From contig NW_011887304.1 of the NCBI RefSeq assembly GCF_000151315.2, positions 665,690 through 729,689 on the forward strand: 64,000 nucleotides of DNA, given 5' to 3'. A program made the translations under genes and the position numbers. Positions 1-64,000 of this stretch are shown here, one piece after another. The notes under the pieces are model-generated. The model had not been told where the DNA came from. It saw only the letters and a list, made by a program, of their open reading frames with translations, and ran no database searches. Each line of letters starts with the position of its first letter. Position 1 is the first letter of the stretch. The DNA comes from Capsaspora owczarzaki ATCC 30864 (Eukaryota > Opisthokonta > Filasterea).

Positions 1-1
1 C

Positions 2-385
2 GGCAGCCCGTCGCAGCAGTCGATGATTTACTCTGTCAACGGCCACTCGCACCACCACCACCACACGGGCGGCGTGGACAACCTCGTGTACGCCAACACT
101 TCCTTTTCCGGGTCGCACCCATTCTCTGGCGTCGGGAGCCATCCAGGCAGCTCTGGCTTGAGCTTGACCATCCCTCCCACCGCGCTCGGCATGGCATCCT
201 CTGGCAACGGCTCGGGCACGGCAAGCCCCAACCCTTCCAGCCCGCTGTCTCCGCGCTCGTACTCTCGCGCACGCTTTGGTCGCAAGGTGGTTGCTCAGCA
301 GGCTCCTCCGCCGTCCTCGACCAACCGCGCTCAAGGCCGCAAGAAGGCCCACAGCTTTGGGGACGAGCCACTTCCCAGCCTGTAG
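2..385 (+). CDS. 3' end of an unrecognised low-complexity protein (partial)
   Basis: The frame is open from the left edge to a TAG at 383-385, so this is the C-terminal 127 residues of a longer gene. It is rich in Ser, Gly, Pro and His, has a run of five histidines near the start, and a basic patch (RARFGRK) followed by a second (GRKKAH) close to the end. I see no folded domain. The composition suggests a disordered regulatory tail, but that is inference. The first in-frame ATG (position 23) is probably internal, since the frame runs on upstream of it. Confidence 0.6.
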   Translation, partial: GSPSQQSMIYSVNGHSHHHHHTGGVDNLVYANTSFSGSHPFSGVGSHPGSSGLSLTIPPTALGMASSGNGSGTASPNPSSPLSPRSYSRARFGRKVVAQQAPPPSSTNRAQGRKKAHSFGDEPLPSL

Positions 386-956
386 AGAGAAACTTACTTT
401 TTTTGTTTTCTCATTGGATTTTACCCAACATCTTTTACTCCCCCCCCCACAGTACTTTAATCGTTGTGATCGATTTTTTGCGATTTTCTTCTTCTTCTTC
501 TTCTTCTGTTTTCTTCTTTTCTTCCTGTACAACTGTTCTCGTCGTATTTTTGGGTTGGTGGGACGGTCTCTCGCTGGCGTGAGACTGCTTCCTTGCAAAA
601 CCAATTCTTCACCTTTACGTGAAGCTTGCCCTTCCCTCCCCAGTCACCATTAGTTGCCTTTTTCTCCTTCTTTTGCTGCTGCTGCTACTACTACTCTTAC
701 TACTACTTCTTCTTTGTTTTATATTTGCTCCCCCTGCTGTTCCGCTTGCTTGCTTCACCCCTTTGCCATCGATTTAAGATCTGCATGCAATGCAATGTTG
801 ATGATTTTTCTATGTGTGTTTGTTGTTGCCTTCTTCTTCCGTGGTCCCTCCCTCATGTGTAGTCGCTGTTCCTTGTATTTCACGTGTAGATACATATAAA
901 AACAAAAGGTTTTCTCATCTCGTCCCTTTTGCTTTCTTGCTTGGGCTCAGTCGTTC
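386..956. other. Intergenic region, pyrimidine-rich
   Basis: About 570 bases with T/C-rich runs (repeated CTT and TACTAC units around 490-710) and no supported ORF. It should hold the 3' UTR of the upstream gene and the promoter and leader of the mitochondrial carrier gene that starts at 957. Confidence 0.5.
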
Positions 957-3900
957 ATGCAACAGCAGAGTCGAACGACCGTTGCTGCGGCTGGTCACAA
1001 TCTGTTCGCCGGCGCGGCAAGGTAGATCTTCGGGTTTTTTTAATTTATTGATCTCATTGTTTTGACGTGATTACCATTTTTGTTTGGGTTTCTGAGCAAC
1101 TTTGTTTTCTCACACTCTGTTTGCGTGCGTTGGTGGCACAGCGGCTTTGCCTCGTCCGTCCTGCTTCAGCCACTCGATGTCGTCAAGACGCACATCCAGT
1201 TCACAGCTCAGTCCGATCACAGGTCTGTTTGGTCTGTGTGTGTGTGTCGTGGTTGAGTGGTGCTGACGTTGCGTGCGCTGATGACCACGCTGGACCCTGA
1301 CTCTGACCCCTGAACCCTGCGCTGATCCAATGTCGAAATCGGTGCAGAATCGTGACTGCGTTCCGCCATATTGTTGCGCGCGACGGGATGGTCGGCTTGT
1401 GGCGTGGGACTGTTCCAACGCTCTACCGCACTGTGCCTGGCGTTGCACTCTACTTTCACTCGCTGAGCATCGCCAAGCATGCGCTGAGCAAGGCACCAGA
1501 CCCAACCACAGGAAAAGTATGGCGAAAATTCACAGTCAAGTGTGATATCAGCATGATTTTCGATTTTGGATTTGATACAGTATTGTGCGTCCGAAGTGAA
1601 AACTGCAAAATGAGTTTGGAAATAGAAACGGACGATTTGGTTTTTAAACATATGAAATGGTACAAATTTGTAGTGCGATTTTGGACAAAATGCTATCGAT
1701 TTGGTTTTTAAAAACACGAAACTGTCCAAACTGCGCCCGAGTTGGTTTTTGCCAAGATAAGGTCTGGTTTTTTGGCGCGAACAATTTGGAATAACAGCTT
1801 GAAACTGAAAATTCGCACTCTTGGTTGGGAAATTGCCACTTCATGTTTGGGATTTGCAAACACCCCCAGACGAACCTGCTCTGTAGCCATGCCCAAACGT
1901 CAAAACGAGGCGCAGGCCACCGAATCACGCGCGCCGCGGAAGTGTGTCCATCTAGAAGACCCCGAACGGAAGCGGATCATCGACTTGGCTGTTGATCGCG
2001 CCTTGCCTCTCGTCACGGTCGCCAGCATGCTCCATCACCCCATCAGCACTGTGTCCAACGTAGTGCAACGTTTCAAGGAGCGCGGAGAGTGGACGTCACA
2101 TCACGTCAATCCCAAGGGATGCCGTGTGCTCACAGCGGAGCATCTCCATTTTCTCGAGATGGAGCTCGACAAGAACGTCAATGTGACCAATCAAGAGCTC
2201 CAGGACCTCCTCCTGACGACATTTGGCATTCAAGTGCATCAAGCAACCATCGGGCGTGCCATGTTACGACAGGGCTTCACGTTCAAGCGCGTGTATGAGC
2301 AGGTCAAGGTGAAAAATTCGCCTGAAATCAAAGCCCAACGCAAGAAATGGGCTGAGCTCTTCGAGGCTTTCCAGACACCTGTGGATCGCTTGTTCTACGT
2401 GGGCGAGAGTGGATTTAATGCGAATCAGCATCGAACGCGAGGTCGATCTCGCAAGGGCGCGCGCGCAATCGTTCAAGTTGGCAGTATTCGTGCAGCGAAT
2501 TTCACGCTCATTGCAGCGATCGGAATGAGCGGCGTTGTGTTGAATGAGATCCAGCTCGGAGGCGTGACTGGCCATGTCTTTGCGGAGGCGATGACGAAGC
2601 TGTTTGACAAGCTCGAGGCAAAAAACGCCGTCGACACCGCCGCGTCTGGCATCGCTGTGGATGAGCTCCCAGTGCAGCAGCTTGAGCCCGACCTCCCCCT
2701 TACAAACGTGATTGAGGACAGTGTGTCGATCAGTAATGCAGTTCACATGCCACTGCTGACGTCCGGTGCAGCGTCGTCCCAACCACCTGCCCCTCCCGCT
2801 GCAGTTGTGTCGTCTGCTGCGTCTGCAGCTGGCGGGTCAGCTCCTGCTTCCACCTCTGCTTCCTCTGCATCCACCTCTGCTTCCACCTCTGCTTCGACGA
2901 CCAGAAAGAAGCGCCGTTCTCGTCGCAGGATTCTCGACGATGATGACAACGATGATGGCGGCGTCTACGTTCCACCACACGAAGAACTCATTCAAGACGA
3001 GATTGATGAGCACAATGACAATACTTCCTATTTCGTACCGAGCGAAGAGCACCCAGGTGTCAGCTTTCCGGGACATCATCGCTACAAAGCCTGGATCGTG
3101 CTCGACAACGCGCGCATTCACAAGACTCCCGAAGTGCGCGAGCTTTTTGCACGCCGCGGGTATGGGANNNNNNNNNNNNNNNNNNNNNNNNNNNNNNNNN
3201 NNNNNNNNNNNNNNNNNNNNNNNNNNNNNNNNNNNNNNNNNNNNNNNNNNNNNNNNNNNNNNNNNNNATCGAGTATGTCTTCACCAAGTGAAGGCTGCGT
3301 TCAAGCGCTCCCGGCTGGAACCGAACGAAACAATCTCAAGTCGCATTACCGCTGCTGTTGGTACCGTGACGGCAACGCATTGCCAAAACACTATCACACA
3401 TGTTCAGCTCAAGTACTTTAATGCTTGTCACGAGATGCACGATGTGCTAGATTAGTTGGCGTGCTCTCCTTCGAAAGCTCCCTCAATGGCACCCGCTCGC
3501 CTGTTTTGGGTGGTCGTTTGATGTGATCGTCCGTGTCATGTTACATGTATAAATACTGCATTATTGTACATCCATTTCAAATCATGTTTATTCTGCAACA
3601 AGCATCTGCCAAAGACAAGTCGATGGCTTTCATAAAAAAAAAAAACACCACAGTCCGGTCGGCCTTGCGTCCTTTCTTCACTCTACCCGTAAACCTTCAT
3701 AAAACAAACATAGTTAAGCCTATTTATACATGCATGTACATGTATTGAGCGTATGCAAGCTGGAGCGCTCCACTGTGGAGTGCACATTGCGTTGTCATTG
3801 GTGCTGCAACTGGCTGGTCGTTAGGAATGATCGGAACAATCCACTCGGCATACGATTGCCACCAATTTAATGACACTATGATAAACTATGCGAATGCTAA

Positions 3901-5374
3901 TGCTTACACCGAAATGGCTCGTGAGTACGAGCCCTGGGTGGTAAAGACGTCGCTGTGGAAGTAATTCATAAAAACTCTAGTTCGAGTTCTTCCCGAGCCC
4001 TAGCTTTCCCGCTACTCACCCCAGCATCTAATGACCTTCCAAGATACATGATTCAATTCAAATACTTCCTGAAGTTGTTGGTAATTCTAACATCTCAAGT
4101 GGGTTAATTCGAAATACAAGCTTGCAAAAACCAACTCGTTGAAAACCAAATCGAACGCACAAAAACCAATTACGGAAAAAACCATTTTTCTCGCACTTTC
4201 AACCAAGCTACTTGTTTCCAGTCCGATTTTCCTCACTTCGTCCGCTCTAATTTCCAACCTCGCCTGCTGTGATTTCGACCTCGACTGCATAATACTGTAC
4301 TCAACTGAACTTTTGTCCTTTTTTCATTCTGAACACATGCAATGATTTCGCTTGTGGAACAGCGCCCAGTGTTGTCACCCGAGCGGGCATTCATTGCGGG
4401 GTTTTCCGCTCGAGCAAACGTCGTTATTATCACACTTCCACTCACGCTGATCAAAACGCGTTTTGAGGTACGTTGAGTGATTTTGAGTGATTTTTGCTGA
4501 AGGGGGAACAGCGTTTCAGTTGCGAGCCAACATCTATTGGATGACACACACACAGAGCGGATTGTACTCTTATTCCAGCATGTGGAATGCGTTCAGGACG
4601 ATTGCAGAAACGGAGCGATTCCGAGGCAAGTCTTTCTGTTGTTTGGTTTTTTGTCGATTTTTTTAAAGCAAAACATTGCTAATCCGTCCTCGTTTATAGG
4701 CCTGTTTAAAGGGCTCACCGCCACTGTGATGCGCGATGCACCATTTTCAGGCATCTACTACGCCTGCTGGGAAGAAACTCGCCGGTTTTTGCTCGGTACT
4801 TGCGTTTCGCGTTTATGTAGCCATCCCCATGCCCGCATTGTACTGACAGGAATGGCATGTTGTAGCACATCAATCAACAAATGACACATCCAAAGGACCG
4901 TTCGTGATGCCTTTGACCAATCTCGCTTCCGGTATGCAAGCCTGCGTTCTGCCCCCTTCGTCAAAGCGCAGCGTTGCTGACGACTTCTCTTTTGCTCTTT
5001 CACGCTTTCACCAGGTCTCTGGGCTGGATTTCTTGCTACAACTGCTACACACCCACCCGATGTAATACGCGCTCGCATGCAGCTCTACCCAGAGCAATAT
5101 CCAACCTTCTTTTCCTCGCTCTCCAAGATTGTGCAGGCACGTATTGCGTTTTATTTTTCTGGTCGGCGCGAGATGGAAAGAGAGTGCACTATTGCCTTTT
5201 GCTTGCTGCAGGTACGGTCCAACTCACATTATCAGTCTCTCGCGGGTGCAGGACGAAGGAGTGGCAGGCTTGGCTCGTGGGATTGTGCCTCGTGTTTTAC
5301 GCAAATCCATCACCACTGCCGTGACCTGGACGATCTATGAGGAAGCCATTGCCGCCATGCTTGGTTTGCGCTAG
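957..5374 (+). CDS. SLC25A38: Mitochondrial glycine carrier, SLC25A38/Hem25 type
   Basis: Nine exons: 957-1021, 1142-1222, 1348-1516, 4363-4467, 4556-4625, 4700-4795, 4866-4931, 5015-5136 and 5252-5374, giving about 298 residues, the usual length of the family. Three mitochondrial-carrier repeats are visible, with signature motifs PLDVVK, PLTLIK and PPDVIR at the odd-numbered helices. The wording around them (SGFASSVLLQPLDVVKT, GLWRGTVPTLYRTVPG, IIYY-like GIYYACWEE, ending TWTIYEEAIAAM) fits SLC25A38, the inner-membrane glycine importer needed for the first step of heme synthesis, rather than an ADP/ATP carrier. Intron 3 (1517-4362) carries a 2.7-kb Tc1/mariner element. Two introns (after 4625 and 5136) appear to use GC donors. 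For the last one, reading on to a GT donor at about 5215 would add 27 in-frame residues absent from the family. Confidence 0.88.
1578..1756 (+). repeat. Left terminal inverted repeat of the Tc1/mariner element
   Basis: Reads CAGTATTGTGCGTCCGAAG at its outer end and CGAGTTGGTTTTTGCCAAG at its inner end. The reverse complement of 4121-4297 matches in order, with shared blocks at the tip, near GGAAAT..GCGGACGA, at CGATTTGGTTTT and at CGAGTTGGTTTTTGC. Identity is clearly below 100 percent with small indels. Confidence 0.75.
1889..3455 (+). pseudogene. Tc1/mariner transposase, inactivated
   Basis: The ATG at 1889 opens a frame with a paired helix-turn-helix N-terminus, then the DDE/D catalytic core. 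The first catalytic block reads FYVGESGFN where the family has V-D-E-[ST]-G-F-N, so the first catalytic Asp is Gly (codon GGC at 2402-2404, one transition from GAC). The second block VLDNARIHKT is intact. The third block (IEYVF) follows the N gap and is separated from its continuation VKAAFKRSRLEP by a one-base frame change near 3285-3290. Between blocks one and two there is an unusual insert of roughly 130 residues rich in Ser, Ala and Thr, a basic KKRRSRRR patch and an acidic run. The lost Asp alone predicts no strand transfer. Frame across the gap cannot be judged because the N run has arbitrary length. Confidence 0.85.
3168..3267. other. Assembly gap (100 N) inside the transposase
   Basis: Exactly 100 N, the usual placeholder for a gap of unknown size. 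It hides the segment between the second and third catalytic blocks of the transposase. Confidence 0.99.
3764..3964 (+). other. Orphan open frame inside the transposon
   Basis: A 66-codon frame without its own ATG at the 5' end, ending at a TAA, between the transposase and the right inverted repeat. It contains a glycine-rich hydrophobic stretch (VVIGAATGWSLGMIGTI) followed by a polar tail (NDTMINYANANAYTEMAREY) ending in SLWK, which reads like a small one-span membrane protein or a captured exon. An AG at 3762-3763 could act as splice acceptor. I do not recognise it. It may equally be chance coding potential. Confidence 0.25.
4121..4297 (-). repeat. Right terminal inverted repeat of the Tc1/mariner element
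   Basis: Inverted, diverged copy of 1578-1756. The inner end CTTGCAAAAACCAACTCG (4121-4138) is the reverse complement of the left inner end apart from one base, and the outer end GCATAATACTG is followed by TA. Confidence 0.75.
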
Positions 5375-5556
5375 TCTCGGGTTCCTCTCCGGGGCATTGG
5401 AATCAACTCTTGTACACACATACATGCAACATTACAAATCGAAACCAAATTGAAACCGACCTGTCAAAATAGTGTATTCCAGTGATTGTCTCCGTCTCTC
5501 ACCCATCTTAGTAGCCCCCTCCACCTGCAGTCACTTTCTCTTCACTCAAAGGGGGA

Positions 5557-7955
5557 ATGTCCGTCCCAGTACTCCTCCTGCAGGTCGCTGTGCTGCTGCT
5601 TGCATTGCTCGGCGTGGTCGTCGTGGTGCAGCGCCTCCAATCCCGCACGGCCAAGCGCGTCTGCATTGTCGTTCTCGGCGACTTTGGCCGCAGTCCACGC
5701 ATGCAGGTGAGTGGTCGATCGTTGAGTGGCGGGGGGAGGGGGCAACAGGCGATGGGGACGTATGCGAGTTGATCGTTGGCTGATTTTCTCTGCGTTCGCA
5801 TCTGCGACGTCGGCGCCTGTGCGTTCTCGATTGTTTGGGATGGTGTCAGTATCACGCAATGTCGCTGGCAGCGTTGGGACTCGAGGTGGACGTCCTGGCG
5901 TACTCGGGCAGCCGGCCACACGACGAGATTCGCAGCAATCCGCGCATCCACCTGGTCGCATTGCGTGAAGCGCCGCGCATCGCTCCAGGTGCGTTAACGT
6001 GTCACTTCAAGTCTGATGGAGTTGTACTTGTGGCTGGATTTTGAGTTTGAGGTGTTGGAGGGCCACAAGTCGTGCCAATCTCACCCAATCCTGCCACTCA
6101 TGCCAATCTTACCAAACGTACCACACCGTGCCAAACACGAACAGGATTGCCAAAACCATTCTACCTTGTTTATGGTGTTGCGAAAGCTGCATTCCTTGCA
6201 GCGCAACTCGTCTTGAGATTGATGGCGATGCGGCCGTATCGATGGTGCTTGATTCAGGTAACGTTTGCTTGTAGGCGCACAAGCATTGGTTTTGCACGCT
6301 CAAACGGCTGTCTTTGATGCCGATACAGAACCCTCCAACGATTCCGACGTTTGCACTTGCCTGGGCAATCTGTCGACTCAGGAATGCCAAGCTTGTGATT
6401 GATTGGCACAACTACGGCTACACAATCCTTGGACTTGCTCATGGAGCTGAAAGCCGCGTCGTGCGGCTGGCAAAGTGGTACGCGTGCTTGTGAAATGAGT
6501 CCCGCGCCACAGATCAGCCAAACTCACTCTTCTCGCAATGCAGGTTTGAGTTTACTTTTGGTCGATGGGGCGACGCCCATTTTTGTGTCACCGAAGCCAT
6601 GCGCCGTGATCTGCGCCTTTGGGGCATTGATGCACGCACACTGTACGACCGCCCACCACCAATGTTTCAAGAGACGTCCGTGGAGGATTCGCACCAGGCA
6701 AGTTTTTTGTCGGGCTTGTCGCATATTTGTCGTCTGCATGCGATACGCGTGCCTTTCATTGCGCTGACCTGAGGAGGGGTGGTGGTGTCACACGAGTAGC
6801 TCTTCTGCAAGTTGGATCGGGAAAATCCTGGGCTCTTCACGCTCCCTTTTGCAAATCAACAACCCGTTCGCCAAACACGATCAAAAACCGCAGCAGAATC
6901 CACGAATGCCAGTCCAGACACACCGACTCGCACGCTTGTGACTGTTGCAAACCCTTCAGGCCAGATCGAGCTGGTTGCCCAGCGCCCTGCACTGCTCGTC
7001 AGCAGCACCAGCTGGACTGAAGATGAGGACTTTTCCATGCTGCTCCAGGTGAGTCGTGGTGGTTGACACTGTAGGTTGCTTTTTTTCTATCGTCTCACCA
7101 GTGGAATACTGCAGGCTTTGGAGGCGTACGAGGAGAAGGCAAAAGTCGAGGAAAATGCGCTGCCAAACATCATTTGCTTGATTACGGGTACGATCGGATT
7201 GTTATTCCTTGTGAATGTGGCAGCTGGTTTGGCAGCTGGTTTTTGCTTGGGCACTCAGCCTGAGATGTTCTTGGCTTGACTTTAATTTTGGAACAAACCG
7301 TTTCAGGCAAAGGACCGATGAAGGCATTTTACGAAGCACAGATTGCGGCCAAACAGTGGCTCTGTGTGCGCATCCGAACTCTCTGGCTCGAGGCTGCTGA
7401 TTATCCCCGGTTGCTTGGTATGAGGTTGAAGACGGTGCTCAATGAGCGACGCGACTGTTCCTAACTTGATTGGGAATCGCAGGTGCTTGCAATTTGGGCG
7501 TCTGTCTTCACAAGTCGTCGTCGGGACTGGATCTACCAATGAAGGTGGTCGACATGTTTGGTTGCGGACTTCCCGTCTGTGCTGTGGGATTTCAGTGGTA
7601 CGCTCGCTTTCGAAGACCTGGTTGAAACGGCAAACAATCCGTGTTCTCAACGTTCTGCGTTCCAGTTTGCACGAGCTTGTAGAACACCGCAAGAACGGGC
7701 TAGTTTTCCGGACTTCCGCAGAGCTATGCGAGCAACTTCAGGTGCGTTTTGTAGCTTTGTCGCGAATGTGGACAATTCGTTCAACCCAAAGCACGTGCAC
7801 TCAAATCTGTTTGCATGCGACAGAGCCTCCTGTACGGATTTCCCAGCCAGGACTTTAAGCTCCGCGAAATGCGCAAGCACTTGCAACGGCAGCGCATCGA
7901 AGAGGGTCGTTGGGCCGAAAACTGGACGGCAATCGCTGCGCCAGTGTTTATCTGA
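5557..7955 (+). CDS. ALG1: Chitobiosyldiphosphodolichol beta-mannosyltransferase (ALG1)
   Basis: Eleven exons: 5557-5706, 5850-5988, 6145-6257, 6329-6477, 6544-6697, 6800-7048, 7115-7187, 7307-7417, 7483-7597, 7666-7741 and 7824-7955, about 486 residues. The enzyme adds the first mannose, from GDP-mannose, to dolichol-PP-GlcNAc2 on the cytosolic face of the ER (GT33 family). An N-terminal membrane anchor (hydrophobic residues 5-24) is followed by family blocks [36 protein letters not shown], and near the C-terminus [20 protein letters not shown] and [14 protein letters not shown], which include the nucleotide-sugar binding region of the GT-B fold. The intron after exon 5 has a GC donor (CAG|GCAAGT). 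A linker of about 40 residues in exon 6 is specific to this copy. Confidence 0.93.
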
Positions 7956-8113
7956 GCTGTATTTTCAGGAATTTTTTTTCCAATCCAGTGAAACCCGACA
8001 GACTTGTCAGAGATCCGAAACCAAAAACCAAAAACCCAAAACCAAAAACCGAAAACTAAAAAACTACAACAACCCAAATCCGATCCGCTCAGTCTTCACT
8101 TTCACCGAAAATC

Positions 8114-10194
8114 ATGAGCGTGAACGCGAGTGTTTTCAATGCAGCGGCCGTGTCGCAGGACTGGACTTACCTGTCGTCCGCGCGCTATGCCGAGATGGGC
8201 GCGTTCGAGGCGTGCTGGACCTGGATGACGGACAACTTTACAGAGTACCAGATTGCAACCTGGGGCTCGCTCATTCTGCACCAAGTCATCTACTTTGGCC
8301 TGTGCCTCCCCGGCTTTCTCTTCCAGTTCCTCCCATTCATGCGCCGCTACAAGCTGCAGCAGGTATAATATAACAACCCAAAGCATTCACTTGTTTTTTC
8401 TTTCGTTTATGACATTGGGTTGGGGTTGGGGATTGTATGGGCTCTGCATTGGCGGTTTCGTTTTCCACGCGACTTTGCGTTCAAGTTTTTACAACAACAG
8501 TTGCTTTAGATGGTGAAATGCGACGCGATTTTCAGACAGCGACAAAAAGTCAAACAGTCTGAAAACGCCGAGTGAGAGTGATGATGATGATGACGATAGT
8601 GATGGTGATGATGACGATGCGTGAGAGTGAGGAATCGAACGTAGCGCGGAGAGTGGCGTGAGGATTGAAATGGGGTGACTTTTTATGATTCTCTTCTATG
8701 ACGACTACGATTACGATGGTGGATGTGAATGTGGATGACTGATCGAGCATCACAGCGGTTGGTTGTCGTCATGATGGTGTTGTACTTGTTGAAGCATTTG
8801 AAGGAGGGTGAAGCGGGGGAGGGGGCCGTGAAGCGTGTGGAAGCTGGGCGGATTCACATTCACATAAAAAAAAAAAAAAAAAAAGTCACCTCACTCGAAG
8901 CGCCAAATCCTCGCTCCCGACTCGACACTGGGCCAGGACGAACACGGACGACTGTCGAGTTGATTGGGTGTTGGTCGTCATGATGTGCAATGGTACATTG
9001 TTGCGCTCGTTCGGATTGGATGGAAGGGCGGAATCACACGACAAACAACAACGAGAGCGGGAAACAGAGCGGCTGTCGGCGTTTCAAAAAAAGACCCGAC
9101 CTGAACCACCCTACCTCACACCACCCTACCTCACACTCACATTATACATGTACGTGATTCTGTTGTATTGTATTGTATTGCGCTGACTTGTGTTGGATTG
9201 TGTTGGATAGGAAAAGCCAGAGACCTGGGAGCTCCAGTGGAAGTGCTTCCGAATGCTCATGTTCAACCACTTTTGCATTCAGGTAACAGCATAGTCAACG
9301 CGACAATGCAAATGAAAACATCGATCTCACCAAAAGCGTTAACGTACTGACATTGAACTTTTGTTTGTCGTTGGGGTAGACACCGCTGATCATGGGCACA
9401 CACTCGTTCATGCGCTACTTTGACATTCCGTACTTGTACAAGGACATCCCTGCCTGGTACGTTGACGACAAGACCGTGACAAGACCGTGTTGTTGCGTTC
9501 CGTCTGCGAATTTGGGCTGCAAACGCACTGACCTTTTGGGTTTTTGCGTAGGTACATTCTTGCCGCTCAGGTTTTCGCTTGCCTCGTCATTGAAGACACC
9601 TGGCACTACTTTATGCACCGATTGCTGCACCACAAGGCCATCTACAAGTACATCCACAAGGTTCACCACACCTTTGCCGCTCCGTTCGGCATGGTTGCCG
9701 AGTATGCCCACCCCGCAGAGACTCTGAGTACGCATTTTGTCGATGGTTGCACTCTCTCCATTGCGTTTCTTGCTTTACTGATCGTATCTCCATTTGGCAC
9801 TGATACAGTTCTTGGCGTTGGATTCTTCCTCGGCGTTCTCATCTTTTGCAACCACCTCATTCTCAACTGGGCGTGGGTTACCCTCCGACTGATCGAGACC
9901 ATTGAGGTTCACAGCGGCTACGACATCTGGACTCCTCTGCACTTGCTTCCGTTCTATGGCGGTACGATTGGTTTGTTGGTGTAATGTCTGCTGCGTCTTG
10001 TACACGCTCTGACGGTTGACTGACCTCCGCGTGCAATAGGCGCCAAGTTCCACGATTTCCACCACATGAACTTTACCGGCAACTACGCTTCCACTTTCAC
10101 TTTCTGGGACAAGCTGTTCGGCACTGACGAGAGCTTCAACAAGTACCAAAAAGAAGTCGCTGCCAAGAAGGCAAAGCAAGTGAAGGCCGAGTAA
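8114..10194 (+). CDS. MSMO1: C4-methylsterol oxidase (sterol desaturase family)
   Basis: Six exons: 8114-8362, 9211-9282, 9380-9456, 9552-9727, 9809-9961 and 10040-10194, giving 293 residues, the length of the animal and fungal enzymes. It oxidises the C4 methyl groups of 4,4-dimethylsterols in the ER membrane using a di-iron centre. The three histidine clusters are present: HRLLH, HKVHH and HDFHH, with SGYD between the last two. The 81-nt intron at 9728-9808 has no stop and keeps frame, but removing it restores the family junction ETLILGVGFF, so it is an intron. Intron 1 (8363-9210) is by far the longest and holds GAT/GAC microsatellite and an A18 run. Implies de novo sterol synthesis. Confidence 0.93.
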
Positions 10195-10551
10195 ACTGCT
10201 TTCTGCTGTCTTGCGAATGCCAAGACGTATCGTTTTGATGATATTTTTTGTTGTTGTTGGTAGTTTGTTGTGCATTATTCTTGTTGTGACAATGGGGTCC
10301 TGCACAGGTTTTCGCTGTGAGAGTCTTCAGCACTACCCGTTGTGCCCCCTTTCATCTTTTGTACTTGATTTGTAATTTGGATACACACATTGAGACAAAA
10401 CGAAACAAACATAAACCACAGCAACAACAACAACAACAACAATAAAACAACAATAAAACAACAACAACAAAACAACAACAACAATGACCAGACAACGTTC
10501 CGGCCGTCTCGTCGGCTTCACACCAAAATCACACTCATACAGGCACTGCCA
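10195..10551. other. Convergent 3' spacer
   Basis: Between two genes that end towards each other. It contains CAA/AAC microsatellite (10415-10485). No ORF that I can support. Confidence 0.5.
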
Positions 10552-11538
10552 TTACAGAGTCGAAAGGTACATGTTAAGACTGCCGGCCATGAAGCCACCG
10601 AGATAGGCTGCGGTGGAAAGCTGGTGGAGCGGAGTGGCGAGATCGCCAACGAGGTACAGGCCGGGCACGTCGGTCTGGCCCTTGAGAATGATATCCATCG
10701 TGTCGGTGTGCATAATCTTGTAGCTGAAGCCGTCCTTCAGCTCGATGCTGTCCGTGTTGGGCTTGTTGTCGGGGTGGATCAGGATGCAGTCGCGATCCAG
10801 CGTCGTGCCGTCCTCAAAGACGACCGTCTGGACGTTGCCAGCATCATCACCGCGGAACTCGGCAACCTTCTTGTCGTAAATGGTCACGTTGAGCTCCTTG
10901 AGACGAGCCAGTTGCTCGGCTGTCAGCGCCGGAGTTCCGCCGTTCTGCAGCCAGACGACGTCCTGCGCCCACGAGCCGCGCAGCAGCTGGAGCGCCATGA
11001 CCGCCATGGGACCAATGGATCCCATGTACGCGAATCGCTTGTCCGCATGCTCAAATCCGTGGCAGTACGGGCAGTGGATGACCGACTTGCCCCAGAATTG
11101 CTCAATCCCAGCAATCGGCGGCAGAACGTCCCTGACGCCCGTAGCGAGGATGACGCCGCGCGCAGTCACGCGGATGAGCGGCTTTGGCTCCTCAACTTGC
11201 GCTGTCATCATGATGGAGAACCCGCCGGCGTTCGCGTTGGACTCGTTCTGGTACTCAATGTAGAACATCTTGGCCTCCTTGTCGTGGGCGAGCGAAACGA
11301 CGCGCGCGTTCTCGACCGGGTGGACGGTCGTGTACGGCTGCAGCTGCTCCATGCCAATGCGCACGAGCTCGAGCGGCGGCGTCCCGTCGCGTGTGAACAG
11401 CGAGTGCGCCTGCTCGGCGGGGGCGTTGCGCGGCAGTCCAGCGGTCAGCAGCAGGACGTTCCGGCGCGCACGGCCAAGCATCAGCGCGCTCGACAGGCCA
11501 CCCGCGCCGCCGCCCACAATAACGCAATCGTAGATCAT
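10552..11538 (-). CDS. Thioredoxin-reductase-like FAD/NAD(P)-dependent oxidoreductase
   Basis: Intronless, about 328 residues from the ATG at 11536-11538. The frame is open 117 nt further upstream but that part is low-complexity His/Tyr and lacks the FAD motif, so the start was set just before it. Residues 4-13 form the FAD-binding Rossmann loop (IVGGGAGG), ATGVRD marks the central FAD/NAD strand, and HCPYCHGFE carries a CxxC redox pair as in low-molecular-weight thioredoxin reductases. GSIGPMA is the second dinucleotide loop and PGLYLVGDLATP the C-terminal FAD motif. The CPYCHGFE form is typical of bacterial TrxB-like proteins and fungal GliT-type disulfide oxidases rather than canonical thioredoxin reductase (CATC). 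Lack of introns beside intron-rich neighbours fits, but does not prove, lateral origin. Confidence 0.85.
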   Translation of the reverse strand: MIYDCVIVGGGAGGLSSALMLGRARRNVLLLTAGLPRNAPAEQAHSLFTRDGTPPLELVRIGMEQLQPYTTVHPVENARVVSLAHDKEAKMFYIEYQNESNANAGGFSIMMTAQVEEPKPLIRVTARGVILATGVRDVLPPIAGIEQFWGKSVIHCPYCHGFEHADKRFAYMGSIGPMAVMALQLLRGSWAQDVVWLQNGGTPALTAEQLARLKELNVTIYDKKVAEFRGDDAGNVQTVVFEDGTTLDRDCILIHPDNKPNTDSIELKDGFSYKIMHTDTMDIILKGQTDVPGLYLVGDLATPLHQLSTAAYLGGFMAGSLNMYLSTL

Positions 11539-13162
11539 TGTTGTGTATGTAGTGTAGTGTACGTAGTAGTGTTGATGATGGAATGAATGGAACGAGGAAG
11601 GATGGTCAAAAACACGGCGAAACGGTGATTTTTGATGACTGAACTGCGGATTCACGACTGGCTTTTATAGAATCAAAAGGAAGGGTGATCTGCGCGTAAG
11701 CCAGTCTGAAGCGATGCTTGACAAGTGCAAAGCAACTGTTTGTAGACGGAATTCAGGTGCAGGGGTGGTGGTGGTGGAAGGGGAAAAGTATGGGCTCATC
11801 GTTCGGTTCTCCCCCCCAATGAGAAAGGTTGTCCAACCACGCACTCCGAGCGGAGGATTGTTGCAGAATCGCCCTCCCTCTCTCCATCTCTCCATCTCTC
11901 CAACCAGAGATAATTTGAAGAAATACCAAAGAGGTGGCAGTGGTTTGTGAGATGATTCGAAACGACAGCTTGAACGAGACCAAACTGCAACCGAGAGCAG
12001 TCTCCCCCTCCCCTCCGCGTTATGAACGTAGAAATTTACTTGTCACGATTGGAGCAAGTGGGTAGAACTGGGTGGTGGTGGTAAGTGTTATGACAAGGAG
12101 ATAAGAGCAGCTAAGCTTGCTGCTTTGGGAGCATCGGATTTTGGCTGGATCTGCATTGGATTTGATTTCGCTGTATTGCTCCTTCCCCCTGCTCTTTCCT
12201 GCCATCATCCCATGGTTGAAATAGTATTCACGCGCATTTATTTTCCATTTCACAGGCGGATTTACGACTCCCACAATTGCAGTTCTGCTTTTTGGTGAAA
12301 CGGTTCCACGTGGAATGGCTCGCTTCGCTGCGCAGTGACCCTCGCTCCTTCTGTTTCTCACCCCGCTTCCGTCGTCCTGCCTCGCGTCGGATCGCATCTA
12401 CACTGTGCGTGTGCGCACCATCGCCCTGTCGCGCCTGGACCGCGCTCGAGTGTGCGCTGCCGCGTGTGCCATTCAAAGAGTCATCGCCATGTTTTCGAAC
12501 AAACCTACAACTGCAGTATTGTAATACACAATATTTCCGCATGGATGATAAAGGTTGGCATGCATTTCTCTGTGCGTCGGCTCGCGCTGGCACTTGAAGG
12601 CTGCGTACACTTGGCGAAGGTTGTGGAGGACTTGTCGTGGCACTTGATGTCTGAGTACCTGCCTGTGCGGTGCCGGGATCGCAAGATCTCAGAGTACCCG
12701 GGCTCGTGCGCAAATGTTGTGGCGCTTCACTCGTCTCTCCTACCATAGTAGCCGGGTGGAAGGCCCTCTTGTTGCTGGCACAAGCCGGCCCGGGGAAGCC
12801 TACAAATACATGAACGAACCTAGATAACTGACGCGGGACTGCTCCAAACACTTAGCTTTTTTTTCTTCTTTTGCTTCCTCTTTGACGATCTGTACGAAAT
12901 CCCGACAACTTTGTCTTGTTCTGAACACATGGTAACACGGCAGCAGCATTTCTACCTCTTTGTGTATGTATGTGAGCAGCGGGTTCAGCACTTGGCCGGA
13001 CTAAAATAAAATTCAATATCTTTGACTGCACACAGCGCACATTGATATCAAACAACAGCAACAACACACGCACACAGCAGTGTAAAGCTGAACACGGCAG
13101 CAAACACCACTTACAGACACACGCACTCAAAACACTCAAACTCTCGCGCACTTCCAATTGTT
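11539..13162. other. Intergenic, no supported gene
   Basis: Holds the upstream region of the flavoprotein gene and the 3' flank of the caleosin gene. Several overlapping frames exist on both strands in 12228-12851, but none shows a domain, splice structure or codon pattern that makes one preferable. Short CTCCATCT direct repeats occur near 11880-11900. Confidence 0.4.
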
Positions 13163-13966
13163 CTACTTGGTCTTGTCCTTTTTGCCTTTCTGCTGCTGCT
13201 GCTGCTGCTTCTTGGACGCCCAATGCTTCTCGAGCTCGGGAAACAGGGAACCATCAAACATTTGCTCAATTGTTTTGCGGGAGATGGACAGAGTGCCGTA
13301 GTGGCGCCAGTTCAGGAAGAAGAGCGGCAGCCATTCCATGCACGAAGCAATCAAGCCGACAATGTCGAGCATGAGACGGTCGCGCACCAAGTGGCGCGCA
13401 AAGCTACGGAGCGTGAAAGCTGCGTCCGGAGCATCGTTGCCCTGGAATAGCTTGTCCAGGCGTTGGTGGTTGAGCCTGCCAGAGTTGCGTTCGTACACGC
13501 CAGAGTCGCTCCCGTGCATCATGCGATGGATGTTCTTGAGGTGCACCGTGGTCGTCGGCCACCACGAATCTGACGTAAACCACGCGCCAAGGCCATTGAT
13601 GACGAGCACGGAGACCGCGGAAACCAAAATTCCAAGGCCGATCGACATACATCCAGTGAAGGTATCGCGCATGGAAATCATTCCGTCCCCGTCGCGGTCG
13701 AAAAACTCGCAATGACGCTGCAGCGCCGTGGTCTGGTGCGTGTCCTTCTGCGCAGAAGCAGAGCTCGACGAGGACGAGGACGAGGTCGTGGTCGAGGAGG
13801 AAGACGGGGAGGAAGAAGAAGAAGAAGAAGAAGCAGCAGCGTTCTTGTTTTTGGGAGCTTGCCGTTCATGTTGCTGCTGATGCTGCTGCTGCTTCATTGA
13901 GCCGCCCGCCGAAACGTCGCCGTGGCGCACGGCTTCCGTCGACGTTGCTCCTTCCAACACTGGCAT
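13163..13966 (-). CDS. Caleosin family protein
   Basis: Intronless, 267 residues from the ATG at 13964-13966. After a Gln/Ser-rich leader (residues 1-90) comes a single canonical EF-hand (DRDGDGMISMRD, acidic at positions 1, 3, 5 and 12) in the caleosin context LQRHCEFFDRDGDG, then a hydrophobic segment, and the family block KNIHRMMHGSDSGVY followed by FDGSLF. Caleosins are calcium-binding, heme-containing lipid-droplet or ER proteins with peroxygenase activity in plants and fungi. The plant proline-knot (PxxxPSPxxP) is not seen after the hydrophobic segment, so droplet targeting may differ. The C-terminus is a Gln/Lys-rich tail. Divergent from DCAF13. Confidence 0.88.
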   Translation of the reverse strand: MPVLEGATSTEAVRHGDVSAGGSMKQQQHQQQHERQAPKNKNAAASSSSSSSSPSSSSTTTSSSSSSSSASAQKDTHQTTALQRHCEFFDRDGDGMISMRDTFTGCMSIGLGILVSAVSVLVINGLGAWFTSDSWWPTTTVHLKNIHRMMHGSDSGVYERNSGRLNHQRLDKLFQGNDAPDAAFTLRSFARHLVRDRLMLDIVGLIASCMEWLPLFFLNWRHYGTLSISRKTIEQMFDGSLFPELEKHWASKKQQQQQQKGKKDKTK

Positions 13967-14359
13967 CTTTTTTGATGAGTTCTTTTGTTCTTTTTGAAAC
14001 ACAATAAAAAAAAGACTGCATTTCTTGAAGCGCACATAAGCAGCCGTTGTCCGTTTCCCCGCCGTTATCAAAGGATTCAACCGAAAATGTGTGTCTATGT
14101 CTGGATTGTCTTGGTGTTGAATTTCCACCGTTAGAACGCGGAGCTGTTCTGAAACGTCGAAAATTGGACCGAGCCAAATCCACCCTTGCACTGAACTCCC
14201 AGCCCAAAAAAAGCTGCAATCGTACCATCTGCTGCACTCATATGTCTGCTTTTGTTTTGTCTATTTTCACAAAAGTCCTTTATGTGCAGTTCTTTATTGG
14301 TTTCTCAGATTCAGTTTTTTTCTTTTTTTCTTTCTTTCTTCAATACAATTCAATACAAA
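13967..14359. promoter_or_regulatory. Divergent promoter region, caleosin / DCAF13
   Basis: A 393-base spacer between two start codons facing outward, so it should contain both promoters. T-rich tract at 14316-14340 directly upstream of the DCAF13 ATG. I see no TATA box. Confidence 0.45.
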
Positions 14360-16301
14360 ATGCGCGTCAAGGCAATGCAGCGTGGCGCAGAGCACTTGCG
14401 CGAGACCCTGTCGGACCTGCCCAAGCTCCAGCGCAACATTGATCCCAAGCTGCATCCGTTCGAGCAAGCGCGCGAGTACACGCGAGGTGCGTCTGAGCTT
14501 ATTGCCAGATGCGCTGCCGCGTAACATGTGGAGCACTGAACTGAACTGGTCCAGCTCACTCACCCCACCACCCCGCGCCACTCACCGTCCTAATGCTAAC
14601 TTGTAAAATCACTCTTGCGTGCAGCACTCAATGCAACCAAGCTCGAGCGCGTGTTTGCAAAGCCGTTCGTCGGAGCGCTCTCTGGGCACACTGATGGCGT
14701 CTTTTGCATGGCCAAGGTACAGTCACCCAGACATTTTGCTCATAGTCCTAAACAGACGGTGCTTGGATTAGCAGCAAGAACACAAAAACCCTTTGAGGGC
14801 GACAGAGAGCCGAGAGGACATGAGAACAAGCCAACGAACTCTGCAATGCACCTTGTACACATGTGTGTCGCTCACCTTGCTCTCTCCCTGACTCTCTCGG
14901 TTGTGAACACAGCACCCGCTGCGTATTAGCTCACTGCTGTCTGGCTCGTGCGATGGCGAAATCCGCTTGTGGAACCTCGTGAGCGAAGAGACAATCCGCA
15001 CGTACAATGCGCACCAGGGCTTTGTGCGTGGCGTTTGCATTTCGCCGTTGGGCGACTATTTCATCTCGGTGGGAGACGACAAGCACATCAAGCAGTGGCG
15101 ATTGGACTATGACGCGGTGGCGGCGCAGGCACTCTCGCGCAAGTACGGCGACGAGGAGGAGGATCGCGCTCGCAGCAAACGCGCCAGCACAAGCTCGGCC
15201 ACCGCCATGGACGTGCTCGACGCTGGCGAGGTGGACGCAGACTTGCCAATCAACGCCATCATTACCAAGAACTCGCTGACGGGGTGCGACCACCACCGCA
15301 AAGACTCACAGTTTGCCACGTCGGGCTCGGTGGTCGAGCTCTGGGACGTCCACCGCTCCGACCCCATCTCCACCTACTCGTGGGGCGCAGACACGGTGAC
15401 GACGGTCCGCTTCAACCCTGTGGAAACCAACATTCTGGCCACATGCGGCAGCGACCGCAACATTGCCTTGTACGACATTCGCGGCAACACTCCCATGCGC
15501 AAGGTCATCCTGGGCATGCGCAGCAACGCCATTGCCTGGAATCCCATGGAGGCGTTCAATTTCACCGTTGCCAACGAGGACCATAATTGCTATACTTTCG
15601 ACATGCGACGCCTTGATCGGGCGCTGANNNNNNNNNNNNNNNNNNNNNNNNNNNNNNNNNNNNNNNNNNNNNNNNNNNNNNNNNNNNNNNNNNNNNNNNN
15701 NNNNNNNNNNNNNNNNNNNNNNNNNNNTATTCGCCAACAGGGCGTGAATTTGTGACTGGCGCGTACGACAAGTCCGTGCGCATTTACCGAATGTCGGAGG
15801 GCCATTCGCGAGACATTTATCACACCAAGCGCATGCAACGGATATTCACTGTAAGACATGCGAGTACTTTTGTTTTTTGTGTTTTTGAGGAGTTTGTTTT
15901 GTGGCCAACCTGCTTGCACTCACTCGAGGAATGAATCATTCCCCCCCCCCCAGGTCAAGTGGTCTTCGGACTCAAAGTTTATCTTCTGCGGTAGTGATGA
16001 AACAAATATTCGTATTTGGAAGGCGGAGGCTGCGGAAAAGCTCGGCACTCTCTTGCCTCGCGAGCGCGCTGCTCTCGAGTATGCCGACAAGCTGAAGGAT
16101 TCCTTCAAGCACCATCCTGCCGTCAAACGCATTGCTCGCCATCGCCACGTGCCCAAGGCGATCCACTCTGCGCAAAAGGAGAAGCGCATCATGGTTGATG
16201 CCCGCAAGACCAAGGAGGGCAAGGTTCGCGCGCACAGCAAGCCCGGCAGCGTTCCCTTCAAGATTGAGCGCAAGAAGCACATTGTCACGCAAGTCAAGTA
16301 G
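14360..16301 (+). CDS. DCAF13: DCAF13/Sof1, WD40 protein of the small-subunit processome
   Basis: Four exons: 14360-14486, 14625-14716, 14913-15851 and 15954-16301; a 100-N gap (15628-15727) interrupts exon 3. The N-terminus (RNIDPKLHPFEQAREYTRALNATKLERVFAKPF) is the diagnostic Sof1 leader, followed by WD repeats (LSGHTDGVFCMAKHP, LSGSCDGEIRLWNL, SVGDDKHIKQW, LATCGSDRNIALYDIR, VTGAYDKSVRIY, FCGSDETNIRIWKA) and the conserved Lys/Arg-rich Sof1 C-terminal domain (HPAVKRIARHRHVPKAI). Role: nucleolar U3 snoRNP factor for 18S rRNA maturation, and in animals a CUL4-DDB1 substrate receptor. An insert of about 45 residues between WD repeats (15150-15250) is rich in Ser, Ala and acidic residues. Confidence 0.93.
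15628..15727. other. Assembly gap (100 N) in DCAF13 exon 3
   Basis: Exactly 100 N. The frame on either side belongs to the same WD40 protein, so only part of one WD repeat seems to be hidden. Confidence 0.99.
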
Positions 16302-16940
16302 CAGCCTGCGTCCCCCTTTGGCGATGAATTGTGCTCTTTGGTGGTTTCTGGATGTGCAATTGTACTATTATTACCTGTTTCCTCTCTCCACCCACCCTCC
16401 GCTGCACTATCTCTTTTTTCTTGGTCATCATCATCATTCCTATTTTACCTTTGATCTCCTTTGATTTTGACACTCAGTCCTTCTCTTCCCACAGTTATCA
16501 ATGCTTGCCACTTCGCTTCGTCTTCTCGCTCGTCCTGTAAATCGTCTCTCTCCGTTCTCTCCCGTTGTTTTTGACCTTGATGTCATACTGTCCTTCCTCT
16601 ATCTCTTTCCGTGATCTGCGCAATGCTCCGCCCATCCCACCGTCCCCCACAACCCCCTTCAACCCCCTTTTGCCCTTCTCTTCACTGTGCTCGTTTTTTT
16701 ATTTTTTTTTATTTTATTTTTTTTTTTTGTATGCCGCTCCATTGGCTTATTCCTCGTGCGCCTTCCCCTTCTCATTCCCATTTGCTTTCTCCATCATCGC
16801 CTTTTGTTCCCCCCCCCCCGCCTTTCCCCCTTCCACATTGTCCTCCTCCTCATCATCACCATCACCATCACCATCATCACTATCACTCTCTCTCGTTCTA
16901 CGTCCGCACATTCAGACTCGCTGGCGTTCTAAAGATCCCG

Positions 16941-16974
<34 letters not shown>

Positions 16975-17349
16975 CCCCTTCTCTTCCTCTCTCTCTCTCC
17001 TCTCTTCCTCTTCCTCTTCCTCGTCTCTCTTCTCTCTTCATTGCGTTGCGTAGTGATCTCATCCATCTCATTTTGTCCCCCCCCCTCCTCTCACCCTGCC
17101 CCCCTCTTCACATCACATCACAATGAGGGTCGCTCGTTCACTTTTCCCCTTTTCCCTCTTTCCCTCTCGCTCAGTATCACGGCTCGCAAAAAATCACACC
17201 ACTTTCACTCAACGACCATCACCATCATCGTCATCATTGTCATCATCATCGTCATAATCCAAAACACTCAACGATTGCACTCGAGAGACGAAATATCCAT
17301 CTCAATCGCTTGCTTCAATCACTCGCTTCAATCACTCCATCGCTCCTCC
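16302..17349. other. Pyrimidine-rich spacer and PDHB leader
   Basis: About 1 kb of strongly C/T-biased plus strand, with a T30-type run near 16942-16972, several C9-C10 runs and CAT/ATC microsatellites (16850-16880 and 17215-17260). No supported ORF. A frame from an ATG near 17123 (MRVARSLFPFSLFPSRS...) looks like a mitochondrial presequence and could be an alternative first exon of PDHB, but I found no splice that is clearly better than the one chosen. Confidence 0.45.
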
Positions 17350-18734
17350 ATGCTCACCACTGTATGCTCAATTGCTCGCCCTTCCTTATCTTTGTAGACG
17401 ACTGCTGCGGCTACTGCGCGCGCGGCGGCTGCGCCCTTCTCAACGGCAGCGTCCGTGTCACACATGCCCACCGCGCTGACCGTCCGCGACGCACTCAACT
17501 CGGCCATGGTCGAGGAGATGAACCGCGACAAGACCGTCATGATCATGGGCGAGGAAGTCGCAAAGTACGACGGCGCCTACAAGGTTTCCCGCGGTCTGCT
17601 CGAAAAGTTTGGCCCGCAGCGCGTCGTCGACACTCCCATCACCGAGATGGGCTTTGCTGGCATGGCTGTTGGTGCCGCGTTCGCTGGCCTCAAGCCAATC
17701 TGCGAGTTCATGACGTTCAACTTTAGCATGCAGGCCATCGACCACGTTATCAACTCGGCCGCCAAGACCTTCTACATGTCTGCCGGCACCGTCCCCGTGC
17801 CAATCGTCTTCCGCGGACCCAACGGCTCGGCTGCCGGTGTCGCCGCGCAGCACTCGCAATGCTTTGCTGCCTGGTACTCGCACTGCCCCGGCCTCAAGGT
17901 CGTCGCTCCTTACTCTTCCGAGGACGCCCGCGGTCTCCTCAAGGCGGCCATCCGCGACCCCAACCCCGTTGTTGTCCTGGAGCACGAGCTCATGTACGGC
18001 GTTTCCTTTGACGTCAGCGACGAGGCCATGTCGCACGACTTTACCATTCCTTTCGGCAAGGCCAAGATTGAGCGTGAAGGTATGCAAAGCAACGAGAAGG
18101 GTTTTGCGAGAGATTGAGAACGCAAACTCACGTGTTCTTGTGCAACACTGTTCAGGCAAGCATGTGACGGTTGTCGGCTTCTCCAAGGTTGTCGGCACTG
18201 CCCTTGAGGCTGCCGCCGATCTTGCCAAGGAAGGCATTGAAGTGGAGGTGCGTCGGCGTCTCGGTTTGCGCCTTTTTTCCTTTTTTTCTTTGCTTGTGGT
18301 TTGCACAAACTCATCATTCCTCTCCTTTACTTTTGTTTGTGAACAGGTCATCAATCTCCGCTCCATCCGACCTCTCGACACAGAGACCATTATCAAGTCC
18401 ATCAAGAAGACGAATCACCTTGTCACAATCGAAGGCGGCTGGCCACAATCTGGCGTTGGCTCCGAGATTTGCGCCCAAGTGATGGAGTGTGAGTCGCTGA
18501 AATCGATTTGCTTGGCGCAATGGACCATTGGTTGGTGTCTTATTTCTTGGCTGACTTGTCCCCGTTTATTTTTGCGTTGCTCCAGCTGATGCATTCGATC
18601 ACTTGGATGCCCCTGTTTACCGAGTGACTGGCGCTGACATCCCCACTCCTTACGCCACATCTCTGGAGGGCAAGGCTTTCCCCCAAAAGGCCAACCTCAT
18701 TAACACAATCAAGCGTTCGCTCAATCGCCAGTGA
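17350..18734 (+). CDS. PDHB: Pyruvate dehydrogenase E1 component, beta subunit
   Basis: Exons 17350-17361, 17398-18079, 18156-18247, 18347-18488 and 18586-18734, about 358 residues. With E1 alpha it forms the thiamine-diphosphate-dependent decarboxylase of the mitochondrial pyruvate dehydrogenase complex. Nearly every family block is present: [46 protein letters not shown] (with the ThDP-contacting Glu), [26 protein letters not shown] and [13 protein letters not shown]. The leader [18 protein letters not shown] is a plausible presequence. The first exon is only 12 nt and its 36-nt intron is very short; the start is therefore the weakest part, and an upstream ATG near 17123 is an alternative. 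Confidence 0.93.
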
Positions 18735-19142
18735 AGGCGACACCGCCAACCCCCAACCCCCCCCCCCCCACAGCGCTTGATTTGATACTGATTTTTCATG
18801 TTTGATGTACTTGTTGCCGTCTTGTGTTTCATTACAAGTTTGTGTTTTTTTCTGCTTGCGCACACCATTGAAACAACGTCCAAAATGGATTGAAGGAGCA
18901 TATTTTGCAACACAGCATTGATGTGGGAGCCTGTAATCAGCAGCACAATTGCATCACAACATATTCAACGCTTGTGGGCCAGTTTGAATTTTTACATCAA
19001 ACTTGGTTTTACCAAACTCGCTTGCCGAGACACAATCTGCACCAACATCTGCACCAACATCCAAAGGTACAAAAGAGCTGATGAAGGCGGCCACGACAGC
19101 ACAAGATGGCAACGACATTGAACCCGATTTCGATGTCTACGC
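18735..19142. other. Spacer with possible upstream exon
   Basis: C10 run at about 18764. A short frame from an ATG at 19081 (MKAATTAQDGNDIEPDFDVYAWEG...) looks coding-like but stops at 19174, one frame away from the following ORF; see the hypothetical protein at 19143. Confidence 0.35.
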
Positions 19143-19625
19143 ATGGGAGGGGAATCCGTTCCCCGCGGGTTCCTGAAGTCAGAAACCTTCAGCAGCATGA
19201 TCAACTTTCTCGAGCATCCGCCCAACGACGTGCGATCGCCCAACTCGTTGAATACGCAAGCACGCATCATACGCGTGTGCCGAACGCTCACTGTCATCGA
19301 AACTTGGCACCATGTGCCGCCGGAAGTGTCAGAGCGGATTGTGCACGCTTGCGCCAGCCTTTGCTCCGTGCTCGCCGTTCGCCCTATCGCCATGCAGTGC
19401 GTGGAGACCATCCTTCGATTCACGCAGACCGTCAAACTTGCAATTGACAAGAAGTACCCAAGCGTTTCCTTTAAAATCGCGCTACAGGGGTTGTTCATGC
19501 GCGCCGCGTATGGATCGGCCGACCGCACCAACCTTCGAGCGCTGATGACGAGTCTGCGCGTTCGCATCCCGCCAGACCTTCCAGCTCGGGAACCGTTGGA
19601 TATGGACGATCCATGTGATCATTGA
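19143..19625 (+). CDS. Hypothetical alpha-helical protein
   Basis: A 160-codon frame with good codon balance, predicted mostly helical (LNTQARIIRVCRTLTVIE, SERIVHACASLCSVLAV, PIAMQCVETILRFTQTVKLA) and ending DMDDPCDH. I do not recognise a family; the helical repeats resemble HEAT/ARM-like or VHS-like packing only in a general way. The acidic frame starting at 19081 overlaps its first 30 bases in another frame, and the two together would make a sensible N-terminus. This suggests either a sequencing error or small frame change near 19140-19170, or an unrecognised splice. The ATG at 19143 is thus provisional. Confidence 0.45.
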   Translation: MGGESVPRGFLKSETFSSMINFLEHPPNDVRSPNSLNTQARIIRVCRTLTVIETWHHVPPEVSERIVHACASLCSVLAVRPIAMQCVETILRFTQTVKLAIDKKYPSVSFKIALQGLFMRAAYGSADRTNLRALMTSLRVRIPPDLPAREPLDMDDPCDH

Positions 19626-20022
19626 GTGTCGCTGCTCATGAAGTAGCAGGCTCGAGTCAGTCCGAGCCGGCCGTTATCGGCTTGTCAACGATCGCATCGA
19701 AAGGTCCTTGTAACAACAACAACAAGCCCGGTCAGCTGGACTTTCGCACTCGGGAAGCCAGCCCCATTGGAAAGCCCGACGCGCCGCACGCTATTCTGCC
19801 CTGTTCACCGATCAACCGAACAGCGAGTGTGACTTGTTGCTACTGGCCCAAAAAGGCGAGAGGAGAATTGAGTCTGGTTTGGTAGATACACACAGAATAG
19901 TTTGGCCATCTGACAACAACGTTCATTTTCAAATTCACACAACAAAAAATTCAGACGCACACAATTTTTGCAACAAAACGACTAACTTCTCTTGTAGACC
20001 ATTGTTTTTTTTCGTAAACGCC
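19626..20022. other. Convergent 3' spacer
   Basis: Lies between the 3' ends of the hypothetical protein and isocitrate lyase. AT-rich, with CAACAACAA at 19713; the short frame at 19622-19885 has no features. Confidence 0.4.
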
Positions 20023-22692
20023 TTAATGAACAGCCTTAAACTGGTTTTCAGTCACACCGTCGCCCATGGCAGCAGTTGAGACGGCACCACCGGAAATGGT
20101 GGTGAGCGCACGGTCAACGAGGTACGCGCCCGACCAAGTCTGGTGCTCGAGGGTTTCGACCTTGTGCTCGCGCTCGCGGCGCTGGATTCGCTCGCAGTAC
20201 GCAAGCATGCCTCGGGTCTTGAAGTCGCGGGCAAACATGTCGATGCCGAGCGAGTCCGAGTGGAAGCCGGCGAGCGTGATAAACTGCCAGGCGTAGCCCA
20301 TGCGACCGAGGTCCCAGATGAAGGACTCGATCTGTGCGTCGTTCATGCCGGCCGCATCCCAGTTGAACGAGGGCGAGAGGTTGTACGTGAGCAGCTGGTG
20401 CGGGTGTGTCTTGAGGACGCCCTCGGCAAACTCGCGCGCCTGGGCAATGGTGGGGGTCTTGGTTTCCATCCAGACAATGTCGGCGTAATCGCAGAAGGCC
20501 GACGCACGGGCGATGGCGTACGCAGTGCCGCCCTGGACGCGGTAGTAGCCCTCGGTGGTGCGGGGCAACTCCCAGTCCCAGAAGAGCTGCTTGGAAGCCT
20601 CTGCGCCGAGAAGGCTCTCGGCCAGCGTGCGCGCCTCCTTGTGGCCCAGCTTCTTGGACTCGGTGGTCCAGCGAGCAAGCACATCCGCATCGCCAGCGCG
20701 GGCCTCCTTGAGACGGTCGGCAATGTAGTCGGTGAACGTCTTGAGACCAGCGCGCTTGACCCACTCTGCCTGGAGCTTGTCAATGTCGCTCTGCGAGCGG
20801 CCTTGGCTCGACGCCTCAAGGACGAGCTCGTTCAGCGAGGCACCAGCGACGGCGGGGTTGGTTGCGCCCAGGATGAAGGGGTGGTCGCGCTTGTCAATGT
20901 TGTTGTTCAGCAGCGTGGCAGCCTCCGAGTCCGTGCGGGCGACGACCAGCGTTTCGGTGCCCATCACGTCGGTCTGCAATCGAATCGCGACGAGGCGGCT
21001 AATGTGCTCGGAGATTGGAACAAGGACCTTGCCACCCATGTGTCCGCACCTGCGCAACAAAGAAACAAGAAACAAAAACGCGAAAAAAAACAACCCGCGG
21101 GTTAGAACAAACAAATCGTTCTCGCACAAGAAACAAATACTCTTCGCTCAAGGCAAAAACCCCCTCACTTTTTAGTGCCGGCAGCCTGATCCTCAATGTG
21201 AACGCCGGCAGCGCCACGCTCGACAAACATCTTGGTCAGCTTCATGATTGCAGAGAGACCGCCGTGACCAGTGTCGGCGTCAGCGACGATGGGCGCCATG
21301 TAGTCGATGGTGGGCGACTGGATGCGCTGCTCGCGGGTGAGGTGCGATCGCGCCTCGCGTTGGCGACGGTCGTGGAAGAGCTGTGCCTTGAAGAGGTGCT
21401 CGACCTTGTTTGGGACAGTGTCCATGGGGTAGTCGGCAAGATCTGGGCCCGGCTCGTTCGACGAGGACGCAGTGCTCGAGCATTGCCAGCCAGACACGTA
21501 GACCGTGTCGAGGTACTTTGCCATCTGCACGACCTGGACGGGATCCAGCGCACCAAACGTGTGCGACACTGTGCCTTCCGCCTTTCGCTTGGCGAGCAGG
21601 TTCCAGAGCTTCTTTGCCTGGATGTTTGAGGCGTATTCCTGCAATGTCAAAGACAACGTCAAACAAAAGCAAAAGGGTTAGCTTCCAAGGCAATCCACAC
21701 ACACATGTCGAATGCATACAGCGTGCCCACACTATATAAACGCGCACAGCTCATCGCTCATGTTCGTTGCTTTTGTTTCTTCTTCTTCCAATCTGTTTCG
21801 ATTGCTTTTTTTTTCTCTCTTTTCCCCCCTCCTTTCGTTCATTTCATCTGGAAATCTTTTGTCTTCCGATTCTCCTTCTTTCTTTCTCTCTTCTTTGAGA
21901 GTCATTCATTGACAACCAGTAAAAACGCTCCGCTTTTCTTTTTTTTTTTTTTTCTTTTTGTTTCTTATTTTTGACTCAGTTGCTTTGTACAAATATCACG
22001 TTTTTCTTCCTTGTTAATTTTTTGTTTTCATGCGTTTTTTTTTTTTTTTTTTTTTGTGTGATTTTTTTTTTCAATTGTGAGCCTTTTTGTTTTCCAAGAG
22101 TCTCGCGTTGCAACTTGTAGTGAACACGACTAAACGACGGGAGCACAAAAAGCAAAGACGAAGATAGATGAAGAGGATGGTCGGTTGGGTGGCAGAAGAG
22201 AAAAGCAAATCTGACTCCAATTGTAAAGTCTCGTCCCCCCATGCAACGGGAGTCGGAAACAAGTCGCCGACGCTGCCACAAACACAAGAGAGAGTAGAGA
22301 ATGCATGGATGGAGGAGGAAAAATCACATAAAAAAGGGGGAGGAAAGAGAGTAGGAATCGGGTATAAAAAAAAAGTGCGTACACACAGAACAACAACGGG
22401 ACGTGTTTCAAAACCCGACGGCTGATGAGCGACGCCTCAGTTCGAGCAGCCCCCCCAAAAAGAAGCATCACAAGGCGGGTGCAGCAAAACAACAAACAAC
22501 AAGCGCAAAGAGTGAAAAAAGTGGAGGACAAAAACAAACCTGGTGCACGGTGCCGCGGAGAGCAATGACACTGGCCGCGTCGTACGGGCGCTTGGCGTGC
22601 TGGAAGCGCTCTGTGGCCCACCATTCGCGAAGCTGCTGCTCTTCGCGCTGGAGCTGGCGGAGCTCCTCGTCAACCAACGCTTCGGAAGTCAT
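20023..22692 (-). CDS. ICL1: Isocitrate lyase
   Basis: Three exons read on the minus strand: 22692-22540, 21638-21169 and 21049-20023, 549 residues. It splits isocitrate into glyoxylate and succinate, the first step of the glyoxylate shunt. Seen: [33 protein letters not shown], the metal/substrate block [10 protein letters not shown], and the catalytic signature [13 protein letters not shown], whose first Lys-Lys and the catalytic Cys are split by an intron (KK|C). Downstream are [18 protein letters not shown] and [10 protein letters not shown]. The internal segment of about 100 residues after the signature is of the eukaryotic/fungal length class. The C-terminus ends KAVH, with no PTS1 tripeptide, unlike its partner. 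The ATG at 22692 was chosen because the family starts near it; an in-frame open stretch extends to about 22722. Intron 1 (21639-22539) holds T-rich tracts and a TATATAAA at about 21731. Confidence 0.94.
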
Positions 22693-23560
22693 GATGGTGT
22701 TGTAGATTGCTGCTTTCTGCAAAATCTGCTGCAGGCGAGATGAAGAGCAGAAAGACGCAGAACAAACCGCAGTCAGTTGTCGGCGTTTGCCTGTTCTGAG
22801 TCACAACAGCAACCGCACTCCACGCTCCCGTCCGCTCCCTCTGCTCCTCCCGCCTCGCGTCACCTCTTTCATGCTACAAAAGACTTGCTTCACAGTACCT
22901 TAGAATCAAAACTCTGAAAAAAAGCACGAACGGATAATTCGAACAAATAATAAAAAAAGAGAAGTGAGACAATCAAACTTTGGGACGAGTGGGTTTGTCG
23001 GTCGATTGTATTTCATCGCCGCACGCCTCGGTCGGCAGCAAGAAGAAGAGGAGGAGAGTGTGAAGTGGAGCAAGACAAGTCTGGTTTGAGGAAAAAACAG
23101 AGGCAGGCGCAACAAAGGAACAAAGGGGGGAAAGAAGGAGGGCGGGAGGAAAAATAGCCAGATTTTGTCTGGTCATCAGTTTCCAAGCGGTTTGCACGTG
23201 AATCTTTGGGGTGTGTGTGATGGACCATTGCAGAGAGACAGACACAACCGCAAACGGTGTCCCTGCCTTGCTTCAAATTTTACACGTGCCTCGGATGCAT
23301 TCGAACTCGAACTCGCTTGTGGCCACAAACAAGCGAGCACAGCACAGGGTCGTCGCGTCGTTGGGTGGTGATCTCGTTGGGTGACTGCGGTTCTTCCTTC
23401 CAATCTCACTTCACTTCGAGGTCCAACCCCTTTCCCCCCCCCCCAATGATCTTAAAAATGACTTACTATTTTGTTGTTTTGTTCATCCGTTTTTGCTTAT
23501 TCAATTACCAACATCCCTTCTTCATTCACTGCTTTTTTTTTTTTTTTTTTTATTGACAAA
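22693..23560. promoter_or_regulatory. Shared bidirectional promoter, isocitrate lyase / malate synthase
   Basis: An 868-base spacer separates the two outward-facing start codons of the two glyoxylate-shunt enzymes. It holds A-rich and GAA-rich tracts, a C10 run at 23435 and a T18 run at 23532-23551 just before the malate synthase ATG. No canonical TATA box. The arrangement predicts coordinated induction of both genes, for example on acetate or fatty acids; that is inference. Confidence 0.6.
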
Positions 23561-23926
23561 ATGGCGGATTTTGCGACTGGAGCGCCCTTCCTGAACACGC
23601 TTCTGCAGGCTGAAGGTCGGTTTCAACAACCCACGGGCTACTACGACAACCAAAACAAACAAAAGAGCCATCGTTTTTAACATGTCGAACGTTTCAGGCG
23701 CACTGTGTGGCGGTGTTCGAAGCGGAGAGCCAGAGAGCGAGGCGAATCGAACGATTTCCTACTCTTCTTCCGACCGACGACTCCGCATTTTGAGTGACCA
23801 GCCTCACGGAGCACGCTGGCGTTCGATGCGTGATCAGAGGCTCAGTCGTTTCTGTCCCAACCTCACCTCGCGAGACGAGACGACGCGCGAAACGACTTGC
23901 TTTGACTCAATGCAGTTTTCATACAC

Positions 23927-23965
<39 letters not shown>

Positions 23966-26236
23966 CCCAATCGCACTCAGATTGAGTTCAAATCTCAGAA
24001 AGTCATATTCCAAATGTGTTTCATGAAATTCGAACAACCCATTGTAACTCACTCTTTTTGTGTGCTGTGTGGACAGGAATTGAGGTTCGCGGACGTGTCA
24101 CCGAGTCGTACGCCCAGATTCTCAACCCGGAATCACTGCGATTCTTGGCGGCTCTGCACCGCACGTTTGATGCGCGTCGCATCGAGCTGCTCAAGTGCAG
24201 GCAAATCCGACAGGCCGAGATTGACCAGGGCAAGCTGCCCGACTTTCTCGCGTCAACTGCCCACATTCGCTCGGGCGATTGGAAATGCTGCGCCCCTGCT
24301 CCTGGTCTCGTCGACCGCCGCGTTGAAATCACCGGTCCCGTGGATCGCAAAATGATTATCAATGCGCTGAACTCGGGTGCCACTCAGTTCATGGCTGATT
24401 TCGAGGGTGAGTTGCAGCATCAGTCAGCCACGTTTTTCTGCCATACCCGCTCCAAGACGCTCTCGTCCTTCCTTTTCATTTCATTTCATGACATGTTCAC
24501 TGACTCACCCTCGTCCTTCCATTCACGAACCGCCTGACCATAGATGCCACCTCCCCCACCTGGGACAACCTCATCCAGGGCCAGCTCAACATGCGCGATG
24601 CCATTGCCCGCACCATTTCCTTTTCTGGTCCGGAGGGCAAGGTGTATCGCCTGAAGGACAACGGCTTGGCCACCCTGCTTTGCCGGTAAGCACCCCCCCC
24701 CCCTCTAGATCTCTGTTTTTTTTTTGTGGTCCACCATTCAAGCGTGCCTTGTTGCGGCCTGGTCTCACGAGTTCTCTTCCTTCCAGACCCCGCGGCTTGC
24801 ATCTTGAGGAGCACCACGTCTTTGTCGACGGACAGCCACTCTCAGGCTCTTTGCTCGACTTTGGACTGTACTTTTATCACAACGCCAAGCGCAGCCTGTT
24901 CATTGGCGCTGGCCCGTACTACTACGTGCCCAAGCTTGAGTCGCACCTCGAGGCCCGCTGGTGGAACGACGTGTTCAACTTTGCGCAAGACTACGTGCGT
25001 GTCCCCCGTGGCACGATTCGCGCAACCGTCCTGATTGAAACCATTCTGGCTGCGTTCGAGATGGAGGAGATTCTCTACGAGCTGCGCGAGCACTCTTCGG
25101 GCCTCAACTGCGGACGCTGGGACTACATTTTCAGCACAATCAAGCGTCTCCGAAACCACCCACAGTTTGTCATGCCTGAGCGCAAGGATGTCACCATGGC
25201 CACGTAAGCGTCGCGATGCTGATTCTGTGTTTTTTTTTTTTTTAAATTTTTCGTTTTGGTCTTGATTCTCGTTCTCACTGACTTTATTTGTTGTTATGTG
25301 TTCGTTTTTTTTTTTTTTTTTTTTTTGCAAACTCTGCGCAGACACTTTATGGCATCATACGTCAAGCTGCTGATCAGCACATGCCACAAGCGCGGCGTGC
25401 ATGCGATGGGTGGCATGGCTGCCCAGATTCCAATCCGCAACGACCCTGCTGCCAACGATGCTGCGTTCGAGAAAGTTCGCAAGGACAAGCTGCGCGAAGC
25501 CGAAGCGGGACACGACGGCACTTGGGTTGCTCATCCCGGCCTGATCCCGATCGCCAAGGAAATTTTCGACAAGGTCATGCCGACCCCGAACCAAATCCAT
25601 GTCCAAAAGCCCGCCCAAATCACTGCTGCAGATTTGCTCAGCACCAAGTTCGAGTAAGCGGAAAAAGTTTGGATGCGTGTGAAGTGACCAAAGTCGCCAT
25701 TCTTTGAACTGACTCGCGTGTGGTTTTGGCGTAGGGGTGGCATTACCGATGTGGGCGTGCGAGCCAACGTTTCGGTGGCTTTGGCCTACATGGCGAACTG
25801 GTTGTCCGGCATGGGCTGCGTCCCGCTGCACAACTTGATGGAGGATGCCGCCACTGCCGAAATCTCGCGTTCCCAGCTCTGGCAGTGGCTCAAGTTCGCT
25901 TCCAAGACGAGCGAAGGACAGGTTGGTGATGTGTTTTGTTGATGTGCTCCGCTTCCCCCGTGCTTTGGCTCGTTCTCTGGTGCTGACCTTTGGTTTGTTC
26001 GCATGCTCGTTCCTTCGCGCCAGACCATCACTCCCGACTACGTTCAAAAGATCATCGACGAGGAGGACGCCAAGCTCAAGGCCTCACTCGGCGACAAGTA
26101 CACTGCCGCGTACACGAACGCAAAGGGGCATCTTCGCAGGATTGTTCTTGAAAAAGACTTCCCCGAGTTCCTGACACTGGTGTGCTACGGGGACATTGTT
26201 GAGCAGCAACCTCCTCGAACCATCAGCCACTTGTAG
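23561..26236 (+). CDS. MLS1: Malate synthase
   Basis: Seven exons: 23561-23615, 24077-24406, 24544-24685, 24787-25203, 25342-25653, 25735-25921 and 26024-26236, 551 residues, the standard length of form-A malate synthase. It condenses glyoxylate with acetyl-CoA. Family blocks: [20 protein letters not shown], the catalytic-base region [25 protein letters not shown], the acetyl-CoA/metal site [21 protein letters not shown], the loop [12 protein letters not shown], and [12 protein letters not shown]. The C-terminus SHL is a PTS1-like tripeptide, so it is probably peroxisomal. Intron 1 contains a long A run (23930-23964). Divergent partner of isocitrate lyase. Confidence 0.95.
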
Positions 26237-27289
26237 CTCGTTGCGAAATTAGATCCACAACAGTTGTGTAGTCCGTAAATCGATCTGAGCGGTGTTGAAA
26301 ATGCAATATTATTTGGTTCCTTTTTTTTTTGTTTGGTTTTTGGTTAATTTTTGTTTATTTTTTCAACGTCGCCTTTTTGGCATGATGAAACACAGCCAAC
26401 AACTCCAATCGCAATCTTCGTGACTTTCGTGCCGGTGCGAACGCATGGCATAGTTGGAATGAAGCTCCTCATGCAGATACCGCAATAGGCGCAAGCTCGC
26501 GCAGCCAACTGAGCCTGTTGCGTGACCACGAATTTAGGATTTCGGATGCGAGCGATTCGCATGCAACGACACATGCGGACGGCATAACCCCCTCCTTCCC
26601 CTGCCACTCCCTCGAGATCCAGATCGGCGAACGGCAAACGAGAGGCAATAGTAGCTCATAGTATCCTGGAAATTGTAGTAACTACAGGTGGCATCGATCA
26701 AGCCGAGATGAAGAGCGAGAATGCGATCGATCTTGTCGTGTTCCGCCTGTCATCACGAAAAAAACCAAAAAAAAAAAAAACCATTCCGCGTTTCCATCAT
26801 TCGCGTTCAGGGCCAGGCTGGGCGTCGGAATGCTCGTTGGCTACACGAGTTCTGTGCCAACACTCTCAGGGTGCCACGGCAAACCAGAACGCAACGGGCG
26901 ATTGCAAAGCAGGGGAGCCGGGCGGTGACCTTTCAATTCGCTCGGAAAACGCAAAAAAGAAAAAAAAAACCAAAAAAATCCCTCGAGTCGAAAGTGAAAC
27001 AGCCGCGGCTTTGCTTTCCCGCTTGTCCGTCGCTTGTGTGTCGGCCTGGTGACAACAGCGTCTTGCGTGGTCATCTGGACACGCATCGGCGTATCGGCAC
27101 CGGCTGCGCATGTGCAGGCAGCCCATGCGGCTGCTTTTCGACCAATTTTTGCGAACGATACACTTTTTTTTTCTTTTTGTTTCGGTTGGTTGTTTGTTTT
27201 CGTTCTTCCCCAAAAATGCTATGCCTTTTCAGTCTTGTTTTATTTGCAACATTTCAGATTTCTCTCGCCGTTCGTTGAGCCAAGCCCTC
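26237..27289. other. Intergenic, nothing recognised
   Basis: About 1 kb with A-rich and T-rich runs. A 20-codon hydrophobic frame at 27219 (MLCLFSLVLFATFQISLAVR, then stop) looks like a signal peptide but has no downstream partner that I can join with confidence. Confidence 0.4.
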
Positions 27290-28578
27290 ATGAACCATCA
27301 TGGTAAGAGAGCGACGCATCGGTCCAACATGCTGCCGGCACGTCATGAAGAACGCTCTGCCGCTCCTTTGTCACTTCCTGGTGCCTCTTCTCGCATCCTT
27401 TGACTTCCGAATCACGTTTCACTTTTATTCGCTTTTTTTTCTTCTTCTTCTCTCGAATTTCGTTGTTTTCAATCTAGAGATGTATTTTTTTCGTGAAAAA
27501 AACCACCCAAAAAATCTCCCCCTTTTCTTTCCATTAATGGAATTAGCCAGCTTTTTTTTGGCTGCTCAGGAAAAACGCTGCTGTTGCATGACTCCTGGCC
27601 CACATAGTCTGCTCGCAGCTGCTCGTTTGCCTTCGTTTGCTCTCATGTCCAAGTCATGACTACACAATGGAGTCATCGATGGAGGGAGAGCAAGGGGGAG
27701 TTTCGTTAGCAATTCGAACAGCCACCGCCTAGTAATCAAATAGACAAGACCGAAAACAAGACACGAGTCGATCCAACTCGAACAATGACCGCCTAGCCTA
27801 GAGCTTGAGAACACAAAACGAAACAGCAAGCAAAAGATAAGACAACAACAACAACAACAACAACAAGACAAGAGTGGACAGGGTGATCTAGCAAGGGTCG
27901 AACGAAAAAAAGGGTCAAGGGTCATTTTCTTGTCAACTTCATCACACTCACTTCAATCACCAAACAGCAAACGCCTCCGCTTCCTCCTCTTCCAGGCAGT
28001 CTCGCGGTCCGCTGCAAGAACTGAGCTCGAACGTTCTCAACGCAGAGCCCGCGCCCAATGTGGAACTCGTGCGCAAGGTCGACGAGTTTTACGTCGAGGA
28101 ACTTGTCAGGGCCTTCCAAACGAACCCGGACTTGTTCCACAGCGCGAACCAATGGCTCGCTCTCAATATCAATAGCGAGCGACTGCCCGAATATTCCGCC
28201 GAGCAAGTTGAGCTCTACGAACGGATTTGCCGTTACTTGAACGAGGCGATTCGAGGGGTCGCTAATGGCGACCAGACGGGAACGGCTGTGACTGGCGCCT
28301 TGGAGCGTCGCGCTTCAGGTCCTGCTACATGGGATGGTCGCGACACCCCGAACGAGGACAACCGCTGCTTTGTCTTCCTTACTGCCGAGATTGAACGGTG
28401 GACCGACAACGAGACCTGGGGTGGATCCTTTCGGGCAGGAAACTGGTTCAAGTACCCATCCGCAGATGTAGCGGGCAGGTGGAAGTATCGCTGCACGTCG
28501 GCAGATGGACTGTGTGGCATCGTTGTCTACACGGGGCCGCCTGCGGTGGTACGCCCCGTTGGTGGCAGAATTCGTTGA
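27290..28578 (+). CDS. Hypothetical protein
   Basis: Proposed as two exons, 27290-27302 (ATGAACCATCATG followed by the strong donor GTAAGAG) and 27968-28578 (after a CAG acceptor), about 207 residues. The first 25 residues are Ser/Ala-rich. The middle (PNVELVRKVDEFYVEELVRAFQTNPDLFHSANQWLAL) is helical and amphipathic, and the C-terminal third is Trp- and Gly-rich (WTDNETWGGSFRAGNWFKYP, GRWKYRCTSADGLCGIVVY), suggesting a small beta-rich domain. I do not recognise it. The exon 2 frame is solid; the 13-nt first exon and 665-nt intron rest only on splice signals and phase. Confidence 0.5.
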
Positions 28579-29038
28579 TTATGTTTTTATTTTTTTATTT
28601 TCTTCTTGTTGTCGTGCCATTGCGATGTCACCTATCCGGGTAGAGGGGAAGCACTGAGTTTGGTTGTCTTTGTTTTTGAGATTCGTTTTTGAATTTTGTT
28701 TGTGCGTGTGGATTGATAAACGAGCGTTTGAGGGTTGCATCAAGTTGTGCAGTCGAGCGTCGTCCCTCTTGCTGACGCTTCGACGAGCAGCACTTGTTTC
28801 GATATGGATCAATACTATTTAGCGTAGTGAGATTATAGCGAGGCAGAAGGGTTGATTGCGTGCGCAGGGTTGACAGGGCGTTCGTCTTCAGTTTTGCTCG
28901 GTTTTGCGTTCTGATTTAATAACTTTTAGCCGTGGACGCGCCCATGCACACTTGAGCGGCTTTTCACTTTGCTGGGCATGTGATATCGAGCTAGACTTTC
29001 CAAACTCTAGCAAATAGAGGCAAGCAACATTGTCCGGG
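28579..29038. other. Intergenic, nothing recognised
   Basis: T-rich 3' flank of the hypothetical gene and upstream region of the receptor gene. No supported ORF. Confidence 0.4.
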
Positions 29039-30354
29039 ATGACTCACTCTTCATCTCCAATGTCAGTTTCAGCAACGCCTTCTGTTTTGTATTGTTTTGT
29101 TTTCTCAATGGTTGTGGTTTTCTTAATGGGTTTCTTTGTTTGCCAGGACGCTTTTCGTCGCTGTTGTGGTCCTGGCTCTGACTCACTCCGTGCTCGCTGG
29201 CACCTGGGATTCCAGTGCATGCAAGTATACCACAACGTATGTACACGATGCGCTGCGAAGAGAGCAGGGGGCGGATGGGGCAGAAAGGCGGGAGTCGCTT
29301 CTGGGTTATTTTGCCGGGTTTGCTTCTCGACATATGGGGCTCTGCTGGCCCTTCCGCCCAACGCAACTGAGACACACCTCATCCGACCCACCTCACCTGC
29401 ATTTGATGGGTGACTCCATAGCGCTGGCACGTCGTTCACCGTGTCCGCGTTTCACCGCGACCAGCCTTGGTCGATTCCCGGCGTCTCCTCCACTGGTGGA
29501 CCCGATGGATACAACTATCTCTACAACTTCTGTCCTGGCCTTGGGACTCAAATTGGAACTTGCCGTTCAACTGATCTTGTAAGTCGACGAGAGAGAGGAG
29601 GGGAAGAGGCATGGCGAGGCGAGGCGAGATGAGGACAGTGGTTGCTGTCCTGAGCCGCTTGGCTCATCTTTCATTGTTGATATTTGCCTTTGTTACAATC
29701 CCTGGATTGCTAGGTTTGCCAGCAGTCAACTAGCGGCTCGACTTATGTTATTGGAACCAATTTCATGTCAACCACTGATGGGACCAACTCTAATACTGTA
29801 CGAATGTCGCCTGATTGTATTCGTCGACGTCCTCGTACTCTCATTTGTCATTGTTCAGGTTGAATTCAAAACCACAGACGCGAGTCCGCGATGCACGCGT
29901 GTCATTTTCAACTGCGATCCGAACACACGCGGCGAGCCTGTAGCTGCTGCGACCGAACAGAAACCCGCAGGTATTGGCCACTCTTCTGGTGGTTGCTGGC
30001 TCCAGCTGAAACTTACTGGCTTTGTTGGTAGATCTCGGCTGCCTTGCAACCTATACGATGGCTTTCACGCATGCGTGCTTCTGCCCTGGCACCACTTGCT
30101 CGTACGGGCCTTCCGGATCTTCGTCCGCCACTCCATCCGTGACTGCCACGGCAGTCGCGTCCGAAACCGCTGCGCCTCAGCCTTCGCCGCCTGCTCCCTG
30201 CACCTGCACTCTTGAGTCCTATCTCATTGTCGCGACCGCCTCTGTCGGCCTGACCCTGGTGGTTGTCATTGTGACTCACTACGCTCTCCGCGCCTTCAAG
30301 CGGTCCCGTCAAGTCCAGCCTCAGTACATGTTGCTTCAGAATCAACTGCACTGA
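29039..30354 (+). CDS. Mannose-6-phosphate-receptor-homology (MRH) type I membrane protein
   Basis: Six exons: 29039-29061, 29147-29236, 29422-29578, 29714-29797, 29859-29970 and 30032-30354, about 262 residues. A signal peptide (TLFVAVVVLALTHSVLA) precedes a luminal domain with spaced cysteines and Tyr/Trp typical of MRH folds: WDSSACKYTT, YNYLYNFCPGLGT, GTCRSTDLVCQQ, SPRCTRVIFNCDPN, GCLATYTMAFTHACFCPG. A Ser/Pro stalk and one membrane span (SYLIVATASVGLTLVVVIV) follow, then a short basic tail with the tyrosine sorting motif YMLL. This layout matches cation-dependent M6P receptors and Atg27-like proteins, so a role in sorting glycoproteins between Golgi and endosomes is likely. I cannot tell whether the mannose-6-phosphate-binding residues are kept. 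The first exon is short and its GTCAGT donor splits an ATG. Confidence 0.72.
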
Positions 30355-31034
30355 TGGTGACGAGAGGGTTGCGTCGTCAAAAGAGTTGCAAGCCAGTTTG
30401 AGTACACGCATCTTCGGCTCAATCACCAATTTCGTTTCTTGCTTCGATCGTTTTGTATAGCTATTGCTCCCCGAACCCGAGTGTTACACTCTGATATACA
30501 GTATTGTTCCTTGTGATTGAATAGTTCAAGATGCATCTGCGCCCGAGGTGATTGGTTTGTGTACTACTGTAATCGAGGAGGGCTGATGGCGGCACATTTG
30601 GAACGCCATGCGGCTGTGTGTCTCACTGCGTCGCACTTGAATGACTTCATTATCATCAAAAGTCCCATTTACTCCCATCTGCATCATTCTTGACTTCTGA
30701 ACTACCAGATGAGATTCGTTGATTTCTTGTGCTTTTTCTCGATTGGAGCAGTTCATTGTCGGCAACCATTCGCAGCACATTCTGCCTCCTATCGATAAAA
30801 TAACCGGATTTTACCATCATTTCATGCAGCGGAGCGGATCAGAGACGTTGAGGTCGAGCAGTATGCAAACTGTGAAATGCTGCGTTTGGTCGTCTTGTTT
30901 TTGAGATTCGTTGTTATTCTTTATAAAAATGGTTTGGTGTTGCTGATTAGGTTGTGTATTAGTCTGAACACCATGGCGGCTGCCAGGAGTGAGAATCAAC
31001 CCAACGAAAGTAATAGTGACAGTTGCAATCACTG
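30355..31034. other. Convergent 3' spacer
   Basis: About 680 bases between the 3' ends of the MRH gene and the site-2 protease gene. No supported ORF. Confidence 0.45.
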
Positions 31035-33379
31035 CTACAATAGCGCCATCGCGAGCATATTGGCCACAAACAAGACGAGCGAAAAGATCAAAATTGCATT
31101 GCAGATTGCTAGCCGGCGACTTTGAGGCACAATCCGACCGAGGAAAAAGTCAACCGAAGCGTACAATGCCCATTGCCCGTCCAGATAGTAAGTCGGGAGC
31201 ATGTTCAACAATGCCAGCGCGGCGGACAGAGACAGCGTGTAGCGCAGTAGCATTTCAAGTCGAATCGGCCATTGAGCAGAAAAGTAACGCATTCGCGGCG
31301 CATAATCGCTCAGATGCACTGCCAAGGAGAAATGAGTCACTCAGTTGGTGGTCCGATGCCATCAAACGAGACACAAAATCTCGAAAAGTTTCCGTCGACG
31401 TACCCGTGTAGGCTAGAACATACGGATCACCCAAGAACATGACTGGCGCCCGTCCTTCAACTTCGAGAGTGATTAGCTGTTGCTGCTCGGACTCGCCTTC
31501 GACGTGAATGCAGACACTCCCTAAACAAGACGTGATGCATTAGTTTTCAACCCTGTCGCATGGGCGATCGAAAAATGCGAACAGAAACTCCACTCACCTG
31601 GTGTGCAATCCGCCTTGCTCGTGCATCGATTTCGGTCGAGAATGCTGCGGCGGACTGGGAGGCACGCCAACTTCAAATAGAGTGGAAATATCAGTCCTTG
31701 GTCCCAACACTATGCCACAACAATGAAAATCGAACAACGAAGAAGGAGAAGGGGAATGGGCGCGTACCGGTGGCAAGACACCATCTGTCCCAGCAACAAG
31801 TGAAACATCAGCATCGTGCTGAAAGCACAAGGTGCTCTCTGTCTGCCCGCGTTCGTCGATCGTACAGCACTGCCAGAGACGATTACCGTCTCGCCAAGCT
31901 ATTCAGACCAAAACAGAGATGATTAGCGCAATCGAGAGACAACTTGAGTGCTCACAAGGGAGAAGCAGCAGTGCGACGGAAGCCAGAAAACGCGAACAGA
32001 GTGATGAACAAACGAAAAACCCCCATCCCACAAAAAACATGGCACTTACGTCGCACTGCTGTATCCCATTCACGCAAATCGTTCTCTGGGATGCAATATC
32101 CTTTTGCTTCCACCGGGACGCTCCGTCGCTCAGTGAGACAGCGGCCCCAGTCACCGCGCAACGAGAGCGAGCAAACTCGGTCAATCGACCGCACTCGATC
32201 GCCAATATGCAGCGAAGAGTAAAGCGGCGAGTCCTACGACATGGGAATCGCGTACATGGTAGTAGCAACAGAGTTGGTGTCGTCAAACTTCGGCTGGCAG
32301 TGCTAAAAAACACAAAAAACCGCGATCACCTCCACCCCCACCAACAACAACAAAAGCAATGCTGACCTCCATCACATCGACCACCGTTAATGCGCCAGTG
32401 TTGTAAGCAAACGCCGGCCAGACTAGCACAGTGATGGACATGAGCCCAATCACAGCTAGCAATGCAACCATAGCATTGTGCCACACTCCGGCGCAGTAAA
32501 TTTTCAGCTGCCGCAGTGGGGAAATGGCATTCATTTGATCGTCATTCAGCGAAACGTAGCACCCAGGATAAAGAACGGTTACGAATGCGCCAAATCCTTC
32601 CACTGTGACTGAGTGGCTGCAAGCAATACCCAGTGTCGAGTAAGTCAATGGAGCATGGCGATCGTTCATTTTTTTTTTTTTCGTTTTTTCGTTGTTTGGT
32701 GTACCTCGCAGCAGCTAAAGCATGCCCGGCTTCATGGCAAAACCCACTGATAGCCAATGCAAGAAAGTAGTACGCCAGATGGTTGGTTGGGACATTGACG
32801 CCTGGAATCTGAGAATTTTCCAAAAATCCGCGCGAGAACACAACTGTGACTGAGCATCGCTTTTTTTTTTTTTAAAATTCGACTCAATACTCAATCCAAC
32901 AAACATAAACTCACAACCGGACTGAGCATTTGGACGTCCGACTCGAGGATTGTCCTTGGGGCGAGTGCTTGGATGAGGTTGGCTGTGAGCAGCGCAATGG
33001 AACCCAGCATGCCCAGCCAGCCAAAGCCGACCGACAGCAGAAACCACGCCGACCAGAACCGGGCAAACCTGCGCCCGACTGCCATGAACCAGCGGTTGAG
33101 TGCGTTCGAGTGGATGCGCAGCTGCCCGACGCTCAGACTGATGCCCAGGCGAGCGAGCAGCGCCTTGTACGGCTCCCCAATGCAGCGCTGCACTCGGTCG
33201 TCCACAAGCAAGTACAACACGTCAGTCGTTTGGACAAATCGCTGGGCTGAAGATTAAAGTTTGGAAGGATTTAGAAAGGGATTTTGTGCTTGTTTTGTTG
33301 TTACCTTGAGTACAGTGTGGGCGCCGAGGATGGCCGCCCAGCCACAGGCCAGAGCGACCGAGGTCTGAGCGAGCGACAT
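31035..33379 (-). CDS. MBTPS2: Site-2 protease (membrane-bound transcription factor peptidase 2)
   Basis: Nine exons in transcript order: 33379-33305, 33241-32911, 32849-32705, 32616-32367, 32233-32050, 31898-31768, 31670-31598, 31520-31404 and 31318-31035, about 529 residues against about 520 in animals. An intramembrane zinc metalloprotease: ISGFCHEAGHALAAA supplies the HExxH site and NMLPTYYLDGQWAL the second metal ligand (LDGQ). Between them lie FGAFVTVLYPGCYVSL, SPLRQLKIYCAGVWHN, a PDZ-like segment (VMEDSPLYSSLHIGDRV) and the Cys-rich luminal loop (LWQCCTIDERG, ACLPVRR, CTSKADC). In animals it releases SREBP and ATF6 from Golgi membranes after S1P. The exon 2 donor (A|GTTTAT) is weak; a GTGAGT four bases earlier would not keep frame with the chosen acceptor. 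Confidence 0.92.
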
Positions 33380-33659
33380 TTTTGAGGGGATTGAAAGTGA
33401 AACCGCCCCTCCCCCTTGTTTTTTGGACTGCCGAGCAAGTAAAGTTTACGAATGTGGAATGAAGTTGAAATGAGGGTAACAAAAAGAGTTCTGATTGAAT
33501 TAGATTGACATAAAGCGTGCGACACAAGATTGAACGGAACAAACTCTCACACACGCACACACGCACGCACACACACACACACACAACATGACTGTACAAA
33601 AGAGCAAGGTGATTCAATGATGATGCCGTAAGAATAACATGATGAAGAGAAAGGCATCA

Positions 33660-35169
33660 TCAGGAACTGCCCTTGACATTGTCAACAGAATGCAAGACCC
33701 CAGTTAACCGCGCAGCGAGCACTTTGAGCGACATTGGCAGCAGCCGGTAGAATGGCATCAGATGGAAGAGTCGAGGTAATACAAGCATTCCACCACCACC
33801 TACAACGAGTGGTGAGCACTCCCAAGAAATACAACAAATCGACGCAATCCTTCAAAAGCCTCCCTTACCCTGATGAATGCGATCAACGACGCAGTCCGCC
33901 ACATACTCGGGCGTGAGCGGCGGCATGAAGAAAGGATGCTTGATTCCGTCAAACATTCGTGTGGAAATGGTGCCGGGGCACACGACGGTTGGAACGACGT
34001 TGGGCTGATCGGCGAGCTCCATGCACAGCGATTCGTGAAAGCCGACCACGCCGTGCTTGGAGGCGCAATAATCTGACAACCTTGCAACACCAATGTGACC
34101 TGCATCAAGGTAGACAAGCGGGGGGAGTCGCGAAATTGAGATGCACACATTTCTCGGATCATCTGATTTCCGCTCTCCCCCCCCCTCTGCAAACCTCACC
34201 CAATACAGAAGCAATGTTAACAATCTGTGCATGAGGCTGCTCCTTCATGGTGGGGAGCAATGCACGGGTGGTCCAGAAGCACGCGAGCAGATTGACGCCC
34301 ATTGTTCGTTGAATCTGCGCGTCGGTCAGCTCCAAGAGCGGCTTGGCCGACACGACGCCCGCGTTATTGATGAGGATCGTGACCTTCTTCCAAGCTTGTT
34401 CGTGATCAACCACAAATCGAAGTGAGAAGTACATGGTCAGCGATTTTGGGGCCAAATTCTGCAAAAATCCGTTCGTTCGTTTCTCAATCCGTCTCTCGTT
34501 TGCGTTTCCCACAAAACAACCGCTCCTCGACATATGCCCAGGTCTCTTACTTTGCAATGCTCGTTCAGCAGCAAGTTTCGTATCGGCCGACTGCGACACA
34601 TCCACAACATCGGTTGCAATTCTTCCGCCGGAAGCTTCAACCTGAGTCCCTGTGCAACCAGACCCATGACAAAGTGAGTTACGTGGCTCAAGAGAACGAT
34701 GCGCTTTGTCGCTCTCATTCATATCCAGTGGGGGCTTTGTGGTAGCAGCATAATGCAAAAAATGTCTGAGAAGCAGAGCGGTGCCTTACTGAGCGATTCC
34801 AGCCCAGCGCGATCTACGTCCCAAACAACGACCGAGCAGCCCGCCGCAGCGAGTCGCAGCACAATCTCGCGACCGAGGCCCTGCGCACCGCCAGACACGA
34901 CCGCCACTTGGTCGGCGAGCGAGGACAGGCGGCGCCGGGGCGAGAGCAGCTGCGGTCTGCGGTAACCAACAGAACGCATGCGCATGTGTGTCGGAGTTAG
35001 CTCAGAAGCGGGTGAAAAGTTTTGGGGTTTGAGTTGACGTTGACAACTCGTATGAATCATGCAATGTTGAATTCAATGGAATTGGGGGAGGGGGGAGGTC
35101 ATTCACCCACAGGAAAACGGCGACAAGGATGGCAGCGAACGCCGTCGCTACTGCAAAAGTCAGCAGCAT
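33660..35169 (-). CDS. Membrane-anchored short-chain dehydrogenase/reductase (17-beta-HSD11/13-like)
   Basis: Six exons in transcript order: 35169-35107, 34949-34790, 34649-34551, 34394-34200, 34099-33869 and 33799-33660, about 295 residues. A hydrophobic N-terminal anchor (MLLTFAVATAFAAILVAVFLW) leads into a classical SDR: VVSGGAQGLGREI (TGxxxGxG nucleotide loop with Ser for Thr), DVVDVSQ, ILINNAGVVSA (NNAG), IVNIASVLG (catalytic Ser) and DYCASKHG (YxxxK), then PGTISTRMF. The anchor plus C-terminal hydrophobic LPRLFHLMPFYRLLP resembles SDR16C/HSD17B enzymes of the ER and lipid droplets acting on steroids or retinoids; the substrate is not predictable. An ATG in exon 2 (MRMRSVGY...) would give a soluble alternative. 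Confidence 0.85.
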
Positions 35170-35345
35170 TGTTGCTCGCGTTTCGCTGCACCAAACCACA
35201 AATGTAAAAGCAAGACTGAGATTCTGGATTGGAAATATAGACACGGAATGTTTGAATTGGTAACAAGACAAGAAAAGGATTACTAACAAATGGGGCCGAA
35301 TTGCAAAATGCAAGTACAAAACAAAACACAAACGAAAACAACAAA

Positions 35346-36308
35346 TCACGCCAGGCGCTTGGCGGCGAGGACGAGGTTCTTGAGATAGGAAACCTCCATC
35401 TCGAGCTGGGCCACCTTCTGCTTGAGGTTGATGTTCTCCTCACGCATGCGCTCGGTGCGCTCGTCGAGAATGGACTGCTTCTCGCGCTTCTTGTCGCGGC
35501 ACCGGGCGGCGGCGATCTTGTTGCGGCGACGCTTCTCAATCTTCTCCTCCTCGTCGAGCGGGCGGCGCTTGCGCGGAGGACGCTTGGGCTTGGTGGCGGG
35601 GGCGGAAGCAGGCGACACGGACGACGGCGCGCCAGACGGCAGGGGCGTGGCCGCGACAGAAGAGACAGTCGATGCACGCGAGGCTGCCGCGTGCGTGCCA
35701 AAGTCGAAATCGTAGTCGTCGTCGTCATCGTCGTCCTCCTCGTCAGAGGCTTGGAAGTCATCGTCGTCCTCCGAATCGCGAGCGTGCTTGCGAGCCGAAG
35801 AGGGAATGGGGGCAGGCAGGCAAGAGACGGTGTCGCGCGACATGCGACGTGGCGAGGCCATACCAGAAAGCGCAGTCAGGTCGGCGACGGACGAGACGGT
35901 CGAGATCGAGGCGGAGGTAGGAGCCGGAGCAGGAGGAGCAGTCGAGCAGCTTGCAGGCTCAAACGCCGTGAGGGCGTAGTTGGCAGACTGGCCAAACTCG
36001 AGCCAGAAGGCCAGCGACTCGGAAGGCAAGCACTCGGAGGCATCGGCCGCTGCAGCAGAAGACGAAGCAGCAGCAGAAGCGCCAAGAGACGCAGCCTGGA
36101 CAGACGCAGGCTTGAATTCGCAGTCAAAGACCAGCTTGTCATCAAAGGGCAAAAGCGGGCCAGACAGCGGAGTCGAGAGCGCGCCAGGCACCTTGAGCAG
36201 CTCCTCGAGGATGTGTTCGTCTGAATAGAATGGTTGCTGTGCTTGCTGGGCAAACGCAAAAGCCGCAGGCTTGGCCGAAGCACGCGCAAAGTTGGAAGTG
36301 GGGAACAT
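35346..36308 (-). CDS. bZIP transcription factor, Fos/ATF3-like
   Basis: Intronless, 320 residues from the ATG at 36306-36308. The C-terminal basic region EKRRRNKIAAARCRDKKREK contains the invariant N-x-A-A-x-x-C-R signature in the form found in the Fos/JDP2/ATF3 group, followed by a leucine zipper with heptad-spaced hydrophobics (IL..ERMREEN.NLKQKVAQLEMEVSYLKNLVLA). A basic KPKRPPRKRRP patch before it is a likely nuclear signal. The N-terminal two thirds are Ala/Ser-rich with an acidic run (residues about 176-200) and short hydrophobic-acidic motifs (EHILEELLKVPG, FWLEFG) that could be activation segments. It binds DNA as a dimer, probably at AP-1/CRE-type sites (family knowledge). Confidence 0.9.
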   Translation of the reverse strand: MFPTSNFARASAKPAAFAFAQQAQQPFYSDEHILEELLKVPGALSTPLSGPLLPFDDKLVFDCEFKPASVQAASLGASAAASSSAAAADASECLPSESLAFWLEFGQSANYALTAFEPASCSTAPPAPAPTSASISTVSSVADLTALSGMASPRRMSRDTVSCLPAPIPSSARKHARDSEDDDDFQASDEEDDDDDDDYDFDFGTHAAASRASTVSSVAATPLPSGAPSSVSPASAPATKPKRPPRKRRPLDEEEKIEKRRRNKIAAARCRDKKREKQSILDERTERMREENINLKQKVAQLEMEVSYLKNLVLAAKRLA

Positions 36309-39018
36309 GGTTGCTGGTGGTGATGGTGGTGGTGGGAAAGAAGAGGAAAAAGAAAGAAAAGAAAAAGCAGAAAGCTGATGCTAAGGTAAAGGTGTTGTCA
36401 ATGATAGGTTACTAGACTTGGAGGATAGTGACACGGTCGAGGAAATCAAAAAAACTCAAGCGAGAGATGTAGCGCGTCCTGCGAGAAGAGCAAGCACAGA
36501 GAGCGAGAGACAGGGGTGAGACACACTCAGAGCAACACCAAAACGCTCACAGTGGAATCTCAAACACACACACATACCATCATCCTGAACGGACGAATTC
36601 AGCGTCGCATCTCTGGTTGTACTTGGCTTTTTTTCTTTACTCCGTATCAAATCATCGTCGTCATCGCGAAAGCGAGAGTCGGAGATTGAAGGTGGGAAAG
36701 AAAAAGCAAATGCTGTTGGTCCGAAGCGTGCATCTGAAAGGCGTCACAGAGACGGGTCAAATGCGGGTTGAAGGCTATCGAAGCGGCTCTTGAAACTGGT
36801 TCGGCGTCGTCATCTTTGGGTCAAAGACAAAGCGAGCGACGAAACTAGAAGGCGAAACAAAAAGGAATTCTTGCAAACGGGAGGCGAAAACAGGACAGAG
36901 GAATCAAGCCAAGAAGGGTTGATTGCGCAGATCCAAAGGCGTAGCGAAATCCAAGAACAAAAGGTAGCGTGCGTAAAAAACGAACCGAGAAGGTTGAAGA
37001 AAACAAACGAGAAAAGCGAAAAGTAAAAGTCAAACTGAAAAAAAAAAAAAAAAAGTCAAGAGCCTGATTGAAAATCAATCAGAAGTTAAAAACAAGAAAG
37101 GGGCTTTGTGACAAATTTGTTGTTGACGCGAGTCCACCGACGAGGGAGGACGATGAAAGTTTTTTTCGCTGAAGCAACGAGTAGAAAAGAAAAAGGTAAA
37201 AAAGGCTAAGCCCTAGAAACGACGAAACCAAAGAAATCGGCTCGGAGAGATTGAAGGAAATAAAAGCGCTCAAAGAAACAAAAACCGAAAAAAAAAAGAA
37301 CTCAAAGAAAGGTGAAAACAAAGTAAAAAAAGCAACGGGAGAAGAGGAAACGAAATCCTTCGGCAAAAATAAAACACTTGGATCAACAACTGGGTCTTGC
37401 TTTAGGCAGACATGGTTGCTTGGGGGAGTGTCTCGTTCTTGGAAGAATCGGCTCTTGTTACGTTGTTGTGATTTTCGCCGCCCTTGAGGATTTTTTCTGG
37501 GTAAAAATTCCTTGGGTGCTTGTGGGTATCCGACAATAAACCGAGTGACTTGATTCCGGGGTGCGAGGGAAAGACTTTTTTGAAGGCCTTTTCTTGTTTT
37601 CGTTGGTTCAGAAAAAAAAAAAATACTTTGGATCAAACAGCAAAAAAAGTAACAAAAGCGCTCTCTTTTTTTAAGGGAAAGTGCTCAGTTTTTTTTTTTT
37701 GGAAAGTTTTTCCTTTTTTTTTTTCCTTTCCGTTGAAACTCTCGAGTCCGAAGCGACTTTGTTCAATGGATGTGGGAGGCGACTACGCTAGGAAGTGTGT
37801 CGAAAAGGGGGCGTTCTCGCAGCGACGGGCTTGATGCAAAAATACCAAATTGGACGAAAGAAAAAAAGAGACGCGAAGATGTCAAAGTATCAACACGCGA
37901 GGATCAAGAGCATCCACAAAAAGAAGATGACAATTGGAGAAGAAAAAGGAAGAAAGACCTGTGAAAGTGTTACCAACGCTGATTGGTAAAAGCTCAAACA
38001 GGAATAAAAAAAAAGACTCGGAAAAAAATCGGGTCGAGCTTTTTTGCTTGTTTGGGTAAAAAGTGATGTCACTTTGTGCTTTTCAATGCGAACGAACGCG
38101 TGCGCGCACGAGGACAAAGAGGGGAGAAAGGAGAGAGTGCGGTTCTCTTTCCCCTTTTGTTGCTCGAGTGAGAAACGAAAGGTTCAGAAAGAACGGGAAA
38201 AAGCGAAATGCGCTTCTGCTGAAATGCAGAGCAGAGATCGATAGAAAATCGAAAAAAAAAAAAGAGAGACTGAACGGAAATCTCGTTTTGGAAGCAGCGC
38301 TTTTAAAGGGCGCGGTTTCTCCGCTGCTCCTCCCGCGCTTCCCGCGAAACCGAGGCAAAGGTAGGCAGAGGGTGAAGTGCGGAAACAAGATCCTGCTGTC
38401 TGCGCAATGGGCAGCCCAGTGCACAAGCGCACAAACGAGCAAAAATTGAAAAAAACAATAATAAAAATCATAAAAAACGAAAATGGATGGAGGTAGAGAA
38501 TGGATTGTTTGGCCAAACAATGACATCACCTACGTAACTTTGGAAGTCATTGCATCATCCCGCGCACGCTGTTTTCGCTGTGCATGCAGCTGTGTGTTTT
38601 GTTGCCAGCTCATCCTCATTGCGCAAGCCGAGCAATGACATGGCATTCGGTTTGGGAAACGCGATTGGGGCAAAGGCAAACAGGACAATCGATGCGGGCG
38701 GCGAAGAATTGGTTTGTTGTTATCTCAAAATTGGTCACGAACGAACCGCCATGTGTGTCCACGAGGGAGTGACTTGGTTGGAGGTCAAGTTGGACTTTTC
38801 AGATCAAAGTGGAAGGGTGAGGGAAGGGATAAAGGGGGAGGGGAAACTGTGCAATGCTGTTTTGTTTGCAGTTTTGTTTGCTGTACGTCCATGCAGATCT
38901 ACGAGCATCAGAATGCATCTGGTTTGCCAATTGGCAAACAATGAACAACTCTGTAATCTCAACAGTACAAGTCACGACTCGAACAAAAAAAAACAACAAC
39001 AACAACAACAACAAAATC
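36309..39018. other. Long purine-rich spacer upstream of the bZIP gene
   Basis: 2.7 kb between the bZIP start and the 3' end of the kelch-GATA gene. From about 36,330 to 38,500 the plus strand is strongly A/G-biased (GAAA, AAAG runs), so the transcribed bZIP leader strand would be pyrimidine-rich. Lysine-rich frames here follow from composition. TGATGTCA at 38063-38070 and TGACATCA at 38521-38528 resemble CRE half-site pairs. CAACAACAACAA at 38993-39012. No supported gene. Confidence 0.45.
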
Positions 39019-42000
39019 TCAAAATTGCATCGGCTGGATGGAGTGCAGCAAATGATTCACCTGCGCATCGCCATCATCATCATCATCGTCGTCGTCGTCA
39101 TCTTCGTCGCCTTCGTCAAACTGCCGGAGATCAAAGTTGTGGGAGGGGCTGGAGGGGTCGAACAAGCGATCCAGGGCGCTCTGTCCGCCGAGGGGGCTGG
39201 CAATCGAGTTTTGCAGCTGCTGCGCAGCTAGGGCGAGCGTCGTGGCCTCCGCGAGGATGGGCTGGCCCGTGCCGGCGGAAAGCGAAACCTGGGCAGAGTT
39301 GGACTTGGAGCCATCGCGGGATCCGTTGCGCGACGACCGCTTGCGACGCGGACGCTTTGTGGGCGGCAGGGCAGCGAGCGCCAGTGCCTCCTGTTCGGAC
39401 ATGCCCTTGTCGCGGAGCTTTTTGATCTTGCGCACGTACTTGAGGCCGCACGAGTTGCACAGCGACGTGTCGCCATCAGGACCCTTGCGCCACTGCGGCG
39501 TCTTGGTCAGGCCGCAGTGCAGGCACACTTTCGAGTTGGGATCGTGGCCGAGCGTGCTCGCGATTGAGCTGCCGGGAACCGTGTTGAAGAGGCCAACGCC
39601 GGCTGCGTCGGACGACGGCGGCTCTGGTTTGACCACTGCCGCGGCGCTTGCCGCAGTGGCATTGGCTTTCGGGCGGCCGCGTGGCTTCGGCTCGACAGGG
39701 GACTGCGTGCCAGGCAGCAGCCGACTCGGGGACGAGAGCCCAGAGCTCGAGCTGGCACTCACCGACACGCTGTGCGAGGCCGCTGGAGAAAGCGACAGAG
39801 GTGACAGTTCGTTTGGTTGGGACAGCCCCGCGTTCGACGGTGCGCCAAGCAAGTGACGATTGTCCAGGAGCTCATGGGGCAGAGAGTCGGAAAATTGCAA
39901 GGACGACGTCGTCTCAGGACTCAAGCTGGGCGAGCCCACGAGCAGGCGCATCAAGTCCACGTCGTGATCAACCGCCATCGTGGCATCGATGCCGTCCAGG
40001 TTGTCGGGGGAGAGGAGCGTTTGCAAGTCGGCCACACCTGCCAACAGGTCGGGATCGAGCCCCAACGGCACCGTTGTCGAGACAGAAATGCTGGGCGAAG
40101 TCACGCCGGTGGACACGTCTGAAGTATGCACTGTCGTCGTTGGGCTGGCAACGCTGCGATGGCTGCTGCCACCGCCACTGACAGACACCGATTGTGGCGA
40201 TATCATGGTGGGGTCGGCGACAAACTTTTCGCCGGTTGCGACAGCACGCGCAGCGGCTTCCAGCATGAGAATGGCGTGCTGGTGGCTTTCGCGTGTGGCC
40301 AGGTCGAGGGCGGTGCGGCCATCGTTGGTCACCGACTCGATTCGCACCTGATAGAGGTAGTCTGTGCAGATGGCCTCCACCACGCTGCAGCAGTTGGTAG
40401 CGGCTGCCCAGTGCAGCGCAGTCCATTCACGTCGATCCTCAATGTTTGGGTTGCAACCGCGCGCCAAAAGCAACAGCGCCACCTCCTCAAACCCGTACTG
40501 GATGGCCAGCATGAGTGGGCTCGTGCCAGAGCTGTCAGAACTGTCCATGTTGGCGCCCTTGTCAAGCAGCTGGCCCACAAGCACAGCGTCTCCAACAGCA
40601 CAGGCGGTGAACAAGGGAGTTTGGCCGTCCATGTCGCGTGCTTCGAGCGGCGCGCTCTTCTCGATGAGGAACATGGCAGCCTCATGCTGGCGGTACTCGC
40701 ACGCAAGATGCAACGCCGTCATTCCTTCTTCGTTGGGCATGCCAATGGAGGCGCCGCGCTCAAGGAGTGCTGCCATCACGTTCAAGTGGCCTGCGGCCGT
40801 GGCGTGCAGGAGGGCGGTTGCGCCTTGCTGGTCTGTTTCGTTGATGATGCGCTCGCGCACATCCTCCTGCTCGAGTAAAACCATGATGGGGTCGAGCAAG
40901 CCTTCGCGAGCCGAGGAGATCAAGACGGCAAAGATCAACACGTCGTCGCGATCCAGCAGGCTCGCCTTCCGCTTGCTGCCGCTCATCAAAGCCATTGCAG
41001 CAGCCACATGGGAACCGACGGTCGCAACCACACCGGCTGCCGAGGCAATGAGAATGCCCACAACGGCGGACGTCTCGCCGGCGCTCAAATTCTCCGTCGA
41101 GGAAAATGTCGTGTTGGAATTGGAGGACGTTGGGGTGGGCGTGGCATAGGAGGGGAATTTTGGGGTAGGCGTTGTTGAGACGAAGGATGCTGGGGGAAGC
41201 GTTGCTGAGAAGGATGTCGGAGTGTCCGAGGCGGCGGAGGTGGCATTGACCGCCGTTGGAGTCGCGAGTGAAGCCGACGGCGAAGGCAGAAATGAAGCAG
41301 ACGCGGATGCTGAGCGAGTGAACTCTGTGTATGTAGATGCAGTAGAAGTGGATGTCGAGCCAAGGAAATCCGTGAACGTGACTGCAGCAGAAGTGGACGG
41401 CGGAGGGGATGAACTTGCGGGAGGGGATGAACTTGCTGGACTGGGCGGGTAGAGCGGGTACGGCCTCTGGAGGGGAAGGTGATGCAGGGGCGGGGTTTGG
41501 CAAACCGAAAGGTCGTCACATTGGTGCAGCTGGTTGAGAAACGTTCCGTAATACTGACTGGGGGATTGGTCGTCCAAGGTGACTCCAGGCAAAACAATGT
41601 GGCCGCTGTAGTCAAACATGGCAGTCATGCTGAAAGGAAACAAGGGGGAGCGGGGATCGAGCTTGACTCGTTGCCACATGTCAAACTGGACGCTGTAATA
41701 CCAGACATCCTGGTTGGTTCCGAGGTCGGAAAAGCCGCCGGCCACAAACATGTCGCGGCCGTTGTTCACCAACACAGCCGAGTGACTGAACAGTGGCGGT
41801 GGCCTGCTTGCTCGGCACGCAGCGGTTTGGCAGAGTTCCGTCCAGCAAGACGACATCAGGTCGAACTTGTAGAGGAGCGCTGACGTTTCAGAACTGCAGT
41901 TGCGGCCGCCAAACACAAATAGTACGGTCTTCTTTGTCGAGTACACGGCGGAGTGCTGAGACACGACTGGGGCTGGCAGGCAGGGAGGCGCGGTCTCGAG

Positions 42001-42870
42001 GTCTATGACTTCCCATGTCGGATCTGCGGCATTGAGGTGGATTGCAAGCGTCGTGTTCGCGTCGCTACAGACTCCAGCGGAGGAAGACATGCCACCAACC
42101 ATGATTGCTGACGCCGGGGGCGAAGAATCGACCACTTGCACAGGCGTCAATGTTGCGCCGACACGGGCAAGCAGCTTCCACGGGTCGCTATGCAGGTCCT
42201 TGAGATGTGGCGGAATTGCTGCTGTCGGATTGCTGTTGAAGCTGGGCTCTGACCAAACCCCAGTTGAAATGCGGTACATGGACATGTTTAACGCAATATC
42301 GCCGCCGCCAACCGCGCCGCCCGCCAACAGGAGATACGCTTCCGTTCCATAGGACAGCATGACCATTGCGGCGAGGTCGCGGCTCGCAGGGACGTTTCCT
42401 GTCTGATTCGGGTGCCGCCACTCTGCAGCAATCCGCGCGGGCAGCGGATCTCCGGTCGTCTTGGAGAAGGTGTCGTTAATGAACAAGTGTCTCAGAGCGG
42501 TGACTGGCGCGCCGTCGTCCACATTCGAGCCGCCATAAATCCATACATGGACATCGTCCACCTCGGCGACTCGCGAGCTGACTGCGGTGGCGCTTTGCTG
42601 TGAGATGGCAATGGGGCTGGTTGGATTCGCATTGCACACGTACTCCACGCTCCATGACAGGGCGTCTGGCTGCGACGACGATGGCGTAGGCGACGCGGTG
42701 GCGGTCTCTTGGGCTGCGGTGAAGGACAGCAAGGACAGCAAGGACAGCAGGCAGAGGAGCACAAGAGCGAGCAGGGTCGGCCGCGCGCGTCTCGGCGTCA
42801 CCCAAGGTCGCTCCAGTGATGCTCTGGCTTTGGCTTTGGCTTGGGCTTTGGCTTGGGCTGCGGCTGCCAT
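39019..42870 (-). CDS. Predicted membrane-tethered transcription factor: kelch ectodomain, TM, ankyrin repeats, GATA finger
   Basis: Intronless, 1283 residues from the ATG at 42868-42870 (context GCACCATGG; the frame runs upstream without another ATG). Residues 33-53 are a signal peptide (LLALVLLCLLSLLSLLSFTAA). Residues about 100-440 are kelch-like: VHVWIYGGSN, YLLLAGGAVGGG, AIMVGGMSS, VLFVFGGRNCSS, DMFVAGGFSDLGTNQDVWYY, with N-glycosylation sites. A Ser/Thr/Pro stalk (460-600) precedes a span at 600-629 followed by SGSKRK, a type I stop-transfer. Inside, residues 640-880 hold about six ankyrin repeats (GATALLHATAAGHLNVMAALLERGA, GQTPLFTACAVGDAVLV, REWTALHWAAA), then a Ser-rich region and, at 1116-1141, a GATA zinc finger: C-x2-C-x18-C-x2-C with TPQWRKGPDG. 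A basic KRPRRKR nuclear signal follows, then an acidic tail. Release by intramembrane cleavage is implied but not shown. Confidence 0.88.
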   Translation of the reverse strand: MAAAAQAKAQAKAKARASLERPWVTPRRARPTLLALVLLCLLSLLSLLSFTAAQETATASPTPSSSQPDALSWSVEYVCNANPTSPIAISQQSATAVSSRVAEVDDVHVWIYGGSNVDDGAPVTALRHLFINDTFSKTTGDPLPARIAAEWRHPNQTGNVPASRDLAAMVMLSYGTEAYLLLAGGAVGGGDIALNMSMYRISTGVWSEPSFNSNPTAAIPPHLKDLHSDPWKLLARVGATLTPVQVVDSSPPASAIMVGGMSSSAGVCSDANTTLAIHLNAADPTWEVIDLETAPPCLPAPVVSQHSAVYSTKKTVLFVFGGRNCSSETSALLYKFDLMSSCWTELCQTAACRASRPPPLFSHSAVLVNNGRDMFVAGGFSDLGTNQDVWYYSVQFDMWQRVKLDPRSPLFPFSMTAMFDYSGHIVLPGVTLDDQSPSQYYGTFLNQLHQCDDLSVCQTPPLHHLPLQRPYPLYPPSPASSSPPASSSPPPSTSAAVTFTDFLGSTSTSTASTYTEFTRSASASASFLPSPSASLATPTAVNATSAASDTPTSFSATLPPASFVSTTPTPKFPSYATPTPTSSNSNTTFSSTENLSAGETSAVVGILIASAAGVVATVGSHVAAAMALMSGSKRKASLLDRDDVLIFAVLISSAREGLLDPIMVLLEQEDVRERIINETDQQGATALLHATAAGHLNVMAALLERGASIGMPNEEGMTALHLACEYRQHEAAMFLIEKSAPLEARDMDGQTPLFTACAVGDAVLVGQLLDKGANMDSSDSSGTSPLMLAIQYGFEEVALLLLARGCNPNIEDRREWTALHWAAATNCCSVVEAICTDYLYQVRIESVTNDGRTALDLATRESHQHAILMLEAAARAVATGEKFVADPTMISPQSVSVSGGGSSHRSVASPTTTVHTSDVSTGVTSPSISVSTTVPLGLDPDLLAGVADLQTLLSPDNLDGIDATMAVDHDVDLMRLLVGSPSLSPETTSSLQFSDSLPHELLDNRHLLGAPSNAGLSQPNELSPLSLSPAASHSVSVSASSSSGLSSPSRLLPGTQSPVEPKPRGRPKANATAASAAAVVKPEPPSSDAAGVGLFNTVPGSSIASTLGHDPNSKVCLHCGLTKTPQWRKGPDGDTSLCNSCGLKYVRKIKKLRDKGMSEQEALALAALPPTKRPRRKRSSRNGSRDGSKSNSAQVSLSAGTGQPILAEATTLALAAQQLQNSIASPLGGQSALDRLFDPSSPSHNFDLRQFDEGDEDDDDDDDDDDGDAQVNHLLHSIQPMQF

Positions 42871-42879
42871 GGTGCGGGC

Positions 42880-42921
<42 letters not shown>

Positions 42922-44008
42922 ATGGTGGTTGCTGGCGCGCGGCGATGACCAGCGGCTCAAGCCGGCCGTCGCCACCCGCCGCGTGCATGCTCTTCGGTAC
43001 GTTGCGGGGGCTGTGTGCTTTGTGCTTGAGCTGGTGGTGGTTGTGAGGAGTGAGAGCGCGACTGTCGCACACAGGACCGGTTGGTTGTTGTGGTTCTCTG
43101 CTAAATGGGTGTGAATTGGTCGTCGTTGGGGGAGCAACCTCAATGGCTCAATGGCTCAAGGGAGGGCACAAGCTCAACAACAAACAACAAGTGCTGAGAT
43201 AGGAGAACAGAGAACAACAACAACAACAAAGGCAGAGAAAAGCGGAAAAAGAAAAGCAGGTAAAAAGTAGAAAAAAAAAAAAAGAATAAAAAAAAAAAGA
43301 ATAAAAAAAAAAAACCAGATCAAAACCGATAACAAAAAAATAGAAAAGAAAAGCCGGCAAAACGACAAACGCAAAAAAGCAGATACAAAAACAAAAGTAA
43401 ACTCAAACGATGATAACGTTGGCAAAGTTGAAGCGGAAAGGGGGAGCAGGGATTAGGGCTTAGGGGTTAGGGGTTAGGCTGTTTTTGTAATGTGCGACAC
43501 GATGCGCAATGCGGAGGATTTTTGTTTTTCGCATTTTGAATTGGCTCAATACGAATTGTGGTTGGATTTTTGTTGGGGCGGGCCGGAGGGAGCGGAGATC
43601 CGACGACGAGCGGCAGTGAGCAAGTGCGTAGGCATGTAATGACCGTGCTGAGCTGCATGACACGCGATGCAGGAAGAGAGAGAGAGAGGAAAGTGGGGTA
43701 TGACTCGATGCCGCTCTCGCTGTTCCATGGACACCGACTGCTGGTAGCATGTGTCAAGTTGGATGATACCAGCAGGGGCGCAGCAGATAGAGTCTCAATT
43801 GACAATCGCAAGGGCGGAATGGGTGGTCCTTGGCAATGGAACGGACGTCACTTGAACACCACCCGCTGTTAAACAAAAACGATCTACGAGTATCTCGTGT
43901 GATCATGGAATCGAAATTGAAAACGCACAAACCAGCCAACATCAATCCAACCGCACCCTTCCTTTAAAGACGTAGGGCCCCTCAAGGCAGTCGTCTTTTG
44001 AGAGGACG
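42871..44008. other. Divergent promoter region, kelch-GATA / LtrA genes
   Basis: About 1.1 kb between two outward-facing starts. It contains CAC/GTG-rich repeats (CGTGGT x6 near 42886-42925), CAA microsatellite, A-rich tracts with AATAAAAAAAAAA units at 43270-43315, a telomere-like tract, and GA repeats at 43675-43690. No supported ORF. Confidence 0.45.
43453..43478 (+). repeat. Short telomere-like tract
   Basis: TTAGGGCTTAGGGGTTAGGG and a further GTTAGG: four imperfect TTAGGG-type units in 26 bases, on the plus strand between two genes. Either an interstitial telomeric scar or chance G-rich repeat. Confidence 0.5.
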
Positions 44009-47000
44009 ATGGACAATCCATCATTACCACCAGACGCGGATGACAAGAACGCAGCCAACGAAGCGCCGGTTGGCGTTGCTTCTTCAGCCCCGCTCCAACA
44101 TGAGCAGTCCCTCTCGATTAAACCAGTTAGTTCGTACAGTTCCATCATACGGCGCTCCAGAAACACGAGGCAACGCAAAGTTCGCCGACGAGCAAAATCG
44201 CTTCCTACCCATGCGAATCGGCCAGATTCCAACCCGAGCACCGCCCATCCACCTCAACCTGATAATGTCGTTGAGGGTCATGTCAAAGCGAGTGAGCCCT
44301 CCGAGGCTAGTGAAGCGCAGGCGACAGGACCGAGCATGCCGGATCATCAGCACGGCGACCGCGTTCATTTCACTAGCAACAATCAGGACAGTACCACACC
44401 TGCCGCTGTTTGTTTGATGGACGACCCTTCAGTCACCACATCGGCGTCTGTCAGTTACGATTCATCGTCTTATGACGATCTTTCATATTCGTCGGTCAGT
44501 GGCGGGGAGGAAACGCTGGTGGTTGACCTCCCGAGAAACTCGGATGGCATGTCCACCGTCACCCTTCAGCGTCTCTCGCGCCAGGTAACATGGTTTGATA
44601 TTGAGGGCAAATTGGGGTGGGGGGGGAGTGGGGATGGTGCGCTCACGTTTGTATTTTGAACCCTCAGCTCCATCTCAACAAGGAAGACGATCTGCAACTG
44701 GTGCGCAGCCACCACGATCTGCCTGCCATTACACGGATTTTGTCTCGCTGCAAGAATGCCTCCGTCGTGTTTAACTTTACCTTGTCCCCATCGGAGGATT
44801 CGGAGAGTGAACCAACTTCCCTAGCAGGGTCCAGAGCCAGTACGATCCCCGCCATGGCTCCTGGCACGGAAGGCGCTTCGACCGTAGAAGCACCTCATCC
44901 TTCAAGCACCGTGCCAGTGCCACAGAACGAGACACCTCCAACACTGCCGCATGAGGCGGCGGCCGTTCCGACCAATGAAGCGCGAGAATACACTTTGCAA
45001 GTTCGCACAGAGCCCATGCACATCCGCCATCATTCTCAGGCACATCACAAAGCTCGGCATCACCATCGTACTCGACAGGCGCAGCCATCCACATCAGTGC
45101 CAGTCGTTCCACCACCTCCAGAGCGGCGGATGTCAGTGTTTCGTCCGCCACAGTATCTTGCCAGCATCGACCGAGCTGCCGTCACAGATGTCGGGTCACG
45201 TCATCCCGACGAGTGTCCCAATGAGCCACATACCGAAGAATCTGCAGTAGACATCAGCGCTCCCCCTCTACCGGCCGGCACTCACGGTCGTTCGGCAACT
45301 TGGCTCGGTACAGTTGGCTCGAATGTTTTACTTTTGTGTTCCTAGCCCGCTTTGTTTCTTTTGCTCACGACGTGCACTTGTCACTGGGATGCAATCCAAA
45401 AGAGCTCTTTTTCGATCTGTTCTTTGTGGCAGGCATCATCGAGCTGTATCTGGACGACAGGGTGGATGCCGCAGCCCTCGGAACATTTGTTGCATTGTTT
45501 ACTCCAATGTGGTGGATTTGGTCTTCGTCCTCCTTTTACGCCAACCGATTCGACACTGACGATGTCATCCATCGGTGTTTGATGCTGATTCAACTCATTT
45601 CCCTTGGTACGTGTGATCTGTACTTCTGAGAGTGCGGGAGATTTTGGGTTTTGCTAACCTCCATCGGATTACCGCAGTCATCCTGGTTAACAACCTACAC
45701 TACGCACTCGGGTCCACTTCGGACGTATTCACGATTGCCTACATGTGCAACGATATCGTCATGCTCATCAAGTACTTGCGAGGTAAAGGCGCGGTTGGCA
45801 ATCTACAGCGGGAAATCAAAACTCTTTCGTTCAGACTCTTACGACCCACCTTGAATGTGCACCTTCTAGTGTACTACTATGTGCCGCGTGCAAGATCGGC
45901 GGCATGCGCGATTGTGATGGCCAATACCATCTCGATTGCCTTGTGGGGCGCGTCGCTTGCTGTTCCAACTCCTTGGCGAGTGATACTGTGGCTAGCAGGC
46001 ATTGCAGCTGAATGCACAGCGCATATTATCAAGCGAGGGCGCCAGGTACGGATGAGGATTGTCACTTGCCACGACTGTTTTGGGTCGACTATGACTGGTT
46101 CTGGACAATTTTCTCGACCCTGCAGATTCCCTTCAATGCCTCCCACCTTCCTGATCGATTTGGCATTTTCACCATTGTCGTTCTTGGAGAGCAAATCATC
46201 TCGGCAACCGAGGGGAGCACGATTGCCGGATTTTCTGCCACGATTGGGTTGGTTGCATGCCTTTTTTTTCTTTTCGTACTTGGGATTTGTCGCGACGCAC
46301 TTCTCTCCGATGCTCACAACCAATCTCACCTGTCATTTGAATTCTGCCATGGATCTCACCTCGCAGAGTTGCGCTGGGCTTTGCTGTATTGTTCTCCTTC
46401 TCGTTGTGGTGGATGTACTTTGACGCCTTCGACGGCCAAGTTGTCGGTCACGCCACGCACTTGTCGCCGCTGTGGCTGTATGCGCACTATCCGTTGCACA
46501 CCTCGCTGGCGTTCACGGGCGTTCTTCTTGCGCCGTTGGTTGCGCGAGCTGCAGATCCGCTCAACAACTCGGCCGTCGTGCTTTACTTTCTCGGTGGCAG
46601 CAGCGTGGTCTTTCTTTGCAACGCTGCCATCACGTTCATCAACTCGTTTGCCAGAAAGGGTAAAGGGGGGGGTTTATCAAAACGAATGCTTTTGAGTGTT
46701 TGTTGTGGGCCTTGACCAACTTGTTTTCGCGCCCCCCTCTTCAGATCCATACTTGAATACCATCATTCTCTCCCGGGTCGTCATTGCGATCGTCGTTGCG
46801 CTCATATGCGCGGGTCCTCCGAGTGAATTTGTGACGCTCGTGGTTGTTGGCTCTTTGGCAGCCACTCAAGGTTGGTGTTGGGAATCTTGCTTTCTCGCCA
46901 AGCTCTCTCTGATCCTGACTTTTCTTCCTTTGCTGCTATTAGTCGTTGTTGATGTGCTGGTGCAGCACCTGCGCTACTTGCGCTTCACCAAACTGCCTGC

Positions 47001-47793
47001 AAGCGCTCGTGATAGCATTTCGTTGAGCAGCCTGGCAGGATCTCCTTCCACTGTCGACTCGCATCGAATGCGAACAAGCTTTGCCAACCGCTCACGCACC
47101 TCGTTCTTTGGCGTACCTTCTGCCAAGTCGATGGACATTGAGGCTGGTCATTTGAACGCCGCGGTCGCCTTGACCTCGCCGCTGAGCCATGCCAAGTCTC
47201 TCGACGCTGGCGAAGCAGCCGACTATGAGAGCGATGGCGGCGCAGAAGCAATCTATTCTAGAGCTTGGAAAGGTCGAAAGCGGTTTACCAAAACTCGAGA
47301 GCAGCTGCATGCAAGTAATAACGCGGTGGCACGAGTCGTGTCTCGAGATTCCCTTGCATTCACGTCGGCAGGAAGCCACCTCCAACGGCTCGCGGCTGCA
47401 CATCCCTCCACATCTTCGCCACTCACTCCAAGAGCAAGCTCGCAAACGCTTGCCCAGGCCCATGCATCGCCCCGATCTCCAACAGCAGTGGCAGCAGCAG
47501 CACCGCCAGCATCCGGCACTCAACAACTCACCACACCGGCAGCGGCAGGCTTAGCGGCGTCGGACGCCCATGCACTATCAACGACAACGCTGCAAACATC
47601 TGGACCCTCAGTCATGCCGATCGGGCGTCTCCCGCCTGCGTTAGCCGTTCGACCCCTTCCGCTGTCCAATTTGCATCACGACCGGCTCATGGGACATTTA
47701 CCACGACCTCACTCTTGTGGACACCTTCCGCTTCGACCATCAGCCAGCTCACGCGTGGTTTCTCGCATCTGGGAGCCACCCAGCGAGTGTTGA
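44009..47793 (+). CDS. LtrA-domain multi-span membrane protein with long cytosolic extensions
   Basis: Eight exons: 44009-44584, 44668-45307, 45346-45606, 45678-46045, 46126-46247, 46367-46659, 46745-46870 and 46943-47793, about 1078 residues. The middle is a bacterial low-temperature-requirement A (LtrA) domain: NPKELFFDLFFVAGI, NNLHYALGSTSDVFTIAY, DRFGIFTIVVLGEQIISAT, FSLWWMYFD, with roughly ten membrane segments. LtrA function is unknown even in bacteria. Residues 1-400 are a disordered N-terminal region with Arg-rich, Ser-rich and His-rich (HIRHHSQAHHKARHHH) stretches; residues from about 830 on form a Ser/Ala/Gln-rich tail. These extensions are absent from the bacterial proteins and suggest regulation or cytoskeletal contact (inference). 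Confidence 0.83.
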
Positions 47794-48001
47794 AGCATGT
47801 GTATGAGTGTTTGCGACAAAAGTGAGGCGAACGAAAGCGAAAAAGTCTGTACATTTGAATCACAACCATACGAATGAAGCAAATATGCACATACAAGGCA
47901 TCACAAAGCCTGCTGTGATGTCAGTGAGCACGAAAGTATGAATAGACGCCACAAAAAAAAGCAACACAACAAAAATACAAAGAAATCCGTGATGCTGTTC
48001 A

Positions 48002-48833
48002 TCACTGAATGATCATGTAAGCGGTGGAGCGACGGCGACGACGAACGCAAATGACAGTAATAGTGATGGCGATGAGCACCAATGCAACTGCGCCTCCGCA
48101 CAGACCATACAGAACGACGCTGCTGACTGTAAACATAAGAAGAGAGAGAGAGGGAAGAGTCCAATCAAGATTCGGTCAGGCGAGGATCAAAAAAGGTCCA
48201 ATAGTATTCCCACAATCACAAATCTAACTCGTAAGTAGGCCTTACTTGCGCATTCACCGTAGCGCCAGTCCGAGCACGAGAAGCAGACCTGCTCGCCGAG
48301 ACCGCGCCAGTCACCCGAGATGCACAGGCCCTCCGGCGAAATGTACTTTGAGTTTCCAGAGGTCAGCTGCATGAACATTTTGGCATTGGGTTTGTTGATG
48401 GAAGGAGGTCAGTAACTCGTCGAACTGCAAAATCAATGGCAATTCAATCAAAGTACTCGAAAGTGTCAACGACGTACGGACGGTGAGGCGCACCAGAGGC
48501 AGCCCGAGAGGTCGATGCACGTTGAGCAGTTTGAGATGAGCGCCGTGGTTGAGCCATAGCCATTGAGGCAGGGGTCGAGACCTAAACAGACACAATAGAG
48601 CGAGCGGAGCGGCAGTGATGTCAAATGTCAGTCAAGTTGACGGCTGTTGCTGCCCTGCTCAGCACACAGATGGAGAGTGTTGAATAGAAATGGAAGGTAG
48701 TCATGCAATGTAGGAGGGAGGAGGAGGCGTGAGGAGGCGGGGGATTTGGGACTGAACTGCTGCTGGCGGACGCAATGCCAAAGGCAATCACAATGCTCAG
48801 GACGAACAGCGCAATGCTGCTGCTGCGAGACAT
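48002..48833 (-). CDS. Small PSI-domain type I membrane protein
   Basis: Four exons in transcript order: 48833-48758, 48581-48478, 48366-48246 and 48126-48002, about 141 residues. Signal peptide (IALFVLSIVIAFGIASA), then a plexin-semaphorin-integrin-like cysteine pattern (DPCLNGYGS, NCSTCIDLSGCLWCASPS, GLCISGDW, VCFSCSDW, GECA), one membrane span (VVLYGLCGGAVALVLIAITITVICV), five arginines and a short tail ending YMIIQ, a YxxPhi sorting motif. Likely a cell-surface or endosomal receptor or adaptor. The exon 1 donor (A|GTTCAG) is weak. Confidence 0.68.
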
Positions 48834-49134
48834 TGTTGGAAGAATAACAACAACAAAAAAAGTGACTGATGAGAGACGCGATGCATTTCCATACTCGAGT
48901 TGTATTGAGTCGTCGGATAGGATCAGCAAAAAGATGGAAAAGCAAAACTGCTGAGAGATTGAACGGCTCTTTCCCCTTCTCCCCTTGCTGCTCTCTTCGC
49001 TCAACCCTCACTGATGAGAGATGCACAAACACAGATTCAGACAATACGGGTGGCTCAGCGGTGTTTATCGGTAAATTTGGAGCAAAGCAACAGCAAGCAG
49101 AGCAGTCCTTTTTGTTTGTGTGAATCTTTGAGAG
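48834..49134. promoter_or_regulatory. Divergent promoter region, PSI protein / LRR kinase 1
   Basis: 301 bases between two outward-facing starts. TGATGAGAGA occurs twice (48865 and 49011). No TATA box recognised. Confidence 0.4.
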
Positions 49135-51634
49135 ATGGAGTTGCTGGAGAAGCTGTCGTCCCTCTTGGACCTGGAGGGGACCCGAGAGATGACTGCGAAT
49201 CAGCTCGAAGTGTATGAACAAGTCAAGCGTGCGAGTGGGAGGCTCGAGTAAGTGAGCGCCGAATGTATTGAAAAGCGTACCAGCGCGTGACACTGACGAG
49301 ATGATGCCGGTGGGCAGTCTGAACAACAACATGATCGACGATGACGAAGCAAAGGTGCTTGCGAGAGCACTCAAAGTGAACATGGCAGGGAACACGCCAG
49401 TGTCTGGGATCAAGTAAGTCGTCTCACTTTGACTGATGAGTGCGAGTGGTTGATTCAGAAGAGTGCTCACTGATGGAGGGGCGGGGGGCGAATGGACAGT
49501 TTGAACAGGAATAGGTTTGGCGATGTCGGAGCAAAGGCCATTGCTGAGGCTCTCCAAGAGAACAAGAGGGTGACTTGGCTCGAGTACGTCGTCTCACTAT
49601 GATTGATGCATGCGAGTGGGTGATTCGGAAGAGAGTGGCTCACTGATAGCGAGGACGGACAGTCTGAGCGTTAACATGATTGGCGACACTGGGGCGCTGG
49701 CGATTGCTGAGACACTGAAAGTGAACAGGCTTGTGAATCACGTCCGGTAGGGCATATGCATGTAAATGGCTGGCTTCAGCAGATGACATTCAGAGTGGCT
49801 CACTGGTGGAGGGACGGCCAGTTTGAATGATAATCAGATTGGCGATGCCGGAGCGCTGGCGATTGCTGAGGTTCTCAAAGTGAACAAGAAGCTGAGATAC
49901 CTTTCGTAAGTGTTGATTGCTTCGAGATGTGTGGAATGTCGGAAGACTCATAACGGATGCAATCCACCGACAACAATAGTTTGAGCAACAACTTCATTAC
50001 CATCGTTGGAATTAACGCATTGTGGCAAACAGGCAACACCATTTGTAAACTGGAGTAAGCCTTTGCAAGCTGATCGGTTCTTGCATGATAGTGATGCAAA
50101 TCCGACCAGTCACTCACTCACGTGCTTTGGAAAACTTTATAGCTTCTCTGGCCAACGTGTCCCATCGCCTGCCATGTTGGCAGCTCGTGCCGCAGCGAAC
50201 GATCAGCCCCAACCTTCCGTCAATCCTGCATCTGAGATTCAGCAATTGCGCTCCGAGCTCGCTTCCAAACAACAGGAGCTCACCACCAAAAATCAAGAGC
50301 TCGCTTCCAAAAATCAAGAGCTCGCTTCCAAAGCTCAGGAGCTCGCTACCAAAGATGAGGAGCTCGCTGCCCAAGACCAAGAACTCGCTGCGCAAGATGA
50401 GGAACTCGCTGCCAAAGACCAAGAGCTCGCTGCCAAAGATCAGCAATTGCGCTCCAAGCTGGCCGCCAAAGATCAGAAATTCAACTCCAGACTGAATGCC
50501 AGAGATCAACAATCACGCTCCGAGCTTGCTGCCAAAGACAACGAACTTCAGCAACTTCGCTCAAATCTCGCCGGCAAAGACAAGGAGCTCGCGACTCAAA
50601 GGCAGGAGCTGAAAAAGCTTCGCTCCGATCTCGCTGCCAAAGAGCAGAGCCTCGCTACCAAAGAGCAGAACCTTGCTGCCAAGGATCGTGAACTCAAGTC
50701 AGCTCTTGATCGGATTGATGTTTTTGAGCGCAATCAGCCCGCCGTTGGATCTGCATCGAACTTTGACGGTCCCATACCTCAAGTGCCTCTCGCAACTCTT
50801 GTCGCCGCCACGAGCAATTTCGCCGCTGATTCTCTGCTCGGCAAAGGAGCATTTGGTTGCGTGTACGGCGCCAGTTTGCCTGGGCCTTCTGTTGCCGTGG
50901 CCATCAAGAAGCTGTCCGCCGAATCCAAGCAAGGCGCTGCCGAATTCAAGGCGGAACTGGCCTCTTTGTCCAAATTCCGTCACGCAAACATCATTGCCAT
51001 TCTGTCATATGCAGAAGAAGGCGACGAGCAATGTTTGGTCTACGAGTTCATGCCAAACGGATCAGTTCGCGATTGCTTGAATCTGAAGAACAACGCGACC
51101 CCGTTGACTTGGTCCCAGCGTCACCGCATTGCGGCTGATGTCTCCCGCGGCATGCACTACGTCCAGACAGCCTTCCCCGATCATGCATTGTTTCATCTCG
51201 ACCTCAAGACCGACAATGTCCTTTTGGACGCGCATTTCAATGCAAAAGTGTCTGACTTTGGCTTGGTTCGGATCGCTACACACCTTGATGAGCAAAGCTA
51301 CCTTCGCACATCGAACGTTCAAGGCACAGCTGCTTACATGTGTCCTGAGTTTTTTGAGAAAGGCCGCATGACCGTCAAGACGGATGTCTACGCCTTTGGC
51401 ATGATTTTGCTGGAATTGCTGACTGCGGAGAAACCTGGCACCAAGCTGAAAACTGATACGCGGAAGGCGGTGAAAAACCAGAAATTCTCTGACATGCTGG
51501 ACTCGACCCTCAAGCCAACCGAGGCAGAGCTCCAGAACGTCAGCGATTTTGTCACTCTTGCGCTCGAGTGCCTTGATGAAGCTGCTGATGATCGCCCCTC
51601 CTTTGGTCGCATCCTTGCGACATTGGATCCTTGA
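49135..51634 (+). CDS. Cytosolic LRR - coiled-coil - RLK/Pelle-like kinase, copy 1
   Basis: Seven exons: 49135-49247, 49318-49413, 49500-49583, 49663-49746, 49822-49905, 49980-50054 and 50143-51634, about 675 residues. Residues 1-37 are a helical leader. Exons 2-6 each encode one leucine-rich repeat of ribonuclease-inhibitor/NLR type (core LNxNxIGDxGAxAIAExLKVN). Residues 208-376 are a coiled coil of near-exact heptads (QELAAKD). Residues about 390-670 are a kinase of the RLK/Pelle/IRAK class: LATLVAATSNFAADSLLGKGAFGCVYG, VAIKKL (Lys about 434), catalytic loop FHLDLKTDNVLLD (Asp about 532), DFGL (about 550), MCPEFF for APE. The Arg of HRD is Leu, so it is a non-RD kinase. No signal peptide or span: an intracellular sensor-kinase layout. 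First of three tandem copies. Confidence 0.85.
49718..50311 (+). repeat. Segmental duplication, copy shared with 56063-56656
   Basis: About 594 bases spanning LRR exons 4-6, their introns and the start of the kinase exon. By eye I found no difference from 56063-56656 (constant offset 6345), in introns as well as exons, whereas surrounding LRR exons of the two copies differ. Confidence 0.8.
50240..50470 (+). repeat. 21-bp coding minisatellite (heptad coiled coil), copy 1
   Basis: About ten tandem 21-base units of the type GAGCTCGCTGCCAAAGACCA, each encoding one heptad (E-L-A-A-K-D-Q). Unit number differs between the three kinase genes, as expected of slippage. Confidence 0.75.
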
Positions 51635-51938
51635 TGACAGATGGAAAATTTTGTGTTCAGTAGCAGAGCTCAGCTCCCTCAAGTCGACTTGGGCTTTGGG
51701 TTTGTCCGTTTCCATTTTCTCCCAGTAAACGATGTCTTGCACATTCATTGTAGCATGCTTCCATAATGTGGTTATGCTCCGGGTAGGATCGTTCCAGGTC
51801 AAATCAGCATGTAAAAAACAAGAAAAAAAAAAGCAAACAAAAAAGCAAACACGAAAAGTTTTGGCGAAAAAGTGTGGCTCAGGAAATGAGTCAATTTGGA
51901 CAAGCAAATCAGTCGTTTTTATTTTGCTGAAAAACCAC
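51635..51938. other. Intergenic spacer, kinase copies 1-2
   Basis: Homologous to 54858-55163 (shared blocks CAGAGCTCAGCTCCCTCAAG, CAGTAAACGATGTCTTGCAC and others), so the duplicated unit includes the spacer. A-rich insert at 51810-51855. No gene. Confidence 0.5.
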
Positions 51939-54857
51939 ATGCCTCATTTTTGGAGGACTGAGAGTCAACGCGAATTGAAGCGCAGCATGAGTGAGAATCA
52001 GCGCAAGTGGTATGACAAGGTCAAGCATGCGAGTGGCAAGCTCGAGTAAGGAAACAACAAGAGAGCTTGGATTGGAGTACTTTGGCTGCGCAGCTGACGA
52101 AACCGCCGAACAGACTGATCCGGCAAAACATTCGCGAAGATGACGTGCAGGCCATTGCCGAAGCACTCAAAGCGAACACGTCATTGAGAGCGCTCGAGTA
52201 AGGCATCTTACTTTGAGCAATGCATGGAAGCGGGTGGCTTCGGCGGAGGGTAATGAAGAGTGGCTTACTGCTGGGCAGTCTGAGGGAGAATCAGATTGGC
52301 GACGCGGGAGCTCAGGCCATTGCTGAGGCACTCAAACTGAACACGACGCTGACCGAGCTTGGGTAAGTCATCTGGCGTTGAGTGATGAATGAACGTGAAT
52401 GGTTTCAGCTCACTGATAATGGGGATGGACACAGGTTGGGCCAAAATCAGATTGGTGATGCTGGAGCTCACGCGATTGCTGAAACACTCAAATCTAACAC
52501 GATGCTGGCTAAACTCAGGTAAGTCAGCTCACCTTTGCTGATGCTCTTGAGTGGATAATTTTCGACAGAAGGCATCCAGAGTGCTCACCGATGGAAGGGA
52601 CGGGCAGTTTGCGCCGGAATCAGATTGGCGATGCGGGAGCTCAGGCCATTGCTGAGGCGCTGAGAGTGAACACAACACTGACCGAGCTCGGGTCAGTTAA
52701 ATCACTTGTACAGATGCATTTGAGAGGGAGGGGGAATTTTCAGAAGAGGGCATTACGAGTGCTCATTGGTGGCTGGGACGGACAGTTTTGGCTGCAATCA
52801 TGTTGGCGACCCTGGAGCGAAGGCAATTGCTGAAGCATTCAAAGTGAACACGACAATGACTGGACTCGGGTAAATCGCCTCTCGTTTGTTGATGCATTCG
52901 AGCGGGTGATCAGTAGAGGATGTTCAAAGTGCTCACTTGATGGAGACAGTCTGAGTGAGAATGCCATTGGGGATGCTGGTGCGCAAGCAGTTGCCGAGGC
53001 ACTGAAAGTCAATACGGCGCTGAATTGGCTCTTGTAAGTCGTCTTGTTTGTACTGATGCATGTGAGTGGGTAGTCCAAGAGAGACCTATAAGCTTTCAGA
53101 GTGCTCACTGCTGGACGGTACGGACAGTCTGCACCAGAATCAGATTGGCGATGCCGGAGCGCGGGCGATTGCGGAAGTCCTCAAAGTGAACAAGAAGCTG
53201 AGATACCTTTAGTAAATGTTGATTGCTTAAGATGTGTGGAATGTCGGAAGACTCATAACAGGTGCAATCTACCGACAACAACAGTCTGAGCAACAACTTT
53301 ATCACCAACGTTGGAATTACCGCATTGAGGCAAACAGGCAATACCATTTGTCAACTGGAGTAAGCCTTTGCAAGCTGTCAGTTCTTGCATGACGCTAAAT
53401 CCGAACAGGCACTCACTTGCTTTGGAAAAAAACACACAAAATTGTAGTTTCTGTGGCCATTTCTTGAAAACCGAAGTGTCGCGCTGAGTGCAGCACGACT
53501 AGCAGCAGACGTTCAGGCGCAAGCGTCGGTCTATCAAGAAACATGAACTCGCTTCACTAAGCTTCCGAGCTCGCTACCAAAGATGAGGAGCTCGCTGCCC
53601 CAAGACCAAGAACTCGCTGCGCAAGATGAGGAACTCGCCGCCAAAGACCAAGAGCTCGCTGCCAAAGATCAGCAATTGCGCTCCAAGCTGGCCGCCAAAG
53701 ATCAGAAATTCAACTCCAGACTGGCTGCCAGAGATCAACAATCACGCTCCGAGCTTGCTGCCAAAGACAAAGAACTTCAGCAACTTCGCTCAAATCTCGC
53801 CGTTAAAGACAAGGAGCTCGCTACTAAAAGGCAGGAGCTGAAAAAGCTTCGCTCCGATCTCGCTGCCAAAGAGCAGAGCCTCGCTACCAAAGAGCAGAAC
53901 CTTGCTGCCAAGGATCGTGAACTCAAGTCAGCTCTTGATCGGATTGATGTTTTTGAGCGCAATCAGCCCGCCGTTGGATCTTTTTCGAGCTTTGACGGTC
54001 CCATACCTCAAGTGCCTCTCGCAACTCTTGTCGTCGCCACGAGCAATTTTGCCGCTGATTCTCTGCTCGGCAAAGGAGCATTTGGTTGCGTGTATGGCAC
54101 CAGATTGCCTGGCCCTCGTGTTGCCATCAAGAGGCTGTCGACTGACTCCAAGCAAGGCGCTGCCGAGTTCAAAGCCGAATTGGACTCTTTGTCAAAGTTC
54201 CGCCACGCAAACATTATTGCCATTCTGTCATATGCAGAAGAAGGCGACGAACGATGCTTAGTTTATGAATTCATGCCAAATGGTTCGGTGCGTGATCGCT
54301 TGGATCGCAAGAACCATACGCCTCCGCTGATCTGGTCTCAGCGGCACCGCATTGCGGCTGATGTCTCCCGCGGCATGCACTACGTCCAGACAGCCTTCCC
54401 TGACCACACGCTGTTCCATCTGGACCTGAAGACCGACAATGTGCTTTTGGACGCGTACTTTAACGCAAAAGTGTCTGATTTTGGCTTGGTTCGTATTGCG
54501 ACACACCTTGATGAGCAAAGCTACCAGCGCACCCAGCACGTTCAGGGCACAAAGGTGTACATGTGTCCCGAGTTCTTTGCGGAGGGCAAAATGACCATCA
54601 AGACGGATGTCCACTCGTTCGGCATGATTCTACTCGAGCTTGTGACCGCTGCCAAGCCTGGGCCCAGACTGAAAGCAGAGACGCGGAAAGCTGTGAAAAC
54701 CCAGAAAATCAACGAGATGCTGGACTCGGCACTCAGGCCCACCAGAGCAGATCGCAATCGCATCAAGAAGACAGTCACGCTCGCGCTCGAGTGTCTTGAT
54801 GATATTGCTGACGATCGCCCCTCCTTTGGACAGCTCATTGCTACATTGGATCCTTGA
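51939..54857 (+). CDS. LRR - coiled-coil - RLK/Pelle-like kinase, copy 2 (possibly broken at the LRR/coil junction)
   Basis: Exon 1 51939-52045; seven 84-nt LRR exons 52114-52197, 52279-52362, 52435-52518, 52608-52691, 52786-52869, 52950-53033 and 53128-53211; a 75-nt exon 53285-53359; then the coil/kinase region to 54857. All LRR exons and the kinase (from about 53583) are open and keep every catalytic motif (GKGAFGCVYG, VAIKRL, HLDLKTDN, DFGL, MCPEFF). However, with the acceptor used by copies 1 and 3 (about 53446) the exon meets a stop within 13 codons, and a C is inserted in GCTGCCCCAAGAC at about 53596 relative to copy 1. An in-frame rescue is possible through an acceptor at about 53568 (TTCCGAG|C). 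So it is either re-spliced, split into two transcripts, or a recent pseudogene. Confidence 0.62.
53575..53720 (+). repeat. 21-bp coding minisatellite, copy 2
   Basis: About five to six units of the same heptad-encoding repeat as in copy 1, fewer than in copy 1, followed by the less regular coil shared with copy 1. Confidence 0.65.
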
Positions 54858-54865
54858 TGACAGAT

Positions 54866-54926
54866 GGAAATTTGTTGAATTGATGTTTCAGTACAGTTGG
54901 AAATTTGTTGAATTGATGTTTCAGTA
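54866..54926 (+). repeat. 28-bp tandem direct repeat
   Basis: Two copies of a 28-base unit starting GGAAATTTGTTG and ending TTTCAGTA, separated by five bases, just after the copy 2 stop codon. Looks like a recent slippage or repair duplication. Confidence 0.75.
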
Positions 54927-55085
54927 GCAGAGCTCAGCTCCCTCAAGTCGACTTGGGCTTTGCTGGAATCGGGGTTTGTCCGTTTCCAATTTCTCTCAGT
55001 AAACGATGTCTTGCACATTCATTGTAGCATGCTTCCATCTTGTGGTTATGCTCCGGGTAGCATCGTTGCAGGTCAAAGCAGCATG

Positions 55086-55092
55086 TATAAAA
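55086..55092 (+). promoter_or_regulatory. Candidate TATA box for kinase copy 3
   Basis: TATAAAA, 72 bases before the copy 3 ATG (55164). The equivalent place before copy 2 reads GTAAAAAA, so the element is not conserved among copies. Confidence 0.35.
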
Positions 55093-55163
55093 GGTGTGGC
55101 TCAGAAAATGAATCAATTTGGACAAGCGAAGCAAATCAGTCGTTTTTATTTTGTTGGGAACAA

Positions 55164-57907
55164 ATGCGTTCGTATCTTTCATCCTTCTGGACAACTGAGA
55201 GTCAGAGCGAGGTGACTCGCAGCATGAGTGAGAATCAGCGCAAGTGGTATGACAAGGTCAAGCATGCGAGTCGGACGCTCGAGTAAGGAAACAACAAGAG
55301 AGCTTGGATTGGAGTACTTTGGCTGCGCAGCTGACGAATCCGCCGAACAGACTGATCCAGCAAAACATTCGCGAAGATGACGTGCAGGCCATTGCTGAAG
55401 CACTCAAGGTGAACACGTCATTGAAAGCGCTCGAGTAAGGCATCTCACTTTGATCAATGCATAGAAGCGGGTGGCTTCGGCAGAGGGTAATGAAGAGTGG
55501 CTTACTGCTGGACAGTCTGAGGGTGAATCAGATTGGCGATGCGGGAGCTCAGGCCATTGCTGAGGCACTGAAAGTGAACACGACGCTGACTCACCTCTAG
55601 TAAGGCATATCAATGTTAATGATGCTTGTGATTGGGCTCAAGGACTTCCGCCAAGAGTAGTTCAGAGCGGCTCACTGAGGCGGGAACGGGCAGTCTGGAC
55701 GAGTGTCATATTGGGGTTGTTGGAGCGCAGGCCATTGCTGAGGCACTCAAAGTGAACACGGTGCTGACTGAGATCTAGTAAGGCATCTGAGCGAGTGATT
55801 TGAGAGGGCATTCAGACGGCTGACTGGCGGACGGGCAGCTTGCGTGACAATCAGATTGGCGATGCGGGAGCACAAGCAATCGCTGAGACACTCAAGGTGA
55901 ACACCATTTTGACTGCGCTCGCGTAAGTCACCTGACTTGTGCTGGTGCTTGTGAGTGGGTGATCTTGCTGAAGGCGGTGAAGAGTGCTCACTGATGGAGG
56001 CGGACAGTCTGGGCAAGAATCATATTAGCGTCGCTGGAGCGCAGGCGATTGCTGAAGCACTCAAAGTGAACAGGCTTGTGAATCACGTCCGGTAGGGCAT
56101 ATGCATGTAAATGGCTGGCTTCAGCAGATGACATTCAGAGTGGCTCACTGGTGGAGGGACGGCCAGTTTGAATGATAATCAGATTGGCGATGCCGGAGCG
56201 CTGGCGATTGCTGAGGTTCTCAAAGTGAACAAGAAGCTGAGATACCTTTCGTAAGTGTTGATTGCTTCGAGATGTGTGGAATGTCGGAAGACTCATAACG
56301 GATGCAATCCACCGACAACAATAGTTTGAGCAACAACTTCATTACCATCGTTGGAATTAACGCATTGTGGCAAACAGGCAACACCATTTGTAAACTGGAG
56401 TAAGCCTTTGCAAGCTGATCGGTTCTTGCATGATAGTGATGCAAATCCGACCAGTCACTCACTCACGTGCTTTGGAAAACTTTATAGCTTCTCTGGCCAA
56501 CGTGTCCCATCGCCTGCCATGTTGGCAGCTCGTGCCGCAGCGAACGATCAGCCCCAACCTTCCGTCAATCCTGCATCTGAGATTCAGCAATTGCGCTCCG
56601 AGCTCGCTTCCAAACAACAGGAGCTCACCACCAAAAATCAAGAGCTCGCTTCCAAAGCTCAGGAGCTCGCTGCCAAAGATGACGAACTCGCTGCACTAGA
56701 CCAAGAGCTCGCTGCCAATGATCAGCAATTGCGCTCCAAGCTGGCCGCCAAAAACAACGAGCTGCATCAACTTCGCTCAAATCTCGCTCACAAAAAGCAG
56801 GAGCTCGCTAACAAAACGCAGGAGCTCGCTACCAAAAGTCGCGACAAAAGGCGAGAGCTGCAAAAGCTTCGCTCCGATCTCGCTGCCAAAGAGCAGAGCC
56901 TCGCTATCAAAGATCAGGCGCTTGCTGCCAGAGATCAGGAGCTTGCAACCAAGGATCTTGAGCTCAAGTCAGCTCTTGATCGGATCGACGCACTCGAGAG
57001 CGCCCAACACGCCGTTGAACCTTTCTCAAACTTTGACAAACCAATCCCTCAAGTTCCTCTCGCAACGCTTGTCGCCGCCACGAACAATTTCGCCGCTGAT
57101 TCTCTGCTCGGCAAAGGAGCATTTGGTTGCGTGTACGGCGCCAATTTGCCTGGGCCTTCTGTTGCTGTAGCCATCAAGAAGCTGTCCGCCGAATCCAAGC
57201 AAGGCGCTGCCGAATTCAAGGCGGAACTGGCCTCTTTGTCCAAATTCCGTCACGCAAACATCATTGCCATTCTGTCCTATGCAGAGGAAGGCGACGAGCG
57301 ATGCCTGGTGTACGAGTTCATGCCAAACGGATCGGTTCGTGATCGCTTGGATCGCAAGAGCAACACGCCTCCGCTGACCTGGTCTCAACGCCATGGCATT
57401 GCCGCTGATGTCGCCCGCGGCATGCACTACGTCCAGACAGCCTTCCCCGATCATGCATTGTTTCATCTCGACCTCAAGACGGACAACGTTCTCCTGGACG
57501 CATACTTCAACGCAAAAGTATCTGATTTTGGTCTCGTTCGCGCTGCCCAACACCTCGATGATAAGAGCTACCTTCGCACGCAGAACGTTCAAGGCACTGT
57601 TGCTTACATGTGTCCCGACTTCCTCGATGAAGGTCGCATGACCATCAAGACCGACGTTTATGCATTTGGCATGATTCTGTTGGAATTGCTGACTGCAGTC
57701 AAACCTGGCAACCGCCTGAAAACAGACTCGCGAAAGGCTCTGAAAAGCCAGAAATTCCTTGACATGCTGGACTCGGCGGCGCTCAAGCCAACCGAAGCAG
57801 AGCGCCAGAGCGTCAGCGAGCTTGTAGTGCTTGCGCTGGAGTGTCTTGAGGATGCTGCTGACGATCGCCCGTCATTTGGACAGCTCATTGCTACATTGGA
57901 TCCTTGA
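55164..57907 (+). CDS. Cytosolic LRR - coiled-coil - RLK/Pelle-like kinase, copy 3
   Basis: Nine exons: 55164-55282, 55351-55434, 55516-55599, 55694-55777, 55839-55922, 56008-56091, 56167-56250, 56325-56399 and 56488-57907, about 705 residues. The leader ends MSENQRKWYDKVKHAS, as in copy 2. Six full 28-residue LRRs and one short one, each on its own phase-2 exon. The coil has fewer heptads than copy 1 and its own spacer (HKKQELANKTQELATKSRDKRRELQ). The kinase keeps GKGAFGCVYG, VAIKKL, HLDLKTDNVLLD, DFGL and MCPDFL; the last has Asp where copies 1 and 2 have Glu of APE. Exons 56167 onward up to 56656 duplicate copy 1 exactly, while the coil end (DALESAQHAVEPF) is unlike copies 1 and 2 (DVFERNQPAVGS). 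Confidence 0.86.
56063..56656 (+). repeat. Segmental duplication, copy shared with 49718-50311
   Basis: Same block as at 49718-50311, in the same orientation, 6345 bases downstream. Confidence 0.8.
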
Positions 57908-59197
57908 CAGCAAACAGAGGCTTTTGCTGTCACGCTTTTGCAGCTTTAAGTGTAAGCATGTTTAGAATTCAATTTCAGGTTCAGCTGTTTCAGCCTTCGC
58001 AAGCGTGTTGACCACGTCCAGCATGACTATCATAGTGACATACAGTCACTGAAAAATCCACGCACAAAGTTCACTCATTCAGTCCAACTTTTTCAGAGGT
58101 GCGCACTACTGTAACGAATCATTGATTACGATTTGTATGATAACGGATTGCGGGTTGAAAGCGACTTTTGAACCGAGTCGGAGTGCATCGAAGGCCAACC
58201 GACCTGATGATGATGATTGAACTGAATTGCGGCATAGGAGCGAATTGGGGCGCGGGGCGGAGAGAAGACGGAGAGCGCTTGGTGGTGGTGGTTGGGTGGG
58301 AGCGGGTGATGAGGGGCATTCAGCCGAGCGAGAACTGAGCGGTTGGACACCCGATGTTGCTGTTGCTGCTGCTGCTGTTGCGCCGTGAGCATTAGTGACG
58401 AAAGCGACGTAAGGGATGGACGTAGCGTGAGTGGGTTCAACAACAGTGCGATGATGAGCGGCAAAAGGGGGGGGGACTCATAAGGCTTGAAAAGGGGGGG
58501 TGATTTGGATTCCCATCATTCACCCCCCTCCTCGAGTTGTTTACCACACAGCAGTCACGCACGACCGCTGCAAAACAACACATTATCAGCCAAGTGTGAG
58601 GTTTGAATCACGCTTGCGGGTGATGACGAGGCGGTGACTGCGGCAAGGTCACGATTTGCGCCCCCCTTTTTAAGAGTGTGAAGTGAATTAGCGGGAAATT
58701 TCAACAAACAATGCTGAATTGTAAACAAAAGCAGTGAAACTCACATGCAATGGTAATCCAACCAACAACCAGACCACAAGAAGCAGCAAGAATAGAAATA
58801 ACAATGAGAGTGACAATTAAAAATAAAAAAGGGGCGGGGAACAGGGAAGAGGAAGAGGGGGAAAAAAGAACTTCGATGAAGCAAGAAAACGGGACGACTT
58901 TTCGCTGGAACACGAACTTGAAAGACACCTCGTTTGTAACAAGGAGAGAGACAAACAGCTGAATGTTGCCATTTATTGGGGCGGGAGGCGGGAAAGAGCA
59001 ACTCGAGGGGTTGAATTGGTCTTGCTTTGATCTCACCGGCTTATCCATTCACTCATTCACCCACACGATAAATCTCACATCATTGAAACTTGACGAGACT
59101 GCTTCCCCTGACTACCGATCGTTTGGTTTGTACGTTGTAGAACAGCTCAAGTGCGACAGTTTGCAATCCCGCTTGCTGAAATCCGGATTAAAACGCC
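57908..59197. other. Intergenic, nothing recognised
   Basis: About 1.3 kb between kinase copy 3 and the receptor tyrosine kinase. Holds CTG/GCTGTT microsatellite (58353-58380), G8 and G7 runs, and a purine-rich tract (58820-58880). No supported ORF. Confidence 0.45.
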
Positions 59198-62100
59198 ATG
59201 CCTTCGCCGTCGCTCCGACCTCAACAATGGCGACAACGAACAGTCAGCACGAATGCTTTATTCGCGTCGCTGGTACTCGTCGTTGCCGCAGGCTGGATGC
59301 ACAGTTTGCCATCTGCATTCGCCTACGAGAACGCTTGTAACGTTTGCAACTGCTATGCATTTACCGTGGAGCGCTGCGACCCCATGCTGGATTACATCCC
59401 ACTCAACATTCCAGCGGCAGCAACCGAGCTGTACGGAGCGAAAACTGAGGCAGATTGGCTCGCATCTAGTTGAGCACCAACAAAAAAAAAAGTGTGACTG
59501 ATTGGACCATGATTGGATTTCAAACAGAGACTTCTCCGACACCATGATTACATCGATTGACTCTTCGTCATTTGGCGCGTCTATTCTGGGCTCTGTGCGC
59601 AAACTGTAAGAAGGCCCGGCATGCTTTCCTGCGTGTTTATTCAATGTACGATTTCTGACGTGAAGATTGCCGTTTAAATTGCTTTCCACGACGTGTAGCC
59701 GAATCGCAAACGCGCAGCTCGCCAACTTGCCAGTCAACACATTTTCACATCTCCCAAACCTGGAATTGTTGTACGCAGTATAGTGCTCTCGCCACAACAA
59801 CAAGAACTGGATTTGGTTTGTTTGACTCAAAGTCGTCAAAACGTGTGGTTTGGTTTGCACAGAGATCTTTCAGACAACCAGTGGCTCACAATCTTTCCTT
59901 CCGGTGCATTGCAAAGCAACACCAACCTCAAGGAACTGTACGTGTGCAACGTCCTTCTTGGCTATTCTGATTGTTGTGGTTCGGTTCCACCATCCGCTCA
60001 ACTTTTTTGACCTGCTTGACAGACGATTGGCACAGACGGGCATCTCATCTCTGCAGTCCAACTCGCTCAGTGTCTTTCCGCTGCTGAAAGTTGTGTAAGC
60101 AAGCTGAGCTTTTGTTCCCATACTTTGCGTGTGACAAACTGATCTTGCGCACAATTCCATCGGAAACCAAACCACGACAAACGCAGTCAACTATCGTACC
60201 TGCAGATTACGACTTTGCCCACCGGTCTGCTGTCCGGGTTGAGCCAGTTAGAGGAATTGTGCGTGTCCATGCGATCGGCAGTGTGTGTCTGTCTACATTT
60301 GACTCGAAACCTGAATTCATGTTACAATCGTTGCCATGTTGCACAGGTACCTGGACAGTATTGACATTTCCGTAATTCCACCTGGCTTTTTCGATTCCAA
60401 CACGCAGTTAACGGTTCTGTAAGCGCAGTCGTTTGCTGCAAAGTGTCGACCTTCCTCGTGCAGCTGCTCACACACACGTGCAAAATCCTCCTCGCAGTGA
60501 CATTTCCTACTCGAAATTAACGACCGTGCCGACAACACAGCTGAACGTTCTGGCGAATCTTGAGCTCTTGTAAAAAATCAACGTTTGACTTGCACCTTGA
60601 TGCGCATTTGCTGATTCTCGACGGCCCGACACAGAGACCTCTCAAGTTCTAGAATCGCCACCATGCCTTCAACCAGTCTCACCTTGCCCGCGTTAAAAAC
60701 ATTGTAAAACTGGCTTGCAGTCCAACCGTATTTTCCCGCTGTATCAACCCTCTCACTCTGGAATCGTCATGTAGATACTTGCAGAACAACGACTTGACTG
60801 CCATTCCACCAGGCGTCTTTTCACAGCTGGCTTCACTCGAAATTCTGTGAGTAGTCTAGATGCGTGTTACTGTGGTGCATCTGGCGCACGTCGCTCTCAT
60901 GGCTCTGCGCATGGGCGTTTTGTATCAGCTTTCTCCATGAGAACAGCCTCACCACTCTGCCAGCAGGTTCCTTCCTGGGCTTGCAACATCTGGAAACCTA
61001 TGAGTTTGCCCCAAATTCTTTTACGGTTGCGCCTCCCAGCACTTACGGCTCTCCGACTGATCCACAAAGTATGCCCAGCAGTTCGGAAGTCTAGGCAGTT
61101 GCCGTGCGAGTTTTGCTCACTGTGCCCTTCTCGCAGAATGCCATTACCAATGCGCCACCTGTTACGACTCTGGATCCAACCAATGCTGTTCAACAAACTG
61201 CGTCTCCTGCACGGTCACAGGATGTTTACTTTGCGCATCGGGAACAACTTGGAGTGATGGTAGTTGTTGGTTGCAGGATGCCGCCTCTTCCGTGTCCTCA
61301 GCTTCCCGCGTGTCCGTGGCTTCTGTTGCGAGCGCATCTGCCTCCAAAGCAAGCGTTTCAGTCCAATCGGCATTGTCCGCAGCGTCGATGGAATCCTCCG
61401 CGTCCAAGGCGTCAATTGTTTCGGCAACGTCAGCCGCTACGGTTTCTGCGCGATCGGCAACGTCAGCCGCTACGGTTTCTGCAAATTCGGCAGCATCCGT
61501 TATTGAAGCATCTGCGGCATCCGTCGTTTCTGCTGCATCTGGTTTCTCTGCGTCTGTTGTCTCTGCGGCATCCGTTGCTTCAGTATCGTCCGCATCTGCC
61601 GCCTCTGCCGCCTCTGTCACATCTGCACAGTCGGTCACATCGGTCCAATCCAGCGCGTCAGTGGCATCCGTTGCTTTAGTGTCGTCTGCTTCTGCGGCGT
61701 CTGTGGCTTCTGCAGCATCGGCAAATTCTCTGATCTCTGTCGACTTTGTGGTCTCTGTCGACTCTGTGGTCTCTGTCGCATCCGTTCGATCGATTGGCGG
61801 TGGATCCACCACCGCCACTCCTGCGCCATCTGCAGTCCAATCTCCAACTCACGTGCTCTCATCTGCGCGTGACGGATCTTCAGCCGCCAGTGTGGCTTCG
61901 TCCTCGTCTGCTTCTTTGGCTCTCCCCCCTCAAAGCGACCAAGCTTCGTCATCATCCTCTGCCATTGTCGGTGCTGCTGTTGGTATTGTGCTGCTCGTTC
62001 TGATCGCAGTCGTCGCGTTTGTGTTGTATCGTCGTCACAAGCGCCGCCTGCAGCCTTTCGGCTCGCGCATTTCCTTGCAAAAGTCTGACTCGACGCTGGT

Positions 62101-63394
62101 GCCGATGCAAGCGGTCGGTTTCCCCTCAAGCCAATCCCAATCCCAGAGCGAGGTGTACGCTTCGCCAAATCAGGTCGAATCCGCGTACGCGACTGTGGGC
62201 CAACGCGTGTACAGCAATGATCCTCCGAAGCCAAGCCCCGAGTATGCATACGCCACTAGCCCGGGACGCATCTACAGTGATATTGTCACGGAAACAACAT
62301 CACTCAGACAAGGTCTTGTGCTTGGCGCCAAACTAGGCTCGGGCGCATTTGGGGTTGTTCTCCGTGGCCAGTTACCATCCAATCTCGTGCCTAAAGATGC
62401 CAAGTACCTGCTGGCGGACGAAAGACAGCCGCACCTGGACGTCGCAGTCAAAACCATTCCATCTGACGCAGATCCTAAATCTCGGCGCGAGTTTATCGAA
62501 GAGGCCCGCATGATGGCGCGGTTCGACAATCCCAATGTCGTGCGCGCCATCTGCTCCTTGCTCGAAGCAGAGCCTCTCCTGTGCGTGCTGGAACTGATGC
62601 CGTTCGGCGATTTGCGAGGTGTGTTGCAAAAGTCGATCAAAGTCCAAGTGTCGTGGACGCGTGCAGAGTCGGCACACGCCCTGGCTCAAGTCGCTCGCGG
62701 ACTCGACTACCTCGAGCAAATTCGCTTTGTTCACCGTGACATTGCGGCGCGGAACTGCTTGGTCGGCGCGAATCTCGCCGTCAAAATTTCCGATTTTGGG
62801 CTGTCGCGCGCCATAGCCGAGGAGAGTGACTACTACCGCATGGAGACCAAAGGTCGTCTTCCAGTGAAGGTAATTGTGTTATCGGGGGTTTGCAGAGCTT
62901 GCAGGGAGGGTTACTGTCGAAGAGTATGAGAACAACCCAACATTGAGGGTTTGCTTGTCTACAGTGGATGGCTCCTGAGTGTCTATTGTATCGCAAGTTT
63001 ACGCATCAAAGTGATGTCTGGGCATTTGGTGTTCTTGCTTGTAAGTGAAAATGGGGGGGGGATTCGGACATTGGCGTTTTTTCGCTGTTTTGCTTGACTT
63101 GTTGCCTGGGATTTTTTTAATTTTTTTTGGTTTTGTTCCTCTGCAGGGGAGGTTTACTCTTACGGCGCATCGCCTTATGGAAACCAAAAGGGTCCGGAGA
63201 TTCTCGCGCAGGTGGAAGGTGGCTTCCGACTGCAAAAACCTGCAGGATGCGCCGACGTTGACTTTGAGCAAGTTTTCAACTGCTGGAATCGTGAGCCATT
63301 GTCCCGCCCGTCCTTTGCCGCATTGAGTGCGTACTTTGCGCAAGTAGCTTTGAACACGCCCGTGCGTGATATTGGTTTACTTGTTTCGTCATGA
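59198..63394 (+). CDS. LRR receptor tyrosine kinase
   Basis: Fourteen exons: 59198-59430, 59528-59605, 59699-59770, 59863-59937, 60023-60094, 60187-60258, 60347-60418, 60498-60569, 60635-60703, 60775-60846, 60929-61068, 61137-62869, 62965-63040 and 63147-63394, about 1027 residues. Signal peptide ([15 protein letters not shown]), a Cys cap ([11 protein letters not shown]), about ten 24-residue LRRs, most on a single 69-75-nt exon with phase-2 borders, a Cys-rich module ([21 protein letters not shown]), a Ser/Ala/Val stalk of about 180 residues, a span ([23 protein letters not shown]), and a juxtamembrane with repeated Tyr motifs (VYASP, AYATV, VYSND, IYSD). The kinase has [25 protein letters not shown] (tyrosine-kinase form), DFGLSR, activation-loop YY and LPVKWMAPECL. 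A cell-surface receptor; ligand unknown. Confidence 0.9.
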
Positions 63395-64000
63395 AGAGCT
63401 GGGAACAAACAACCATGTTGCAAAGAGTGGCTTTGCCTCGCTTAAGATTCGAATTGATTGGTGTTGTGTTTTCGTGAGATTGCCCTTGCTGTGTCCGCTT
63501 GTACTTTCAATGAATGCATGCAGACTCTATGGCTTGCTGTGTATCGCTCCATGGCTGCCTCGGCGGGGGCAACCTTAGAAACTGTCGTCTTTGCTATTTC
63601 GCACAGCGCTCGATGTACTAGTAGATCGACTCCCTCCTGCATTTTTATCGCGTTCTCTTTATTTTGGTCTGCTCTTCTTCCTTCTCCCACACTTTCGCCC
63701 GCACACACATTTACACTTCCACACTCTAACACACTTACACACCCCACACATATGGCGCTGCGTGTGTTGCTGTGGACTGAGTGGGCAAAGAACATTGATC
63801 TTGTCAACTTGTGATTTCCACGGCTCGCTCTTATGATTTGTTTGCCTCCACTTTTGATCTGAATTTCGAATCCATGTCGGAATTGAAAGCTTGGCCATCC
63901 ATCGGCCTGCTTCAAGGGGAAGCCCTGAATCTGTACTGTTCCATCTTGAGCGCCGGGTGGTGGCTGCAGTTGTGCCATTGACATTCCAATCACTTACGGA
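63395..64000. other. Right-edge region, nothing recognised
   Basis: 3' flank of the receptor tyrosine kinase with ACAC-rich and TTC-rich stretches (63660-63750). Short frames on both strands lack domains; any next gene lies beyond the window. Confidence 0.4.

Follow-up and report, generated by a model that had tools for sequence, protein, structure and literature searches.

Among the closest described systems is Notch of animals and choanoflagellates, a type I protein with a module outside the cell, one span, ankyrin repeats and a nuclear function after cleavage; the WxP motif of RAM follows its span. In SREBP, ATF6/CREB3 and MYRF the DNA-binding domain and the span share one polypeptide, as they would in the protein described here. 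These are ER or Golgi proteins which sense lipid or stress, MYRF being self-cleaving, and to our knowledge kelch ectodomains, ankyrin repeats and GATA fingers occur in none of them. The artificial receptor synNotch retains the Notch core and has a DNA-binding transcription factor as its inside part. The kelch proteins attractin and LZTR1 have neither ankyrin nor GATA. EGF repeats of the ectodomain are given as diagnostic for Notch in PMC2770060.

In the 64-kb window of the Capsaspora genome (the whole stretch of DNA that was analysed) we found an ORF of 1283 aa on the minus strand, from the first ATG at 42870 to the stop codon at 39019-39021 (39019..42870), which puts kelch, ankyrin and GATA domains in one frame with zero internal stops. 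Coordinates, strand and the single frame are as the first-pass annotation had given them. The Kozak context of the first ATG is strong (GCCCGCACC ATG G). The open frame in full comprises 1374 codons, with a probability of ~2e-17 under an independent-base model with local composition, and the remaining five frames of the same 3852 bases contain 19-38 stops each. Composition is coding-like almost end to end; the exception is the part of the stalk encoded by codons 481-540, where third-position GC falls to 0.47.

In-frame introns are unlikely, since no T-run of five or more occurs inside the ORF, whereas three presenilin introns of the same genome, placed from the gaps separating the pieces of the Pfam match, contain T-runs of 14, 19 and 9. 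Strong donor-like words occur only at codons 109 and 1037, and a looser pattern adds one more between codons 441 and 625, at codon 613 within the span. An intron hidden in the stalk was considered and found unlikely on the same two grounds. Little in the sequence suggests a hidden intron or a gene border within the ORF; the kelch and ankyrin-GATA parts would lie on a single transcript. Rfam gave nothing at or above its gathering score anywhere in the window.

The protein probably begins with a signal (42712..42870, minus strand), formed by a basic n-region and the hydrophobic core LLALVLLCLLSLLSLLSFT at residues 33-51. This core and the later segment at residues 602-620 are the two strongest hydrophobic segments, with Kyte-Doolittle means of 2.63 and 2.07; both signal and span were judged by hydropathy, on this scale and on a second one of insertion energy. 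The core sums to -3.66 on the second scale. Cleavage after residue 53, a site chosen by eye, is possible. The ectodomain that follows (residues ~105-440, 41551..42558, outer borders by eye) is a kelch-type beta-propeller according to Pfam, with 89.3 bits for PF24681 and 58.9 bits for PF24981 (cut-off 50 for each) and six GG/PG blade motifs at residues 113, 184, 259, 321, 378 and 429. It shares the propeller type with attractin and LZTR1 (PF24981), and LZTR1 is the closest solved structure. Prediction of its structure without relatives gave a mean pLDDT of just 33 and was discarded. Recent duplication of this ectodomain is not supported, as the other kelch matches across the genome, at least three, are all weak (34 bits or less). 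On contig C1 two kelch ORFs (L014 and L015) have the look of attractin-type surface proteins, with CUB, EGF and kelch recognised by eye.

Between the propeller and the span lies a stalk rich in Ser, Thr and Pro (residues 466-600, 41071..41475) with three N-glycosylation sequons. A cleavage motif is not recognisable. Eight sequons lie N-terminal to the span versus three beyond it. The kelch part has 5 versus 2.6 expected (P ~0.10) and the stalk 3 versus 1.4 (P ~0.14), neither excess being significant alone.

The lone hydrophobic segment taken as a span (residues 602-629, 40984..41067) is followed by SGSKRK. Residues 600-632 form a stretch of 33 positions without Asp, Glu, Lys or Arg, with KRK next. 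The composition is rich in alanine and glycine, with one histidine, and the hydrophobicity is moderate: the mean of 2.07 is lower than in two Notch-like ORFs of the same genome (2.92 in L041 and 2.32 in L054). The type I span proposed near residues 600-629 therefore agrees with hydropathy and with the stretch free of D/E/K/R but not with the second, insertion-energy scale, on which residues 602-620 sum to an unfavourable +1.67 without positional weights.

On the presumed inner side there are about seven ankyrin repeats by eye (residues 655-875, 40246..40908), matched by PF12796 with 111.4 bits in three stretches, the best at 655-745. Their best solved matches are ankyrin-1/2, NOMPC and designed repeats, and no Notch chain stands among the best 60 of 457. 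By sequence these repeats are generic, without particular resemblance to Notch ankyrin. The linker contains a segment rich in leucine and aspartate (residues 930-980, 39931..40083), possibly an activation domain, and the motif KPRGRPK (residues 1062-1068, 39667..39687), which we take to resemble an AT-hook; Pfam gave no AT-hook match at E up to 1.

The GATA zinc finger (C1116-C1141, 39448..39525) scores 49.1 bits with PF00320. The hallmarks of such fingers are a WR core and CNxCGL, and their described spacing is C-x2-C-x17-20-C-x2-C. All four ligands are present here (C1116, C1119, C1138 and C1141) with a spacing of exactly x2-x18-x2, together with the WR core and CNxCGL. Comparison gave 38.7 bits with plant GATA18 in one stretch, and 41.7 bits with GATA-3 as a sum over its two fingers. 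The core PQWRKGPDG..SLCN.CGL recurs in L002 and L003, two further GATA ORFs of this genome. A built-in DNA-binding domain is real as far as sequence can tell, and the finger would be expected to bind DNA, as GATA factors do at WGATAR sites. Beyond it lie the basic cluster KRPRRKR (residues 1172-1178, 39337..39357), a likely nuclear localisation signal, and an acidic tail (residues 1252-1268, 39067..39117). The order kelch - ankyrin - GATA described in the first-pass annotation is confirmed by Pfam at curated cut-offs, and its signal peptide, kelch-like ectodomain, complete finger and basic nuclear signal all find support in the values above.

If the layout recalls Notch, then we can ask: Does the likeness extend to the parts? 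Ankyrin repeats are shared, and an outside module, one span and a nuclear function after cleavage would be. The setting is shared too, because presenilin, nicastrin, Aph-1 and PEN-2 were all matched over Pfam cut-offs in the same genome. However, kelch stands here in place of EGF and LNR: no EGF family was among the 16 Pfam matches of the protein at E up to 1, and LNR (PF00066) had no match under that threshold. The WxP motif is absent, there being no tryptophan between residues 400 and 815. A further difference is the protein's own DNA-binding domain, which means that in principle no CSL is needed; CSL-like exons are present in the genome.

Two other ORFs are Notch-like, with LNR, span and ankyrin: L041 (C10:719062-723528), which has a long low-complexity tail, and L054 (C1, about 1117766-1120117 and beyond), read in part. 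All seven LNR matches of the genome lie outside the kelch-GATA ORF. These two ORFs mean that the layout of outside module, span and ankyrin is used more than once in the genome. They differ from our protein in having LNR where it has kelch, and no DNA-binding domain was found in L041. Notch chains are among the best 60 of 421 solved matches to the L041 ankyrin repeats. The repeats of the kelch-GATA protein are only distantly like those of L041: they match them at 45.5 bits and score higher with 11 other ankyrin matches of the genome. An origin from Notch by gene duplication is accordingly not supported; the resemblance lies in the layout, and nothing points to a common ancestor. We read the protein as probably Notch-like in its working but not a Notch. 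The earlier comparison with the Notch layout holds, and is strengthened by the matches to four gamma-secretase subunits, by five reprolysin_2 matches, which stand for proteases of the reprolysin type, and by the two LNR-span-ankyrin ORFs.

The same layout was looked for in other GATA ORFs but not seen: a motif scan of the ORFs found ankyrin in 0 of the 6 readable ones. The locus edge truncates L001, L006 and L007; L008, with a frame of 43 aa, was left out. L006 has a marginal hydrophobic segment (1.64) ahead of its finger. The genome, of 27.5 Mb, also has two Runt genes.

Protein searches found no relative with the same architecture (E up to 0.001 in two of them). They were weak: ankyrin and probably low-complexity stalk words filled the candidate list, apart from a single kelch protein (P0100), one search returned almost nothing but ankyrin proteins, and the kelch-GATA protein itself was not among the matches, so that the species or this gene model seems to be missing from the database and the absence of relatives was weakly tested. 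The literature searched likewise yielded no described family with the order kelch - span - ankyrin - GATA. The claim that no such family is described therefore stands uncontradicted, with little weight added by the protein searches; in these weak searches no relative supported selection keeping the architecture together.

We suggest, with a probability of about 0.55, that the gene encodes a membrane-tethered transcription factor with kelch outside and ankyrin-GATA inside, released by cleavage. One gene would give one type I membrane protein, its propeller outside and its ankyrin repeats, activation-like linker and GATA finger inside. A cue from another cell, matrix or prey surface would trigger a sheddase cut in the stalk and a gamma-secretase cut within the span. 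The basic cluster would bring the released ankyrin-GATA fragment into the nucleus, where it would regulate genes directly at GATA sites, with no separate DNA-binding partner. The sequence itself shows the continuous frame, the order of domains, the complete zinc ligands and the genome matches to four gamma-secretase subunits; surface location, a ligand, cleavage, nuclear entry and DNA binding are proposed. Domains in the same frame on either side of the span, the N-terminal hydrophobic signal, basic residues on the inner side of the span, the stalk, the distribution of sequons (8 versus 3), the finger with all its ligands, the AT-hook-like and nuclear-signal-like motifs, the gamma-secretase and reprolysin_2 matches, the two LNR-span-ankyrin ORFs and the attractin-like kelch ORFs were counted for the receptor; the moderate span (+1.67), sequon excesses that are not significant alone, the generic ankyrin, and the lack of a cleavage motif or, in the weak searches, of a relative were counted against it.

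The gene may also give two products, the full receptor and a separate soluble ankyrin-GATA factor that arises from an internal promoter or from a start at Met626, in which case the receptor itself might play only a small part in the nucleus. The Kozak context of Met626, at the span's inner end, is strong (GCTGCTGCA ATG G), and a protein begun there would be ankyrin-GATA with KRK close to its start. However, seven other internal ATGs are equally strong in context, six within kelch or ankyrin (169, 257, 663, 699, 747 and 775) and the seventh at 965, which makes the argument weak, and we consider two products rather unlikely. If the segments were not signal and span, and the second were an alanine-rich linker, the protein would be a soluble kelch-ankyrin-GATA factor of the nucleus or cytosol. 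This would suit the Ala/Gly-rich second segment (2.07 and +1.67) and the unusually long n-region of 32 residues. A cytosolic location is common among kelch proteins, and the kelch ORF L031 is taken to have one. Yet the first segment is very strongly hydrophobic (2.63 and -3.66), 33 residues free of D/E/K/R before KRK are typical of a span, and the stalk and sequons suit an outside domain, L031 by contrast having 1 sequon in 568 aa; we find this reading improbable.

It would be surprising if the finger bound protein and the receptor stayed in the membrane. Some GATA fingers do serve as protein-binding modules, and this one is single, but the same tail carries the AT-hook-like motif, the nuclear-signal-like cluster and the leucine and acidic segments, and the core shared with L002 and L003 also speaks for DNA. 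That two genes were joined by assembly error or chance is hardly credible: the locus is known from one sequence, but the frame runs unbroken across the junction, with no stop and coding-like composition almost throughout, in a large contig of 955 kb.

If the receptor is released as proposed, a surface signal would reach transcription through one polypeptide, the shortest possible pathway. Tentatively, it could be the natural equivalent, in a premetazoan, of synNotch, namely a surface receptor freed by gamma-secretase which is itself a sequence-specific transcription factor, and one of at least three receptors with outside module, span and ankyrin in one unicellular animal relative; like synNotch, its inside part would be a DNA-binding transcription factor. 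It would offer receptor engineering a natural parts list of kelch sensor, cleavable core and DNA-binding output. The host, probably an animal relative, is open to genetic work: transfection and genome editing of Capsaspora are reported (PMC6001378, PMC9170242). The finding, if true, suggests a broader class of premetazoan receptors with a nuclear part, of which Notch may be one survivor, and that the origin of Notch would be that of a domain-shuffled member of a cleavable receptor class, not a unique invention.

The putative receptor gene is a single open reading frame on the minus strand (42870-39019 of the window); it begins at the first ATG, in a strong Kozak context, and reaches a TGA stop after 1283 codons. 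The total open frame comprises 1374 codons, with a chance probability of about 2e-17 under an independent-base model, and the remaining five frames carry 19-38 stops across the same stretch. The kelch and ankyrin-GATA halves share one frame with no stop between them. Could an intron or a gene border nevertheless be hidden here? Third-position GC falls to 0.47 in part of the stalk (codons 481-540). The ORF has strong donor-like words (GTRAGT, GTAAG, GTGAG, GTATG) at codons 109 and 1037 only, and the looser pattern GTRWG adds one more within codons 441-625, at codon 613. Three presenilin introns of the same genome, deduced from gaps separating pieces of Pfam matches, have T-runs of 14, 19, and 9; the receptor ORF lacks any T-run of 5, while T-runs of 6-13 lie in its flanks. 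It is unlikely that the stalk hides an in-frame intron or a gene border, and the single intronless frame proposed in the first-pass annotation is supported by its length without a stop, by the lack of T-runs, and by the small number of donor-like words. That the ORF is an assembly error is very improbable indeed.

The Pfam profile search of the translation also confirmed the proposed domain order, giving kelch, ankyrin, and GATA from N- to C-terminus, all above the curated cut-offs. The kelch part matched PF24681 (best stretch 255-431, 89 bits) and PF24981 (149-404, 59 bits) and contains six kelch-type GG or PG motifs, at residues 113, 184, 259, 321, 378, and 429; among solved structures, the kelch of LZTR1 comes closest (59.5 bits). 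The ankyrin repeats (PF12796) scored 111 bits and the GATA finger (1116-1146) 49 bits.

Hydropathy is highest in two segments of the protein, residues 33-51 and 602-620 (means 2.63 and 2.07). The second lies within 33 residues free of D, E, K, and R, followed by KRK, which agrees with the span placed at about 600-629 by the first-pass annotation; however, a second hydropathy scale, without positional weights, gave -3.66 for 33-51 and +1.67 for 602-620, the latter against a span. Between kelch and span, Ser and Thr make up 46% of residues 501-550 and 46% of 551-600. Eight N-glycosylation sequons precede the span and three follow it, although the excess is not significant in either the kelch part (5 vs. 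2.6 expected, P about 0.10) or the stalk (3 vs. 1.4, P about 0.14). Taken together, the hydrophobic segments, the Ser/Thr-rich stalk, and the sequon placement favour a type I receptor topology, and a soluble protein is unlikely.

If the protein is a receptor, how might it act? The example of Notch and of membrane-bound transcription factors suggests, as the most likely mode of action (probability about 0.55), a receptor whose kelch part would bind a ligand, whose stalk would be shed, and whose span would be cut by gamma-secretase; the ankyrin-GATA fragment would then be imported into the nucleus and regulate GATA sites directly. Ligand binding and GATA regulation are suggested by domain identity. 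The genome assembly that contains the window (27.46 Mb, 29 contigs) has matches above Pfam cut-offs to all four gamma-secretase subunits (presenilin, nicastrin, Aph-1, and PEN-2), as well as five reprolysin_2 matches and three short LAG1/CSL matches. It also has two matches to the Runt domain (160.7 and 105.8 bits); these and the four kinase-domain ORFs of the window suggest that the source is the filasterean Capsaspora owczarzaki or a close relative. A gene with two products, using a second start at Met626 besides the full receptor, is a less likely alternative: Met626, where the span ends on its inner side, has a strong Kozak context, but so strong a context is also found at seven other internal ATGs. 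The GATA finger is complete, as had been claimed, with all four zinc ligands and an 18-residue loop, and it matched the structures of the GATA-3, GATA-1, and plant GATA18 fingers; its use for something other than DNA is quite improbable.

The genome has nine GATA matches at eight loci, including the receptor's own. The ankyrin motif is absent from the six other readable GATA ORFs, one of which has a marginal hydrophobic segment, and the receptor ectodomain has only three matches elsewhere, all weak; therefore, as far as seen, the combination appears to be single in this genome. Two adjacent kelch ORFs, L014 and L015 (G000:C1:2437468-2445198; CUB, EGF, and kelch by eye), look like attractin/MEGF8-type surface proteins.

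With the ankyrin-GATA half as query, the genome search returned 67 matches including the query itself, and 22 regions were examined (L031-L052, of which L031 is a kelch locus). A motif scan, which overlooks degenerate repeats such as those in L032, picked out two or more ankyrin motifs in each of 16 ORFs. Among these, only the L041 and L033 ORFs had a segment of hydropathy at least 1.9 between the first Met and the first ankyrin motif, and the L033 segment includes Glu and Arg. The L041 ORF (1440 aa; L041:1563-5882, G000:C10:719062-723381, minus strand) has a predicted signal, four LNR repeats (PF00066, 111 bits), a single span, ankyrin repeats, and a tail rich in acidic residues; Pfam showed no EGF repeats in it, and Notch chains were among the 60 best solved matches listed for its ankyrin repeats. 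By its domain sequence it is a Notch-like receptor. The partial reading of another LNR-span-ankyrin ORF (L054:751-3102, G000:C1 about 1117766-1120117 and beyond) has no clear signal after the first Met, and its ankyrin match carries on at C1:1120325.

In the window, four PF07714 (tyrosine and serine/threonine kinase) ORFs adjoin the receptor gene as a local cluster on the plus strand (50006-51634, 53583-54857, 56351-57907, and 61271-62929), and a bZIP transcription factor ORF lies nearby on the minus strand (35346-36308). Part of a gene for an LtrA-like membrane protein lies on the plus strand (45300-45629); it covers profile positions 4-76 of 356, and this gene is probably multi-exon. The plus-strand ORF at 1742-3421, with weak DDE_3 and HTH_32 matches, is likely a transposase or its remnant.

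According to PMC2770060, LNR/EGF/ANK are the diagnostics of Notch, and Monosiga has a Notch-like gene. The protein shares with Notch the ankyrin repeats and, if the predicted span is real, the layout, but Pfam found neither EGF nor LNR in it, and the RAM motif was not found. The words GATA, kelch, and Capsaspora do not occur in the main text of PMC13294678, a 2026 screen of membrane-bound transcriptional regulators. The suggestion that no family with this order had been described met no contrary account: the papers listed by the literature searches, in several cases the best 10-20, included no description of a kelch-span-ankyrin-GATA protein. The gene is real, well-formed, and unusual. Judged from its sequence, it would be a kind of membrane-bound transcription factor with a Notch-like receptor layout, in a combination that appears new; because EGF, LNR, and the RAM motif are absent it is not a Notch, but it may work like one.
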